From contig WHTP01000008.1 in NCBI GenBank assembly GCA_009377695.1, positions 1 to 64,000 on the forward strand: a stretch of DNA of 64,000 nt, given 5' to 3'. This DNA is from Hyphomicrobiales bacterium (lineage in GTDB: Bacteria; Pseudomonadota; Alphaproteobacteria; Rhizobiales; Xanthobacteraceae). Under the pieces are notes generated by a model. It saw nothing but the letters and a program-made list of their open reading frames with translations, did not search any database and was not told where the DNA came from. Both the position numbers and the translations under genes were made by a program. The stretch's first letter is position 1. Every line of letters starts with the position of its first letter. Below are positions 1-64,000 of the stretch, one piece after another.

Positions 1-402
1 CAGTTGCGGTCCCACGACGAGCACGTTCGGTGAAACGATCACGAGCGATACCGGCGCCAAATCGTTGTCTGGATCGTAGGGCATCGATCGGTAGATAAAC
101 CGATTGGTGGTGAAGACGCCGGGCGAAGAAACAAGCAATACCGTGCCATCCGGCTTTGAGCGTGCGACATATTCGGCGCCAATGTTTCCATTGGCGCCCG
201 CTTGATTTTCGACAATGACGTTTTGGCCCCACTCTTCAGCGAGCCTCTGAGCAATGAGACGCGCTGTGAAGTCGACGGCACCGCCGGCGGGAAAGGGCAC
301 GATAAGGCGTACAGGTTTGTTGGGCGTGAATGCGCCGGCAGAATGAACCGCCGAAAAAGAGAAAACTACTGCTGCGATTAGCGACCGAAGGAAAAATGAC
401 AT
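1..402 (-). CDS. Tripartite tricarboxylate transporter substrate-binding protein (TctC/Bug family), C-terminus truncated by window edge
   Basis: Reverse strand reads MSFFLRSLIAAVVFSFSAVHSAGAFTPNKPVRLIVPFPAGGAVDFTARLIAQRLAEEWGQNVIVENQAGANGNIGAEYVARSKPDG, the typical Bug signal peptide plus PFPAGG / VENxxGA motifs. Confidence 0.87.
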   Translation of the reverse strand, partial: MSFFLRSLIAAVVFSFSAVHSAGAFTPNKPVRLIVPFPAGGAVDFTARLIAQRLAEEWGQNVIVENQAGANGNIGAEYVARSKPDGTVLLVSSPGVFTTNRFIYRSMPYDPDNDLAPVSLVIVSPNVLVVGPQL

Positions 403-725
403 GGGTCTCCCTTGCGCTCTAGTGAGCTTTGCGTCGATAGCCACTCATTCCTGCCGCACCTTGTGAAGGATTATGTTTGCAGATTGTAATAATTGCAAGT
501 GACGGAATAAATAGCGACTCCGTTGCGACGTTCTGTCCTCAAGATGGGGGTTGGCGTCGTGCGGCCGTCGTTGCCAGGGTTCTGAAGTCCAGGAGAGCGG
601 TGCGGCGCGTTAGTCGACCCGGCGTCGCCCCAGTATCTTTGGGACTTGCAATAGTTGTGAAACGCAAATATCGTCGGTTTTGACGCAGCCTGCCGTTATA
701 TTGATGCACGTTAAGGAAGGTGAAA

Positions 726-1984
726 ATGACTCAAGCATCGCACGCCGGCTTGCAAACGGGTTCAGGAGTTGCAGGGTTTTCTTGGCCGCATGATGATACG
801 ATGCGGGTTCCATACCAAGTCTATACCGACCCGAACCTATATGCCCTTGAGCAGCAGCGGATCGTCCAGGGGCCGACATGGAATTTCCTGTGCCTCGAGG
901 CGGAGATTCCAAATGGCGCTGACTACAAGGCAACATATGTGGGTGATGCGCCCGTTGTTATTGTGCGCAAGATGGACGGCCCTCAGCGCGGTGCTCAATC
1001 GATGCGCCCATAAAGGCGCTGTGCTCTGTTTCAAGCCGAACGGCAATATCCGTGAATTCAACTGGGTCTACCACAATTGGGTCTATGATCTCGATGGCAA
1101 GCTGCAGGGTGTCGCCTTTCGTCGGGGCGTTGCTGGAAAGGGCGGGTTGGCAGAGGGCTTCGACCAGAGCAGGCATAACTTGCGGGCGTTGCGAGTCGAG
1201 ACCTATCGCGGACTCGTATTCGGCACGTTCAGCGACGAGACGCCGCCGTTTCGCGCCTACCTCGGCGATGAACCAATCCGATCGATCGACCGTGTCTTCA
1301 TCAAGCCGCTTCAGGTCCTCGGCTATCACAGCCAAGTCTTACCCAACAACTGGAAGCTCTATGCCGAAAACAACAAGGACTCGTACCACGCAAGTCTTTT
1401 GCACGTGTTCCACAACACGTTCGGCGTGGTGCGCCCAAACATGGGCGGAGAAGTCAAAATCAGCGCGAACGGGTGGCACCACCTAGGTTACACTGAACGC
1501 ACCGCTTCGATCGACGACGCAACCGGGCGTGAAAAGGTGCGATCGCTGAAAGAGCAATATTCGCTCGAGGATCCTTCCATGATGGAGCACAAGCTGGAGC
1601 TCGGGGACACCGTTACCAATTCGATCCAGACGGTCTTTCCAACGCTCGTCATCAGCAAATCCTAAATGCCCTCGCTGTTCGACAATTGGTTCCACGCGGA
1701 CCTGAACGATGTGAGCTGCTTTGGACGGTGCTTGGCTTCCAGGATGATGATGAGGAAACCACCAATCTGCGTCTTCTTGCCAACAATCTTGTCGGACCTG
1801 GTTCATCTCGATGGAGGATGGCTGTGTCGGTGGGTTTGTTCAACGCGCAGCCAAAGCCGATCCGACTGCCGAGACGATCATGCCAATGGGAGGGCGCGGC
1901 ATCGAGTCCAGTCAGGGCTCGCGTGTTACTGAGGCCGCCGTGCGTGGATTCTGGAAGGCGTGGCGTCAGTGTATGGGGCTGTAG
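726..1984 (+). pseudogene. Aromatic-ring-hydroxylating (Rieske) dioxygenase alpha subunit, three frameshifts
   Basis: Collinear homologous segments in different frames: MTQASHAGLQ..VIVRKMDG (frame of 726), ALSAVLNRCAHKGAVLC..ENNKDSYHASLLHVFHNTF..VFPTLVIS (frame of 769), QLVPRGPERCELLWTVLGFQDDDEETTNLRLLANNLVGP (frame of 1686), SMEDGCVGGFVQRAAKADPTAETIMPMGGRGIESSQGSRVTEAAVRGFWKAWRQCMGL* (ends 1984). Confidence 0.8.
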
Positions 1985-1993
1985 AGCAGAACA

Positions 1994-2497
1994 ATGTCAA
2001 AAGAAGTGGCCGTCCTTCCGCTCACCGCAAAAATGGTCGTGCGATCACGGATTGAGTCCTTCATGGCCGAATATGTTCACGCCATCGATGCCGATCGGCT
2101 CGAAGAATGGCCGAACTTTCTTACGGAGGATGCCGTCTATCGGGTGTGCACACGCGAGAACTATGATCGCGGCTTTCCGTTAAGCGTGATGTCTTGCAGA
2201 GGTCGCGGAATGTTTCATGATCGAATCTCGGCATTGCGCACCGCGAACATCTATGAACCCCACGTCTATTGTCACCTGGTCGGAGCCGTACGCATTCTTG
2301 AATCGCACCCGCGCCGTGCGCGGGCCGAAGGCAACTTCCAGGTTATTCGGACGATGGTGGACAGATCGATGTCGATCTACGCCTGCGGCCGTTCGCTCGA
2401 CACATTCTCGATCGAAGGCGAGACGCTGAAGCTTGCCGAGCGGGTTGTCATTCTCGATTCTCGGCAGATCGACACTTTGCTTGTGATTCCGTTGTGA
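1994..2497 (+). CDS. Aromatic-ring-hydroxylating dioxygenase beta subunit (SnoaL-like fold)
   Basis: ORF 167 aa; IESFMAEYVHAIDADRLEEWPNFLTEDAVYRV pattern; directly follows the alpha subunit remnant. Confidence 0.75.
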   Translation: MSKEVAVLPLTAKMVVRSRIESFMAEYVHAIDADRLEEWPNFLTEDAVYRVCTRENYDRGFPLSVMSCRGRGMFHDRISALRTANIYEPHVYCHLVGAVRILESHPRRARAEGNFQVIRTMVDRSMSIYACGRSLDTFSIEGETLKLAERVVILDSRQIDTLLVIPL

Positions 2498-2643
2498 TCA
2501 ACTGGGTGCTGCGCTTGTCAGCAAGGATGTTTCCTGCTGCGCGACCTCGCGGTTGTGCGACAGTCGCGTTCATCCATTGATCCTCCGGTGCGTACTGCGC
2601 GCATCCCGGTGGGCCATTCTCCGTCCGGAACTTCGAGGTCAAG

Positions 2644-3312
2644 ATGAAATTGAGTGATCATAAGGCCCTGACCTTGGCTGAAACGGTTCATCCCAAACAT
2701 ACATGTATCGCGATCCACGACATGCAGAATGACTTCTGCACAGAGGGTGGGACGATCTACAAGCGGGCCGCAAGACATCCGGAGATCATTGCTGCGGCGG
2801 TCCGCGAAACCGCTAGCCTCGTCAAGGTCGCGCGCGGCGCCGGTGTCAAAATCGTCTATTTCAAGCAATTCCATCTGCCCAATGCTGCGGATATCCCTGC
2901 ATCGCACGTCCAGCATCTCGTGAGCAGCGGTCTTGCGGTAGAGTCCGCGGACATTCCGTGCATTCGCGGCACGTGGGGACACCAAATCGTCGACGCACTC
3001 GCGCCACATGCGGATGACATCGTGATCGACAAGGCGTCATTTAACGACATCCACGGGTCGATCATAGACAAAGTTCTGCGGATCCAGGTCGTCGAAACGG
3101 TCCTTCTGACCGGAGTTTCGTCCCATGCGGGCGTTCTCGGCACATATTTCGGCGTGCTCGACTGCGGCTATCATTTCTACCTTCCCCGTGAATGCGTTGC
3201 CGGATACGTGCCCGAGCTGCACGAAGCCGCAATGAAAATCATGCGTCCGCATGTCGTCGGTGCCGCCGAGATCGTCCAGGCGTGGGGCGCTGCCGGTAAG
3301 CGGCATTCATGA
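2644..3312 (+). CDS. Cysteine hydrolase / isochorismatase-fold family protein
   Basis: CIAIHDMQNDFC (Asp motif), VIDKASFNDIHGS (Lys motif), VLLTGVSSHAGVLGT (normally TGVxTxxCV). Confidence 0.8.
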   Translation: MKLSDHKALTLAETVHPKHTCIAIHDMQNDFCTEGGTIYKRAARHPEIIAAAVRETASLVKVARGAGVKIVYFKQFHLPNAADIPASHVQHLVSSGLAVESADIPCIRGTWGHQIVDALAPHADDIVIDKASFNDIHGSIIDKVLRIQVVETVLLTGVSSHAGVLGTYFGVLDCGYHFYLPRECVAGYVPELHEAAMKIMRPHVVGAAEIVQAWGAAGKRHS

Positions 3313-3440
3313 ATTCCGTCGTCGGGATCGACGCCGGTGCACATTCGCCGATGGTGTCGTGGTCGCTGCACGCTTGTGCCGCGGCCATATGTTGTAGTTT
3401 GCGACTGATAGGGTGGTGTTCCTACCTGGAGGCCTCAAGC

Positions 3441-4427
3441 ATGCGTAACGTCGTTCGAAGAGATTGCCTTCGTTTGCTGGCCCTTGGAGCGGTCGGCGCA
3501 GCGGGCCCGCGCGCCGGCTTCGCCGCGGAGTACCCGACGCGGACTGTGCGGGTGATCTGTCCTTTCCCAGCCGGAGGCAGTGCCGACCTTGTTGCACGGG
3601 TCGTTGCACAAATTCTGGGCGAAGCTTGGGGTAAACCCGTCATTGTCGAGAACAAGCCGGGTGCCGCGGGTGGGATCGGTGCTGACTTCGTGGCGAAGTC
3701 CGAACCTGATGGACACACATTGATGACCGCCCCGGGCTCGCCGTATGCGGTAAACGTCAGCCTCTACAAGAAGCTGCCCTATGATCCCCGTACCGATTTC
3801 GCCGGGATCTCGGTGGTGACGCGCATACCGAGCGTCCTCGTGGCAAACAAGACGGTACCTTATCGGTCTCTCGGGGAGCTCGTCACCTTTGCCAAGGAGA
3901 ACCCAGGCAAAGTGAATTACGCATCGCAGGGAATTGGCTCAACCGCACACCTGACCATGGTGATGATGGAGCAGATGTCGGAGAGCAGCATGACCCACAT
4001 TCCATACCGAGGATCGGCGCCGGCGATCACGGATCTTCTGGCCGGACAGGTCGATGTCATGTGGGATAACTTGGGCTCGACGCTGCCCCATATCAAGAGC
4101 GGTGCGCTTTCGGTGTTGGCTATTGGGAGTGCGGAGAGATCGGCAAGTGTTCCTGATGTACCGACCATGATAGAGTTGGGCTATCCGAATTTCATTTCAG
4201 TTGCATGGAACGCGGTCGCTGCTCCGGCACGCACACCGTCCGATATCGTGAATGCCATCAGTGGCGTTCTTGCGTCGGCAATGAAAAGACCTGACATGAT
4301 TCAACGCTTGACCGATCTCGGGTTTGAGCCCGTCGGCAGTACGCCTCAGCAGATGGTCGATTTCATGAACGAAGAAATCGCACGTTGGAGCCAAGTGATC
4401 CGCGCCGGTAAAATCCAGGTGGAGTAA
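3441..4427 (+). CDS. Tripartite tricarboxylate transporter substrate-binding protein (TctC/Bug)
   Basis: MRNVVRRDCLRLLALGAVGAAGPRAGFAAEYPTRTVRVICPFPAGGSADLVAR..VIVENKPGAAGGIG..HIPYRGSAPAITDLLAGQVDVM. Confidence 0.92.
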   Translation: MRNVVRRDCLRLLALGAVGAAGPRAGFAAEYPTRTVRVICPFPAGGSADLVARVVAQILGEAWGKPVIVENKPGAAGGIGADFVAKSEPDGHTLMTAPGSPYAVNVSLYKKLPYDPRTDFAGISVVTRIPSVLVANKTVPYRSLGELVTFAKENPGKVNYASQGIGSTAHLTMVMMEQMSESSMTHIPYRGSAPAITDLLAGQVDVMWDNLGSTLPHIKSGALSVLAIGSAERSASVPDVPTMIELGYPNFISVAWNAVAAPARTPSDIVNAISGVLASAMKRPDMIQRLTDLGFEPVGSTPQQMVDFMNEEIARWSQVIRAGKIQVE

Positions 4428-4472
4428 GCCGACCGTTGGTCGCGACCGTTTCAAATGTGGAGGCAGATTTCG

Positions 4473-4967
4473 ATGTCCGGCACAACGCCGAGAGATGGCC
4501 ATATCTTACATGATCGGACCACCTATCGGTTCTCGATCCTCGCCGCGCGACAAACCCGGTATCTGTCGGAAATGTATTTCCAGAAATTTGGCCTTTCAGT
4601 GAGCCAGTGGAAGGTGTTGCCTATCATCGGCTACTATGGGCCGATGTCGGCCAAGGAAGTCGGCGAACGTACCAGCCTCGAGCCGGAAAAGGTAACGCGG
4701 GCCGTTGATCAACTGGTTGCTCGTGGGTTTGTCACCCGGCGTCCGGATGCGAAGGATCGGCGGCGTGTCGTGTTGTCGCTAGCTGCCGAAGGCAAGAATG
4801 TTTTCAAGCAAAGCGAGCAGCTTCGGGGCGCCATCGAGGAGGAATTCCTCAGCGCGTTGCGGCCCAAAGAGAGAGTCGTCTTCCATCAGATTCTTGACAA
4901 GCTCGAGCGACGAGCCACGATGATGTTTAATGGCAAGCAGGCTTGGCGGAAGATCATTTGCCAATAA
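4473..4967 (+). CDS. MarR family transcriptional regulator
   Basis: Winged-helix pattern LSVSQWKVLPIIGYYGPMSAKEVGERTSLEPEKVTRAVDQLVARGFVTRRPDAKDRRRVVLSLAAEGK. Confidence 0.88.
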   Translation: MSGTTPRDGHILHDRTTYRFSILAARQTRYLSEMYFQKFGLSVSQWKVLPIIGYYGPMSAKEVGERTSLEPEKVTRAVDQLVARGFVTRRPDAKDRRRVVLSLAAEGKNVFKQSEQLRGAIEEEFLSALRPKERVVFHQILDKLERRATMMFNGKQAWRKIICQ

Positions 4968-5627
4968 GACCTGTCCGACAAAGCAACGCGCCAAGAACGC
5001 GCAAGTTCGACTGCGATACGGAACGTTTGATCGGTCAAGTCTACGCGCCGCATTGAGTCCTTTTCTTTGCGGCGCTGCGGCAACTTGACCTTCAGAATTC
5101 CGGACGCCACGACGAAGTTTGAGGACCAACGCGCCGCGTGAGAGTCGATATTGACGGCGGACTCGCCGCGCTTGCACCCTTTCAACCGACGCGGCTCTAG
5201 CTAGCTTGACGGCATAGAAGATCTGGACAAGGGCAAGACCGGGAGGGCGAGTCGTCTTCGGCGTTGGCGGCGAAGGGTCTGCAAGGATCGGCGGCCGGCT
5301 CGGATAGGACCTCTCCCGTGCGGCCGACGATCGGACTCAAGTGACCTCATACAGCCGGTGGCCCGCGAGATTTGGCCAGAGGGATATATGAACACGCGGG
5401 ATGCCTGACGACATCATCACAGCCTAAGACACGAAGCGAGGACGACAGTGGGACGTAGGACAAGAGATCGTTGCAATAGTGTCGGCTTTCTCGCGTGCTC
5501 AGATTCAATCAAGGAGTTGACTCAACCCCGAGACTGCGCGTGCGAGGTTGCGTCCGATGCAGTGTTCCGTCTACGTACCCATTCATTTGAGACGTTGAGA
5601 CGTACGCCTCCGGAGCACACGAGCGAT

Positions 5628-6602
5628 TCAATTCACGTGGGCGCCGGAGAATTTCACCACCTTGGCCCACTTCTCGGTGTCGGCCGATATGGTGCGGCCG
5701 TAGTCCTCTGGTGATCCGGGCAGCGCAACGCCGCCAAGACTGGTGATGCGCTCCTTGATTGTTGGGTCGGCTATCGCAAGGTTCACTACCTTGTTGAGCA
5801 AGGTGATGATCTCCGAAGGCGTTCCTTTCGGCGCGCAGAGGCCGTTCCAGGCATTGGCCTGATATCCCGATAACGTCTTTGACAGTGGCAGCAGGTCGGG
5901 TAGACCGGCGACGCGATCGTTGGTGGTTGTCGCGAGCGCACGCACCGCGCCGGCCTTGGCGTACTGCAACGACGAGCCAGTGGTCGCAATCATGACTTGC
6001 GCCTGACCGGCGATCAGATCGGTGAGCGCGGGCGCTTCGCCGCGATACGGGACATGGGTGAACTTGATGCCGGCCATCATCTGGAACAACTCGGCCGCCA
6101 TGTACCCGGTCGAACCGATGCCGCCGGAGGCAAGATTGAGCTTACCGGGACTCGCTTTGGCAAGGGCGATCAGTTCGGCGGCGTTCTTAGCCGTCACCGA
6201 GGGATTCACGAGAAGGAGCAGTGGCGTGGCCATGATGTTCGCGATCGGTGCGAAATCGGCAATGAAGTTGTAGCTGAGGTTCTGATAAAGCGAATTGTTG
6301 ATGGTGTTGACAGTGTTCGCCATGAACAGCGTGTAACCGTCGGCGGGCGAACGAGCCGCCATCTCGGTGCCAATGTTATTCCCGCCGCCAGGCCGATTCT
6401 CGACGAAGAAGGACTGCCCGAGCTGTTCGGTCAGCCACTGCGCGATGAAGCGCGCGACAATGTCAGTGCCGCCACCGGCAGAGGTCGCAACCAGGATTCG
6501 GACGGGGCGTGACGGATACGTCTGGGCGAGGGCGACGTGCGATACCAGGGGCAGGATGGCAAGACCGAGCAAGAGTTCACGACGCTTTAGGAATGGTGTC
6601 AT
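5628..6602 (-). CDS. Tripartite tricarboxylate transporter substrate-binding protein (TctC/Bug)
   Basis: Start at MTPFLKRRELLLGLAILPLVSHVALAQTYPSRPVRILVATSAGGGTDIVARFIAQ; GGxGSTGYMAAELFQMMAGIKFTHVPYRGEAPALTDLIAGQ. Confidence 0.92.
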   Translation of the reverse strand: MTPFLKRRELLLGLAILPLVSHVALAQTYPSRPVRILVATSAGGGTDIVARFIAQWLTEQLGQSFFVENRPGGGNNIGTEMAARSPADGYTLFMANTVNTINNSLYQNLSYNFIADFAPIANIMATPLLLLVNPSVTAKNAAELIALAKASPGKLNLASGGIGSTGYMAAELFQMMAGIKFTHVPYRGEAPALTDLIAGQAQVMIATTGSSLQYAKAGAVRALATTTNDRVAGLPDLLPLSKTLSGYQANAWNGLCAPKGTPSEIITLLNKVVNLAIADPTIKERITSLGGVALPGSPEDYGRTISADTEKWAKVVKFSGAHVN

Positions 6603-6625
6603 CGGAAGTCCCTCCTCCGCGAGGC

Positions 6626-7429
6626 TTAGCCCTGATGTGGAGCTCCTGGGAATAGCCCGTGGGCGGTCAGAAACGCGATCATGTGACGGTTGAACGGTCC
6701 GGGCTGCTCGATGTTGCAGGCATGGCCGGCGCCATAGAGGATCTTCATTTCGCAGCCGGCGATGCGCTTCTGCAAAGCGTAGGCTGACCGATGCGTGTTG
6801 TCCTCGCTGCCGCTGATGATGATGGCTGGGCAGGCGACCTTGGCATGATGGCCCTCGGGCTCCGGCTGCTGATAGGCCTGGAACTGGGTGAGGATCGTGT
6901 CGACATCTCCGAACACATTGCGCTCGGCAAACAGGTCGGCGAAGAAATGGGCCATCGGCGTCGCGCGGAACGCCGGGCTGAAGTCCTCGAAAGTATAGGC
7001 CCTGCGATATCCGATGCCGCGTTCCTTGTAGGCTTCGATCCGCGCCGGAATGAACTCTTTCTTGGGGTTGTAGCCGGTGCCGCACATAATCAGCGCCGCA
7101 GTCTGCTGTGGGCGCTGATTGTGCATCCAGATTAGCATCGACGAGCCGATGGAGCAGCCGACCAGAATGGCGCGCTCGCCGGGACAGGCGTCATCGATCG
7201 CTTCCCAGCAAGCCTGTGCGATGTTCTGCATGGTGAGATCGGCGCGCGCCTTTGGCGACTTGCCGTAGCCCGGCAGATCGATTGCGATGCAACGATACCA
7301 AGTGGACATCTGCGCCATCTGGAATATCCAGCACGACTGGTCCATCGGGTTCGGATGCACGAAAGCCAGTACCGGTCCGCTCCTGCCCATCGTCTCGTAA
7401 TAGAGTGGTCCGTCGATATGCTCGGCCAT
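6626..7429 (-). CDS. Alpha/beta hydrolase
   Basis: LAFVHPNPMDQSCWIFQMAQMSTWYRCIAIDLPGYGKSPKA..ILVGCSIGSSM..GAGHACNIEQP; nucleophile-elbow and terminal His motifs. Confidence 0.87.
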   Translation of the reverse strand: MAEHIDGPLYYETMGRSGPVLAFVHPNPMDQSCWIFQMAQMSTWYRCIAIDLPGYGKSPKARADLTMQNIAQACWEAIDDACPGERAILVGCSIGSSMLIWMHNQRPQQTAALIMCGTGYNPKKEFIPARIEAYKERGIGYRRAYTFEDFSPAFRATPMAHFFADLFAERNVFGDVDTILTQFQAYQQPEPEGHHAKVACPAIIISGSEDNTHRSAYALQKRIAGCEMKILYGAGHACNIEQPGPFNRHMIAFLTAHGLFPGAPHQG

Positions 7430-8801
7430 GCCATGCCCACCTCGAATTGTGTCTTCCGCTCGGCGCCGCCCGCGTCGTGTCAGCTTGCAAAATATACAAC
7501 GAACTCAGAGACCCGCGCCAGATTACGATCTCGACCTGCAGCAATGGTCCAAATCGGACGCGCTCGCGCCGCCTTTGTAGCGAGGTTTTCGTTGCCCTCC
7601 CACTTCAGAGTCGACGTTCGCAGGCTCGGCGCGGCCGAAATAATACTCCATCTTGATCTTGTGCTTCGGGCTTACGATCGCGCGCGAGCTCCTATAGAGC
7701 TCGTCACGGAGCTCAACAGCTTTCGGGAAACAGGTGTGAAGGAATATTCCGGCAACTAGAATCGGCGTTGATCATTGCCACAGCCATGCCGAGTGGATGG
7801 TTATGCTGATTGCGCAGATTGGCGCTTCTACCCTGATATCGCTTCTTTGTTTCCGTGATATGGTCCCCAAAATTCTCTGTTCCTTCACGTAGGGAATTGG
7901 CTGTAAGTTGTTGAATTCGCGCCTCGACTTGCAAAGACGCCACACCCTCAAGGGCCCAACCGGCGGAAAATCCCTGTATTTTTCGCTGATATCAGGGAAA
8001 TGATGCTAGAGACCGGTTCGCGCAGCACTGTCACCTCAGAGCGTCAGGATTCGACCCGAGATGCAATAGTGACGTAGGATGGCTACCGTCCGGTACGCTC
8101 CGTTGAACTTGAGCACGATGGACCACGTGGAGATGGGGATCCCAGTGTCACTCCCTCCAGCGCGTACTTTTGCGAAACCTTGCTAGGTGGACCCAGGGCT
8201 GCCGCTGTCTAGCCAGGCGTCTATTCGAGATCTGCTCGCGCCGCCCATGGCGTCGATGGCATCAAACCGGCGAATTGCGAATGGCTTCCGATACGTTAGC
8301 CGGAAAAGGTTTTGCTCATACAAATTGAAGGCCAGCCCTGCGGATTTGCCCGCATTGCGTTCTTCTGTTGGAGGGACCCGCGACCAGCGGCCTGGTGAGC
8401 CGGCTTTCGTCTGGCTTGGTTCAAAGCACGGCGACCTGGACCACGTACCATCGTGAGGCGCCAGGCACCGCGTGGCAGTTGTAGCCAGTAGCCGATGCTT
8501 GATCGCTTTATAAACTTACAGATAGCCACTGCTCCCTTTATCTTCCTTCTTTTTATCTATTCCTCAACTTTCATAATGAAGTAATAGAGTTAGGCTACAG
8601 AAATACACACGACACTTCTTTGGCACAAAGCCGCGATTAATCGGGCGTCTTGACGCGGCTGCAACAGATTTATCTGTTGCGCTGTACGCGTTTTGAGACC
8701 CTACGTCACACCAGGGCGGAGGATTGCAGGTAACTGGTGAATCTGCATTTTGGTAGTCGGGATCTGTTGCGTGTGTACATTGCAGCGTCAATACATCCGT
8801 T

Positions 8802-9110
8802 TCACAAGTTGCTATCTCTTCGTCGAGCTCTGTGCCTTCTCGACCGGCACGTAGCGCTGCACAATACGTGATCGGCCCGGCTTGGAACGAACAGGGCACG
8901 ACACACATTGCACGGGCGATCCTCTCTTAAGGCCAGTTGAGCTAGGTGCTTGTCGACGACATCGCAGGCGCGTCTGACGGTTTTGTAGATGCGCTGCCGA
9001 CCATAAATTATAGTAGAGTATCGGTTGCCCGCCCGCGTGACCTTTGCGCTGTCCTCATCGACGCGTTGCCAGCGATACGGTCCGATTCGTTTCCAATCCA
9101 GTTCTTGCAT
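8802..9110 (-). CDS. Hypothetical protein with C-terminal four-Cys zinc-ribbon-like motif
   Basis: ORF from MQELDWKRIGPYRWQRVDEDSAKVTRAGNRYSTIIYGRQRIYKTVRRACDVV..; CNVCRALFVPSRADHVLCSATCRSRRHRARRR; follows the HTH gene with a 5-bp gap. Confidence 0.4.
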   Translation of the reverse strand: MQELDWKRIGPYRWQRVDEDSAKVTRAGNRYSTIIYGRQRIYKTVRRACDVVDKHLAQLALREDRPCNVCRALFVPSRADHVLCSATCRSRRHRARRRDSNL

Positions 9111-9115
9111 TGGCC

Positions 9116-9328
9116 TCAAAACATCTGGACGACGACGTACGAAGGGGGGCGTCCCCGCGTCCGGGGCCTGCGATACCAATCGCGCGCGGAGCCGCCTAGC
9201 TCTCGTGCTAGCCGTACGGCGACCTCCACCGAGGTTGTTTTCTCAACATTCAACAGCGCGTACAAAGTAGAACGCGAAACGCCCAGCCTTTTGGCGGCTG
9301 CTGATTTATTTCTTATAGTTTTGGTCAT
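9116..9328 (-). CDS. Small helix-turn-helix protein (HigA/VapA-antitoxin-like)
   Basis: MTKTIRNKSAAAKRLGVSRSTLYALLNVEKTTSVEVAVRLARELGGSARDWYRR; HTH plus LGGSAxxWxR signature. Confidence 0.55.
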   Translation of the reverse strand: MTKTIRNKSAAAKRLGVSRSTLYALLNVEKTTSVEVAVRLARELGGSARDWYRRPRTRGRPPSYVVVQMF

Positions 9329-9756
9329 GATTTCTTCGCTCCAAGGAACATGCTCGTCGTAACGGACGGGAGTATTGTAATGACTTGAGCAGCGAAGGCG
9401 CGTCAACGCTGCCGGCTGATCCGAACGCGACGGAAGGGACGACTCGGTAAGCGTCGCCGATCCTTGGGCGAGCCGACCATCCGAGTTCGTGATGTTTGCA
9501 GAACGCCGTGAGCGCGACCATCAATGGCAGCGTTGGCAATGCGCCGCACCTCTGTGCGCGTCCCATGCGGCCGCACTTGCGGTAGTTCACAGTGTTCAAA
9601 ACCCGGCATTTCTGTCCGGGCAAAATGAGCAATTACCCGCAGGGGGACCGGGGCTTGCCCTCGAATGGGGCATACGTTTTCTAAGAGAGACCAGTACCGC
9701 GCAATAGGGAAGTCCAATCGACCGTAAGTCTCCCCGGCGATATCGCGCTGTTAAGT

Positions 9757-10194
9757 TTAACTGGCTTTGGACAAAGCGTCGTTCCGCTGTATGCGAACGG
9801 TCCACTCGACATAGAGATCGAAGTTCCCGTCGGGGACCGTCTCGCCGCTGTCGAGAGCTTTCACCATCTCCCTTCTGAGCATGGGGGCTCTTCCATCCCA
9901 TTGCAGACCGCGGGTTGCCATCCATTTAGCCGCTTCGGGCTTGCCGCGTTTGCTTGGGACGCCGGCAACACGCCAACGGGGATGAACAATAAAGCCATCC
10001 TTGCTGAATACTATGCGTACATTCTTGTCCACGGTGCCAGTCAGATGATCGGCAAACTGTCGGCACATCGTTCTCATCTCACGCCTCAGCTCGTCCATGC
10101 GCTGTGTCTCGCGAGTTGTGTGGAGCTCAGTTCCCACACGTAGAAGATCATCGAGGAATCTTTCTGATCGTCCGTAATGCTCCTCAGGCGACAT
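9757..10194 (-). CDS. Hypothetical protein downstream of integrase
   Basis: ORF from MSPEEHYGRSERFLDDLLRVGTELHTTRETQRMDELRREMRTM..; overlaps the integrase stop by about 11 bp. Confidence 0.5.
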   Translation of the reverse strand: MSPEEHYGRSERFLDDLLRVGTELHTTRETQRMDELRREMRTMCRQFADHLTGTVDKNVRIVFSKDGFIVHPRWRVAGVPSKRGKPEAAKWMATRGLQWDGRAPMLRREMVKALDSGETVPDGNFDLYVEWTVRIQRNDALSKAS

Positions 10195-11501
10195 CGGCGG
10201 TCTCCTCGGAGGCGTTGAAGGCATGTTGAGGCGAAACATTCTCCTCTGGAGCCATGTTTGCAATAATATAAGCCGAAATCCGCTCTTGCGCTTCCATCAG
10301 CGAGCTGAAGAGGGCAGGGACGTTGGTATAGCTATCGGTCACGTCGCCGTCGATGGCGTGGTTCATGAGGATCTTGACGCGCAGGCGATCAATCCCAGCG
10401 GCGGCAGCAAGGGTTCGGAATGAATGTCGCAGGGCGTGGCCGGTGTGGCTCAGCTTCTGGCGGCCGTCTTCTTTCACTTCGGCAATGTGTCCGTTGCTGG
10501 CAACAAAAATCCATTCCTGGGCGTGGTCGGGGAAAAACGTGAGGCCACCTTCTCGGGCGCGTCCCAGGCACTTCAGCATTGGTTCTGACAGCGGAAGTTC
10601 AAATGCACGGTCTTCGCCACCTTTCGGGGACGGAATCAGCAAGGACCGGCGCTTCTCGTTCAGTCGATCCCATCTTGCGGTCAGAACGTCATTCTTGCGG
10701 AGGCCGGAGAGCAGCGTGAACAGATGCATCTCGCGGCGAATAGGGTTCGGCATTGCTTGCAGCTGAGACCACCAGTAGGGCAGTTGTTGAGCGCCCATGC
10801 CGGTCTCGCGGGCCCGCTCCTTGTGATAGAGCTTGCCTGCTCGAAACGGGTTGCGCTCGGGAAGCCCGTCGGTCTCCAGCTCGTTCTTCGCAAAATTCCA
10901 GACCGCACGGCCAAAGCGCATACACAACCGTTTGCGGCGTACTTGCCCGATGCATACTTGTTGTGGCCCGTGCTTTCCTGGCGCGCTCCGTGATTGCGGC
11001 GTGCTCCCGGGTCACATCCTCGCGCGTGATCGTGGCGAGCGGCTTGTCGTGCCATGCCTTCAGATGCCGCGAGAACTTATCCTCATAGTCAGCGATCGTG
11101 CGCGGGCTCTTGCCTTCCTTGGTAATGGCCGCTCGGTACAATTCCCAGGCTTGGCGGAAGGTGAGGGAAGGAGGAGAATCATCGGCCGGCACAACAACCG
11201 CTGAAATGACAATCGGCTCTCCACGCGCGCGCTGCGCTTGGATGTCCAGCGCTTTGGCTCTCGCTTGATCGGCGCTGTGGTGGGGATGCTCGCCGAGCCA
11301 GATGACATTGGTCGTACCGCGGCGGCCGTTGGTGCGGGGCGCCTCGTACTGGTAGCGGAACGTCTTGGTCTTCTTGCCGATCCACAGGTGTAGACCGGCG
11401 ATTTTGCTATCGCGAACGATGCGTGGCTTGCCGTCAGCGAACGGCTCGCGCCTGACAGCGGCGTCGGTCAGCAGGATCCGCTTTGTGATCGCAGTCGTCA
11501 C
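10184..11501 (-). pseudogene. Tyrosine-type site-specific integrase (DUF4102-type N-terminus), two frameshifts
   Basis: N-terminal half in frame of 11501 (MTTAITKRILLTDAAVRREPFADGKPRIVRDSKIAGLHLWIGKKTKTFRYQYEAP..), short GHNKYASGKYAANG in frame of 11055, C-terminal catalytic half in frame of 10927 (LLSGLRKNDVLTARWDRL..HTGHALRHSFRTLAAAAGID..MNHAIDGDVTDSYTN). Confidence 0.82.
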
Positions 11502-11683
11502 CAGGTCCCTCCTTCACGGGTTTTGCACGGATGGAGAGCCAGTTGCCGGCGTGAAAGCGTCTGAAGGGGCAGCCTGCGTTATCCGACAGCATGATTAATT
11601 TTCATTGTCGGAACAGGGCCTTACCTTCGACCGAGCGATTCTTGCTTAACGACCCTTTATCGGGATTTGGTGCGTAACCAAAA

Positions 11684-11728
11684 CTACGAATCTGGGGGTC
11701 GGGAGTTCGAATCTCTCCGGGCGCGCCA
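11684..11728 (+). other. 3' half of a tRNA-Arg(ACG)-like gene, candidate att remnant
   Basis: CTACGAATCTGGGGGTCGGGAGTTCGAATCTCTCCGGGCGCGCCA: anticodon loop CTACGAA, T-arm GGGAG-TTCGAAT-CTCTC, acceptor 3' strand, CCA; no D-arm or 5' acceptor upstream. Confidence 0.75.
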
Positions 11729-13360
11729 TTTCAGTACAGAAGTATGAACACCGAACGCCGCCGATTGTACGCTTGAAGCGGCGACCAGGGTGCGCAGCAG
11801 CTCCGACTTCGATCCCATGATGCGGACCTCCGTGTCGGCAACCTCGACACGCTGCGCGAGGGCGCGCAGGTGGTCACGGCGGTATCCGCCATTGTCGAGT
11901 CGCATCCGCTCACGAGCCCTGCGGGCAAACGTCTTGAGCATGTCCGGGCTGACGGCTTGGCTGCCGGTGCTGTCGAGCGCGACTTGCGTGCGCTCGGCGT
12001 CGGCTTTGGCCTGATCCCGCACCGCCTGAAGGCCGGCGATGCGCTCTTTCGCTACCGGATCGTCCTTATCGACCATGCCGGATTCGATTGCGTCATAGAG
12101 GCGGCCGAGCCGCTGGTCGGTATCGGTGATGCGCCTGTGAAGTTCGGCAAGGTGCTCACGGCGGCGCTCAGTGCGCTCCTCTCGGCGGTCGATGACGCTG
12201 GCAAGGATGGTCTCCAGTCGCTTGGGCTGGAGTAAACGATCCTCGATATGGTCGCCCACCAGACGGTCGAGCCTGTCCATCGGAATGGTGCGGCCCTTGC
12301 AGCCGGTCTTGCCCTGCCGCGCCTTGGTCGAGCAGGTGTAATAGCGATATGTGCCGCCCGCGCTGCCCCTGCCGGTGCGGAGCGTCATCGCGCCCCCGCA
12401 CTTGGCGCAGAAACAAATGCCGGTCAGGAGCGTAGGACCGCTCGAAATGCGAGCCGGAGTCACCATCGGATTGCGGGATTTGAGGCGAGCCTGCACAGCA
12501 TCGAACGTCTCGCGGTCGATCAGTGGCGGCACGGCCATGACCGCGTGCTCGGCTTCGGGCTTCCTTTCCCGATCCTTGTGGGAGCGCGTGTTGAATCGGT
12601 GCTCGCCGATATAGGTCGTGCGGGTCAGAATGGCGTGGATTTGCGCGAGGCCCCAGCGCCCGCCGTCGCGGGTGAAAATGCGGCGCTCATTGAGGTGACA
12701 GGTGATAGCCTTGACGCCCAACGTGCCCGAGGTGCCGTCACCTTCGAGGAACAGACGATAGATCAGCCGCACCGTATCCGCGTGCAGCGGGTCGATCTCA
12801 AGTTTCTTCTTGGTCTTCGATCCGCGCTGCTCGGCAGCGACGATGCGATAACCGATCGGCGGCAAGGCACCGTTCCAGAAGCCTTGCCTTGCATTCTCGT
12901 TCATGGCGCGCAGGACGTGCTTGGCGTTTTCCTTCGACTGATACTCGTCGAACAGCGCCATGACCTGCCGCATCATGACGTGCATGGGATCGTCGCCCAT
13001 CTCCTGCGTGATGGAGACGAGCTTGACGCCGTTCTTCGCCAGCTTGCGAACGTAGAACTCCAGTTCGAAGTGATCGCGGAAGAAGCGCGAGAAGCTGTGG
13101 ACCACGACGACATCGAACAGCGCGGGCTTGGACGTACCCGCTTCGATCATGCGCTGGAACTCGGGGCGCTTGTCGTTGGTGGCCGAGGCCCCTGCCTCAA
13201 CGAAGGTTTCGACAAGCCGGTAGCCGCGCGCTGCGCACCAAGCTTCACCCTGCCTGCGCTGGTCGGGGATCGAGACGTCATGCTCGGCCTGGCGTGTCGT
13301 GGAGACACGCAAATAGAGCGCGGCGCGCAGGGTGACATTATTAGTGTTGTGAATGTTCAT
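11684..13360 (-). CDS. Large serine recombinase (resolvase + recombinase + zinc-ribbon domains)
   Basis: AALYLRVSTTRQAEHDVSIPDQRRQGEAWCAARGY..VVVVHSFSRFFRD..GYRIV..LLTGICFCAKCGGAMTLRTGRG..YYTCSTKARQGKTGCKGRTI; C-terminal RARRDSNSRPPDS is antisense of the tRNA fragment. Confidence 0.92.
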   Translation of the reverse strand: MNIHNTNNVTLRAALYLRVSTTRQAEHDVSIPDQRRQGEAWCAARGYRLVETFVEAGASATNDKRPEFQRMIEAGTSKPALFDVVVVHSFSRFFRDHFELEFYVRKLAKNGVKLVSITQEMGDDPMHVMMRQVMALFDEYQSKENAKHVLRAMNENARQGFWNGALPPIGYRIVAAEQRGSKTKKKLEIDPLHADTVRLIYRLFLEGDGTSGTLGVKAITCHLNERRIFTRDGGRWGLAQIHAILTRTTYIGEHRFNTRSHKDRERKPEAEHAVMAVPPLIDRETFDAVQARLKSRNPMVTPARISSGPTLLTGICFCAKCGGAMTLRTGRGSAGGTYRYYTCSTKARQGKTGCKGRTIPMDRLDRLVGDHIEDRLLQPKRLETILASVIDRREERTERRREHLAELHRRITDTDQRLGRLYDAIESGMVDKDDPVAKERIAGLQAVRDQAKADAERTQVALDSTGSQAVSPDMLKTFARRARERMRLDNGGYRRDHLRALAQRVEVADTEVRIMGSKSELLRTLVAASSVQSAAFGVHTSVLKWRARRDSNSRPPDS

Positions 13361-13754
13361 CGCCGGCCTCCTGCGGTCTTCCGAAGCGCTGCGCGCTCGG
13401 TCAGCGGCAACACCAGTTCCACCTTGTCATAAATGACCTTGGGCGCGAGCTTGCGTCCCGGACCCTTCTCCATGCGGACGAGGCCGTAGGTCTCCATCGT
13501 TTTCAGGGTGCGGAGAGATTGGAGGGTGCCCGTCCGGTAATCTCTGCCAGTTCCTCAAACGACGCGGGCGCCTTCTCGGCGATGATGTGCAGCAATTCGC
13601 GATTGCCGGCCGACAGCACCTTGGCGAAGGATTCGGTTGAGGCGAACCAAACTTTGGGATCGCCTGTCGCCGGCTTTTCTTCGCCGCGGGCAATCCGCAT
13701 GCTGCGCGTCTTCATCTCGTTGTAGTCGGCAATCCCGACCTTCAATGTCGTCAC
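13357..13754 (-). pseudogene. HTH regulator (HVO_A0114-like / MarR-like), one frameshift
   Basis: MTTLKVGIADYNEMKTRSMRIARGEEKPATGDPKVWFASTESFAKVLSAGNRELLHIIAEKAPASFEELAEITGRAPSNLS then, in another frame, RTLKTMETYGLVRMEKGPGRKLAPKVIYDKVELVLPLTERAALRKTAGGRR*, with the stop overlapping the recombinase start. Confidence 0.7.
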
Positions 13755-13800
13755 AGCACAACTCCGCTCATTCCTCTCTCATATCAGAATGTGATATGAT

Positions 13801-14103
13801 TCACAAGTCATCTTTCGGCTTTTTCGGGCTCAACAGTTCATCGAAGACATCGCCGAACCAGCGCTCGAACACCTGGATTTCAGCTTCGGTGACAGGCACG
13901 TATTCCGGCCAATCGTCGACGACGCGCATCGTATCGACATCTGATGTGTGAGTCTGACGATTGCGGGCACTCGCATGATGATCGCGCGGACCGCTGAGAG
14001 CCGGCGTGGGATCGGCGGCGTAGTCATAAAGATTGTCGGGAAGCGTCTTGGGGACCGGCTGTCGCGGACGGCCCTTCCGGGCGCGGCGGCGTTGCGCGCA
14101 CAT
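13801..14103 (-). CDS. Hypothetical protein at head of recombinase gene cluster
   Basis: ORF from MCAQRRRARKGRPRQPVPKTLPDNLYDYAADPTPALSG..FERWFGDVFDELLSPKKPKDDL; preceded by leader element A1. Confidence 0.5.
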   Translation of the reverse strand: MCAQRRRARKGRPRQPVPKTLPDNLYDYAADPTPALSGPRDHHASARNRQTHTSDVDTMRVVDDWPEYVPVTEAEIQVFERWFGDVFDELLSPKKPKDDL

Positions 14104-14157
14104 GGAATTCTCCGTGGTTTGTTGCGGGATTCCGGGTCGCGAGAACCTCGGAATTAG

Positions 14158-14226
14158 GCGAACCATGGAGGGGGGATCGGCGGGCTGTCGCGTGCCGCAT
14201 GCGCGCCTATGCGCTGGCGGCACCCC
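14158..14226. repeat. Leader element A, copy 1 (upstream of minus-strand gene 13801-14103)
   Basis: GCGAACCATGGAGGGGGGATCGGCGGGCTGTCGCGTGCCGCATGCGCGCCTATGCGCTGGCGGCACCCC; closely matches 46185-46252; contains GTGCCGC...GCGGCAC. Confidence 0.75.
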
Positions 14227-14252
14227 TCGTCTTTGCGGTGCCTATCCGGTTT

Positions 14253-14486
14253 TCACCCGCGGCTGGTCTTGCCGTTGGCGAGATCGACGATGAAGCCGTT
14301 GGCTAAACGCACGCCGATCATCACGTCGTCCAATCGGTAGTTATTGTTGTTACCTCTGAGGCGATAGCCTGCGTCCTCTACGACACGGACATCGAACCAT
14401 TGATGAGGTGCGGTCTGGCCCCAGTATTTGCTGCGCCGCTTGATGCGCGCTACGAGCTGCTGGTCCATCATGTGTACCTTCGTCAT
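14253..14486 (-). CDS. Small hypothetical protein downstream of DUF2274 gene
   Basis: MTKVHMMDQQLVARIKRRSKYWGQTAPHQWFDVRVVEDAGYRLRGNNNNYRLDDVMIGVRLANGFIVDLANGKTSRG; ATGA overlap with the DUF2274 stop. Confidence 0.5.
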   Translation of the reverse strand: MTKVHMMDQQLVARIKRRSKYWGQTAPHQWFDVRVVEDAGYRLRGNNNNYRLDDVMIGVRLANGFIVDLANGKTSRG

Positions 14487-14740
14487 GATGAGGGCGGGGC
14501 TTTGGGAGCAGTTTGACCGGTAGCACCGCGCCGCGCCTTTGCAAATCCTCGATCTGTTGCCACGAAGCGTTCCAGCATCGGCACGATCAGTTTCACCGGC
14601 TCTATCGGCTTCTGGCTTCCATCTGCGAGCAGGCGTCCGTAAATCTCCAGATCCCTGAACAGCGGCGCCGGCAATTCGAGCGTCACTTTCACGGGCTTGT
14701 CGTTTTCGATGGGGCCGAGTTTCAGCTTGGTCATTGTCAT
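14483..14740 (-). CDS. DUF2274 domain-containing protein
   Basis: MTMTKLKLGPIENDKPVKVTLELPAPLFRDLEIYGRLLA..; usual position after trbI in ICEs. Confidence 0.8.
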   Translation of the reverse strand: MTMTKLKLGPIENDKPVKVTLELPAPLFRDLEIYGRLLADGSQKPIEPVKLIVPMLERFVATDRGFAKARRGATGQTAPKAPPSS

Positions 14741-15894
14741 CCCTTGTAAGGTTCGAGGACCAAATCACGCGTCACGACGATCCTGACCGGGAAGCCCGGC
14801 CGGATGGTCAGCGTCGGTGGGACGTTGAGCTGGCGGCGGATGATCTGCTGGCCAGCATCGTTGATGGTGTCCTGGCCGCCGTTGCGGATGGCGCGCAACA
14901 GCCGATCCTCGTCATTGATCGCAAGCTCCGCTCCAACGGAGAGCAGTGTCGAGAGGCCAGCCGCCTTGGCGAGATCCCACCAATGATAATCGACGCCATC
15001 TTCAAGACCGGCATAGCCTGCGGTGTCCGCGCCGGGCTGGCGTTCCAGCACGATGGAGCGACCGTTGGGCAGGATCAGGCGATTCCAGACGAGCAGCACG
15101 CGGCGCTGCCCGAACTGCACGTTGTTATCGTACTGACCGATAATCCGTGTGCCCTGCGGCACAAGCAGGATGCGGCCGGTGGGGCTGTCATAGATGTTCT
15201 CCGTCACCTGCGCGGTGATCTGGCCGGGCAGATCGGAGCGGATGCCGGTGATCAGTGCTGCCGGAATGACGGCCCCGGCCTGGAGCACGAAGGGCGAGGC
15301 CGGCGGCATGACGCGATCCGATGAAGTCGTGCGGCGATCGACGGCGGCGTTGAGGAAAGCGAGTTGCTTGTCCTGCGCGGTCTGCTGAGCAGGTTGGCCG
15401 CTCAGGTCGAAGCCGGCGAGATTCTGCATTGTCGTGCTACCGCCCGGCGTTGCGGCCGTCGCCGTATTGCCCGGAGCGGTCTGGAAGAAGACGCGCGACG
15501 TGCGGGCAGCCTCTTCCTCAGCCCGCCGGCGCTGCTCGGCTTCATCGACCGTGGGGGTCTTGATGGCCGGCGGCACGACGGGCTGGCCCCTGTTTTGTGC
15601 ATCGAGGATGGGACGGCCGAGATCGCCGGGGAGCGGCGGGCCGAGGACCGGGCCGGTATAGTCGCGCGGCAGGCCCGCAAGACCGTCGGCGGGTTGCCGG
15701 TTGGTGGTGGAATAAAGCTCCTTGCCGTCATCGCCGGGCACGCGTGTCTGGAGCGCGTAGATCAGCGCCCCGCCGACGCCGAGTGACGCGACGACGCCGA
15801 TGCCGGCAAGCATCTTGCGCGAGAGACGCGTGACGCGCGGCGGCGCGGCGTGAAGCCGCATCGGGGGCACGGTGTTGGTTTGGTTCTGGCTCAT
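14737..15894 (-). CDS. trbI: Conjugal transfer protein TrbI (VirB10-like)
   Basis: VLQAGAVIPAALITGIRSDLPGQITAQVTENIYDSPTGRILLVPQGTRIIGQYDNNVQFGQRRVLLVWNRLILPNGRSI. Confidence 0.94.
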   Translation of the reverse strand: MSQNQTNTVPPMRLHAAPPRVTRLSRKMLAGIGVVASLGVGGALIYALQTRVPGDDGKELYSTTNRQPADGLAGLPRDYTGPVLGPPLPGDLGRPILDAQNRGQPVVPPAIKTPTVDEAEQRRRAEEEAARTSRVFFQTAPGNTATAATPGGSTTMQNLAGFDLSGQPAQQTAQDKQLAFLNAAVDRRTTSSDRVMPPASPFVLQAGAVIPAALITGIRSDLPGQITAQVTENIYDSPTGRILLVPQGTRIIGQYDNNVQFGQRRVLLVWNRLILPNGRSIVLERQPGADTAGYAGLEDGVDYHWWDLAKAAGLSTLLSVGAELAINDEDRLLRAIRNGGQDTINDAGQQIIRRQLNVPPTLTIRPGFPVRIVVTRDLVLEPYKG

Positions 15895-16877
15895 TATGAC
15901 GGCCTCCCGTCTATGCGGACGATCCTGATGATCTGCTGCTTGTCGCCGCTGCCAAGCCGCAGCTCGGCTGCGCCGAACAGGCGATCGACGATCAGGATGT
16001 TTCGGTAGATGCGGCTGTTGACGATCTGCGCCTCGCCGTCCGGGCCGATGACGAAGATCGGCGGCATTTCGCCCTGTACGATGCCACGCGGAAACTCGAC
16101 AAAGGCGCGCCTGCCGTCGTCATAGACGGCGATGGGCTTCCACGGCGGATTGTCGCCGGAGAGGCCATAGCGATAGTTGCGCGCGGCGACGGCCGGGATG
16201 ACTGGCGTTGCCGGAATGCTCTGTCGCTGACCGGCCGGTGGCTGCGGGTAGGCCCAGGCAACGGACGGCATGTAGGGTTTTGGGCCGGAGCGCAACTCGA
16301 GCAAGTAGGTGCGCCGGTCTGTGGTGATGACCAGGTTGGTGGTGATGTCGGCGCGCGAGGGCTTCACCAGCACATGGACGCGGCGTGTGACGCCAGAGCC
16401 GGATTCGGTGTCGCCGATGATCCAGCGTGCGGTGTCGCCGGCCGCGATCGGTCCCGCGCCGGTCAGGCTCTCGCCGGGCTCCAGGGCGATGTCGCTGATC
16501 TGGCCGGGCGCGGCATAGACTTGATAGAGCGCGCCGTCCGACCACGGATAAATCTGGATGGCGTTGTAGTAGCCCTCACGGCGCGGCTGGACGCGCGCGG
16601 CCGCATTGGCGTTCTCGACACGCGCAGTCGGCGTGCCGGCGGTCGTGCCGCCGCGCGCCGGCGTCCAGGCCGGCGGGATGTGCAACGGCTTCGGCCGATC
16701 ATCTATTACAGATGCAGGTACGGCTGGCAGCGGCGGCACGTCAGCGTCGTAACTGATCTGCGGCGGTTTCTGCGGCGTGGCGCAACCGGAGAGCATCGTG
16801 CCGGACAGCAGCAAAGCCGCGATTGCGGATTTACAGAAAGACGGCTTTCCGCCTTTGCGGATCGTCGGCCGGCTCAT
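15894..16877 (-). CDS. trbG: Conjugal transfer protein TrbG (VirB9-like)
   Basis: SGCATPQKPPQISYD..IYPWSDGALYQVYAAPGQISDIALEPGESL..WIIGDTESGSG..HVLVKPSRADITTNLVITTDRRTY. Confidence 0.93.
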   Translation of the reverse strand: MSRPTIRKGGKPSFCKSAIAALLLSGTMLSGCATPQKPPQISYDADVPPLPAVPASVIDDRPKPLHIPPAWTPARGGTTAGTPTARVENANAAARVQPRREGYYNAIQIYPWSDGALYQVYAAPGQISDIALEPGESLTGAGPIAAGDTARWIIGDTESGSGVTRRVHVLVKPSRADITTNLVITTDRRTYLLELRSGPKPYMPSVAWAYPQPPAGQRQSIPATPVIPAVAARNYRYGLSGDNPPWKPIAVYDDGRRAFVEFPRGIVQGEMPPIFVIGPDGEAQIVNSRIYRNILIVDRLFGAAELRLGSGDKQQIIRIVRIDGRPS

Positions 16878-17563
16878 TGGCTCATCTCCCGCGACCAGTT
16901 GATGGCGTTGACGTAGATTCCGAGCGGATTGGCCTTGAGGCGGTCGGCGTCGCGCGGCGGCTGGATGACGATGGTCAGTATCGCGGTCCAGCGTTCGGTG
17001 GTGGCGAGCTGGCCGCTCTCGTAATGCCGCTCGGTCCAGGCGACGCGGAAGCTATCGGGCGACGCGCGGATCACGCTCGACACCTCGACGGCGACCTGTT
17101 GCTTGCCGACCTTCACAAAGGGATCATTGGCGCGCGCGTAATCGTTGAGCGCCGCCGATCCGCGATCCGTGGTCCACTCGTAGGCGCGCAGCCAGTTCTG
17201 GCGAACGATGACTGGATCGGCCGGGATCGAACGAACCTGCTCGATGAAGCGCGCCAGATGCCACGCCACTTGCGGATCGGTCGGCCGATAGTCGGCCGCG
17301 GCCGGTGCGACGGCCTGCGCCTGGCCGAGATTGTCGACTTGTACCACCCACGGCACGACGATGCCGCGCGCCGACTGCCACACGAGCGCGGCCGCAAAGC
17401 CGGCGGAGAGGATCAACGATCCGAAGGCCATGATGCGCCAATTGCGGGCCTGCACGCGGGCGGAGCCGATGCGCTCGTCCCAGACCTGCGCCGCGCGCTG
17501 GTATGGTGTCTCGGGTTGGGGTGTCTTGCCGTAATGCGCGGCGGGACGCTTGAAGAAGCTCAT
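16874..17563 (-). CDS. trbF: Conjugal transfer protein TrbF (VirB8-like)
   Basis: FFKRPAAHYGKTPQPETPYQRAAQVWDERIGSARVQARNWRIMAFGSL. Confidence 0.92.
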   Translation of the reverse strand: MSFFKRPAAHYGKTPQPETPYQRAAQVWDERIGSARVQARNWRIMAFGSLILSAGFAAALVWQSARGIVVPWVVQVDNLGQAQAVAPAAADYRPTDPQVAWHLARFIEQVRSIPADPVIVRQNWLRAYEWTTDRGSAALNDYARANDPFVKVGKQQVAVEVSSVIRASPDSFRVAWTERHYESGQLATTERWTAILTIVIQPPRDADRLKANPLGIYVNAINWSREMSQ

Positions 17564-18906
17564 GTGCGATCACTTTCGGAGAGGTTGACGGAAGAGCCGG
17601 AGCCGTGACTGTCGCCGGAGCGGACGGCATGCGCGGTGGTCTGGACGGCATGGCCCATGTGTCCGCCGCGGCGCATGCGCTGCGCCCAGGCTGGCCCTTG
17701 CGCGGTCGATGCTGAAGACGTAGCACCGCCGCTCGTGTTGCCGCCGGCCGTGCCCATTGTCGAAGAGCCGCCGGTCGCGCCGAAGCCTGATTTCATGCCG
17801 CCGGCGAAGCTGGCCTTGACGCTCGCGGCGGCACGGCGAAGCGGCGATGTCGCCGCGCCGCCGGCCCCGCGCGCGCCGCCGCCGAGACCCGACGCCACAC
17901 CGGACGCGCCGGACTGGCCGAGCGAGCCGAGGCTGTAGGCGGCGGAAGTGGCGCCCGCTGCCGTTGCCCCGCCACGCACGGCGGCCGCGCCCGTCGAAAA
18001 TGCGGCTGCACCGCCTCTTGCGGCCAGCATTGCACCACCGCCCGCGGCAAGGGCCGCGCCGCCAACAGCGAGTCCGGTGCCGACCGCCGCGCCAGCGCCG
18101 AGCTGAGGACCGCCCGATACGAGACCGTTGGCGATGCCGGGACCGAATATGCCGAGGCCGACCAGCGAGAGCGCGGCCAGCACGATGGCCATGGCATCGT
18201 CGATCGACGGCGTTCGACCGCCGAAACCTTGCGTGAACTGACTGAACAGCGTCGAGCCGATGCCGATGACGATGGCAAGCACCAGCACCTTGATGCCGGA
18301 GGAAATGACATTGCCAAGCACGCGCTCGGCCATGAAGGCGGTCTTGCCGAACAGGCCGAACGGGATCAGCACGAAGCCCGCCAAGGTGGACAGCTTGAAC
18401 TCGATCAACGTCACAAACAGTTGGACGCTGAGAATGAAGAAGGCGAGGATGACCAGCGCCCAGGCGAACAGCAGGCACGCGATCTGAATGAAGTTCTCGA
18501 AAAACGCGATCCAGCCCATAAGGTCTGAGATGGAGTCGAGCAGCGGCCGGGCGGCGTCGAGCCCGGTTTGCGCCACCTTGCCGGGGCGCATCAGATCCTG
18601 AGCGGAGAAACCCGTGCCGCTTGCCTTCAGGCCAAGCCCTGCGAAGCTCTCGAAGACGATCTTCGCAAGGCTGTTCCAATTGGAAATCAAGTAAGCAAAG
18701 ACGCCGACGAACAGCGTCTTCTTGACCAGCCGCGCGATGATGTCGTCATCCGCGCCCCAGCTCCAGAACAGGGCGGCGAGCGTCACGTCGATGACAATCA
18801 ATGTGGTGGCGATGAATGCGACTTCGCCGCCGAGAAGACCGAACCCGCTGTCGATGTAGCGGGTGAAGGTGCCGAGAAAATTATCGATGACGCCGCTGCC
18901 GCCCAT
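17560..18906 (-). CDS. trbL: P-type conjugative transfer protein TrbL (VirB6-like)
   Basis: VIDNFLGTFTRYIDSGFGLLGGEVAFIATTLIVIDVTLAALFWSWG; multi-TM with Gly/Ala-rich C-terminus. Confidence 0.92.
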   Translation of the reverse strand: MGGSGVIDNFLGTFTRYIDSGFGLLGGEVAFIATTLIVIDVTLAALFWSWGADDDIIARLVKKTLFVGVFAYLISNWNSLAKIVFESFAGLGLKASGTGFSAQDLMRPGKVAQTGLDAARPLLDSISDLMGWIAFFENFIQIACLLFAWALVILAFFILSVQLFVTLIEFKLSTLAGFVLIPFGLFGKTAFMAERVLGNVISSGIKVLVLAIVIGIGSTLFSQFTQGFGGRTPSIDDAMAIVLAALSLVGLGIFGPGIANGLVSGGPQLGAGAAVGTGLAVGGAALAAGGGAMLAARGGAAAFSTGAAAVRGGATAAGATSAAYSLGSLGQSGASGVASGLGGGARGAGGAATSPLRRAAASVKASFAGGMKSGFGATGGSSTMGTAGGNTSGGATSSASTAQGPAWAQRMRRGGHMGHAVQTTAHAVRSGDSHGSGSSVNLSESDRT

Positions 18907-18909
18907 GCG

Positions 18910-19197
18910 TCACCGCCCTTCGCTGGCGGACGGCGACGCGGGCGCAGGCGTGGGACGCAAGAAGCGGTCACGGGTCTCGGCCCAGACACGCAGGCATTGC
19001 GCATCGTCGACCGCCTTCTGTCCAAGCTGCTGGCATCGGCGCTGGCCTTCGCGCAACGGATCGCGCTCGGGCTGGATGAGACGCGCTGGCGGTGATGCCG
19101 GCGGGTCATCCTTGCGGGTCATCTCGATCGCCGTCGCCGTGATGGCGACGGCGACAAACACGATTGCGCCGATGCGCGCCAGCAGCTTTCCGTCCAT
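18910..19197 (-). CDS. Putative TrbK-type entry-exclusion protein
   Basis: MDGKLLARIGAIVFVAVAITATAIEMTRKDDPP; single TM small protein between trbJ and trbL. Confidence 0.65.
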   Translation of the reverse strand: MDGKLLARIGAIVFVAVAITATAIEMTRKDDPPASPPARLIQPERDPLREGQRRCQQLGQKAVDDAQCLRVWAETRDRFLRPTPAPASPSASEGR

Positions 19198-19218
19198 GGC
19201 GATGCTCCCCTCTGATCG

Positions 19219-19977
19219 TCAGTTGCCGGTGTTGAACATCTGCGCGTTGCCGGGCTGGTAGCTGCTGCCGGGGTTTAGGAAGCGGCGGCGCTGCTCGCGT
19301 CCCTGCGCGGCGGCCGCGGCGCGCTCGGCCTCGGTCAGCGCGCTCGCCCGGCCATTGGCCGAAATCAGTGCGACCAGGTCCGAAAGCTGCTGCGACTGGA
19401 GCGCAAGGATTTGGTTGCCGGCCTGCGTGGCTTGCAGTGCGCCGGTCGCACCCTGGCTCTGGCTGACGAGCGTCGACATCTGCGTGCGGTTGGTGTCGAT
19501 GTTGCCGACGACGCCGGCCTGCACGCGCATGGCGTCCTGCAATCCGCCGACCGTGTTCTGCCAGCGTGAGCGCGCATCGGCGACAAGCTGCTGATCGGAA
19601 GCCGACAGCGAGACATTGCCGTATTGCTGCTGAAACGCCTGGTCGATCTGCTGGACGTTGAAGGCGATGTTCTGCGCCTGGCTCAGGAGTTGCTGGGTGC
19701 GCTGAACACTTTGCTGAATCTGCTGGAGCGCGGAATACGGCAGGCTCGCCAGATTGCGGGCCTGATTGATGAGCATCTGTGCCTCGTTCTGAAGCGAGGT
19801 GATCTGGTGGGTGATCTGCTCAAGCGAACGCGCGGCGGTCAGCACGTTTTGCGCGTAGTTTGACGGATCGAACACGATGATGGCGTGGGCCGGCGTCGCC
19901 AGCATCGGCGCCAGCATCGCGGGGGCGGACAGCAACGCGACGGCGAGCCGCGCTGCGCGTGAACGGCGCAGGTTCAT
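19219..19977 (-). CDS. trbJ: P-type conjugative transfer protein TrbJ (VirB5-like)
   Basis: MNLRRSRAARLAVALLSAPAMLAPMLATPAHAIIVFDPSNYAQNVLTAARSLEQITHQITSLQNEAQMLINQARNLASL. Confidence 0.93.
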   Translation of the reverse strand: MNLRRSRAARLAVALLSAPAMLAPMLATPAHAIIVFDPSNYAQNVLTAARSLEQITHQITSLQNEAQMLINQARNLASLPYSALQQIQQSVQRTQQLLSQAQNIAFNVQQIDQAFQQQYGNVSLSASDQQLVADARSRWQNTVGGLQDAMRVQAGVVGNIDTNRTQMSTLVSQSQGATGALQATQAGNQILALQSQQLSDLVALISANGRASALTEAERAAAAAQGREQRRRFLNPGSSYQPGNAQMFNTGN

Positions 19978-22412
19978 GAGGACGTCTCCTTGTTGATGAG
20001 GTTGGGAATGAGATCGACCGCCCAGCTCACATCGCGGGCGTTGAGCCATGCCGGGAGAAAGCCGTCACGGCCGTGTTCGGCGACGATCTGCGCGATCAGC
20101 GTCTGGTCGGATTTGGAGGACGCGGCGCAGAGTGCGAATCCGACTTCGGAGAGGCCCAGCTCGAACAGGCGGTTGCCGCGCCGCGACTGGCAGTAGTAGT
20201 CCCGCTTGGGCGTCGCCCTCGCTAAAATCTCAATCTGCCTGTCGTTCAAACCGAAACGGCGATAGATCGCCGTGATCTGCGGTTCGATCGCGCGCTCGTT
20301 CGGCAACAGCAGGCGCGTCGGGCAGCTCTCGATGATGGCCGGCGCGATGGCCGAATTGTCGATATCGCTGAGCGATTGCGTGGCGAAGATGACCGAAGCG
20401 TTCTTCTTGCGCAGCGTCTTCAGCCACTCGCGCAACTGACTGGCAAAGCCTTCGTCATCGAGGGCAAGCCAGCCTTCATCGATGATGAGCAGCGTCGGCC
20501 GCCCGTCGAGCCGGTCGCCGATGCGATGGAAGAGATAGGCGAGCACTGCCGGCGCGGCGCCGGTCCCGACAAGACCCTCGATCTCAAACGCCTGCACGTC
20601 GGCCGAGCCAAGGTGCTCGGATTCCGCGTCGAGCAGCCGGCCGTAAGGACCGCCGACGCAGAACGGACGCATGGCCTGCTTCAAGTCGTTCGATTGAAGC
20701 AGCACGCTCAGGCCGGTGATGGTGCGTTCCTCGATAGGCGCGGTGCTAAGCGATGTCAGCGCCGTCCAGATATGCTCCTTGGCTTCCGGCGTGATCTGGA
20801 CGCCTTCGCGCATCAGGATCGCCACGATCCAGTCGGCTGCCCAGGCACGCTCATAGGTGTCGTGGATGCGCGCGAGCGGCTGAAGCGAGACGGAAGCATC
20901 CGAGCCTTCCGTCAGCCCGCCGCCAAGATCATGCCAGTCACCCGCCATTGCCAACGCGGTGGCGCGGATGGAGCCGCCGAAATCGAACGCGAAAACTTGG
21001 GCGCGCTCGTAGCGCCGGAACTGGAGCGCCATGAGCGCCAGCAGCACGGACTTGCCTGCGCCGGTCGGACCGACGACGAGCGTGTGGCCGACATCGCCAA
21101 CGTGAAGGGAAAACCGGAACGGGGTTGAGCCTTCGGTCCTACCATAGAGCAGCGCGGGTGCGCCGAAGTGCTCGTCCCGTTCCGGCCCCGCCCACACCGC
21201 CGACAGCGGAATCATGTGAGCGAGATTCAACGTGCTGATGGGCGGCTGGCGGACATTGGCATAGGCATGTCCGGGCAAGCTCCCCAACCATGCGTCGACC
21301 GCGTTGACCGTCTCGACCATGGCCGTGAAATCGCGGCCCTGGATGACCTTCTCAACCAGCCGCAGCTTCTCGTGGGCGAGGCGCGGATCGGCATCCCAGA
21401 CCGTGATGGTGGCCGTGACGTAGGCCATGCCGGCGACATCCGCGCCGAGTTCCTGCAAGGCCATGTCGGCGTCGGCCGCCTTGTTGGCGGCGTCCGTGTC
21501 CACGAGAACGGACGCCTCGTTGGTCATCACCTCTTTCAAGATCGCGGCGATGGACTTGCGCTTGGCGAACCACTGCCGCCTGATCCTTGTCAGCAGCTTC
21601 GTCGCGTCGGTCTTGTCGAGCAGGATCGCGCGCGTCGACCAGCGATAGGGAAAGGCCAGCCGGTTCAAGTCATCGAGCAGACCGGGCGTTGTCGCGGTCG
21701 GGAAACCGACGATGGTCAGGATGCGCAGATGCTGGTCGCCAAGGCGCGGCTCCAGCCCGCCGGTCAACGGCTGATCGGCAAGCAGCGCGTCGAGATAGAT
21801 CGGCGTCTCGGGGACGCGGATACGATGACGTTTCGTCGAAATGCAGGAATGCAGGTAGGTCAGCGTTTCCGCATCATCGAGCCATGTGCATTCCGGCATG
21901 AAGCCGTCGAGTAGCGCCAGCACGCGATCGGTGCGATCGGTGAAGGCGCGCAGCGCTTCATGGGGATCGACGCCGGATCGCTCGCGTCCCTCGTAGAGCC
22001 AGGATTCGGTGCGCGCGGCTTCCTCGGCCGGCGGCAGATAGAGGACGGTCAGATAGTAGCTCGATACGAAATGCGCGCCTTCCTCTTCGAAATCAGCCTT
22101 GCGCTCGGCGTCGACCAGCGCGGAAGCCGGATCGGGAAACGTGCTCTGCGGATAGGTCGCGGCCTCGTGTCTCTGCGCCTCGACAAAGATGCTCCAGCCC
22201 GAGCCGAGGCGGCGGAAGGCGTTGTTGACGCGGCCGGCGACCGCGACCAATTCTGCCGCGACGGCGGAATCCAGATCGGGGCCACGAAAGCGCGCGCTTC
22301 GCTGGAAGCTGCCGTCCTTGTTGAGCACAACGCCTTCGTCAACCAGCGCGACCCAGGGCAGATAGTCGGCGAGGCGAGAAGCGGTGCGGCGATATTCGGC
22401 AAGGTTCATCAT
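19974..22412 (-). CDS. trbE: Conjugal transfer ATPase TrbE (VirB4-like)
   Basis: MMNLAEYRRTASRLADYLPWVALVDEGVVLNKDGSFQRSARFRGPDLDS; Walker A VVGPTGAGKSVLLALM; Walker B LLIIDEGWLALDD. Confidence 0.96.
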   Translation of the reverse strand: MMNLAEYRRTASRLADYLPWVALVDEGVVLNKDGSFQRSARFRGPDLDSAVAAELVAVAGRVNNAFRRLGSGWSIFVEAQRHEAATYPQSTFPDPASALVDAERKADFEEEGAHFVSSYYLTVLYLPPAEEAARTESWLYEGRERSGVDPHEALRAFTDRTDRVLALLDGFMPECTWLDDAETLTYLHSCISTKRHRIRVPETPIYLDALLADQPLTGGLEPRLGDQHLRILTIVGFPTATTPGLLDDLNRLAFPYRWSTRAILLDKTDATKLLTRIRRQWFAKRKSIAAILKEVMTNEASVLVDTDAANKAADADMALQELGADVAGMAYVTATITVWDADPRLAHEKLRLVEKVIQGRDFTAMVETVNAVDAWLGSLPGHAYANVRQPPISTLNLAHMIPLSAVWAGPERDEHFGAPALLYGRTEGSTPFRFSLHVGDVGHTLVVGPTGAGKSVLLALMALQFRRYERAQVFAFDFGGSIRATALAMAGDWHDLGGGLTEGSDASVSLQPLARIHDTYERAWAADWIVAILMREGVQITPEAKEHIWTALTSLSTAPIEERTITGLSVLLQSNDLKQAMRPFCVGGPYGRLLDAESEHLGSADVQAFEIEGLVGTGAAPAVLAYLFHRIGDRLDGRPTLLIIDEGWLALDDEGFASQLREWLKTLRKKNASVIFATQSLSDIDNSAIAPAIIESCPTRLLLPNERAIEPQITAIYRRFGLNDRQIEILARATPKRDYYCQSRRGNRLFELGLSEVGFALCAASSKSDQTLIAQIVAEHGRDGFLPAWLNARDVSWAVDLIPNLINKETSS

Positions 22413-22422
22413 GGCCGCACCC

Positions 22423-22704
22423 TCACACCGCCAGATGGCCGGGGATGCGCAGATGCCGCCTCCCGACTTCCACGAACAGCGGATCGCGCTTCGCCGCCCA
22501 GACCGCCGCGAAATGACCGATGGCCCAGATGGCGAGGCCGACCAGCCAAAGACGCAGGCCGAGGCCGACGGCCCCGGCCAGCGTGCCGTTCATGATCGCG
22601 ATGGAGCGTGGAGCGCCGCCAAGCATGATGTGCTCGGTCAGCGCGCGATGGACCGGAATCGAAAACCCCGGCACGGCGTCGAGTTGTTCGAAGGCGGTCG
22701 CCAT
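22423..22704 (-). CDS. trbD: Conjugal transfer protein TrbD (VirB3-like)
   Basis: MATAFEQLDAVPGFSIPVHRALTEHIMLGGAPRSIAIMNGTLAGAVGLGLRLWLVGLAIW. Confidence 0.88.
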   Translation of the reverse strand: MATAFEQLDAVPGFSIPVHRALTEHIMLGGAPRSIAIMNGTLAGAVGLGLRLWLVGLAIWAIGHFAAVWAAKRDPLFVEVGRRHLRIPGHLAV

Positions 22705-23036
22705 CAGATGAGCGCCCCGCCGCCGAACGAGAAGAACGACAGGAAGAAGCTCGACGCGGCGAACGCGATCGACAGGCCAAACACGATCTGGATCAGCCTG
22801 CGAAAACCTCCGCTGCTGTCGCCGAACGCCAGCGTCAGGCCGGTCACGATGATGATGATGACGGCGATGATCTTGGAGACCGGCCCCTCGATCGACTGGA
22901 GAACCTTTTCGAGTGGTTGTTCCCACGGCATGGACGAGCCGGAGGCGTGGGCGGCCGGTGCGAACATGATGCTGATGGCGAGCGTGGTTGCGGCGGTCGC
23001 CATAGTGCGATAGCCGCGCGAGAGCGTGCGGATCAT
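22704..23036 (-). CDS. trbC: Conjugal transfer protein TrbC (VirB2-like pilin)
   Basis: Signal/TM plus SMPWEQPLEKVLQSIEGPVSKIIAVIIIIVTGLTLAFGDSSGGFRRLIQIVFGLSIAF. Confidence 0.9.
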   Translation of the reverse strand: MIRTLSRGYRTMATAATTLAISIMFAPAAHASGSSMPWEQPLEKVLQSIEGPVSKIIAVIIIIVTGLTLAFGDSSGGFRRLIQIVFGLSIAFAASSFFLSFFSFGGGALI

Positions 23037-24013
23037 GACGGTTCTCCTGTGTTCAGTGTGGCTGGGGTGATGCGGTAGTCGCCGTCCGCGCCGAGCCCTT
23101 CGACGCGGGCGAGTTCGGCGAGTCGGCGCGCGGAGCCGCGGCCCGACAGCACGGCGACGAGATCGATGGTCTCCGCGATCAGGGCGCGCGGGACGGTGAC
23201 GACGGCCTCTTGAATGAGCTGTTCGAGACGGCGCAGCGCACCGATGGCGCTGCCGGCGTGAATGGTGCCGATACCGCCGGGATGTCCGGTCCCCCAGGCT
23301 TTGAGCAAGTCGAGGGCTTCGGAGCCTCGCACCTCGCCGATGGGAACGCGATCAGGGCGAAGGCGCAGCGAAGACCGGACAAGATCGGAGAGCGTCGCCA
23401 CGCCATCCTTGGTCCGCATGGAGACGAGGTTTTCCGCGAGGCATTGCAGCTCGCGGGTGTCCTCGATGATGACGACGCGATCGGCGCCTTTCGCCACTTC
23501 GGCCAGAAGCGCATTGGTGAGCGTGGTTTTGCCTGTGCTGGTGCCGCCCGCGACGAGGATGTTGGCGCGGGATGCGACGGCCGCGCGCAGCGTCGCGGCC
23601 TGGTCGGCGGTCATGGTCCCAGCGGTCACGTAGTCGTCGAGCGTGAACACCGCGACGGCGGGCTTGCGGATCGCGAAAGCGGGCGCAGCGACGATGGGTG
23701 GCAGGAGACCTTCGAAGCGCTCGCCGGTCTCAGGCAGTTCGGCCGAGACGCGCGGCGAACGCGCATGTACCTCCGCGCCGACATGATGCGCGACGAGCCG
23801 TACGATGCGCTCGCCGTCGGCGGGCGACATGATCTCGCCCGTATCGGCCAGACCTTCGGACAGCCGGTCCACCCAAATCCGGCCATCGGGATTCAGCATC
23901 ACCTCGACGACAACGGGGTCTTCGAGAAAGCGCGCGATGGCGGGGCCGAGCGCGGTGCGCAGCATGCGCGCGCCGCGTGCGATCGCTTCCGGTTTGTGGT
24001 GAGTGACAGTCAT
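23033..24013 (-). CDS. trbB: P-type conjugative transfer ATPase TrbB (VirB11-like)
   Basis: [16 protein letters not shown]; Walker [46 protein letters not shown]. Confidence 0.96.
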
Positions 24014-24201
24014 CCCGGCCCCGTTGCTTCACGGGGCGCGACAGACGGTCCCCGGATGGGGATGACTAAAAGAGCCGGAAGTCGGGTCGGTTCAACAAGT
24101 ATCTAGGCGCGCGCGGCCATCGGCGGTCATCGGCGGCAAATAGGACGGGTCGTGCCAAGGGCGGCCGGGCAACAGCCGCAGGATCGGCAGCGATTGCCGT
24201 T

Positions 24202-24609
24202 TTAGCGATTCGCCGTCTTGCGCGGCCGGCCGCCCTTCGCCCCGTTCGCGCGGGCGGCGGCGGCCTTGGCAACCGAGGTCGTCTGGCCGGCACGGCGGGC
24301 CATCCAGGCTTTGGTGCCGAAGATACCGGCCATCAAGCCCGGCAGGGAAAGGTCAACGTTCAGTTCCTCCCAATGCAGCCCGTAGCCCCGACCGAGGATT
24401 TCGACGGCGGCGAGCTGGTCGTCGGACGCGGCCTCAAGCCCCTGCGCCAGACGCGGAGGAAAGGCGAAGGTGCAACCATTCTCCAGATCGACGATCACCC
24501 GGCCGGAGGCGCGGTCGTAGCGCGCCGCGGCGGCGCGCGGCTCGCTCGCATGCGCGGCGCGGCCCCGCTCTAGCGCGGCGTCGATTGCGGCATCGGTCAG
24601 GTCAGCCAT
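24202..24609 (-). CDS. DUF2442 domain-containing protein
   Basis: DRASGRVIVDLENGCTFAFPPRLAQGLEAASDDQLAAVEILGRGYGLHWEELNVDLSLPGLMAGIFG. Confidence 0.78.
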   Translation of the reverse strand: MADLTDAAIDAALERGRAAHASEPRAAAARYDRASGRVIVDLENGCTFAFPPRLAQGLEAASDDQLAAVEILGRGYGLHWEELNVDLSLPGLMAGIFGTKAWMARRAGQTTSVAKAAAARANGAKGGRPRKTANR

Positions 24610-24841
24610 GTATCTCTCTCCATCGCGCCAGAAACGCAGCCTGGTGCTCGATCACGACAGCCATCGCGCGACGCACCTCGTTCCGCTTCATGTCCTTGGC
24701 CCAGACCAGTTCCGGCCTGCCATCGGGGCTGGTCAGGTTGATCTTGGCGGGACCATCGCCGAACACATGCACATGGGCAGGCTCATGGTCGTCGGTGTAG
24801 ATGACGATGCGCAGCCCATGCGCGCGGTGGATCGTGACCAT
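24602..24841 (-). CDS. DUF4160 domain-containing protein
   Basis: MVTIHRAHGLRIVIYTDDHEPAHVHVFGDGPAKINL; overlaps the DUF2442 gene by 8 bp. Confidence 0.82.
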   Translation of the reverse strand: MVTIHRAHGLRIVIYTDDHEPAHVHVFGDGPAKINLTSPDGRPELVWAKDMKRNEVRRAMAVVIEHQAAFLARWREIHG

Positions 24842-24853
24842 AAAATAGATAAC

Positions 24854-25330
24854 CTATCGCGATGGGTTTTGCAAGGAATCGTCGGCAGCCATTTCGCCGG
24901 TCGGGGCATCGTGCATGGACTGCGCCGGCATGTCGCGCGACAGTTCTTTCAGGAACCTGTCTCCTGTCGCCAACCGCCGGCCGAGTGACTGCATGAAACC
25001 ATCGAACCGCTCCGCGCCCTTCGCACGGGCGGAGGCTTGCGCACTCTCCGGCAGTGGCGGCGTGGAGGCGAGCCAAATGCGGATGAACAGCGAGACGGTC
25101 TCGCCCAGGATGGCGAGATCTTCGTCGAGCGTGTCGATCTGGCGGCCAAGCTTGTCCATACGACGCGACAAAGCCGCCTCCAGCTTCTCGGCCGAGTCCC
25201 CGGACAGGAAGGACGCAACAGCGGCCTCGATGATGGCGGATTTCGACACCTGCCGGCGCAACGACAGCGCTTCAACCTGCGCCAGCAAGTCCGGGTCGAA
25301 ATAAACATTCATGCGGGTTCGTGTCGTCAT
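24854..25330 (-). CDS. CopG/ribbon-helix-helix family regulator of conjugation locus
   Basis: MTTRTRMNVYFDPDLLAQVEALSLRRQVSKSAIIEAAVASFLSG; next to traG. Confidence 0.8.
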   Translation of the reverse strand: MTTRTRMNVYFDPDLLAQVEALSLRRQVSKSAIIEAAVASFLSGDSAEKLEAALSRRMDKLGRQIDTLDEDLAILGETVSLFIRIWLASTPPLPESAQASARAKGAERFDGFMQSLGRRLATGDRFLKELSRDMPAQSMHDAPTGEMAADDSLQNPSR

Positions 25331-25339
25331 GAGCGGGCC

Positions 25340-27349
25340 TCAAAGCTCGATGCCATCGGCCGGGTCCAACGACGCCTGCCGCGCGACCACGCGCATGCGT
25401 TGGCGCATGGCCCGCGCCTTGGCGGCGTCGACATCGGGCTCGTCGTCCAACAGGTCGAATTCCTGCTCGGGCGGGCGCGGCGGCGCGACGATGTCCTCAT
25501 GCTCGGGCAATTCCGGCTCGCGGCGAATGCCGGCATTGGCGGGATCGCCCTCTGTCCCGCCGGCGGGCGTCGCGTGGGTCTTTCCCGACGCCGCCACCAC
25601 GCGGTTGGACCAGTCGTCGGATGACGGTTGCGGCGCTGCGGTGTTAGCCGCGGCCAGCTCGGGCGGCGGCAGGATGCGTTCCTGAAAGCGCTTGTCCTCG
25701 TAATAGCGGACCTTGGCGGCGCGGATCGGCGGCGTGCCCGCCACCATGACGATCTCGTCGGTGGGCGGAAGCTGCATGATCTCGCCGGGCGTCAGCAACG
25801 GCCGCGCGGTTTCCTGCCGCGACACCATGAGATGGCCGAGCCAGGGCGCAAGCCTATGACCGGCATAGTTGGTGGAATCGCGCATCTCGGTCGCCGTGCC
25901 GAGCGCATCGCTGACTCTTTTGGCCGTGCGCTCATCGTTCGTCGCGAAGGCGACGCGGACATGGCAATTGTCGAGAATGGCGTTGTTCTGCCCATAGGCG
26001 CGCTCGATCTGATTGAGGCTCTGCGCGATCAAAAAGCTTTTGAGCCCGTAGCCGGCCATGAAGGCGAGCGCCGATTCAAAGAAGTCCAGACGGCCAAGCG
26101 CAGGAAACTCGTCGAGCATCAGCAACAGGCGATGGCGCTTGCCGGAGGTCTTCAGTTCTTCAGTCAGCCGTCGGCCGATCTGGTTGAGGATCAGGCGAAT
26201 GAGCGGCTTGGTGCGGTTGATGTCGGACGGCGGCACGACGAGGTAGAGGCTGACCGGCTGGCGGCTTCCAACCAGATCGGCAATGCGCCAGTCGCAGCGC
26301 GCCGTGACGCGCGCGACGACCGGATCGCGGTAGAGGCCGAGGAACGACATGGCGGTGCTCAGGACGCCCGACCGCTCATTATCGCTCTTGTTGAGCAGCT
26401 CGCGCGCGGACGAGGCGATGACGGGATGAACGCCGGCGTCGCCAAGATGCGGCGTGTCCATCATCGCGCGCAACGTCGCTTCCACCGGGCGGCGCGGATC
26501 GGACAGGAAATTGGCGACGCCCGCCAGCGTCTTGTCAGGCTCCGCGTAGAGAACGTGCAGGATCGCGCCGACCAGCAGCGAATGGCTGGTCTTTTCCCAA
26601 TGGTTGCGCTTGTCCAGGCTGCCTTCAGGATCGACGAGAATGTCTGCGATATTCTGCACGTCGCGGACTTCCCATTCACCCTGCCGCACCTCCAACAGCG
26701 GGTTGTAGGCCGACGACTTGGCGTTGGTCGGATCGAACAGCAGGATGCGGCCGTGCTTCGCCCGGAAGCCCGCCGTCAGCGTCCAGTTCTCTCCCTTGAT
26801 GTCGTGAACAATGCAGCTTCCCGGCCAGGTCAGCAGCGTCGGTACCACGAGGCCGACGCCCTTGCCACTTCGGGTCGGCGCGAAGCACAACACATGCTCC
26901 GGTCCGTCATGACGCAGGTAGTCTTGGGTATGTCGGCCAAGCACGACGCCATCGGGACCGAGCAGGCCGGCGGCGCGGATTTCCTTGTCTTCGGCCCATC
27001 GTGCGGAGCCGTAGGTGGCGACGTTGCGCGCCTCGCGTGCGCGCATGATCGACATCAGGATAGCGACGGCGATGGCGATGACGCCGCCCGATGCGGCGAT
27101 GATGCCGCCTTCAACGAAGATCGTCGGCGCGTAGGCGTCGAAGGAGAACCACCACCAGAAGAAGACCGGCGGGTAGTAGATCGGCCAGCCGGCCAGCTCG
27201 AACCATGGATTGCCGAGCTGCGCCTGAAAGCCGAGCCGCCAGGCGGTCCATTGCGTCGCCGCCCATGTCGTCACCAGAACGATGATGAAGACGACGGCGA
27301 TCTGACCCCAAAGGATTCGGCCTCCACGCATATTGGCTCCAATCGGCAA
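25340..27349 (-). CDS. traG: Type IV coupling protein TraG/VirD4
   Basis: LRHDGPEHVLCFAPTRSGKGVGLVVPTLLTWPGSCIVHDIKGENW..LLLMLDEFPALGRLDFFESALAFMAGYGLKSFLIAQSLNQI. Confidence 0.96.
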   Translation of the reverse strand: MPIGANMRGGRILWGQIAVVFIIVLVTTWAATQWTAWRLGFQAQLGNPWFELAGWPIYYPPVFFWWWFSFDAYAPTIFVEGGIIAASGGVIAIAVAILMSIMRAREARNVATYGSARWAEDKEIRAAGLLGPDGVVLGRHTQDYLRHDGPEHVLCFAPTRSGKGVGLVVPTLLTWPGSCIVHDIKGENWTLTAGFRAKHGRILLFDPTNAKSSAYNPLLEVRQGEWEVRDVQNIADILVDPEGSLDKRNHWEKTSHSLLVGAILHVLYAEPDKTLAGVANFLSDPRRPVEATLRAMMDTPHLGDAGVHPVIASSARELLNKSDNERSGVLSTAMSFLGLYRDPVVARVTARCDWRIADLVGSRQPVSLYLVVPPSDINRTKPLIRLILNQIGRRLTEELKTSGKRHRLLLMLDEFPALGRLDFFESALAFMAGYGLKSFLIAQSLNQIERAYGQNNAILDNCHVRVAFATNDERTAKRVSDALGTATEMRDSTNYAGHRLAPWLGHLMVSRQETARPLLTPGEIMQLPPTDEIVMVAGTPPIRAAKVRYYEDKRFQERILPPPELAAANTAAPQPSSDDWSNRVVAASGKTHATPAGGTEGDPANAGIRREPELPEHEDIVAPPRPPEQEFDLLDDEPDVDAAKARAMRQRMRVVARQASLDPADGIEL

Positions 27350-27514
27350 AAGGGATGGAGCCGATCAGAGAATAGGCGTTTGCGCGACAGGCAACAGGAA
27401 AGATGAAGCGGGAGGGCTGCCGGATACTGTGGCGTATAAATAGGACGGGTTGCGCCAGCGGCATGTCCGGCTGTGGAGTCTCCTCAGCAAAGGCCGCGAC
27501 GAAGCGCGGGAGAC

Positions 27515-28405
27515 TCAGTCCGCCCGGACCGACCGGCTCATTTCGCCGGCGAGATCGAGCAAGTTCCTTAGCGCGGCGTTGCGGTTGTATGGCGACCAGA
27601 CGGCCGAGAAGGCGACCGGCTCCGGCTCGTCCGCGAACGGTAAGAAGACCACGCCGGAGGTCGGTAGCAGCGACGTGGCCGCCCCGACGATGGTGATGCC
27701 GAATCCCTGTCCGACCATGGAAAGCAAGGTGCCGCGCTCGACATCGAAGCGTTGGATTGAGGACACGGGCCAGCGCCCAGCGAGGCGCAGCACGATATGG
27801 TCATGAACCTGTGGCCCCGTGCCGCCATAGCGGACAAGGAACGTCTCTCCCGCCAGATCGGCCCAAGTAACTGTAGAGCGCCCGGTGAGCGGATGCCGAT
27901 CTGGCAGCGCGGCCAAGAGTGGTTCGGTCCATATCCGCCGGGAATGGCAGTCGGGAGGCTCGGGCGCTCCCGCCGCGAACGCAACGTCGATGCGCTCGGT
28001 GCGTATTTGTGTGAGCGCGTCGCGGGCAGTGCCTTCCGTGATCTCCACCTCAATGCACGGATAGTCTTTCCGGTATTGTCCGATCAGCTCCGCGAGGAAA
28101 CTGCGAGGGATCAAGGCATGGACACCAATGCGCAGACGGCCGCATTCCCCTGATGCCGCCATGCCGGCTGTCTTTACGGCGTAGTCGAGCTGGTCGATGC
28201 CGACCGCCACCCGCTCCACGAAGTACCTACCGGCTTCCGTCAGCCGAACGCCCCGTGCGTGGCGCTCGAACAGGAGGATGCCAAGGTCTTCCTCCAGCGT
28301 CTTTACACGGGCACTAACACTGGACTGACTGACGCCTAACGCATTCGCTGCGTGGCGGAAGTTCAGATATTCAGCGACGGCGAGCGTCTGAATGAGTGAC
28401 GCCAT
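27515..28405 (-). CDS. LysR family transcriptional regulator (position resembles 'traR' of Tn4371-like ICEs)
   Basis: MASLIQTLAVAEYLNFRHAANALGVSQSSVSARVKTLEEDLGILLFERHARGVRLTEAG. Confidence 0.88.
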   Translation of the reverse strand: MASLIQTLAVAEYLNFRHAANALGVSQSSVSARVKTLEEDLGILLFERHARGVRLTEAGRYFVERVAVGIDQLDYAVKTAGMAASGECGRLRIGVHALIPRSFLAELIGQYRKDYPCIEVEITEGTARDALTQIRTERIDVAFAAGAPEPPDCHSRRIWTEPLLAALPDRHPLTGRSTVTWADLAGETFLVRYGGTGPQVHDHIVLRLAGRWPVSSIQRFDVERGTLLSMVGQGFGITIVGAATSLLPTSGVVFLPFADEPEPVAFSAVWSPYNRNAALRNLLDLAGEMSRSVRAD

Positions 28406-28524
28406 CGGAATGCGACCGCGCAACAGTGGTGGCGCAGGTAGTGACCGAAGCTCCTTTCGCAGTTTCCGACGACGCATTTCTTCACCAGCTAGGACGCCGT
28501 AAGCGAGCGGACGGCGCCACCCCT

Positions 28525-29979
28525 TTAACGGGAAGACGGCAGGCCGAGAGCCTTAGCGACGCCTGCGCCGTAAGCTGGATCGGCGGCGGTGCAGTTTTCT
28601 ACATGCCGCTGTTTCACCTCCAGGCGAGCATCACCCATGGCCCGCGCCGTGTTTTCAAACAGTAACTGCTGCTGTTCGGGGTTCATCTTACGGAAGAGAT
28701 TTCCCGGCTGCTCAAAATGATCCTCGTCCTCGCGATGATCCCAATGTGCGGCGACACCTTCCAGTTCGAGCGGCGGCTCGGTCAGCGAGGGATCATGGTC
28801 GATCCACGCCCCCTTGCGATTGGGCCAGTAACTCGGCGTCGCGCCAAGATTGTCGTCGGTGCGCATCGCACCATCCCGATGATAGCTATGGACAGGACAG
28901 CGCGGTGCATTGACCGGAATGTGGTTGAAATTAACGCCCAATCGGTAGCGTTGGGTGTCTCCGTAGGAGAAGAGCCGCGCCTGCAACATTCTGTCGGGCG
29001 AGAAGCCGATGCCTGGCACGATGTTCGCCGGCGAGAAAGCCGCTTGCTCCACTTCGGCGAAGTAATTGTCGGGATAGCGGTTGAGTTCAAACGCGCCAAC
29101 CTCGATCAGCGGATAATCTGCCTTCGGCCACACCTTGGTGAGATCAAAAGGATTGAGCCGGTGGGCTTTGGCGTGCGCGTCTGTCATCACCTGAATGAAA
29201 AGCGTCCAACGCGGGAAATCACCACGCTCGATCGCATCGAGCAGATCGCGACCATGAGTTTCCCGATCGTTCGCGACCAGGGCGGCCGCCTCTTGATCGG
29301 TCAAATTCTCGATGCCCTGCTGGGTGCGGTAATGGAACTTGACCCAAACTCGCTCACTGGCCGCATTTACCATCGAGAATGTATGGCTGCCAAAGCCGTG
29401 CATGTGCCGGAAACTCTTCGGAATCCCGCGATCCGACATGACGATCGTAACTTGGTGAAGCGCTTCCGGGAGAAGCGACCAGAAATCCCAATTATTGTCC
29501 GCGGAGCGCAAACCCGTGCGGGGGTCGCGCTTGACGGCGTGATTGAGATCGGGGAAGCGTAACGGATCGCGGAAGAAGAACACCGGCGTATTATTGCCGA
29601 CGAGATCCCAATTGCCTTCTTTCGTGTAGAACTTGAGAGCGAAGCCCCTGATGTCGCGCTCCGCGTCGGCAGCTCCACGCTCGCCGGCGACGGTTGAAAA
29701 GCGCACAAACATCGGAGTGGTTTTTCCAATCTCGGCGAAAATCTTGGCCTTGGTATATCGCGTGATGTCGTGGGTCACAGTGAAGGTGCCATAGGCACCC
29801 CAACCTTTGGCGTGCATCCGCCTCTCGGGGATTACCTCCCGGTCGAAGTGGGCAAACTTCTCGATCAGCCATATGTCCTGGAGAAGCGCAGGGCCTCGCC
29901 GGCCAGCGGTCAATGTGTTGAGGTTATCGGCCACGGGAGCACCCGTAGCGTGTGTCATCGGTGGAATCGGGTTCTTCAT
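28525..29979 (-). CDS. katA: Monofunctional heme catalase (clade 3-like KatA)
   Basis: [128 protein letters not shown] (Tyr ligand). An upstream in-frame start at 30027 overlaps the hemA stop. Confidence 0.96.
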
Positions 29980-30023
29980 GGCAGTGTTTCCTTCTGTTTG
30001 ATGCTTTCTGGGTTCGTCGGATT

Positions 30024-31289
30024 TCATTGAGACAGCGCGCGCGGAAGTCTAAGGCCGCCGCCTACAGGCAACTCCCAAGTGGAAATCAGAGCCTCTACGA
30101 ATACCGTTTCATCGGCAGGTGTATGATGCGGGTGTGGGGTTATGCGCAGACGCTCGGTGCCGCGTGGAACGGTCGGATAATTGATCGGCTGCACATAGAT
30201 GCCCCACGACTTCATCAACTCGTCGGTGACAAGCTTTGCAAGCCCGGCATCTCCGATCATCAGTGGCAGGATGTGACTGGGGCTGTCCAAAACCGGCAGA
30301 CCTGCCCCGAGGAGCTTCGCCTTGACTGACGCTACCCGCTGCTGGAGTGCTTGGCGCTCGTTTCCACTGGTCTTGAGATGTCGAACGGCGGCGCGAACGC
30401 CCGCGACCGTCGCAGGCGGCAAAGCGGTGCTGAATATGAAGCCTGGCGCATGGCTTCGGATGAAATCAACGAGTTCAGCATTCGCAGCGATATAACCGCC
30501 GATACCGCCGAAGCCCTTGCTCAGTGTGCCTTGAATAATGTCTATCTTGTGCATCTGTCCGGTCGCCTCGGCAAAGCCACCGCCGTGCGGCCCGTAGAGG
30601 CCCACGCTATGCACCTCGTCGAGATAGGTCAGCGCGCCATAGCGATCGGCTAGGTCGCAAATGGCGGCGATCGGGGAGAAATCGCCGTCCATCGAATAGC
30701 AGCTCTCGAAGCAGATGATCTTGGGGCGGCCCGCACCGATGGTCCGCAATTGCCGTTCCAAGTCCTCGACATCATTATGTCGGAACAGCCTTTTCTCGGT
30801 GCCCGAGCGCCGAATACCCTCAATCATCGACGCATGGTTGAGGGCGTCCGAGAGCAAAACGCAGTCGGGAAGGATTCGACCTAACGTCGAAAGCGCCGCA
30901 TCGTTGGCGACAAAGCCGGACGTAAAGACAAGTGCGGCCTGCTTCCCGTGCAGGTCGGCAAGCTCCTGCTCAAGCTTCACATGCTCATTGCTGGTGCCGG
31001 AAATGTTGCGCGTTCCACCAGCTCCAGCCCCATAGGTGTCGAGCGCCTGTGCGGCTGCCGAGAGCACATCGGGATGAACGCTCATGCCTAAATAGTCGTT
31101 CGAACACCAAACCGTCACCTCCCGCCCGATCCGGTGATCGAAGGCGCGGATTGGATTACGCCAGTGGCGCTCAAGGTTGGCGAAGACCCGGTAGCGCTCT
31201 TCGAGCTGGAGCGCTCTAAGCGAGCTTGCGAAGAAGGATTGGTAGTCGAAGGTGTTTGTTTCTTGTTTCAGATCTTGTGTCACGGTCAT
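30024..31289 (-). CDS. hemA: 5-aminolevulinate synthase
   Basis: [105 protein letters not shown]. Confidence 0.95.
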
Positions 31290-32089
31290 CACCTAGCTAG
31301 TAGCTTCATTTCTTCAGCGCCGGCCTCCCTCGTGCGCTCCAGCACTTGGTATGTGCGCTCAACTGCATTGCGCAGCGCAGTCGTCACTGTGCTCCCTTTC
31401 GCCAGATGTGCGGCAACAAGGCCCGTGAGGAGATCACCTGTGCCGCATGGGCGGATCGGCAGACGCGTCGTTGCAATGCGTGTTAGTGCCCCAGCCTCAC
31501 AGAGAACGGTCTCGACCTGACCAGATGGCGTGTCGTCCAGCGCACATCCGGTCACGATTACTGTCGGGCAGCCGCTGTCAGTGATGATCTCGCTGGCCGC
31601 AAGAAGGCTGTCTGCATTTCGCGCAGTCTTTCGGCTCAGAAGCTCCAACTCGAACTGATTGGGCGTGATAAGCGACGCGAGCGGCACCAACCAATCACGG
31701 AATATCTCCGTCATGCCGTCGGCAACAAAAACCCCAAGATCGTCATCGCCCATAACGGGATCGCAGAGGTAAACAAGGCTCCGGTTCTGCTTCTGGGCTG
31801 CCTCGATGAAGCGAGCGACGCACTCGGCAATAGCTGGTGAACCTAGATAGCCGGTAACGAGCACGGCGGCCCGCTCGACAAGGCCGCGCTCCTCGACGCC
31901 GCGCAGAAGGTCAGCGACAAGTGGAGCCTCGAGCACCGTCCCACGCATGGTTGGATAGTGAGGATGGTTGGAGAGCAGCGCGGTGGGAACCGCGGCGACA
32001 GTGACGCCCTCGGCCTGCATGGGATAAACCGCTGCGCTGTTGCCGACATGGCCGTGAACGACCTGGCTCTGGATGGAGATGACCAGCAT
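31289..32089 (-). CDS. pdxY: Pyridoxal kinase (PdxY-like)
   Basis: [95 protein letters not shown]. Confidence 0.95.
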
Positions 32090-32859
32090 CAGTCAGCTCC
32101 CGCCGCGCCCGGCCAATAGTGAGAATCAGGCAGAGGCCGGGGACCGAAGACGGCCTGCCCGACGCGCACGATGGTAGCGCCTTCCTCGATCGCCCATTCA
32201 TAATCGCCCGACATGCCCATCGACAGGTCGGCGAGCATCGCGCCCTGCGGTGCGTCGTTCAGCGCGCGATCGCGAATCTCGCGTAGCACGCGGAAGCAGC
32301 GACGCACCTCGGCCTCATCCGGGGTGAAGGTGGCGAGCGTCATGAACCCTTTGGGCCGCAGCGCGTCGAAGGCCGGCAATTCGTTGAGAAAGGCAAGCAC
32401 CTCGTCGGGAGCCAGGCCGTATTTGCTGGCTTCGCCCGACGTGTTGACCTGCACGAGCACATCGAGGCCGCGCCCAAGATGCTGAAGTCGCTTTTCGAGC
32501 GTTGTCGCCAGCGACAGGCGGTCCAACGACTGCACCTCCGAAGCGAAACGCAGCAGCTCCTTGGCTTTGTTGCTCTGGAGATGACCGATCATCGACCAGC
32601 GGACAGGCTCGCCCGAAAGCGCTTCGGCCTTTCCAAGCCCTTCCTGTACCTTGTTCTCACCGAGATCGGCCGCACCCGCACGCACCGCCTCCAGCACGCG
32701 CTCGGGCGCGACAGTCTTGGTTACGAGCACAAAGCGAACGGCATCGGGCGACCGGCCCGACCGCCGGCTGGCGTCAGCGATCTTGCCACGGACAGTCGAG
32801 AGATTCGCCGCAACGTCAGACAAGGCCGGCTCTCTCATTCGGCAAGTCCTTCCAGCCAC
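32089..32859 (-). CDS. YggS/PLPBP-family pyridoxal phosphate homeostasis protein
   Basis: VRFVLVTKTVAPERVLEAVRAGAADLGENKVQEGLGKAEALSGEPVRWSMIGHLQSNKAKELLRFASEVQSLDRLSLA..VLVQVNTSGEASKYGLAPDEV..LADLSMGMSGDYEWAIEEGATIVRVGQAVFG. Confidence 0.95.
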   Translation of the reverse strand: MAGRTCRMREPALSDVAANLSTVRGKIADASRRSGRSPDAVRFVLVTKTVAPERVLEAVRAGAADLGENKVQEGLGKAEALSGEPVRWSMIGHLQSNKAKELLRFASEVQSLDRLSLATTLEKRLQHLGRGLDVLVQVNTSGEASKYGLAPDEVLAFLNELPAFDALRPKGFMTLATFTPDEAEVRRCFRVLREIRDRALNDAPQGAMLADLSMGMSGDYEWAIEEGATIVRVGQAVFGPRPLPDSHYWPGAAGAD

Positions 32860-33560
32860 TCGTTCAGCATTCTGCGCGACGCATCGCGTAGGGCCGGGCC
32901 GAAGCGTGCCGCCTCGTCGCGCAAGTTGCGCGGATCAATGCCTGCAGCGGAAAGCTCGACGGCATGCCCCACCAGCCAGCGCTCGATCCCGGCGCAAGCA
33001 TCGACTTCCGGGTGAAACTGAAGTCCGAGCACATTGCGGCCTAGCGCAAAACCTTGCGTCGTGCAGAGCGACGTTGTGGCAAGGTTCTCCGCTCCTTCGG
33101 GGATGTGGAAGGAGTCCCCATGCCAATGCAACACTGAGACGCCTTCCAGATGCCGTAGCGGCCCAACCCGCCCGGCATCGGTCAAGGTCAGCTTGGAGAA
33201 GCCGATCTCCTTGATTCCCGTCGCCGCCACCTTCGCGCCAAGAGTTGCAGCAATCTGTTGGGCGCCCAGGCAGATGCCCAGTGTTGGCCGGTTGGCTGCG
33301 AGCCTCGCCTCCAGAATCTGCCTTTCTTCGGTGAGAAAGGGATAGACGTCCTCCTCATAGACTCCGACCGGACCACCGAGGACGACGAGGAGGTTGGCCA
33401 GCGGCGGATCGAGCGTCCACAGTTCATGCGCGCCCAAATCGTAGTAGTAGACCCTGTAACCGGCCGCCGTGAACACCGCCTCAAAGGTTCCAAGGTCCTC
33501 GAAGTGGATATGCCGGATGACGACCGCTGTTTTCAGCGTGGCGGGGGCTCCTCTCGACAT
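32835..33560 (-). CDS. Class I glutamine amidotransferase-like protein
   Basis: LLVVLGGPVGVYEEDVYPFLTEERQILEARLAANRPTLGICLGAQQIAATLGAKVA..GLQFHPEVDACAGIERWLV. Confidence 0.88.
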   Translation of the reverse strand: MSRGAPATLKTAVVIRHIHFEDLGTFEAVFTAAGYRVYYYDLGAHELWTLDPPLANLLVVLGGPVGVYEEDVYPFLTEERQILEARLAANRPTLGICLGAQQIAATLGAKVAATGIKEIGFSKLTLTDAGRVGPLRHLEGVSVLHWHGDSFHIPEGAENLATTSLCTTQGFALGRNVLGLQFHPEVDACAGIERWLVGHAVELSAAGIDPRNLRDEAARFGPALRDASRRMLNEWLEGLAE

Positions 33561-33630
33561 GGCCGGTCACTTTCCTGAGCTATCGGCCCAGCGGATTGCC
33601 ACGGCCTTCTGACTGTGCAATATCGTTGAT

Positions 33631-33675
33631 CCGGCCTATCTTGAAGGGCCAGTTTCGAGAAACTGGATAGGCCGG
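33631..33675. promoter_or_regulatory. Nested inverted repeats in the divergent GATase operon / pdxR intergenic region
   Basis: CCGGCCTATC (33631-33640) with GATAGGCCGG (33666-33675) enclosing CCAGTTTC-GA-GAAACTGG (33649-33666); all arms perfect. Confidence 0.7.
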
Positions 33676-35120
33676 TGAGAGTGCAAAACGAAATTGCGAT
33701 CGAGTTGGCTGGAGACGGCAAGCAGCCAGTCTTCCTTGAAATCGCGACATCCATCATTCGTGAGATTGAACGCGGGCGTCTGAAGCCGGGGGATGCGCTC
33801 CCCGGAACTCGCGCACTCGCCAGCAGTCTCAAAGTGCATCGGAATACGGTCGATGCCGCTTTTCATGAACTGACGATGCAGGGTTGGCTCGTGGCGAAGC
33901 CATCGCGCGGCACCTTCGTGGCAAGCGACTTGCCGGACGTCCGTTCAGCGAACCGCCGCACCCGCAGCCGAAGTGGTGAGGGAAGACTGCGGACCGGAAA
34001 GGCAGCGCCCCCCTTGCTGCACGTATCGGATGGCTCTCCAGACCCCAGGGAAATGCCGCGCGCCGCATTGGCGCGTGCGTTCCGTCGGGCACTGTCCACG
34101 CCCGCCTTTCTGGCAAATGGGAGCTACGGCGATCCACGGGGCGCGATCTCGCTGCGAACCGCGCTGGCCGACTATCTGGTTCAAGATCGGGGGCTCCCAG
34201 TATCGCCTGACGAGGTGCTGGTGACGCGCGGGAGCCAGATGGGCTTGTTCTTGGCCGCAACCGCGATTCTGGAGCCGGGCCAAACGATCGCAGTAGAGGA
34301 ACCAGGCTATCCGCTCGCCTGGGCGGCGTTCCGTGCCGCCAGAGCACGGGTAGTCGGCGTGCCGGTCGATGCACAAGGCATTGACGTCAGCAAGCTCGCA
34401 GCCCTCGCGGAACGTGAGCCAACGCTGAAAGCGATATATGTGACGCCGCATCACCAGTATCCGACGACTGTGACGCTCGGGGCAGGCCGCCGCCTCAAAC
34501 TCCTCGATCTCGCACGGCGTTACCGCCTGACCATCATCGAAGATGACTACGACCACGAATACAGATTCGAAGGTCGTCCGATCCTTCCGCTCGCCGCGCG
34601 CACCGACGCAGACGGCTCTACGATCTATATCGGCTCGTTATCCAAGCTGCTCGCGCCTGCTGTACGAGTCGGCTACGCGGTCGCGTCACCGGAAATCCTG
34701 ACCCGCATGGTTGATCGGCGCGAGGCGATCGACCGTCAGGGTGATCTTCCGCTCGAACAGGCGCTGGCCAATCTCATTGAGGAAGGCGAGCTTCGCCGTC
34801 ACGCCCGCAAGGCCCGACGCATCTATGCGGCTCGGCGAGACTTTTTGGCCAATGAGATTCATCGTGGTCTGGGCGATGATGTGGTCTTCAACATGCCTGC
34901 CGGCGGACTCGCAATCTGGCTCCGCCTAAGTGCTGGCCTCAACGCGGAAACGTGGTCCTCCAATGCTGCTCGCGCTGGTCTGTCGATTGCGCCCGGCCTG
35001 CGCTTCGCGCTTGATGCTGCGAACGCGACACAAGCCTTCAGGATCGGATATGCGAACCTGGATGAGAGCGACCTGAAGCGGGTTATTGCCATACTCATTC
35101 GCACCCGACCTCGCCGATAG
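33675..35120 (+). CDS. pdxR: MocR-family (GntR HTH + aminotransferase-like) transcriptional regulator, PdxR-type
   Basis: IATSIIREIERGRLKPGDALPGTRALASSLKVHRNTVDAAFHELTMQGWLVAKPSRGTFV; IEDDYDHEYRFEGRPILPLAARTDADGSTIYIGSLSKLLAPAVRVGY (PLP lysine). Confidence 0.93.
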   Translation: MRVQNEIAIELAGDGKQPVFLEIATSIIREIERGRLKPGDALPGTRALASSLKVHRNTVDAAFHELTMQGWLVAKPSRGTFVASDLPDVRSANRRTRSRSGEGRLRTGKAAPPLLHVSDGSPDPREMPRAALARAFRRALSTPAFLANGSYGDPRGAISLRTALADYLVQDRGLPVSPDEVLVTRGSQMGLFLAATAILEPGQTIAVEEPGYPLAWAAFRAARARVVGVPVDAQGIDVSKLAALAEREPTLKAIYVTPHHQYPTTVTLGAGRRLKLLDLARRYRLTIIEDDYDHEYRFEGRPILPLAARTDADGSTIYIGSLSKLLAPAVRVGYAVASPEILTRMVDRREAIDRQGDLPLEQALANLIEEGELRRHARKARRIYAARRDFLANEIHRGLGDDVVFNMPAGGLAIWLRLSAGLNAETWSSNAARAGLSIAPGLRFALDAANATQAFRIGYANLDESDLKRVIAILIRTRPRR

Positions 35121-35263
35121 TCACGGACCACAAGGCGCCTGATGCGGGCGACGCACAGTCCGCAATCTCGCTGGGGTCAAGGGGATTGGCTAGTAGGCTG
35201 CGGGCGATCTGCCTCAGAAGAGCGGAATCTGCCCGCATCGCCGCAAGCTCGCTTGACATATAC

Positions 35264-35276
35264 TTAGGAGTCCTAA
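35264..35276. promoter_or_regulatory. Palindromic operator candidate TTAGGA-G-TCCTAA
   Basis: Perfect inverted repeat just downstream of TTGACA (35253-35258) and 11 bp before the MarR start at 35288. Confidence 0.6.
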
Positions 35277-35287
35277 ATGATGGCGTC

Positions 35288-35962
35288 ATGGATCACGCTT
35301 CTACATCTGACCCGCTCATCATCCGCTTGCGCGAAGGCTTCGACCGGATTGCCTTTGTGCTCCGCGCCGACCTGTGGACGGCTGCGGGTGACGCCGGGCT
35401 GAACCCCACTCAGGCGCAGGTTCTCGGTCTCCTTGCCGGCCGACCGGCCGGATTGAGGCCCAAAGAGATCGCTGCCCATCACGCTGTCTCCGCAGCGAGC
35501 ATTGCAGACACTTTGGGCGCTCTCGTCCGCAAGGGGCTTGTATGGCGCGATACCGATCCCAGCGATGCGCGGGCAGCGATCGTGCGTGCGACACCCGATG
35601 GCCTCCATCTTGGCGCGGAAATCGCCCAGGCAACCTCTCAGGTCGCGGATGCGCTGGCGGCGCTGCCGCTCGCCGCCCAGGAGGAGTTGCTGCTGACCCA
35701 AATTGCTCTCATTCGGCAGTTGCAGATCGCCGGCGCTATCCCGCTCCAGCGCATGTGTGTCTCCTGCCGTCATTTCCGGCCGCACGCCCATCCGCACGCG
35801 GCAAAGCCCCATCACTGCGCTTTTGTGGACGCCGCCATCGGTGGCCGGGACCTCCGGCTCGATTGCGGTGAGCACGAAGCGGCTGATCCTGTCGTTCAGG
35901 CTGCCACCTGGACGACCTTCGCCAAAGGATCGCCGACCCTCCAAGCCCAACCATCAACCTGA
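35288..35962 (+). CDS. MarR-family regulator with Cys/His-rich C-terminal tail
   Basis: LNPTQAQVLGLLAGRPAGLRPKEIAAHHAVSAASIADTLGALVRKGLVWRDTDPSDARAAIV; tail CVSCRHFRPHAHPHAAKPHHCAFVDAAIGGRDLRLDCGEHE. Confidence 0.82.
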   Translation: MDHASTSDPLIIRLREGFDRIAFVLRADLWTAAGDAGLNPTQAQVLGLLAGRPAGLRPKEIAAHHAVSAASIADTLGALVRKGLVWRDTDPSDARAAIVRATPDGLHLGAEIAQATSQVADALAALPLAAQEELLLTQIALIRQLQIAGAIPLQRMCVSCRHFRPHAHPHAAKPHHCAFVDAAIGGRDLRLDCGEHEAADPVVQAATWTTFAKGSPTLQAQPST

Positions 35963-35978
35963 GAAGGAGAACACCATC

Positions 35979-36698
35979 ATGAAAATCACGAATCCACGAG
36001 GCTTTGGCCTCGTGGCTGCGGCGCTGTGCTTCGTCTCGGCCAGCGCATCCGCGCACGAGATCAAGACGCCCAGCAATCAGGCGGTCATGGCCTCGTTCGA
36101 CATCGTCGAAACGCGCATCGTGACCGATCATGGCCACGCCATCTTTCGCACACGCGTCCGGGCCGCTGCCGGAAAGGTAACGCCGAAGGCCACAGGGAAG
36201 TTCGAGGGGTCCGAAGTCTACGCCTATGTCTGGCCGACTACGCTCAACTCCTGGGATGTCGGCTTCGAGAGGGACCAGGGCATCGTCGCCCTTGCCGTAA
36301 CCTTCCATCCCGACTTCGACGACGCGGCGTATGGCGGGAAGAACCGCGACCGCTGGCACCCGCACTGGGTCGTTCTCAGCGAGGACAAGGCTTGCCCTGG
36401 CGGCCTCAAGGTCAGGGATATTCCCAAGGGCACGAAGCCCAGGCTTCCGGAGACCTGGCCCGGCGCGCCGATCCTGATTGACAGTCCCGAATACAAGACC
36501 GAGCTGGCCGCCGATGTCGTCGAGGTCCACATTCCCCTCGACAAGCTCGGCGCGGTCGCGACCGCTTCGTTCGACGGCGTGACCGCCGGTCTCAAGGTCA
36601 ACGCCAACCTCCATACGCCGCTTCTGTGCGTCTCTGACGTCTTCAAAGTTGCATCCGGCAACCTGTCGCTGCCGGGCAAGGTCGTTCCCGGCAAATGA
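35979..36698 (+). CDS. Hypothetical secreted protein
   Basis: MKITNPRGFGLVAAALCFVSASASAHEIKTPSNQAVMASFDIVETRIVTDHGHAIFRTRV; signal peptide; RBS gaaggag upstream. Confidence 0.65.
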   Translation: MKITNPRGFGLVAAALCFVSASASAHEIKTPSNQAVMASFDIVETRIVTDHGHAIFRTRVRAAAGKVTPKATGKFEGSEVYAYVWPTTLNSWDVGFERDQGIVALAVTFHPDFDDAAYGGKNRDRWHPHWVVLSEDKACPGGLKVRDIPKGTKPRLPETWPGAPILIDSPEYKTELAADVVEVHIPLDKLGAVATASFDGVTAGLKVNANLHTPLLCVSDVFKVASGNLSLPGKVVPGK

Positions 36699-36712
36699 CG
36701 CCGGAACATGAA

Positions 36713-36744
36713 AGCGGCCCGACGACTGCCATCGTCGGACCGCT
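36713..36744 (+). terminator. Hairpin after secreted protein gene
   Basis: AGCGG-c-CCGACGA ctgcca TCGTCGG-a-CCGCT. Confidence 0.5.
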
Positions 36745-36785
36745 CCGAAAATCCCCCTCCAAGCATCAGAGAAGGAGAATTTACT

Positions 36786-37331
36786 ATGGCACACGTCAAC
36801 CTCATTGATCCAGCCTCGTCTTCCGCCGCGGTCAAGCCGACACTCGACAAGATCAACGGCGCCTTCGGTGTTGTTCCGAATATGTTCAAGGCGGTAGCGA
36901 ACTCGCCGGCTGCGCTGAACAGCATGTGGGGCTCGTTCGGCGCTCTTGCCGGCGGCAAGCTCGGCGCGCGGCTGGGCGAGGAGATCGCCGTGGCGATCGC
37001 CAACGCCAACCACTGCGAATACTGCCTGGCTGCGCACACGGCCCTGGGCCGCAAGGCGGGCGCCTCGGCCGACGAGATCGCGGCGGCGCAGGTCGGCCAG
37101 TCCTCCGATCCCCGCACTCAGGCGGCGCTCACCTTCGCACTGAAGATCGTACGCGACCGTGCGGCCGTCACCGATGCCGACGTCACCGCTCTGAAGGCGG
37201 CCGGCTTCGACGGTGAAGGCGTCGTCGAGATCATCGCCCACGTCGCGCTCAACCTCTTCACCAACTACGTCAACGTGGCGCTGAACGTCCCGGTCGATTT
37301 CCCGGCCGTCCAGTTGAAGCGCGTGGCGTGA
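36786..37331 (+). CDS. Carboxymuconolactone decarboxylase / AhpD-like family protein
   Basis: MAHVNLIDPASSSAAVKPTLDKINGAFGVVPNMFKAVANSPAALNSMW..ANANHCEYCLAAHTALGRKAG (CxxC-xxxH motif). Confidence 0.88.
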   Translation: MAHVNLIDPASSSAAVKPTLDKINGAFGVVPNMFKAVANSPAALNSMWGSFGALAGGKLGARLGEEIAVAIANANHCEYCLAAHTALGRKAGASADEIAAAQVGQSSDPRTQAALTFALKIVRDRAAVTDADVTALKAAGFDGEGVVEIIAHVALNLFTNYVNVALNVPVDFPAVQLKRVA

Positions 37332-37334
37332 TCC

Positions 37335-37374
37335 AAATGGTGCCGGGCTTTCCTCGGAGAGCCCGGCACCATTT
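37335..37374 (+). terminator. Strong intrinsic-type terminator hairpin
   Basis: AAATGGTGCCGGGCT ...AGCCCGGCACCATTT: 15-bp perfect stem followed by T-rich sequence. Confidence 0.75.
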
Positions 37375-37433
37375 TCAAATGAGCCCGCCGAGACCAGTTC
37401 CCCGGCTTTCGTGGCTAGCTATCGGAGGTGCTG

Positions 37434-37913
37434 ATGAGCACACATCCACGCCATCACATTCAAGCACCGGCTTCCGGTTGGGTCCGCAACGCCGCAATGC
37501 CGCTCCTAAGCGCAGCGCTACTTTCGGCGTCTGCGCTTCCGACCCCGGCTACTGCAGCGGACCCCCAGAGCTTGGTCGAGGCGCTTAAGACAGTCGCCGG
37601 CAATCCGCCCGGGGTGCGCGCCACCTTTGCCAAGGGTCAGTGCGTGCGCGGCACCTACACGCCCGCAGACGACGTCGGACAGGTGAAGCGCTCAGTCAGT
37701 TTCACACGGTCATGGCCCGCCATTGGCCGTTTCTCGGTCGGCGGCGGCAATCCGTCCGTTCCGGACACTGCCAAGAATGTTCTGCGCGGCTTTTCGATCA
37801 ATATCCTGTCGGACGGCGGTGCCACGCATCTGCTCTTCGAGAATGCGCCGGTGCATTTCGCGAATGCTGGGGTTTCTGCGTGTCCGCGCCCCGGGGTGAT
37901 CGCAATCGCTTGA
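37434..37913 (+). pseudogene. Catalase-related peroxidase (SrpA-like) N-terminal remnant
   Basis: LVEALKTVAGNPPGVRATFAKGQCVRGTYTPADDVGQVKRSVSFTRSWPAIGRFSVGGGNPSVPDTAKNVLRGFSINI..LLFENAPVHFA, then MLGFLRVRAPG in another frame; the heme-ligand C-terminal half is absent. Confidence 0.65.
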
Positions 37914-37962
37914 CGTGTGGCGGTGTCGCCGCCGGCATCGACTTCAGCGTGGGTGGAGAGCC

Positions 37963-38418
37963 ATGACTGAGGCTACAGACGAACGTCGGAAACGCTTGGC
38001 CCCCGGCACGGCGGCAGGGGTCACTGAGGCGATGATAGATGCGCAGGTTCGGGTCTTCTACGCCAAGGTTCAACGCGACCCGGCCCTCGGCCCCATATTC
38101 TCGCGTGTCGTCGATGACTGGGAGCCTCACCTTCTGCGTATGGTCGATTTTTGGTCGTCGGTACTGCTGATGAGCGGGCGCTACAAGGGAAATCCCGTCG
38201 CTAAGCACGCCCCGCTCGATCTTCGCCCGACGCACTTCGCGCGTTGGCTCCATCTCTTCGCAGAGACCGCAAGCGAGATTTGCCCGCTGCAGGCGGCCGA
38301 TCTGTTCCGGCAAAAGGCGGCAATGATCGCAGAAAGTTTGCAACTGGCTGCGGCGGTTGCGCGCGGCGAGTTACCGACTCAATCGGATCACATCACAAAA
38401 CAGCGACCACAGAAATGA
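37963..38418 (+). CDS. Group III truncated hemoglobin
   Basis: VTEAMIDAQVRVFYAKVQRDPALGPIFSRVVDDWEPHLLRMVDFWSSVLLMSGRYKGNPVAKHAPLDLRPTHFARWLHLFAETA. Confidence 0.85.
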   Translation: MTEATDERRKRLAPGTAAGVTEAMIDAQVRVFYAKVQRDPALGPIFSRVVDDWEPHLLRMVDFWSSVLLMSGRYKGNPVAKHAPLDLRPTHFARWLHLFAETASEICPLQAADLFRQKAAMIAESLQLAAAVARGELPTQSDHITKQRPQK

Positions 38419-38466
38419 TCGCCGGCAAGCGACTCGGAAACGAAGCCCTCAACTGCGTCCGCCAAA

Positions 38467-40518
38467 CTACATCTCGATCCCCCTGTTCCGTCCCAATTGC
38501 CACGATACCGATCCGCCCTGCACAATGCCCATGACCTCCCGGCCGAGCTGACGGTCAATGACGGGTCGCCAAGGGACGAGGGTGAACTCATGCGCCTGCT
38601 CGACCATGGCGAACTTGCCGCTCGATAGCTGGACGGTTCCGGTGAACTTGCCGCTGATGATCTCACCGCCGGCGACCGCGCGGAAGGACATCGCCTTGCT
38701 CGCGGCCATCTCCGCGCCAACGCGGGCAACTTCGCGTTCGCGCAGGGTTGCGAGGAGATTGCGCCTATAGAAGATTCGGCCATTGCGTTGGCGCGTGGCG
38801 TCGCCCTGGTCGATATGATGCTCCTGCCGCCGCTCCACGGCGTCGCGCACCTGCTGGCCGAAACCGGCTGACGCGAGATCCGATGCGTCGCCCGACACAA
38901 GCCGCCGGTCGAGCCAGGTCGCGCCGTCCGCGCCGATCTGCTTTTCCAGATCGAAGGCGGAAAGGATACGAAAGCTGGCCTGCCGATTGCGGCCGGCATC
39001 GTAGGCGGCGGCGCGGCTCTCGAAGTCCTCGGGGATGCGCCATTGGTCGGCGTCGATCCGCTCGACGATGCCGGCGCGGCGCAACGCCTCCAGCCGGCGG
39101 ACATGGGCATCGACATAGCCCTCATAGTCGCCACCCGGAACGCGGCCCTCGAACTTCGCCTGCTCCAGATGGCGGCTCGGCCGATAGATACCATCCTCGG
39201 CGACGGCCGCAATTGTGCGGTCGGATGGGCGGCTCGCGGTGTCGGCCGGGCCGATCTCGATGACGCTGCCGATCCGTGCGTCCTCGACGCGGGCCGGGTC
39301 GATGCCGGCGACATGGTGCGTCCGGCCGTCGATGCCGTCCACCACGACGGTCAGGTTCTCGCCCAGCTCGACGGACAGATATTTGTCCACGACGCGGCCG
39401 ACGATGGGCGTCTCGGGAGCGACGTCGTGGATCTGGAAGGTCATGGGATCGCGCTCCAGGCCATCGGCCTTCAGCGCCTTGTGCATGGAACGAATGATGT
39501 CGCCGCGCTCGGCCAACTCGCGCAGGGCCGGTTCCATCCGCTCGCTCAACTCCCAAACGCCCGGTGCGTGTTCGGTGGCCAGCCCCATCTTCTCCAGCTT
39601 GGCGAGACGGTGCAGGCGCAGCGCGCGGTTGAACTGGCGCTTATGGTCGGCGGGCTCATGGCGCAGGTCGAGGAAGCGGCCATCAGCTTCCTCGGTCATC
39701 GCCCGGTCGATACGGGTAAAACGGTCCTGGTCGATCTCGGCCGAGAGCTTGCGCGTCTGCTCGATCTCGGTCACGGGGCCGAGCTCGAGCGTCGCAAGCT
39801 CGCTCGCCCGCTCGCGGATGCCGTTGGCGAGATAGTCGCCGTTGATGACAAGGTTCTCGCCCAGATCGTTCTTGCCCCGGACGATGACATGCACATGGGG
39901 ATGGCCGGTGTTGTAGTGGTTTACCGCCACCCAATCGAGCTTGGTGCCAAGGTCGGCTTCGATCCGGCTCATGAGGTCGCGGGTATGCGCGGTCAGGTCG
40001 GTCAAGTCCGCGCCGTCCTCCGGCGAGACGATGAACCGGAACTGGTGGCGATCCTCCTTGCCGCGCTCAAGGAAGGCGTCGCCATCCGCGCGGCCCTCGG
40101 TCGCGGAATAGAGCTGGCCGCGCTCGCCGTTGCGGGACGTTCCGTCGCGCTGGATGTAGCGCAGATGCGCGGCGGCCTTGCCATTCCTGCCGGCATTCTG
40201 GACATAGCGCGTCTTGACGACGGCGCGGCGCATGCCGAGTGCGCTGTGATGCCAGCCGCCTGACAGGGTGCGGGAGCGGACGAAGGCCGCGCCACGCCCG
40301 CGCCGGACGCCCGGTCCCTTGGTCGAGCGCGCGCCCTTGCCGCCCTTTGCGGCCGGGCTCTTGCCTGGGCGCGGCGACGATCTGGACGGGGCGGCGCTAT
40401 GCTGCCGTGCGATCTTCTTCGCCTTAGTGAAGAAGCTCTGGACTTTGCCCGTTCGCGGCGTGTCAGAGCCGATGCGGCCGGGCTTCGGCCGAAAGCGGTT
40501 TTCGTCGTCGGCGCTCAT
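38467..40518 (-). CDS. Relaxase/mobilization nuclease with DUF3363 C-terminus (VirD2-like)
   Basis: MSADDENRFRPKPGRIGSDTPRTGKVQSFFTKAKKIARQ..AAAHLRYIQRDGTSRNGERGQLYSA..HQFRFIVSPEDGADLTDLTAHTRDLMSRIEADLGTKLDWVAVNHYNTGHPHVHVIVRGKND. Confidence 0.93.
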   Translation of the reverse strand: MSADDENRFRPKPGRIGSDTPRTGKVQSFFTKAKKIARQHSAAPSRSSPRPGKSPAAKGGKGARSTKGPGVRRGRGAAFVRSRTLSGGWHHSALGMRRAVVKTRYVQNAGRNGKAAAHLRYIQRDGTSRNGERGQLYSATEGRADGDAFLERGKEDRHQFRFIVSPEDGADLTDLTAHTRDLMSRIEADLGTKLDWVAVNHYNTGHPHVHVIVRGKNDLGENLVINGDYLANGIRERASELATLELGPVTEIEQTRKLSAEIDQDRFTRIDRAMTEEADGRFLDLRHEPADHKRQFNRALRLHRLAKLEKMGLATEHAPGVWELSERMEPALRELAERGDIIRSMHKALKADGLERDPMTFQIHDVAPETPIVGRVVDKYLSVELGENLTVVVDGIDGRTHHVAGIDPARVEDARIGSVIEIGPADTASRPSDRTIAAVAEDGIYRPSRHLEQAKFEGRVPGGDYEGYVDAHVRRLEALRRAGIVERIDADQWRIPEDFESRAAAYDAGRNRQASFRILSAFDLEKQIGADGATWLDRRLVSGDASDLASAGFGQQVRDAVERRQEHHIDQGDATRQRNGRIFYRRNLLATLREREVARVGAEMAASKAMSFRAVAGGEIISGKFTGTVQLSSGKFAMVEQAHEFTLVPWRPVIDRQLGREVMGIVQGGSVSWQLGRNRGIEM

Positions 40519-40684
40519 GGCCGCGCCTCCGGCCGAAATTGCCGAAAATCGGGCGTTCGGCGGCCATGGTGCCGGCCGAAACCCAGCAAGGCCAGGGCTT
40601 TGCGCAAGATCGCGGCACGCAGGGTCCAAAACCATGGTGCCGCTCGCGGCTCACCTAAACAGTGTGCAGACAGCAACAATTTCA

Positions 40685-40723
40685 GAAACCGGCCCGACAT
40701 GGTGCCGGTTTCCTTTATCTTGC
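40685..40723. other. Candidate oriT: inverted repeat plus nic-like motif upstream of relaxase gene
   Basis: GAAACCGGC ccgacatggt GCCGGTTTC followed by CTTTATCTTG|C, similar to MOBP nic sites (YATCYTG|Y); 167 bp upstream of the relaxase start. Confidence 0.5.
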
Positions 40724-40831
40724 GCTCCGCCTTTTCTGCCCTGTCTGCCCTTCCTGCCGGGAATGCAGCCAGGCGCAAACCTGCCTGACTGCACACCGGA
40801 ATGACCGCCGCCGAGCGCGGGAACGCTATCC

Positions 40832-41755
40832 TCATGGCGTGCCTCCGTCGCTCGCGCGGTCCACGAAAATGCTGCCGCGCCGCGGCTCCGCAGCGGGGAG
40901 ATCGCGCACCGGAACGCCTGCGCGAGCGTCGCCGGATCGCGCATCGGTCGGCAGAGCGGCAGCAATCCGGCTGTCGTTCGGGCGCATGACGAACAGCGGC
41001 GCTTCCCGCCAGTCGGGCGGCGATGCTGGCTGTCGGGCCGGCGCATCGGATGCAGCCGCACCGCCAAGAACCGGCGCGAGCGCGGCGACATAGGCGCGCG
41101 TCTCGGACGGCAGCGGACGGCCGGTCGCGCGATGCGCGTCATAGCGGTCGGAGCCAGCATTGTAGGCCGCGAGCATTGCAACGACATTGCCGTAGCGATC
41201 CCACAGTTCACGCAGATAGGCCGTGCCCGCGAGGATGTTGTCGCGCGGATCGTAGGGATCGCGGCCAAGCCGATGACGGATGCGTAGACCGGCCCAGGTG
41301 TCGGGCATGACCTGCATCAATCCGATCGCGCCGGCCGATGAGATCACGCGCACGTCGCCCGCGCTCTCGGCGCGCAGCACCGCGCGAATCCAGCACTCGG
41401 GAATGCCGAAGCGCCGCGATGCTTCGGCAATGTGCGCCGCATAGGGATCGGCAGCGGAAGCGCGCGCGATCGGCGTCGATTGCGCGAGCGACACACCCGA
41501 TCCGCTGCCGAACGAGAGCGCACCGAGGGCCAGGACAACGGCGTAACGGATTAGCGCCCTGTCTCCGCTGCGCCGCAAGCCTGCCAGCGTGCTCGCTGCG
41601 GTCAAGGGTGCGCGCGAAGCGCCGGCGAAAAGCCGCCCCTGACCTTCGCTTCGCGCGCCGGCCGTCCTGCGGTCGAGCGGGATGAAGGGATGAGACGGCT
41701 TCTCCGCGAACAAAGGGATGAGGACTTTGAGCGCGAGGATGACGCGGGACCGCAT
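40832..41755 (-). CDS. Lytic transglycosylase (VirB1/Slt-like)
   Basis: SRRFGIPECWIRAVLRAESAGDVRVISSAGAIGLMQVMPDTWAGLRIRHRLGRDPYDPRDNILAGTAYLRELWDRYGNVVAMLAAYNAG. Confidence 0.88.
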   Translation of the reverse strand: MRSRVILALKVLIPLFAEKPSHPFIPLDRRTAGARSEGQGRLFAGASRAPLTAASTLAGLRRSGDRALIRYAVVLALGALSFGSGSGVSLAQSTPIARASAADPYAAHIAEASRRFGIPECWIRAVLRAESAGDVRVISSAGAIGLMQVMPDTWAGLRIRHRLGRDPYDPRDNILAGTAYLRELWDRYGNVVAMLAAYNAGSDRYDAHRATGRPLPSETRAYVAALAPVLGGAAASDAPARQPASPPDWREAPLFVMRPNDSRIAAALPTDARSGDARAGVPVRDLPAAEPRRGSIFVDRASDGGTP

Positions 41756-41760
41756 GGCCG

Positions 41761-42096
41761 TCAGTCCCGCCCGTTGCGTGGCTTCGGGCGATTCCAGTGC
41801 AGCGACCATGCGCTTTCATCGTCGTCGGACCGGAAGAGGTTGGCGCGGATCGGCTGCGTGAGCGTCGGATCGTCAAGCTGAAAGGACAGGTAGTCGCCGG
41901 CCTTGTCGCCGGTCTCCTTCCACGCAGCCCCGACTTCGGGGCCGTCCGCGTCGCCGCGATGGATGCGGAAGTCCGGCGCATTCTCGGCGTCGGATTTCTT
42001 TGCGGGGATGAGCACCACTTCGGCATCGATGACGAGCGTGCGGATGCGGCCGGAATAACCGGTCTTGGTCTTCTGGAATGCGCCGATATTAGCCAT
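41761..42096 (-). CDS. DUF736 domain-containing protein
   Basis: MANIGAFQKTKTGYSGRIRTLVIDAEVVLIPAKKSDAENAPDFRIHRGDADGPEVGAAWKETGDKAGDYLSFQLDDPTLTQPIRANLF. Confidence 0.87.
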   Translation of the reverse strand: MANIGAFQKTKTGYSGRIRTLVIDAEVVLIPAKKSDAENAPDFRIHRGDADGPEVGAAWKETGDKAGDYLSFQLDDPTLTQPIRANLFRSDDDESAWSLHWNRPKPRNGRD

Positions 42097-42131
42097 GGGA
42101 ATCTCCTTCGGTTGCAGGGTGGTGGAAAGGA

Positions 42132-42677
42132 TCAGCGCGTCGGCGCGCGCCATTGAAACCGGCCGTCGCCGTCCTCGTCGGTCCACAGCGGGACCGCGCG
42201 GCCGATGATCCGGTCGGTGGACGTCAGGCCGAAGTAGCGGCCGTCGAGGCTGTCGCGGACCTGCCAGTTCATGAGGAAGACTTCGCCGGTATGAACGCGG
42301 CGGCAGCCCTGCCAAACGGGCAGATCGCGACCGGCGCGATCACGCGCGAGCGCCGTCCCGACCTCGATTCCATCGACCGTGATGATGAGGTTGGTGCGGC
42401 AGACCGTTTGCCCGGACACAGCCAGCACGCGCTTCATCAGCGGAACGCCTTTGGACAGATAGCCGCGCTCGCTGAGGAAGGTCGCGAGCGGTTCAGGTGC
42501 GTCGACGGCGACAAGATCAGTCACCTCGAACGGGCCATCGAAGTCGATCGTGTAGAAACCGATCGGCGCACTGGCCGATGCGTTCCAGATCAGTTTGATC
42601 GGCATCGGCGTGAGGCCGGGATAGCCGACGCCGATGGTTGCGAGCGCGGCCGTGATGACGAGGCCGGCGCGCGTCAT
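42132..42677 (-). CDS. traF: Conjugative transfer signal peptidase TraF (S26 family)
   Basis: IKLIWNASASAPIGFYTID..LMKRVLAVSGQTVCR..VFLMNWQVRDSLDGRYFGLTSTDRIIGRAVPLWT. Confidence 0.9.
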   Translation of the reverse strand: MTRAGLVITAALATIGVGYPGLTPMPIKLIWNASASAPIGFYTIDFDGPFEVTDLVAVDAPEPLATFLSERGYLSKGVPLMKRVLAVSGQTVCRTNLIITVDGIEVGTALARDRAGRDLPVWQGCRRVHTGEVFLMNWQVRDSLDGRYFGLTSTDRIIGRAVPLWTDEDGDGRFQWRAPTR

Positions 42678-43192
42678 GGCGCGATCCTCCGCCGGTGGAG
42701 CCACGCCGCATGTCGCTCCGGCGTGTAGGCGTGCGGCTCCAGGCCGGCGGTCAGCCGGTTGTGGACGTGCCGCCAGTGATCGGGCGAAGCATCGGCCGGA
42801 TCGAGGCCGAGTGTTTCGACGGCGTCGATGGCGGCAAGCGCGCGCTGCACCTTCGGCCAGCCATCGAGGCGCAGCAGGATGTCACCGCCGGGGCGGACGA
42901 AGGGCAGCGTCTGGAACGGTTCGCCGCGACGAACGGCGCGCACGATGTCGATGCGCGAGATGATCGTGCCGAAGTCGTTAGCCGCCCATCGCACGAAGGC
43001 GAAGATGCTGTTCGGCGCGAAGCCGACGACGCTGCGATGGCGGTCGAGGATCTGTTCGTAGCTCTTGCGGCCGAACCTGATCCAGTGCTCGATCTTCTTC
43101 TGTCGCCATGTCAGATCGACCAATGTTGTGAAAGGCGCAGGCCCGTCCGGCAGCGGACGGCCGTGCATGCGGTGGGCCGCCTTGCCGGTCAT
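42674..43192 (-). CDS. DUF2840 domain-containing protein
   Basis: FTTLVDLTWRQKKIEHWIRFGRKSYEQILDRHRSVVGFAPNSIFAFVRWAANDFGTIISRIDIVRA. Confidence 0.87.
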   Translation of the reverse strand: MTGKAAHRMHGRPLPDGPAPFTTLVDLTWRQKKIEHWIRFGRKSYEQILDRHRSVVGFAPNSIFAFVRWAANDFGTIISRIDIVRAVRRGEPFQTLPFVRPGGDILLRLDGWPKVQRALAAIDAVETLGLDPADASPDHWRHVHNRLTAGLEPHAYTPERHAAWLHRRRIAP

Positions 43193-43443
43193 CGGTTGTC
43201 TCTTTCGGTGGCTGGAAATTCGCGCGCGAGCAGATCGCGCAGCATGTCGGCGACGGTCACGCCACGCCGGAAGGCCACGACCTTGATGCGCCCGCGCAGC
43301 TCGGCCGTGACATCGATGGTCAGGCGGGCGGTGAACGCATTGCCGGCGGCCTTGTCGTCCTGCTGCGCTCTGGTCGCCCTGATCCAGCTTTCGGCATCGC
43401 CCGGCCGGGATGCGAAGCGGCGCTTGTCGGTGCGGTCCGTCAT
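43189..43443 (-). CDS. Small ribbon-helix-helix-like protein
   Basis: FTARLTIDVTAELRGRIKVVAFRRGVTVADMLRDLLAREF. Confidence 0.6.
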   Translation of the reverse strand: MTDRTDKRRFASRPGDAESWIRATRAQQDDKAAGNAFTARLTIDVTAELRGRIKVVAFRRGVTVADMLRDLLAREFPATERDNR

Positions 43444-44183
43444 GCGCCGCCTCCGTCGTGGAACGGCAGCACGGCAGCGATGCGCGCGCGGGCGCGACTG
43501 GCCATGGCGGCGTCGATCTCGCAGCCGAGATAGCGGCGGCCGGAAAGTCGGCAGGCTTCGCCGGCGGAGCCGGAGCCGGCGAACCAATCGCCGACCAGGC
43601 CGCCTTCCGGGCAGCTCGTGCGGATCAGGATTTCGAGAAGCGGTGACGGCTTCTCGGTCGGATGGATGGCGCGGCCGTGACAGTTGCGCACGTAGATGAC
43701 GGAGCGCATGAGCCGCGGTCCACCATCGTGGCTGACATAGTGGCCGGCATCGATATGGCCGGTGTGCGGCGGGCGCTGCTTGCGGCGCACGGTGCGCGCC
43801 GTGGCGTCCGGCGTGGTCTGGACGTCGTTGTAGACGTCGCGCCAGCGCGTCTCGGCGCGATAGAATTGAACGACCAGCTCATGCACGCGCTTGAAGCGAT
43901 CGGCGTGGAAGCCGGTGCCGTTCTGCTTCTCCCAGACGATCTCCTGCGCGTAGCGGAAGCCGGCATCGGCGAAGCGGGCGCCTGTCGCCATGAAGCATCG
44001 CAGCGAGCCGAACACCCACAGCGAGCCGGTCGGCCGAAGTGCCGCGCAAGCGAGCGCGATCCAGCCGTCGATGCGGCGATCCCATGCAAGGGACGTGTCG
44101 CCATAGGGTGGATCGGCGAGGATCAGATCGAACGGGCCGCGCGCCGGCATGAGGTCGCGGCAATCGCCGGTGAGGATCGTCAT
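43440..44183 (-). CDS. DNA N4/N6 methyltransferase
   Basis: DLILADPPYGDTSLAWDRRIDGW (DPPY motif); GLVGDWFAGSGSAGEACRLSGRRYLGCEID (SAM-binding FxGxG). Confidence 0.9.
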   Translation of the reverse strand: MTILTGDCRDLMPARGPFDLILADPPYGDTSLAWDRRIDGWIALACAALRPTGSLWVFGSLRCFMATGARFADAGFRYAQEIVWEKQNGTGFHADRFKRVHELVVQFYRAETRWRDVYNDVQTTPDATARTVRRKQRPPHTGHIDAGHYVSHDGGPRLMRSVIYVRNCHGRAIHPTEKPSPLLEILIRTSCPEGGLVGDWFAGSGSAGEACRLSGRRYLGCEIDAAMASRARARIAAVLPFHDGGGA

Positions 44184-44833
44184 GGCGCGATCCTCCCGAT
44201 GCGAAGCCGCTCGATCTCGGTGGCCAGCGCAGCGATCTCGTGCGCGGCCGGGCTGTCATCGGCGATCTCGGGAGCGAGCCGGCCCGACTGCGCGGCGTCG
44301 GCGAAGACGACGCGCTGGCCGATGGTGGTGGCGAGTACGGGTGGATCGTGATCGGCCAGGGTCTCGGCCGTCTCGCGGGCGATGATCGTGCGTGCGCCGC
44401 ATCGGTTGAGCACGAAACGGGCGGCGAGCTGGGGCCGGTAGATGCGCGCCTCGTGAAGAAGCGCCAGCATCTCGGCCGATGCCCAGCCATCGAACGGCGA
44501 CGGCTGCACCGGGATCAGCACCAGGTCGGCGGCGAGCAGCGCGGAGCGCATGAGGCCGGCGACGCGCGGCGGACCGTCGATGACGACATGATCGGCATCG
44601 CGCGCCAACTCGGGGGCTTCCCGATGCAGCGTGTCGCGCGCCAGACCGACGACGCCGAACAGGCGCGGCAGACCCTCGCGACCGCGCTGCTGCGACCAGT
44701 CCAGCGCCGAGCCCTGCGGGTCCGCGTCGATCAGTGTGACGCGGTGTCCTCTCGCCGCCCATGCGCCGGCGAGATGCAGCGCGAGGGTCGTCTTGCCGAC
44801 GCCTCCCTTCTGGTTGAGGAGCGCGACGATCAT
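44180..44833 (-). CDS. parA: ParA family partition ATPase
   Basis: MIVALLNQKGGVGKTTLALHLAGAWAARGHRVTLIDADPQGSALDW. Confidence 0.95.
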   Translation of the reverse strand: MIVALLNQKGGVGKTTLALHLAGAWAARGHRVTLIDADPQGSALDWSQQRGREGLPRLFGVVGLARDTLHREAPELARDADHVVIDGPPRVAGLMRSALLAADLVLIPVQPSPFDGWASAEMLALLHEARIYRPQLAARFVLNRCGARTIIARETAETLADHDPPVLATTIGQRVVFADAAQSGRLAPEIADDSPAAHEIAALATEIERLRIGRIAP

Positions 44834-45855
44834 GGTGCACCTCGGCGGCTGGCACCGGCACCATGCCTCGCATGCGCGCGCGTCAAAGAAGAAGAGTTAG
44901 AGTCTCTGTTAGATTCTTCTATAGAGTGCGCCGCGCGATTTGCGCCTGATGTGCCGATACTGCGTGCGCCTGATGTGCCGATGCCATTCACATGGTTTTC
45001 AACAGGCACTGTGGATGGATTTTCGGGAAGGAAACGCAGCAGTTCGCGGCCGTTCTCCCGCTCGATCTGGAGGCGATAACCGGGGAGCGGCTGACGCGCC
45101 ACGATGCGGCGAAGGTCGAGCGCGAAATCGGACGGTCGCGCGAGGCTGCCCGACTTCACGTGAAGATGCGCGACCTCGAACAGCCAGCCATGGCGCTGGT
45201 GGCCGGCGTGCTTGCGCGCGACGCGATAGAGCCACCGTTCGATGCCGCCGGTCAGCCGGAAATAGGCCGGGTCGATGGTGAGCACTAGCGAGCGGTCGAT
45301 GACGCTGTTGTAGAACCACTCGGGCAGGACGAACTCCATGCCCTCGACGCGCCCCGTCCGCGTCGTCATCTCTTCCCACTCGTTGATCCATGAGAACTGA
45401 CGCCGCCGCCAATGCGGGCCGTTGCGGATCGTGGTTGCGATGACGGTGGATTGCAGGCGTGCGAGCGCGGCCTTGAGCAGCAGATATTGCCGGTTGCCGG
45501 TCGGCCGTCCGATCGCACGCAGGAGTTGGTAAGGCGTGAAGCGGAAGAAGCGTGACGTGGAAAGGCCGTTGTTCTTGGCCGCGACGATCTGCGAAGCGGC
45601 CCAGATGAGCACATCGGCGTCCCAAATGGTCGCCATGCCGTGTTCTGGCATGCCGAGCACCTGCACCTCGACATCGGCGGCCTTGTAGAGAATTGGCTTG
45701 GTGCGCGGCGTCTTTGCTAGCGAGAAGAACGGCCGCTCCATCAAATCGCGCTGGTCGCGCGGTGGGGCATCGCCGGTCGCGACCACGAAGGGGTCGAGGC
45801 GACTGCGTTCGCTGGCGTCCCGCCGCGCGGGATCATAATCGTCGTAGCGGAGCAT
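44830..45855 (-). CDS. repA: Replication initiator protein RepA-like
   Basis: ERPFFSLAKTPRTKPILYKAADVEVQVLGMPEHGMATIWDADVLIWAASQIVAAKNNGLSTSRFFRFTPYQLLRAIGR. Confidence 0.88.
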   Translation of the reverse strand: MLRYDDYDPARRDASERSRLDPFVVATGDAPPRDQRDLMERPFFSLAKTPRTKPILYKAADVEVQVLGMPEHGMATIWDADVLIWAASQIVAAKNNGLSTSRFFRFTPYQLLRAIGRPTGNRQYLLLKAALARLQSTVIATTIRNGPHWRRRQFSWINEWEEMTTRTGRVEGMEFVLPEWFYNSVIDRSLVLTIDPAYFRLTGGIERWLYRVARKHAGHQRHGWLFEVAHLHVKSGSLARPSDFALDLRRIVARQPLPGYRLQIERENGRELLRFLPENPSTVPVENHVNGIGTSGARSIGTSGANRAAHSIEESNRDSNSSSLTRAHARHGAGASRRGAP

Positions 45856-46128
45856 TCAGAGTTTGCTCCGCTCGTCGGGCGTCAGCGGGCGAGCGGGAAA
45901 GACGGTGCCAGCGTTCTCGTCGCGGGTGGATTTGCGAGTGCCGATTGCGGACCAGGCTTCCAGATCATGGACGGCGTACAGGACACGGCCGCCGATCTTG
46001 CGATAGGTCGGGCCGGTCCCGTAGGTACGGTGCTTCTCAAGGGTACGGAGCGAAATGCCGAGGAAGCGTGCGGCTTCCTTGGTGCGCAACAGGCGCGGCG
46101 GCAGCTCCGCGTTGCGGCGGATGGCCAT
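45856..46128 (-). CDS. AlpA/MerR-type helix-turn-helix protein (excisionase/RdfS-like)
   Basis: PPRLLRTKEAARFLGISLRTLEKHRTYGTGPTYRKIGGRVLYAVHDLEAW. Confidence 0.82.
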   Translation of the reverse strand: MAIRRNAELPPRLLRTKEAARFLGISLRTLEKHRTYGTGPTYRKIGGRVLYAVHDLEAWSAIGTRKSTRDENAGTVFPARPLTPDERSKL

Positions 46129-46184
46129 GGGATCACCTCTGGTTCGTCAGTTGATGCGGCTGCCGGTGGCGGCAGCGGGCTGTG

Positions 46185-46252
46185 GCGAACCATGGCGAGG
46201 GACCGGCGAGGTGTAGCGTGCCGCATTCGCGGCTATGCGCTGGCGGCACCCC
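46185..46252. repeat. Leader element A, copy 2 (upstream of AlpA-like gene)
   Basis: GCGAACCATGGCGAGGGACCGGCGAGGTGTAGCGTGCCGCATTCGCGGCTATGCGCTGGCGGCACCCC; closely matches 14158-14226. Confidence 0.75.
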
Positions 46253-46433
46253 CCAACGCTGAACGCTCTTGGGGGCTCGCGCGCGCTTCGGCTATCGAAC
46301 AGCCGAAGACATTCCTGTGCGATTCGGCTAAGAGTGGCGGCGGAGCAGACGCGCTGCTCCGGGGCGTCGAAACCCCTGGTTAGCGGTTGGTGCCGGCCGT
46401 GACGGCACCACACTCCTTGACCTTATGGTCGGG

Positions 46434-46459
46434 GAGCCTGTGGCGTATACAACAGGCTC
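46434..46459. promoter_or_regulatory. Dyad GAGCCTGT-N10-ACAGGCTC upstream of the DUF2285 gene
   Basis: Perfect 8-bp arms in the divergent AlpA-like / DUF2285 intergenic region. Confidence 0.5.
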
Positions 46460-46577
46460 TCCGAGCTAAAGGCGACAGGGCCGTCTAATCACGGTTTCGA
46501 ACTCCCCGATCACCAAGAGTCAGCGAGTTTTCGTTTGCGGGGGCGCACCGCAGACAACACTCTCTCGGATACGGGGA

Positions 46578-46871
46578 ATGGCCATGCGAGTGCCAGTCGA
46601 ACTCGATCCCGATGTGGACGACGAAGCGCCGGCAGGCGAGGTCATAACGATCTACGACGAGCGGCATTTTGTGACCTATCTCCGCCTGCTGGACGCGAAG
46701 GCGGAAGGCGCGAACTGGAAGGAAGTCGCGCGGATCGTGCTACACCGTGATCCGGCTGCCGAGGAATCTCGGACTTATCGCTGCTGGCAGAGCCATCTCG
46801 AACGCGCACAATGGCTCTCGCGCGAAGGTTATCGGCGGATTCTGGAACAGGCGACGCCCAACAAAGCATGA
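46578..46871 (+). CDS. Small DUF2285-domain protein (QseM-like)
   Basis: ELDPDVDDEAPAGEVITIYDERHFVTYLRLLDAKAEGANWKEVARIVLHRDPAAEESRTYRCWQSHLERAQWLSREGYRRIL. Confidence 0.75.
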   Translation: MAMRVPVELDPDVDDEAPAGEVITIYDERHFVTYLRLLDAKAEGANWKEVARIVLHRDPAAEESRTYRCWQSHLERAQWLSREGYRRILEQATPNKA

Positions 46872-46905
46872 TGACATGATCCGGCAGATGATCGCGCGCG
46901 ACCGG

Positions 46906-47689
46906 TCAATGCTTGTCGGTTTTGATCGGGTAATGGAGCAGAAGCCGATAGCCGCCCCGCATCATCTTTATGCCGTGCGCGACGAGACGACGGACCTTGT
47001 TCTTGCGCGGATCGATCTCCCAATCCTCCTTTGTCCCACGAAAGCCGAGCAGAACTTCGGCCATCGTGCGGTAGCTCTCGCCGCGTAGTCGCGCATCGAG
47101 CGCACGTAGCGAGAGGATGTGGAATCGACGCGTCTGCGCCGGCATGGCGCGAAAGTCTGGGCCTGGCGCTCGTCCATTGAGGGATCGCCAGAAGCGCCGA
47201 GCAGCGTAGGCGCGCAGCTCGAGAAAGGAATCCAGCGGCAGAGAGACCGCGTAGAAGGCGGCCGCGTCGGGCACCGCCTCAGGCAACCAGAATTGGTGCG
47301 TGACGCCGCCAGCCTGCCAGATGCCATGCCATCCATCGACAGCATGCCGTAAGTCAAGGTCGGACAGATGCGCCAGCGTCACGACAGGTTCTGCCGACCC
47401 CTCGTGATGGTGCTGCGAGGACAGAAGAACCGCCTGTGGCTGCAGGCTTGGAATCCAGAACTGAGATTGGCGATCAGGTGGCGTTTCGGGATCGCACGGG
47501 AAATCGTAAACCCCATCGTTGCGAAAATATCTCCAGCCGACTCGCGGTCGGGTCTGTCACGCGCGATATTGTCTGAAAGTCGCGATGATAGTCCTCATGG
47601 CGACGAAGATACTCCCAGGCGAAACCAGCGGCAGGAATGCTTTTTGCGTGCCCGTAAGCCGCCGCCGCACGCCAATCGATACTCAACAT
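46906..47689 (-). CDS. DUF6499 + DUF2285 activator (FseA/Msi172-Msi171-like) split by a +1 frameshift near 47505
   Basis: MLSIDWRAAAAYGHAKSIPAAGFAWEYLRRHEDYHRDFQ..FSQRWG in the frame of 47689; then (+1) YDFPCDPETPPDRQSQFWIPSLQPQAVLL..VTLAHLSDLDLRHAVDGWHGIWQAGG..LRALDARLRGESYRTMAEVLLGF..; junction TGG GGT TTA CGA. Confidence 0.75.
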
Positions 47690-47702
47690 GGCGTTACCTC
47701 CC

Positions 47703-47733
47703 AATCCGGGACGCGCAATGCGATGCCCGGATT
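47703..47733. promoter_or_regulatory. Dyad immediately upstream of FseA-like ribosome binding site
   Basis: AATCCGGG...CGCA-a-TGCG...CCCGGATT: 8-bp outer and 4-bp inner perfect arms. Confidence 0.55.
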
Positions 47734-47868
47734 GAAAGATTCAAAACAACACGAAGACAGGCTAGCCATCCAATTCAGATATGTTGATCGTGTAAGTCGA
47801 TCATCCATGGTTACTTTTTTCTTAGCAATGCTTGTGTGATTTCGCGAGCCGGGCGCAGCCCGGCGAGC

Positions 47869-47924
47869 GCGCGGCCATGTCATGTGCATGGCCGCGCCGC
47901 CGATCCGCGACGCGGGATCGGCGG
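47869..47924. repeat. Tandem hairpins
   Basis: GCGCGGCCATG tcatgtg CATGGCCGCGC (11 bp) followed directly by CCGCCGATCC gcgacgcg GGATCGGCGG (10 bp). Confidence 0.6.
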
Positions 47925-47954
47925 AAAAATTCAGCGTCGCAAAGCTTCAAAGTT

Positions 47955-47990
47955 AAAGCCGTAGAACCGGATACCCGCCTCTACGGCTTT
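47955..47990 (-). terminator. Hairpin terminator after DUF932 gene
   Basis: AAAGCCGTAGA accggatacccgcc TCTACGGCTTT, 11-bp perfect stem abutting the DUF932 stop at 47995. Confidence 0.6.
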
Positions 47991-47994
47991 CAGG

Positions 47995-48837
47995 TTATCG
48001 TGCCTTCAATCGTTGCATGCCCTCGGCCAGCGTCCAGAGCGCGCGATTAAGCGTCACGTTCTGATCGATGCCGTTGATGGCGCGCGTCTGGCTGCGACGG
48101 ATGCGGCCTTCGGCATTGCGCTTGCGGCCGTGGAGACCGCCGCGAATGACATTCTCCTGAATGACGTTGAATGTGGTCCAGAGGCTGCGACCAATATCCT
48201 CGCGGCGGCGCGGCTCGATGATCTGTTCCGGGCGAACGGGGCTTTCATCCTCACCATAGCGGGCGACAAGGCTTGCTTCGGCCAGAACGCGACGCTCGTT
48301 CTCGGAAAGCTGCGTTTCCTTCATGCTCTCGCTGGCGTCGATCAGCCGGGGGAAGTCCTCCGCAACGGTGTAAACGCCTTCGATAATGTCATGCTGGATG
48401 TTGCCCTTGTGCGGCACGCGAACTTCCTCGAAGCGCTCGCCCGCAATCATGCTGTTGGTGCAGACAAAACGCAGCATCCCCGCGAACATCTGATAGGCGC
48501 TGGTCCCGTCATGGCTGTTCAGGATGATAACTTCGGCTGCTTCCGGCTTCCCGATGCCGTCATCCCGGTGCAGGCGCAGCATGTGCTTGGCGTGGCCGTG
48601 GCGGCTGCCGTCGCGCGGCACCGACTGAACGGCGAAGAATGGAAACCATCCTTCCCGACGCAACCCCTCCACGATCTCGATGGTGGGGACATAGACGTAC
48701 CGCTCTGACCGGCTGTCGTGCGCCTCGCGGGCGAAGATGGATGGGACATGCCGATACAGCGCTTCATTGTCGAGCGGTTCGCGTCCGCTGATCTGATGGG
48801 CGTTACGTCCGAACCGGGTGGCAAGCTGATGATACAT
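47995..48837 (-). CDS. DUF932 domain-containing protein
   Basis: MYHQLATRFGRNAHQISGREPLDNEALYRHVPSIFAREAHDSRSERYVYVPTIEIVEGLRREGWFPFFAVQS. Confidence 0.92.
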   Translation of the reverse strand: MYHQLATRFGRNAHQISGREPLDNEALYRHVPSIFAREAHDSRSERYVYVPTIEIVEGLRREGWFPFFAVQSVPRDGSRHGHAKHMLRLHRDDGIGKPEAAEVIILNSHDGTSAYQMFAGMLRFVCTNSMIAGERFEEVRVPHKGNIQHDIIEGVYTVAEDFPRLIDASESMKETQLSENERRVLAEASLVARYGEDESPVRPEQIIEPRRREDIGRSLWTTFNVIQENVIRGGLHGRKRNAEGRIRRSQTRAINGIDQNVTLNRALWTLAEGMQRLKAR

Positions 48838-49058
48838 GGTCTTTCTCCTATGGGCTTGGGTTGGAGCGCAGCGCTGCGCTGCAACCCTGCCCGTCGGCGA
48901 GACCGGGGTAGCAGAGGGCAAGAGCGGACGGGCGGAGGGGGATCACCCGGCCTGCACAAGCGGATGGCGGCTTGACGACAGTGCGCAGCACGCATCCGCG
49001 CGGAAGGTCGGGGACACCGCCCGGCCGCTCTTGCCCGCCGCGAGGGCGGAGCCCTTAG
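48835..49058 (-). repeat. Leader element B, copy 1 (5' leader of DUF932 gene)
   Basis: About 220 bp shared with 53558-53777 apart from a variable internal segment; outer stem 48916-48935 / 49017-49036. Confidence 0.85.
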
Positions 49059-49187
49059 AGTGATTGCCCGGCAGCAGCGGAAGCGCATGCCGGAAAAGGA
49101 TCTGATCGGGATGTGCAAAACCTGAGAACCAGAAAATCGTGTATCCGATCTCCGTATTCCCTGAGAGGCGGCGGCCATGAGCATGAT

Positions 49188-49215
49188 GAAGCCCCGCTCT
49201 TTCGAGCGGGGCTTC
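49188..49215 (-). terminator. Hairpin terminator after DUF736 gene
   Basis: GAAGCCCCGCTC-TTTC-GAGCGGGGCTTC, 12-bp perfect stem. Confidence 0.75.
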
Positions 49216-49229
49216 TTGAGTATCTGGCC

Positions 49230-49547
49230 TCAGTCGCTGTTGCGGCGGGACCAGATGAGATTGTAGCTCTCGCCGTCCTCGGCTTCGACCAAACTGGCGT
49301 AGATCGGTGCCGGGAAGCTCGGATCGTCCAGCTTGACGCTGAGATATTCGCGCTGCGTCTCGCGGGCGATCTTCTTCCAGGCCGCGCCGAACTCGACGGT
49401 GGCGCCGGCGAAGATGCGGAAGTCGGGACCGCGCTCGCTTTCGCCCTCGGTGGGGACGAACTTGGCCTTGACGTTGAGGGTCAGAGTCTTGACCGAGCCA
49501 GTGAAGCCGCCGTTCTCGTTCTTGGTGAAGGTGCCGATGGTCGCCAT
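49230..49547 (-). CDS. DUF736 domain-containing protein
   Basis: [86 protein letters not shown]. Confidence 0.9.
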
Positions 49548-50287
49548 TGTCGTATGCCTTTTTTCCGATCGGGCCGCACCATTGCGACCTCGATGCGGGT
49601 CGGCCGACCGGGGACGATCGGCCTGCAACATTCGGCGAGGACTTTTTTGACTTTCGCGGTGCAAAGCCGGCCTTGGCCGGCGGCGGAAAAAAGCCGCAGG
49701 CGGGTGTTGCGGGTTCAAGATCGAGGCGTCGCTTGCGTCGCCGGTCTTCGGTCAGACCCATAGCAATCGATGACGCGAATGCAGCGCCCATTCAGGAAAT
49801 CGCGGGGAATACGACAACAGCGACCGTCCTGCGCCTCGCCAGAGATAAGGAAATGTGCGCGAGGCTTCGCCGGCCGGTGCTCCATGGCCCGAATGTCAGG
49901 ACAAGTTGCACGTCGTCAGTAGCGTGCGGGCGCGATCTCGTTAACCGTCTATTCCGCGATGCCGCCACTCGGCCGATACTGGAAGACTGTTCGCGTGGTG
50001 CTGCGCAATCCTCCGCTTCAAGAGGCGATCCGCTGCGCCGGCGCTGATCCACCTGCTGGTGCGAAAGAGCGGACGGGATGGCCAACTCATGCTCCTGCCG
50101 CAACAGCGACTGAGGCCAACGTCCCGAGGATGCCCCGGTTCTGACGGGCTTCATGCGATATGGCCGCTGCCGCCCTTGCGTTAGCGATTGAAGCCGAATG
50201 GCGGAAACGCGCCGAAGGCGTGGTTCCGGCGAAGCCGAAAGCGCGGCCCGAAGGGTAACGCCCGACATTGCCTATCGCTGAGACCAG

Positions 50288-50833
50288 TTAGTTTGACGGC
50301 AGAAGAGAACGCGGTTGCCGAACGCACAAATCGGAAATCGGCAAGAAGGTCTCTATGAGAAGGTGCGGTCGCGGTGCGGTCATCTCGGATGCCGCGACAT
50401 ATCGCAAAGCGTATTCGGACGTCGCTGTATGCAGCATATTGATGGCAGCGATATATTCTTCCAGAAGGTCCACGGGATCATTGTCGAAACGATCCTGCCA
50501 TCTTCCATCAGCCTGAGCCTGTTGCCAAACCTTCCGGGCCTCTGATGCCGCCTCATCTCGCAGAAGTTGATTCAGATCATGCGCCCATAGTGCCGCGATG
50601 TTGTGGCCGTATTTCTTTCTCACATCGTCAAGCGTGAGACCCGCTCCAACGATATTGGCTTTCAGCAGCACCTCGATGCCATGCGCTGTGAGATGAAGGA
50701 CCGGCGTGAACAAAACTCTGGATGTCCGGTAATCCTCCGAGCGCCGCAACACGTCCGCCGCGCTTAAGAATCGCTTCACGGTGGCGAGCAACTTCCAATG
50801 GTCTGACTCGCTAAATTCTTCGGTCAACGGCAC
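50288..50833 (-). CDS. Hypothetical protein (HEPN-like helical)
   Basis: 181-aa ORF: WKLLATVKRFLSAADVLRRSEDYRTSRVLFTPVLHLTAHGIEVLLKANIVGAG..GHNIAALWAHDLNQLL. Confidence 0.5.
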   Translation of the reverse strand: MPLTEEFSESDHWKLLATVKRFLSAADVLRRSEDYRTSRVLFTPVLHLTAHGIEVLLKANIVGAGLTLDDVRKKYGHNIAALWAHDLNQLLRDEAASEARKVWQQAQADGRWQDRFDNDPVDLLEEYIAAINMLHTATSEYALRYVAASEMTAPRPHLLIETFLPISDLCVRQPRSLLPSN

Positions 50834-50845
50834 CCCGCCACTTCA

Positions 50846-51292
50846 CTATTCGCACCTTGTCGCCACATCAGCGAACGGGTGCGTTCCACCGGGCAACGGT
50901 GCCGCCAGACGCACCAGCGCTGAAATACCAACAAAGCCGCCGCCGACGATGCAGAAGATTTGCCGCCAGATTTCAGACGGGACGGATTCTTTGGTGACGC
51001 CGTGAACGAGCGCGTATCCAGCCACGGCGGCTGGCGCGGCGAAGATCAACGCCACGATCAGCCGCAGGATCGGTGAACGCAGCGTATCGAACAGGAGCGC
51101 CAGAAGGCCGAAGGCCGCACCGGCGGCAACCAAGCCGACAAGTCCCGCGCCGATGAAACCGGAGCCGGTATGATAGGCGAATTGCGCCGCGCTCAATCCG
51201 AGCATGAAGGGGAGCGCATAGACGGCGAGCGTATAGGCCGCGACGCAAAGCATCGCGATCAGACCAGCGCTCATCAGCATGACAGCGACCAT
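50846..51292 (-). CDS. Small multi-TM membrane protein
   Basis: MVAVMLMSAGLIAMLCVAAYTLAVYALPFMLGLSAAQFAYHTGSGFIGAGLVGLVAAGAAFGLLALLF. Confidence 0.65.
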   Translation of the reverse strand: MVAVMLMSAGLIAMLCVAAYTLAVYALPFMLGLSAAQFAYHTGSGFIGAGLVGLVAAGAAFGLLALLFDTLRSPILRLIVALIFAAPAAVAGYALVHGVTKESVPSEIWRQIFCIVGGGFVGISALVRLAAPLPGGTHPFADVATRCE

Positions 51293-51502
51293 GATTCTGC
51301 TCCTTCACGACTGGCGCGGATTGCCGTTGTTTCGCTCCTTCCTTTGCGAACGCGCCATGATGACGATCCATGCCTGTTCTGTCGACCGTGAACATCGTTT
51401 GTCCTCGCGATGATCGAGGCCATCCGGCCGCGCGGTGAAGCCGCGCGGCCGCGATATCTCTCGAAAGGAAAGCCGGGACCGCTGATGCGGTCTGGCTCAC
51501 AT

Positions 51503-53560
51503 TCATTCCGCCGCAGCGGCGAAGCTGTCGGCATGCTCCGTTTCCGGCGCATCCTCCGCCTCGGCGGTCGGGGCCTCCGGCTGCTCGTCGGTCAGCCACG
51601 CGGGCCGCTCGGTGCGCAGCAAGGGCGGAAGCCAGCCGGTCACGGCAAGAAGCTGCTCGGCGGCTTCCGCCATCGGCTGTTTCTTCATGCTGGCGATGCG
51701 GTCCGCCGCTTCTTCGCTGACCGCTTCCCACACGGCGGCGAGGATGTGCGCCTTGGTGACGCGGCCGAGATAGGTCCGCACCGTGGGCGTCCAGTGCGCC
51801 GTCATGTCGAGGGCAACCGCTGTCGCCAGCCTGTCCGCCGTCTCATGGGCGCGGCGCTTGTTGGCTTCCCACGGCAGCTTCACGGCGTTGACGGTCTGCG
51901 AGGCGCAATGCGCGAACAGCGCCATGACGCTCGCATGGTCCAGCCCCGCGATGAAGCCCCAAAGGTCCGCCACGTCGCGCGGCATGTCCGCCGCCCACCC
52001 GGCATGCCGATCCGCCAGCGCCTTCGCCGTGTCCTCGATGCCGTCCGCGTGCTCGCCAAGGCTGGCACTGACAGGACGGATTTCGAGGCAATGCGCATCA
52101 ACGCCGCGATAGAAGGTCTGCGCGGCGAGCGCATGGGTGACGGCGATCAAGGCCATGTCCGGCTGCTCGCCAAGGGCGAGACGCAGGCCAAGCGTCCGAT
52201 GCGCGGTCAGGTCGCGGATGAGAAGGTCCGACAGCGGCTTGCCATCGTCCTCCGCTTCCTCGTCCTCGGCGTCATGCGCGGCAGCATGGTCGCCGCCCTC
52301 GATGACTTTACCATCGCCATTGACGCGAACGCCGTCGATGACGGCTTTGCTGTCCTCGGCTTCCTCCGGTTCGGGCTTCTCGTCCTCGCGGCGGATGAAA
52401 CCGCGCTCGATGCGGGCTTCCCCGTCAGGGGAGAGCACAACAAACACACCACCGCGCGCGATCTCGTCGGGATCGTAGGCGTGACGCAGGGCATCGATGC
52501 GTTCGATCTCGGCTTCAAGCTCCCCGAAACGCTGGTCCACATCGTCGGGAAGTTCGTCCGCATCCTCATATTCCGACGACAGGCGGTCATATTCCTCCTG
52601 CGCGGCGGCATAGGCTGCTTTATCGTCCTCGGAAAGCTCCACCGGATGCGGATAGACGCGGCGCATGCCGTTGCCGTGTGGATAGTCGATGTGGGCCGAA
52701 ACCCACTTCCAGCCTTCCGCCTCCCGCACTTGCGCGGCGATCCCTTCCAGCTTCTCGATGACAAGCCGGTCCAGCAGCGCGGCGTCCTCGTAGAAGCCGC
52801 CACGATCCTCGGTGAACAGATCGCGCACGATATTGCCGCCCGCTTCCGTATAGGCTTCCGGGCCAACAAAGATCGCGCGGCGATCCGTTGCCGGAATATG
52901 CGCTCTCATGAGGTCGCGGCGGATGAAGGACGGATCGCGGTTATAGGACAGGTTATCGTAAACCTGCTCCTGCCGCGCATGGTCCTCGGTGAGGGCGAAG
53001 GCCATCAACTGGTCGAGGGTCAGACCGCCGTCGCGGTAGACCTGCATCAGCTTGGGACTGACCGCACCAAGGCGAAGCCGCTGACGCACGAACTGCGGGG
53101 TTCTACCAAAGCGCGCCCCGATTTCCTCCGCACCCCATCCGCGATCTTCCGCAAGCTCGCGGAAGCGCTCGAACTCGTCGGCGGGGTGAAGGTTCTCGCG
53201 CGTCACGTTCTCGTCAAGGCTGATTTCGGCGGCGTCGTTCGCCGTGTCGATGACGCAGCGGATCGGTTCGGTCTTCTTGATCTCCTTGCGCTTCACGCGC
53301 AGAAGCTGCGCCAGCCTGCGGCCTTCACCGACGCTGACGAGATAGAAGCCGGTCGGCTCACCTTCGCCGTCACGCTCCGGCTCCACCACAAGGTTTTGCA
53401 GCATCCCCTTGGCAGCGATGCTCGCGGCCTTCGACTCAATAGACGCCTCGCTGTGCGGCGTCTTCCGGGCGTTCTTCGGATGCTTCTTGAGCTTGTTGAG
53501 CGGGATGAAAATCTCCTTGCCATTCTCGATGACGGGAGCGGTCTTTGCTTTCGTGGTCAT
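51503..53560 (-). CDS. ParB/RepB/Spo0J-family partition protein (large, ICE type)
   Basis: IFIPLNKLKKHPKNARKTPHSEASIESKAASIAAKGMLQNLVVEPE..YLVSVGEGRRLAQLLRVKR..EISLDENVTRENLHPADEFERFRELAEDRGWGAEEIGARFGRTPQFVRQRLRLGAVSPKLMQVYRDGGLTLDQLMAFALTEDHARQEQV. Confidence 0.93.
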   Translation of the reverse strand: MTTKAKTAPVIENGKEIFIPLNKLKKHPKNARKTPHSEASIESKAASIAAKGMLQNLVVEPERDGEGEPTGFYLVSVGEGRRLAQLLRVKRKEIKKTEPIRCVIDTANDAAEISLDENVTRENLHPADEFERFRELAEDRGWGAEEIGARFGRTPQFVRQRLRLGAVSPKLMQVYRDGGLTLDQLMAFALTEDHARQEQVYDNLSYNRDPSFIRRDLMRAHIPATDRRAIFVGPEAYTEAGGNIVRDLFTEDRGGFYEDAALLDRLVIEKLEGIAAQVREAEGWKWVSAHIDYPHGNGMRRVYPHPVELSEDDKAAYAAAQEEYDRLSSEYEDADELPDDVDQRFGELEAEIERIDALRHAYDPDEIARGGVFVVLSPDGEARIERGFIRREDEKPEPEEAEDSKAVIDGVRVNGDGKVIEGGDHAAAHDAEDEEAEDDGKPLSDLLIRDLTAHRTLGLRLALGEQPDMALIAVTHALAAQTFYRGVDAHCLEIRPVSASLGEHADGIEDTAKALADRHAGWAADMPRDVADLWGFIAGLDHASVMALFAHCASQTVNAVKLPWEANKRRAHETADRLATAVALDMTAHWTPTVRTYLGRVTKAHILAAVWEAVSEEAADRIASMKKQPMAEAAEQLLAVTGWLPPLLRTERPAWLTDEQPEAPTAEAEDAPETEHADSFAAAAE

Positions 53561-53777
53561 GGTCTTTCTCCTATGGGTCAGGGTTGCAGCGCTGCGCTGC
53601 AGCCCTGCCCGTCGGCGAGACCGGGGTAGCAGAGGGCAAGGGCGGACGGGCGGAGGGGGATCACCCGGCCTGCACAAGCGGATTTCAGGAGTACGGATTT
53701 GCTGAACGTCGCATCCGCGCGGAAGGTCGGGGAGACCGCCCGGCCGCCCTTGCCCGCCGCGAGGGCGGAGCCCTTAG
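53558..53777 (-). repeat. Leader element B, copy 2 (5' leader of ParB gene)
   Basis: Matches 48835-49058; outer stem 53634-53653 / 53736-53755 carries a compensatory base-pair change relative to copy 1. Confidence 0.85.
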
Positions 53778-53942
53778 CAAGCGGGCTCGGCGTGAGCGAG
53801 GCGGGAGCCGAGCGAAAGAACCGGATCAGGATGTGGGAAGCCGGAAAGCCTGAAGCCCTGACACCCTGATCGCTGCTTGAACGCCCGAGAGTCACGAGTA
53901 CAGTTCCAGCGTTATCGGAACTATCGGAGGCTCGATTTTTCG

Positions 53943-54422
53943 ATGGCCGAGGAACGGAACAGAGAGATTATGAAACGTCGCCGAGCTGGCGCGACATTCT
54001 CAGCCATTGCGAAGGACTATGGTATTTCCGCTCCCCGAGTGCGCGAGATTTTTGAGCGAGAGGTGAAGAGGGGACGACGCCGGCAGGAACTGGCCGAGGC
54101 CGACCGTCGCCCCGATCAGCCAAATCCATTGCACTTGGAACCGCGGTTGCGTGCGATGCTCGCCGACTTCTGCGGCAGGGCGGAGTTCACGCCAGATGAC
54201 GTGGAGGAACGGGGCTTCTGGCGCGGCAATTTTTCCTGTGAAGATGCAACGTGGCGCCGCATCGTGAGGTGGATGGCGCTCGCCGGCAAGAAGCCTGCTA
54301 CGCCCCCCATAGGCGGACGATCGAAGAGTGGGTTGAGTATAATGCCCGTAAATCGGGCAAGCGCCCGTGAGCCGAAGCGCCCCGCCCGAAGGCAGGGCGC
54401 GATGGCGATTGTCAGCCGGTGA
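53943..54422 (+). CDS. Hypothetical DNA-binding (HTH-like) protein
   Basis: MAEERNREIMKRRRAGATFSAIAKDYGISAPRVREIFEREVKRGRRRQEL. Confidence 0.5.
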   Translation: MAEERNREIMKRRRAGATFSAIAKDYGISAPRVREIFEREVKRGRRRQELAEADRRPDQPNPLHLEPRLRAMLADFCGRAEFTPDDVEERGFWRGNFSCEDATWRRIVRWMALAGKKPATPPIGGRSKSGLSIMPVNRASAREPKRPARRQGAMAIVSR

Positions 54423-54539
54423 CGATCATGCCGGCGCGGCGTGCCTGCTTCGCGTACCAGCTCAACGGATATTGGGCGGTGAAATACAAGTCACGCTCGA
54501 CCGGGAGGCCGGGCTTGCCAAGCACAGCGGCCATTTTGC

Positions 54540-55721
54540 TTATTTACCGGGACGCTTCCAACCTTCGTTCAGCTTCTCAAGCACCTTTTCAAGCCAATTT
54601 TCGTACCAATACCAAGTGTTTGCAACCTTGACTCCGTAGCCCTTGCCAGGATTGCGCGCGTCGAGTTGCTCGGACAGTTTCGTGTGGTCATACATATTGA
54701 ACGCCGCGTGGCCCGTAGCTTTCACTTTGGCGACGATGTCGCTAGGAAGGAACTTCGGGCGTTCAACGTCTTTCAAAAGAACGCGCTCGACTGCCTCGGC
54801 TTCGGGTGAACCTGGTTTGATAAACTCGACTGCAAGGTTGGCTTTGCTCGGCTTACTCGTGAGCTTAGGCACGAAGGCGACGCGGAACCGAAACTTTGGA
54901 TCTTTCTGCTCGTCCTCCGTCAGCGCAGCATGGAAGTTGTCCATCGCCGTCGCGATGTGTGGTGGCAGGTCGGTTGCGATCAGACTTTGCCGCTGGACGC
55001 CATCGAACGTCACGAATTGCAGGGCGATCGGCAGTCGCTTTTCCAAAGCGAACTCGCGTCCGAATAGCGCTTTGATGGCGTCATTAAAGTTGATGCAACA
55101 AGCCTGGAGCTTGGCGCTGAGCGCATCGTCGATACGGTTTGTCGAGCGGTGCTGGATCTCGTTGCGTATCTCGATCAGGAACTTCAGATTGTTGACGACG
55201 CCGGTCTCAAGCGGACAGGCGCCTGTCGTGATGCATTGGCTGAGTTCCCAGTATTTTTCGGCTCCAGACGGAGTGCGCTCGACAACGCCGCCCTTCTTGT
55301 GCCGGTAATCAACACCTTCCCTTTTGTAGTAGGTGTGCATTAAATAAGTCCACGCAATGATCGCGGTGACGATGAAGAGTTCCGCCCGAAAGTAGAGGCC
55401 CGCACTATTGAACGTATGCACGGCTGCTATCATCGCTTCCCGTGCCTTGATCAGGAGCTCATCGCCCTGGAGATGGAGGTCGGTGTTGGGATCGATGTTC
55501 GGCCAAGCGTCGAGAAAGGTGTCCAACTCCTCGTCTATGGCGGGCTTGATAGCCTTGTGCTTCGTGCCATCCCTTATTTCGGAGATGCGAGCGTGGTTGA
55601 TCGAGCGTGTGGGGCGGGAGAAGTATGCCTGAATATCTTGTGGCACGTATTTGCGCGCCAGCATCGCCTTAACAAGCGCAACCTCCCACTTCTCAAGTGT
55701 ATTTCCTGGTCTCCTCGCCAC
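54540..55721 (-). CDS. DUF3644-like domain-containing protein
   Basis: LIKAREAMIAAVHTFNSAGLYFRAELFIVTAIIAWTYLMHTYYKREGVDYRHKK..NLKFLIEIRNEIQHRSTNRIDDAL; N-terminal HTH-like segment. Confidence 0.6.
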   Translation of the reverse strand: MARRPGNTLEKWEVALVKAMLARKYVPQDIQAYFSRPTRSINHARISEIRDGTKHKAIKPAIDEELDTFLDAWPNIDPNTDLHLQGDELLIKAREAMIAAVHTFNSAGLYFRAELFIVTAIIAWTYLMHTYYKREGVDYRHKKGGVVERTPSGAEKYWELSQCITTGACPLETGVVNNLKFLIEIRNEIQHRSTNRIDDALSAKLQACCINFNDAIKALFGREFALEKRLPIALQFVTFDGVQRQSLIATDLPPHIATAMDNFHAALTEDEQKDPKFRFRVAFVPKLTSKPSKANLAVEFIKPGSPEAEAVERVLLKDVERPKFLPSDIVAKVKATGHAAFNMYDHTKLSEQLDARNPGKGYGVKVANTWYWYENWLEKVLEKLNEGWKRPGK

Positions 55722-55765
55722 TTTCGTTCCGTCCTTATCGCGCTACCCGACCAGCGCATACACGT

Positions 55766-56256
55766 TTAGTCATTGCCGTAATCGGGCTCGTATTCCATCT
55801 CGCGTTCCTGTTGATCCTCATTCAGGCCGGCTGCGTCGATTTCGTCGCTTCCCATGAGCGTCAGCTCGCACGTCCGGCAGCGAAACTCTTCCCCGACGAA
55901 TTCACGGTCGACTATCTCCTAGATGGCATACTCGTCGCGCTCCTCGCTGATGTCTTCGCCAGTCTGTTCGCCGGTCATGAACGCGCGGCATTTGCATGCC
56001 GGGCAGCTCTCGGCCCAAACCTCGTCGTAGCTTCCTTTAAAGAGGCCAGCCTGATGCTGTGGCTCCCGCAGCTCCGCTTCGGTTGTAAGGCGTTCCCTTT
56101 CGGCCTTCTTCAGCGCCTCGAATTTTTCCTTGGCAGCTTTGACGCGAAGCTTGACGGCCGCATCGCGAGGTAAAACCGGCCGGTTGACTCCTCAATGCCG
56201 ATGGAGAAGCGCTCCTCTCTGCAAATAACAACGTCTTTGAATTTCGGTCTGCCCAT
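55766..56256 (-). pseudogene. Degraded Cys-motif (zinc-ribbon-like) hypothetical protein
   Basis: MGRPKFKDVVICREERFSIGIEESTGRFYL then, in another frame, KLRVKAAKEKFEALKKAERERLTTEAELREPQHQAGLFKGSYDEVWAESCPACKCRAFMTGEQTGEDISEERDEYAI[TAG]EIVDREFVGEEFRCRTCELTLMGSDEIDAAG. Confidence 0.4.
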
Positions 56257-56821
56257 CGCATCAGCACCATCTAGCGGCCCATATTCGGCGGACTGTTTGT
56301 GGCGATAAGAAGGATGACAGACCCGGTGCGCAAGCGAGACAGACGGAAACGAGAACGGATCGCGGATCACTATCTTGCATCATGCAGAAGACGCGCTCCG
56401 CGTCGCCTCGGGCGCTGCAAGGTCTCCTGATCGTTGCGCTGCGTGCCACTTGCGGCGGGCCGTTGATCCCCGCGTGCGCATATGCGCAGAGATTTTAAAT
56501 TAGGGCGTTGTCGAACTGCTCCCCGATACGAGTTGGCAGGATTTGTACGTCATCGTGCCCCCTACGCTCACGACACGCACGCTGTTTCCAGGGAAAGAAG
56601 TCCACCATGTTCAGGGCGATCCCGCGGGCATGATGATCCGCCTGGTTTGCCGATCGCCATCGCGCCGACTGCTTCCGCCATATGCTGGCACAGCCATGCG
56701 TCACCATTGCCGCACCGATTCCCAGTGCCACCCGTGTCGTCCTGCCTCGCCGCAAAGCGCGCCTCACGCAGGACCTACGTGTGCGGATGGGCATTGACGA
56801 TTCAGGTCTAAACCAGCGCCT

Positions 56822-56974
56822 TTATAGTGGATGGTCGCCATCGTCCTGCAGTATGCGCTCCGCTGCGCCCTCCAGATCGTCATATTGACCGCTTCTTAGC
56901 GACCACATGAATGCCGCGAGCCCGGCAAGGCCAAGGCCAAGTGCGATGGGGACGAGATACAAGAAATCCGTCAT
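56822..56974 (-). CDS. ccoS: cbb3 oxidase maturation protein CcoS
   Basis: MTDFLYLVPIALGLGLAGLAAFMWSLRSGQYDDLEGAAERILQDDGDHPL*; 50 aa, below the ORF-track cutoff. Confidence 0.88.
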   Translation of the reverse strand: MTDFLYLVPIALGLGLAGLAAFMWSLRSGQYDDLEGAAERILQDDGDHPL

Positions 56975-59259
56975 TGGGCACCGCCGCGCGCAGGCTGCAA
57001 GGGCGGCGCGCTGCTGCCGTCTGGCAAGCCTCTGTTTTGCCGGCGATGATCGACCCCGCTTAGGCGCAGGGCATTCGCTACCACAAGCAAAGACGACAGG
57101 GACATGGCTATCGCCGCCACCAGCGGCGTCACAAAGCCGAGAACTGCGATGGGAACGGCTATCACATTGTAACCGATAGCGAGCGCAAAATTCTCGCGAA
57201 CCAGCTGCGCAGCGTTGCGCGCCACTGCAATCGCCTGCGGAACAGCCAGCAGGCTCTCACGAAGGAATACGAGGTCGGCGGCATTGCGGCCGACGTCAGC
57301 CGCGGTCGCGGGCGCCATCGATGCGTGGGCGGCAGTCAGTGCCGGCGCATCGTTGAGGCCGTCGCCAACCATCAGAGACTTTCGTCCCGCGCGGATCATC
57401 GCTGCGATATGCGCGACTTTTCCACCGGGAGACACGCGGGAAACATGAGGAATGCCGAGCGTGGTCGCGAGAGTCCGCACCGGTTCTTCCCGGTCTCCGG
57501 ACAGAAGCTCGACGGAGAATCCGGCAGCCGCGAGCGTCTCTACTGCCTTTTGGGCATCGGGGCGAAGCCGATCTTCGAAGCTGAACGCGGCGAGGCACTG
57601 ACCGTTCTCGGAAAGCACGACGCTCGCGGCGGGTATGGAATCCGAAGAGGCTGTGCGCGCAAGCGCCCATTCGGCGCGCCCCAGCCGATAGGAGGTGGTG
57701 CCTGCCATAGCCTCGATGCCGGAGCCCGGATGCTCAGCGACCCGATCGAAAATGGTCGGGACGTCTGTGCTCGCGTCGTAGGCTGCGGTAAGTGCTCGGG
57801 AATAAGGATGACGCGAATGTGCCGCGATCGCGGCAGCCAGTGCCACGCTGTCGCGGCCGTTTGTATCCTGCATGATGGGCTGCGGCTCGCCGAGCGTGAG
57901 TGTGCCGGTCTTGTCGAAAATGACTGTATCGATCTCGGCGAGGCGTTCCAGCGCCCCGCCGTCCTTGACCATGATTCCCTGCTCGAAAAGACGTCGAGCG
58001 GCCACGACCTGTACCATCGGGACGGCCAGCCCAAGCGCGCAGGGGCATGTGATGATCAGAACGGCGATCGCGATCGTGATCGCGCGATGAACGTCACCTG
58101 TCGCGATCATCCAACCGGCGAATGTCAACAACGCTGTCAGATGAACGACCGGAGCGTAAAGCCGCGCCGCGCGATCGGCGATACGCCGATACCCCGAGCG
58201 CCCCGATTCGGCCGCCTCCATCATCCGCATCATCTCGGCGAGGAACGAATCCTTGGCAGCGGCCATGGCGACGATGGTCAGGGGGCCGGTCAGGTTAAGC
58301 GTTCCAGCTTGCAGCATAGAGCCTAAGCCTGCCGGCTGCGGCAGGCTTTCGCCGGATACCAGCGAACGGTCGATGTCCGATTGTCCTTTGATCACGCGAG
58401 CGTCGACCGGAACACGCTCACCGGCCGCGAGCAGGATCGTCATTCCAGGTTCGATCTCCTGCACCGGAATATAGACGTGACTTCCATCGGGCTGTTGCAC
58501 CAATGCCCCGCGGGCGGCGAGCCGTGCCAAGCCTTTGACCGCGATCCGCGCGCGCTCGCGCATCATGTGATCGAGCGTGCGTCCGATCAGAAGGAAGAAC
58601 AGGAGGGAGATCGCGGCGTCGAAGTAGGCATGCGGTCCGTGGTGGATGGTCTCATAGAGACTCAAGCCGAACGCCAGCAGCACGCCGATCGAAATCGGAA
58701 CATCCATATTGGTGCGGCCGTGCCGCAGGCTTTGCCAGGCCGAATGAAAGAAGATACGTCCGGAATAGGCGAGGGCGGGCAGTGCGATCGCCGTGGAGAT
58801 CCCGTGGAACAGATCACGCGTTTCCGCGTCGGCGCCCGACCAGACCGACACCGACAGCAGCATGATATTGCTTGCCGCGAAGCCCGCGAGCGCCAGCGCG
58901 CGGATCAGTCCCGTCAGCGTCCCGTCTTTGGTCTCGGCAGCCGCGTCGTAGAGATGGGCGTCGTAACCGATGGAATTCAGCGTCTCGACGAATGGCGGTG
59001 CCGTGTTGGCGCGCCAATGGATCATCACACGCTTGGTCGAGAGATTGACCCGCGCCCGCTCGACTCCCGGCATCGCGCCGAGCGCCTCCTCAATCGTTTT
59101 CATACAGGCGCCGCAATGAATGCCCGGGACTGAAAGATCGGTCTGGTGCAGCCCCTCGCCGACATCGCGGCTCGCGAGAAGCAGCTCGGCCTGGGCGTTG
59201 CGGCGGCGATCGACCTCGGCTGCTACAGCAAGCTCAACGCTCGGCGCGCAGCAACTCAT
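56971..59259 (-). CDS. ccoI: Cu-translocating P-type ATPase CcoI/FixI
   Basis: GIHCGACMKTIEEAL; CPCALGLA; FDKTGTLT; MVGDGLNDAPAL. Confidence 0.94.
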   Translation of the reverse strand: MSCCAPSVELAVAAEVDRRRNAQAELLLASRDVGEGLHQTDLSVPGIHCGACMKTIEEALGAMPGVERARVNLSTKRVMIHWRANTAPPFVETLNSIGYDAHLYDAAAETKDGTLTGLIRALALAGFAASNIMLLSVSVWSGADAETRDLFHGISTAIALPALAYSGRIFFHSAWQSLRHGRTNMDVPISIGVLLAFGLSLYETIHHGPHAYFDAAISLLFFLLIGRTLDHMMRERARIAVKGLARLAARGALVQQPDGSHVYIPVQEIEPGMTILLAAGERVPVDARVIKGQSDIDRSLVSGESLPQPAGLGSMLQAGTLNLTGPLTIVAMAAAKDSFLAEMMRMMEAAESGRSGYRRIADRAARLYAPVVHLTALLTFAGWMIATGDVHRAITIAIAVLIITCPCALGLAVPMVQVVAARRLFEQGIMVKDGGALERLAEIDTVIFDKTGTLTLGEPQPIMQDTNGRDSVALAAAIAAHSRHPYSRALTAAYDASTDVPTIFDRVAEHPGSGIEAMAGTTSYRLGRAEWALARTASSDSIPAASVVLSENGQCLAAFSFEDRLRPDAQKAVETLAAAGFSVELLSGDREEPVRTLATTLGIPHVSRVSPGGKVAHIAAMIRAGRKSLMVGDGLNDAPALTAAHASMAPATAADVGRNAADLVFLRESLLAVPQAIAVARNAAQLVRENFALAIGYNVIAVPIAVLGFVTPLVAAIAMSLSSLLVVANALRLSGVDHRRQNRGLPDGSSAPPLQPARGGAQ

Positions 59260-59302
59260 CGGGCGGCCTTTGCATTGCGCATTGGAGCGTATGGTGTTGG
59301 CG

Positions 59303-60091
59303 TCACCATGGACGAATAGTCTGGTAGGCATGCCAGGTGCCGTGACCCAGCAGGGGAAACACGACGATCAGGCCGACAAGACCGGTCGCAAGACTGATGA
59401 GGAATAGGCCGAGCACGATCGTGCCCCAGGCGAGCATCACCGGTAGGTTATTCCAGACCAGAGCGGTGCTGGTGCCCATCGCGGTCAGTGCATCGACGCG
59501 CTCGTTGAGCAGCATCGGGATCGAGAAGGCGCTGATGGCGAAGGAAAATGCCGCGAACAGCCCGCCGACAGCGCTACCGACGAGCAGCATGGCCCAGCCG
59601 GTTGGCGTGGTGAACAGCATCGGCGCGATGTGATCGAGACCCGGAAACGGCCGCAGCCCGAAGAACAGGGCGTAGATGATAACCGCAGCGCGCATCCACA
59701 GCAGCATCAACAGGCAAAGCAGGACACCCGTGAACAGAATCTGGCCGCCGGACTTCGGTTTGACGAAGATTATCCGCGCCAGGCTGACGGGTTCTCCAGC
59801 TGCGAGGCGGCGGCTTTTTTCATAGAGACCGATGGCCACCACCGGCCCGACCACCATGAAGCCGGCAAATGCCGGAAAGAGGATGTAGTCCCATCCGAAC
59901 GCGACGAGGCCGACCACGATTGCGACGGAGACCAGAAAGACCAGAGCGCCGTAGCTTAAGCTGGCCAGGGGCTGCACGGTTAGGTCGCGCCACCCGGCAG
60001 CCAGCCATTTAAAGGCGGTCGACGGCGCCAGATGACGGTTCCATGTCTTCTCGCGCGGCGTTGGGGGAAGCACGGCTGGGATCGTTGTCAT
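59303..60091 (-). CDS. DUF2189 domain-containing membrane protein
   Basis: STAFKWLAAGWRDLTVQPLASLSYGALVFLVSVAIVVGLVAFGWDYILFPAFAGFMVVGPVVAIGLYEKSRRLAAGE. Confidence 0.82.
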   Translation of the reverse strand: MTTIPAVLPPTPREKTWNRHLAPSTAFKWLAAGWRDLTVQPLASLSYGALVFLVSVAIVVGLVAFGWDYILFPAFAGFMVVGPVVAIGLYEKSRRLAAGEPVSLARIIFVKPKSGGQILFTGVLLCLLMLLWMRAAVIIYALFFGLRPFPGLDHIAPMLFTTPTGWAMLLVGSAVGGLFAAFSFAISAFSIPMLLNERVDALTAMGTSTALVWNNLPVMLAWGTIVLGLFLISLATGLVGLIVVFPLLGHGTWHAYQTIRPW

Positions 60092-60122
60092 TGCCCGTCT
60101 CGCTCCACTTCTGTCGCGTCTT

Positions 60123-60338
60123 TCATCCCGGCGAACATGAAGATCTTGCGGCACTGAACCGGCTATGCGCCGCGTTCGCCTCGCCCTGCCGGATATGATC
60201 GACACAGTCCGGCTGCGAGGTCATCGCGACGTAGACCAGATGGCCATTGGCTGCGAAGAGAAGCAGCAGGCCGAGACCGACCGCGAGCCAGATTGCAGCT
60301 TTGCGTTTCGATGTGGTCCCGGCTCCTGTGTCGTTCAT
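60123..60338 (-). CDS. Small single-TM protein of cco operon (possible CcoH-like remnant or replacement)
   Basis: MNDTGAGTTSKRKAAIWLAVGLGLLLLFAANGHLVYVAMTSQPDCVDHIRQGEANAAHSRFSAARSSCSPG; overlaps the ccoP stop region. Confidence 0.6.
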   Translation of the reverse strand: MNDTGAGTTSKRKAAIWLAVGLGLLLLFAANGHLVYVAMTSQPDCVDHIRQGEANAAHSRFSAARSSCSPG

Positions 60339-61216
60339 GGGTTGCGCGACCTCAGATCGACCAGGTACAGTGCGAGGATCTTGCGCTCGAGTGAGCCGAG
60401 ACGGTTCTCCCATGTCGGCATGTGTCCCTGTCTTCCGCGCCATACAGTTGTGAAGATCGATTGTGGATCGCCGCCGTAGATCCAATTGTGGTCGGTCAGA
60501 TCAGGTGCGCCCAGCTCAGCCTTTCCCTTGCCGTCATCGCCGTGACAGGAGGCGCAATTGGCTGCGAAAAGCTTTTGGCCAGCCTCAAGTTTTGTAGCAG
60601 GAATTTGTTTTGCGGCTGCGGCATCGGAGAGGGACTGCACATAGCTGACCACGTTCTCCACGTCGGCCCGCGGCAAGATCTGGTCGCACCCGAAGGCGAG
60701 CATCTGCGCGACACGGGTGTCCGGGTGGCTGGAATTGATGCCGACGCGGATCGTCTCGGCAATGGTCTCGGGGTCGCCACCCCACAGCCAGGACGCGGTT
60801 GTCAGGTTCGGGAATCCCTTGCCTCCCTTTGCACTGAGGCCATGGCAGGCGGCGCAATTGTCGCCGAACAAGCTTCGTCCGGTCTGGCGCACGATCGGCA
60901 TCAGAGCCGGATCGGCCTGGATGGCCTGGTAACTTTCCGCTTCGATCCGCTTGGTCCAGCTCTCGCGATCGAGGGCCGCCCGTTTCAGGGCTTTGTCGAC
61001 GGTCGTACGTTGGTCGATTCCCAACAGTCCCTTGGTATAGCTCACACCGAGCGGCCAGGCCGGCATCAGCACCCAGTAAACAAGGGAAAAGAGGGCCGTC
61101 GCGATGAGAAAGAAATACACTGCCCGCGGCACCGGCGTGTTGAGCTCCTTGATGCCGTTCCATTCGTGCCCAGTGGTCAGGTAACCGGTGTGGGGATCGC
61201 GTTCGGTCACCGCCAT
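60335..61216 (-). CDS. ccoP: cbb3 oxidase diheme subunit CcoP
   Basis: Two CxxCH motifs: NCAACHGLSAKGGKGFPNL and NCASCHGDDGKGKAELGAPDL; TGHEWNGIKELNTPVPRA. Confidence 0.96.
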   Translation of the reverse strand: MAVTERDPHTGYLTTGHEWNGIKELNTPVPRAVYFFLIATALFSLVYWVLMPAWPLGVSYTKGLLGIDQRTTVDKALKRAALDRESWTKRIEAESYQAIQADPALMPIVRQTGRSLFGDNCAACHGLSAKGGKGFPNLTTASWLWGGDPETIAETIRVGINSSHPDTRVAQMLAFGCDQILPRADVENVVSYVQSLSDAAAAKQIPATKLEAGQKLFAANCASCHGDDGKGKAELGAPDLTDHNWIYGGDPQSIFTTVWRGRQGHMPTWENRLGSLERKILALYLVDLRSRNP

Positions 61217-61377
61217 GGCTTGTCCTCGTCACGGATGATCGACTCCGCTACCCGGTCGAATTGCTTCTTGTTCGACGGCCAATAAGCATAGGCAACCACA
61301 AGCAGCGACAGGCCGATGAGGTAGAACAGGCCGAAAGACTTCGAGAACCAGACGAGAGTGCCGTGATCGAATCCCAT
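61207..61377 (-). CDS. ccoQ: cbb3 oxidase subunit CcoQ
   Basis: MGFDHGTLVWFSKSFGLFYLIGLSLLVVAYAYWPSNKKQFDRVAESIIRDEDKPWR*; below the ORF-track cutoff. Confidence 0.88.
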   Translation of the reverse strand: MGFDHGTLVWFSKSFGLFYLIGLSLLVVAYAYWPSNKKQFDRVAESIIRDEDKPWR

Positions 61378-61379
61378 GG

Positions 61380-62120
61380 TCACCTCCCAACTGCCGCGAC
61401 AGGCTTGTGCGCCGCGTCGGTCAGTCGCCCGAGGATCTGCAGATAGGCGACGAGTGCGTCCATTTCCGTCAGCGAACCAGGGACGCCGTCGAAGGCTCGC
61501 ACATTGGTTGCCGCGCCGTAGTGCTTGGTCACACCTTCCGCGTCCGGGGAGTCAGGCGCCGCTTGCCCATAGGCGTCCGCCGGCGCATTGGCGATCATGT
61601 CGTCCGTATACGGCACGCCTACTGCGCGGATAGCCTTGAGCTGCGCCCCTAGGTCGTCGGTCCGCAACGCCGTCCGCGACAGCCATGCATAGGCCGGCAT
61701 GATGGATTCCGGCATGACGGCGCGCGGATTGTTCAGGTGGGCGACATGCCACTCGTCGGAATATTTACCGCCGACTCTCGCGAGGTCCGGCCCGGTGCGC
61801 TTCGAGCCCCACAGCATCGGATGGTCGTATTTGGATTCGACGGCGAGCGAATAAGGACCGTAACGCTCGACTTCGTCGCGCAATGTCCGGATCATCTGCG
61901 AGTGACAGGAATAGCAGCCCTCGCGGATATAGATGTTGCGGCCGGCAAGTTCGAGCGGCGTATAGACGCGCATATCGGGCGCCTGTTCGACCGTCTGATG
62001 GATAGTGAACAGCGGTGCGATTTCGACGATGCCACCGATGCTGGCGACGCCGATGATGGCGAGCACGAGGCCGATCGCCTTGCGTTCCAGCCGATAATGA
62101 AAGCCGAACATGCGCGTCAC
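61380..62120 (-). CDS. ccoO: cbb3 oxidase monoheme subunit CcoO
   Basis: YIREGCYSCHSQMIRTLRDEVERYGPYSLAVESKYDHPMLWGSKRTGPDLARVGGKYSDEWHVAHL. Confidence 0.96.
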   Translation of the reverse strand: MTRMFGFHYRLERKAIGLVLAIIGVASIGGIVEIAPLFTIHQTVEQAPDMRVYTPLELAGRNIYIREGCYSCHSQMIRTLRDEVERYGPYSLAVESKYDHPMLWGSKRTGPDLARVGGKYSDEWHVAHLNNPRAVMPESIMPAYAWLSRTALRTDDLGAQLKAIRAVGVPYTDDMIANAPADAYGQAAPDSPDAEGVTKHYGAATNVRAFDGVPGSLTEMDALVAYLQILGRLTDAAHKPVAAVGR

Positions 62121-63775
62121 TCCCCAGGCTGGAGCGCGGGTGTGCCAACGAGCACTGAATCGGGCTTCGCGGATACGGCTTCACCCGCGGTCCGCGGCGC
62201 CGTGCGGATCGTCATCCAGATGTTGTAACAGCCAACGACGGCACCGATCAGGAAGAGAAGCCCGCCGACCGCGCGCGCGATGTAATAGGGCCGCATGGCT
62301 ACGAGCGAGTCGACGAACGAATAGGCGAGCGTGCCGCTCTCGCTATAGGTCCGCCACATCAGCCCCTGGATGATGCCGGAATTCCACATCGCAAAGACGT
62401 AGACGATGGTGCCGGCGACCGCGAGCCAGAAGTGGACCTCGACAAGCCGCGCTGAATACATGCTCTCGCGCTTCCAGAGCCACGGCACGGAGGCGTAGAT
62501 CGCGCCGAATGTGATCATGGCGACCCAGCCGAGCGTTCCGGCGTGGACGTGGCCAACCGTCCAGTCGGTATAGTGGGAGAGGGAGTTGACCGAGCGGATC
62601 GCCATGAACGATCCCTCGAACGTAGATAGGCCGTAAAACACCGCCGCCACCATCATGAAGCGCAGCGTGGCGTCTTCCCGGACCTTGTCCCAGGCGCCGT
62701 TGAGCGTGAGCAGTGCGTTGGCGGCGGATGCCCACGACGGCACCAGCAGCATCACCGAGAAGGTCATGCCGAGCGTCTGCACCCAATGAGGAAGCGCTGT
62801 GTAATGCAGGTGGTGCGAGCCCGCCCACATGTAGAAAAAGGTGATGCCCCAGAAGCTGATGATCGACAGGCGGTAGGAGAAGATCGGGCGGTTCGCCCGC
62901 TTCGGCAGATAATAATACATCATGCCCAGGAAGCCGGCGGTGAGGAAGAAGGCCACCGCGTTGTGGCCATACCACCATTGCGTCATCGCGTCCTGTACGC
63001 CTGAGAAGGACGAGTAGCTCTTGGCGTGCCCGAGCGACACCGGAACGGCAAGGTTGTTGACGATATGTAGGATCGCCACGACCAGGATGAAGGCCATGTA
63101 GTACCAGTTGGCGACGTAGATGTGCGGCTCTTTGCGCCGTGCCAGCGTGCGAAGGTAGATGGAGAAATAGACGACCCACACGATCACCAGCCAGATGTCG
63201 GCATACCATTCCGGCTCGGCGTATTCCTTCGACTGGGTGATGCCCATCATGTAGCCGGTGACGGCCAGCAGGCAAAAGAGATTGTACCCGAACAGCACGA
63301 ACCAAGGACTGAGCTGATCCGGCAGGCGCGCGCGCGACGTGCGCTGTAGGACATAGAGCGACGTCGCGATCAGCGCATTGCCGCCGAAGCCGAAAATGAC
63401 CGATGTGGTGTGGACCGGCCGGATACGTCCAAAGCTCGACCAGCCGGCATCGAAAGTCAGCTCAGGGTAGACCAACAGCCAGGCGACCCAATCGCCAACG
63501 AACAGGCCGAACACGGCCCACCCCATGGCCACGATGATGCCGACCTTCGTCGGGTCGTCGTAATAGCGCTCGAAACGCTGTTCGCTCGGCGCGGGCAGGT
63601 AGTATCCGTGGATGACCGCGAAGATGCCAGCAAGCGCGACGAGGATAACCAAGGCACCGTGTCCACCAAGCAGGTCGTCTCGCCCCGCGACGGCGATGGC
63701 AAACCCGATGACGGCAAGCGCCAGCAGCATGACGAGGGCGAATTGGCGTTCGCCGATTGTGAGTTGTCCAATCAT
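62117..63775 (-). CDS. ccoN: cbb3 oxidase catalytic subunit CcoN
   Basis: Multi-TM; WYGHNAVAFFLTAGFLGMMYYYLPKRANRPIFSYRLSIISFWGITFFYMWAGSHHLHYTALP; WTVGHVHAGTLGWVAMI. Confidence 0.97.
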   Translation of the reverse strand: MIGQLTIGERQFALVMLLALAVIGFAIAVAGRDDLLGGHGALVILVALAGIFAVIHGYYLPAPSEQRFERYYDDPTKVGIIVAMGWAVFGLFVGDWVAWLLVYPELTFDAGWSSFGRIRPVHTTSVIFGFGGNALIATSLYVLQRTSRARLPDQLSPWFVLFGYNLFCLLAVTGYMMGITQSKEYAEPEWYADIWLVIVWVVYFSIYLRTLARRKEPHIYVANWYYMAFILVVAILHIVNNLAVPVSLGHAKSYSSFSGVQDAMTQWWYGHNAVAFFLTAGFLGMMYYYLPKRANRPIFSYRLSIISFWGITFFYMWAGSHHLHYTALPHWVQTLGMTFSVMLLVPSWASAANALLTLNGAWDKVREDATLRFMMVAAVFYGLSTFEGSFMAIRSVNSLSHYTDWTVGHVHAGTLGWVAMITFGAIYASVPWLWKRESMYSARLVEVHFWLAVAGTIVYVFAMWNSGIIQGLMWRTYSESGTLAYSFVDSLVAMRPYYIARAVGGLLFLIGAVVGCYNIWMTIRTAPRTAGEAVSAKPDSVLVGTPALQPGE

Positions 63776-63804
63776 GGAGCGGCCTTCACTGATTCAATGG
63801 GTTG

Positions 63805-63821
63805 TTCAAAAGCATTTTGAA
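63805..63821. promoter_or_regulatory. Palindrome TTCAAAA-GCA-TTTTGAA upstream of ccoN
   Basis: Perfect 7-bp inverted repeat starting 30 bp upstream of the ccoN start. Confidence 0.5.
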
Positions 63822-63886
63822 TCGGTGCCGTCTGTCAAGAGTGCATGTCGCGTGAATCATTACAGTCCACCGATGACAAGGCCGCG

Positions 63887-64000
63887 TCATTCCGTCTTCC
63901 GCGCGATGATGAATATGGCATTCAGATTATTGCGGTATCGTTCGAAGACTTTGCGCATGGCGAGCACGCGCCGCCGGGCGGGTCCATCGAGTAGAATGTT
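63887..64000 (-). CDS. C-terminal end of a hypothetical CDS cut by window edge
   Basis: Open frame ..NILLDGPARRRVLAMRKVFERYRNNLNAIFIIARKTE*. Confidence 0.35.
   Translation of the reverse strand, partial: NILLDGPARRRVLAMRKVFERYRNNLNAIFIIARKTE

Follow-up and report, generated by a model that had tools for sequence, protein, structure and literature searches.

The locus at positions 28,525-35,120 of a 64,000-nt window, the whole stretch of DNA that was analysed (positions 1-64,000, forward strand, contig WHTP01000008.1, assembly GCA_009377695.1), from a Hyphomicrobiales bacterium of the Xanthobacteraceae is probably a mobile PdxR regulon to which a catalase gene has been appended. It occupies the cargo position between relaxase and traG in a Tn4371-like ICE. 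The single parts of the locus are known already, and their exact combination is new among the loci and genomes searched. A predicted PdxR regulon encoding pyridoxal kinase, YggS, a glutamine amidotransferase (GATase), SHMT and 5-aminolevulinate synthase (ALAS) is now placed on mobile elements, and the set is therefore suggested to give a transferable benefit.

Results

All six open reading frames of the locus were confirmed as full-length family matches. Five lie on the minus strand and encode a monofunctional heme catalase (28525-30027; PF00199, 2e-188), an ALAS of a PdxR-associated clade (30024-31292; TIGR01821, 593 bits against a cut-off of 338.55), the pyridoxal kinase PdxY (31289-32089; TIGR00687, 205 bits, cut-off 144.5), a YggS-family PLP homeostasis protein (32089-32859; TIGR00044, 169 bits, cut-off 106.25) and a class I GATase of the PRK07053 family (32835-33560; 311 bits, cut-off 250). 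The sixth, on the plus strand, encodes a PdxR-type MocR regulator (33675-35120). The tight packing described in the sequence-only reading was evident from catalase to yggS, where successive genes overlap by 4 bp (catalase/ALAS), 4 bp (ALAS/pdxY) and 1 bp (pdxY/yggS). The yggS/GATase overlap is 25 bp as listed and 4 bp (ATGA) from a yggS start at 32838, which is probably the true one. The catalase, for which an alternative start is possible at codon 17, matched PDB 2isa with 822 bits in phmmer, with the catalytic His and proximal Tyr regions aligned, and by these comparisons appears functional. PdxY aligned to PDB 2ddm with an intact GTGD motif, the PLP-lysine region of YggS aligned with solved structures of its family, and the Cys and His-Glu motifs of the GATase are intact.

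The cargo is flanked by a relaxase gene with DUF3363 (38467-40635, minus strand; PF11843, 3e-148) and by the gene for the coupling protein TraG (25340-27349, minus strand), which is 85-90% identical to TraG of other elements. Relaxase, RepA/ParA, traG and trb modules all follow the Tn4371-family order, and the pPNAP01 element carries the same kinds of genes. A 270-aa Arm-DNA-binding ORF and a gene for a large serine recombinase are also present, as candidate integrase genes. The coordinates, trb genes and RepA/ParA thus agree with the earlier assignment of the genes to an ICE cargo position between relaxase and traG.

A LysR-family gene (27515-28477, minus strand), left out of the sequence-only reading, lies 47 bp downstream of the catalase gene on the same strand and occupies the slot that separates the cargo from traG. 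Because LysR genes 72-81% identical to it share this slot, two of them directly before traG (L192 and L194), its sequence most likely marks it as ICE backbone and not as a catalase regulator; others of this group stand after floR or tet(G), again in Tn4371-like surroundings. A role in catalase regulation was rejected as the default reading on the same grounds, close relatives sitting in the ICE slot by traG or resistance genes. The best-scoring model for the protein was AlsR (147 bits, far below cut-off), and OxyR scored 90 bits. The protein is only 31.5% identical to the pPNAP01 LysR; the gene was therefore rejected as a TraR ortholog despite its right position before traG, and the element is named Tn4371-like for this reason. 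No terminator-like site was seen between catalase and LysR, which is a weak test. Cargo transcription could run into the transfer genes, with read-through reaching LysR and traG. A fuller version of this idea, in which a PLP-controlled operon yields catalase, PLP and ALA and its transcription then crosses the 47-bp gap to a transfer switch formed by LysR and traG, such that PLP or peroxide stress brings both protection and ICE transfer, is quite improbable. Since the cargo runs toward the LysR-traG pair, coupling of cargo to transfer becomes testable with a metabolic cargo.

The claim that the divergent regulator is of the PdxR type was borne out by its score above the cut-off of the curated PdxR model (NF052282, 362.5 against 320 bits). 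Its PLP lysine, reported earlier as intact, lies in the motif SLSK, with IYIGSLSKLLAPAVRVGY aligned to IYLGTFSKILAPGFRIGW of PDB 1x0m. No peroxide-sensing regulator of the OxyR or PerR type was found at the locus. Between mocR and the GATase gene lies a near-palindromic putative MocR operator (33632-33674), whose pattern had no other match in the 5.85-Mb genome by gapped pattern scan. Relatives keep a repeat-containing putative operator in the interval that separates mocR from the GATase operon, a conservation that could in part reflect recent common descent. Position and operator together suggest that MocR controls the divergent pdxY/yggS operon. The sequence-only reading had missed this putative operator.

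Comparison with other loci resolved the cargo into two arms. The PLP arm consists of mocR divergent from GATase-glyA-yggS-pdxY and was found in the absence of catalase in Xanthobacter, a "Salinicola" MAG, Sphingomonas, Brevundimonas and a conjugative Agrobacterium plasmid (loci L012, L013, L066, L071 and L092); L123 carries MocR-GATase-glyA-yggS. In relatives a 422-codon glyA separates GATase from yggS. Comparison of this junction revealed that glyA has been lost from the window operon, leaving a scar at the yggS start in which the GATase stop is fused to a short remnant just ahead of yggS (32835-32860, minus strand). Viral contigs scanned with GATase and ALAS yielded no relatives.

As claimed for the window, pdxY is joined to ALAS elsewhere: in three other loci a gene of this one distinct ALAS clade comes after pdxY, intact in two (L012 and G909) and as an ALAS remnant in the third (L092). 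The G909 pair adjoins genes for a PdxR regulator (401.8 bits, cut-off 320), BenE, an ArgD-family protein, GlyA and YggS. The window ALAS groups with those of L012 and G909 (support 100/99), apart from both ALAS genes of the host. A clade of ALAS is thereby identified whose link is to the control of vitamin B6 and not to heme synthesis in general. Both SHMT and ALAS use glycine and depend on PLP, the host has an ALAS of its own and the gene cluster is mobile. These features are compatible with resistance to a PLP antagonist, extra glycine-using enzymes and PLP resupply countering a compound that traps the cofactor or those enzymes. However, no detoxifying enzyme or exporter was recognised in the PLP arm and no such description was found in the literature consulted, and we hold this explanation to be distinctly improbable.

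The peroxide arm consists of catalase with MarR-p36-AhpD-like genes. On the plus strand beyond mocR, the window encodes a MarR-family regulator with a Cys/His-rich C-terminus (35186-35962; Pfam MarR_2, 3e-10), p36 (35982-36698), which has no Pfam match and is a probable exported protein, an AhpD-like peroxidase-related enzyme (36708-37331; PF02627; TIGR01926, 87 bits against 81.8), a shortened catalase-family peroxidase of 161 aa (37428-37913) that matches the N-terminal half of a 313-aa protein of L145, and a globin-like protein (37915-38418) with a weak PF01152 match below cut-off. These genes, omitted from the sequence-only reading, are part of the same cargo. MarR adjoins p36 in L126-L128, L186, L187 and L189, and relatives of p36 (65-72% identical) lie beside MarR on Rhizobiaceae plasmids; L187 and L189 also have genes annotated as truncated hemoglobins. 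The peroxide arm occurs on such plasmids without pdxY or ALAS (L186 and L187). The L145 plasmid carries MocR-GATase-LysR-catalase with p36 and AhpD-like genes and lacks ALAS and pdxY, in keeping with the pairing of MocR-GATase and catalase in the window.

Since the PLP arm and the peroxide arm are both arranged around MocR-GATase, where they meet, the cargo is a mosaic. Such a mosaic could also arise with no functional link, through stacking of catalase and a MarR cluster beside PLP cargo in an insertion hot spot. Each module occurs alone, the relaxase-traG interval is a known variable region of Tn4371-like ICEs (PMC2789088), and L193 holds tandem relaxase-end/LysR copies in this slot, which point to repeated insertions there. 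However, catalase overlaps ALAS by 4 bp on one strand without a gap, and MocR-GATase has also come together with catalase and p36/AhpD-like genes independently in L145; chance stacking is thus somewhat unlikely. The peroxide genes that flank MocR would also suit a role for vitamin B6 itself as an antioxidant, PLP salvage and catalase acting jointly against reactive oxygen, and descriptions of B6 vitamers as antioxidants exist for other organisms. Most PLP-arm loci, however, have no peroxide genes nearby, and this is the most improbable of the explanations considered.

The sequence-only reading had proposed a self-provisioning peroxide defence, whose pdxY, yggS and ALAS genes supply heme for a co-transcribed catalase under PLP-sensing control, and had staked it beforehand in part on recurrence of the gene set. 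Within the limits of the sampled searches, the six-gene set was found in no other genome, nor was the catalase-ALAS pair found in the loci and genomes examined. A literature search combining ICE, catalase, ALAS and pyridoxal kinase returned no paper. The 4-bp catalase/ALAS overlap, the peroxide genes on either side of MocR, the joining of MocR-GATase with catalase in L145 and precedents for catalase-heme co-regulation by PerR in Bacillus and OxyR in E. coli (PMC8115020) speak for the proposal. Against it, ALAS with pdxY recurs without catalase, and the recurring combination of catalase with MocR-GATase lacks ALAS and pdxY, the pairings never coming together elsewhere in the loci examined, and the constant partner of the PLP arm is glyA, which has no peroxide logic, and not catalase.

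Outside the cargo, the 95% complete host genome has katG, a second YggS gene and two further ALAS genes that score above cut-off. It yielded neither an additional pyridoxal kinase that passed the cut-off nor an additional monofunctional catalase of full length. The cargo catalase was accordingly rejected as the cell's only peroxide enzyme, and the cargo ALAS as the recipient's only ALAS. ALAS and KatG are thus present in the recipient already, and of the proposed route from PLP through ALA to heme the ICE brings the first heme-synthesis step only. The ICE cargo position, the PdxR-type regulator, the tight operon, the recurrence of pdxY with ALAS and the presence of MocR-GATase next to a catalase on one other plasmid are borne out. 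The data do not support the view that the set exists for the catalase. A designed system of "catalase plus its own cofactor supply" is possible, but we judge it unlikely. A genuine peroxide function with ALAS as a member may still exist, given the catalase/ALAS overlap and the AhpD-like and catalase-family genes close by.

Discussion

In the favoured model of a mobile PdxR regulon with an appended catalase, MocR/PdxR would, by analogy with its family, bind the 43-bp putative site between mocR and the GATase gene and tune one leftward operon to the PLP level. PdxY would make PLP from salvaged pyridoxal and YggS would buffer it, while the operon would express PLP-dependent enzymes, ancestrally SHMT, whose gene glyA is lost here, and the ALAS clade that travels with pdxY. 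The catalase, elsewhere found in a MarR-p36-AhpD-like peroxide cluster, is the last gene of the PLP operon, and with this position it is probably transcribed from the promoter that serves the other genes. GATase through catalase would then be co-transcribed in response to PLP, and coupling ALAS to catalase may be of benefit.

The PLP arm and its pdxY-ALAS content match the PdxR regulon of Suvorova and Rodionov (2016), itself a prediction, which comprises pdxK, BioF-family, ArgD-family, GlyA, COG325, GuaA-family amidotransferase and BenE members (PMC5320631). The window shares with these regulons the PdxR regulator, pyridoxal kinase, YggS (COG325), a GuaA-type GATase, a BioF-family alpha-oxoamine synthase and a divergent operator with repeats, but lacks glyA, has an added catalase and lies on an ICE. 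The Rhizobiaceae plasmid clusters (L186, L187 and L145) likewise carry catalase, MarR and p36, with an AhpD-like gene in L186 and L145 and a truncated hemoglobin nearby in L187; unlike the window, they have no pdxY or ALAS, and in the window the catalase gene closes the PLP operon, on the opposite side of MocR.

Coupling of cargo to transfer has been shown for one Tn4371-family ICE with traR (Matsumoto 2024, PMC11448139). There, as in the window, relaxase-traG cargo is transcribed toward a LysR gene preceding traG, although the window LysR belongs to a floR/tet(G)-linked group divergent from that of pPNAP01. Finally, katA and hemAXCDBL are both subject to PerR control in Bacillus, and hemF and hemH are OxyR-induced in E. 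coli (PMC8115020). If the window genes are co-transcribed, a catalase gene and a gene of heme synthesis would similarly be controlled together, but with a PLP-type rather than a peroxide-type regulator and with ALAS, of the C4 route, as the heme gene.

Results

All six genes that the sequence-only reading had placed at 28525-35120 (catalase, ALAS, PdxY, YggS and GATase in a minus-strand operon, divergent from a MocR/PdxR-type regulator) were confirmed there by strong full-length family matches. Adjacent genes on the minus strand share between 1 and 25 bp. In alignments to solved relatives, the catalytic or cofactor motifs of the catalase (2isa) and ALAS (7x98) were kept, those of PdxY (2ddm), GATase (9xfs) and YggS (3cpg) were intact, and the cofactor motif of the regulator (1x0m) bore out the intact PLP lysine reported earlier. 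The proposed cargo position also held, with a DUF3363 relaxase on one side, traG on the other, and trb, RepA and ParA genes in the vicinity. At its trb end (10689-13360), the element has a short Arm-DNA-binding integrase ORF (270 aa) adjoining a large serine recombinase. Genes for a copper-type P-ATPase, a DUF2189 protein, a FixP-like cytochrome c and a COX1-family oxidase at 56971-63775 probably form a cbb3 oxidase cluster.

The PLP portion of the cargo was found in relatives by a PdxY scan of genome contigs, of which the best 80 loci were taken, and by comparison of gene neighborhoods. Among these loci, MocR is divergent from GATase-glyA-yggS-pdxY in Xanthobacter sp. NM-59 (L012), which belongs to the host's family, a MAG labelled Salinicola (L013), a Sphingomonas (L066), a Brevundimonas (L071) and the conjugative Agrobacterium plasmid pAtl-11c (L092); locus L074 carries a more diverged version. 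A short thioredoxin-like gene precedes GATase in L012, L071, L074 and L092, and the adjoining MocR of L012 is broken into pieces. Because trb-type genes adjoin this PLP arm in L012 and L013, it is probably ICE-borne there, as in the window. A second MocR, thioredoxin-like and GATase set followed by a short yggS remnant adjoins the PLP arm of L012 (12868-15319).

ALAS lies intact directly 3' of pdxY in L012, and a remnant of about 100 codons, its 5' part gone, is present in L092. A third relative emerged from a search of the family, in genome G909, where a PdxR regulator (401.8 bits versus a cut-off of 320) stands next to BenE-pdxY-ALAS-ArgD-type genes, with glyA and yggS on its other side. The three intact ALAS form one clade (support 100/99), separate from both host ALAS and from other plasmid ALAS genes. 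No catalase was found near ALAS in L012, L092 or G909.

In relatives, a glyA of 422 codons separates GATase from yggS. The window has, immediately after the GATase stop codon, a short sequence similar to the final bases ahead of yggS in the Sphingomonas locus, and the junction is best read as a glyA deletion. Between MocR and GATase lies a putative operator of 43 bp, in which CGGCCTATC and GATAGGCCG flank CCAGTTTCTCGAAACTGG. This pattern occurs once in the whole genome, and relatives carry related sites at the same place.

Further copies of the cargo enzymes were sought in the 95%-complete host genome. Besides the ICE copies, there are two ALAS genes above the cut-off (C211, C89), one more YggS, and katG (C12); neither a pyridoxal kinase above the cut-off nor a full-length monofunctional catalase was found elsewhere in this assembly. 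Thus, the ICE adds a pyridoxal kinase and a catalase not otherwise detected to a host that has its own ALAS, rather than supplying a missing ALAS.

The catalase keeps different company. Plasmids of Rhizobium SL42 and Pararhizobium qamdonense carry catalase-SDR-hypothetical-MarR-p36, after which come an AhpD-like gene in the former and TlpA, MOSC and truncated hemoglobin in the latter; Shinella has MarR-p36-redoxin-MOSC, with a group III truncated hemoglobin further on. Plasmid pHM2 of Rhizobium sp. SSA_523 carries SOD-MarR, an AhpD-like gene, p36, and MocR divergent from GATase-LysR-catalase, then a catalase-family peroxidase, and this locus is without pdxY, yggS, glyA or ALAS. In the window, MarR-p36-AhpD-like, a shortened catalase-family peroxidase and a globin-like gene lie right of MocR, and the catalase lies left of it. 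Given this gene company on the Rhizobium and Pararhizobium plasmids and right of MocR, the catalase fits such a peroxide arm better than the PLP arm, though its gene is attached to the PLP operon in the window.

The peroxidase gene at 37428-37913 is cut to its N-terminal half; its relatives include full-length ones, as on pHM2 (L145, 14553-15494). The p36 gene (35982-36698) encodes a probable exported protein without a Pfam family; it is widespread (35 of the 398 genomes sampled from the order), and MarR, TlpA-like and catalase genes are frequent neighbors. A 40-bp inverted repeat right after the AhpD-like gene (37335-37374) is possibly a transcription end signal.

A LysR gene (27515-28477) lies 47 bp 3' of the catalase and 165 bp ahead of traG; a weak scan found no terminator-like site between catalase and LysR. 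Its 72-81% identical relatives include LysR genes directly ahead of traG on a Paracoccus and an Enterobacter plasmid and one after tet(G) on a Pseudomonas plasmid. LysR genes beside floR or tet(G) in resistance plasmids (L192, L193) fall in the same close group; these cassettes therefore probably originated in the relaxase-cargo-LysR-traG slot of some related element. In L193 (NZ_CP029094.1, 287909-304808), this LysR gene occurs three times, in full or in part, alternating with floR and tet(G); a fragment matching the DUF3363 relaxase end follows each copy, a pattern suggesting that relaxase-end, cargo, LysR units were inserted repeatedly in the cargo slot.

Discussion

Recurrence of the full gene set was sought with GATase in samples of the order (398 genomes), the class (385) and the family (399), with ALAS in the family sample, and in plasmids with individual proteins and the 5.1-kb operon. 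No second locus with catalase plus ALAS appeared among the matches listed, for part of which the surroundings were read. The sequence-only reading described the genes accurately, but its interpretation as a designed peroxide defense, though possible, is not favored. Overall, the evidence best supports a mobile PdxR regulon from which glyA was lost, in which ALAS was retained and to which a catalase was added, carried in an ICE slot whose cargo faces transfer genes. An account with no functional link assumes the same layout, the one difference being that it allows no coupling; confidence in one therefore does not exclude confidence in the other.

The PLP arm is of a predicted known kind, since its gene types are among the PdxR regulon members listed by Suvorova and Rodionov, which include pdxK, BioF-family, ArgD-family, GlyA, COG325, GuaA-family amidotransferase and BenE (PMC5320631). 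Tn4371-like elements share the window's arrangement of relaxase, cargo, traG, trb, RepA and ParA. A LysR-type gene, traR, shares a transcript with the cargo in one Tn4371-family ICE and increases transfer (PMC11448139). The window LysR has just 31.5% identity to the LysR encoded by the Tn4371-like element of pPNAP01 and is thus a counterpart of TraR by position.
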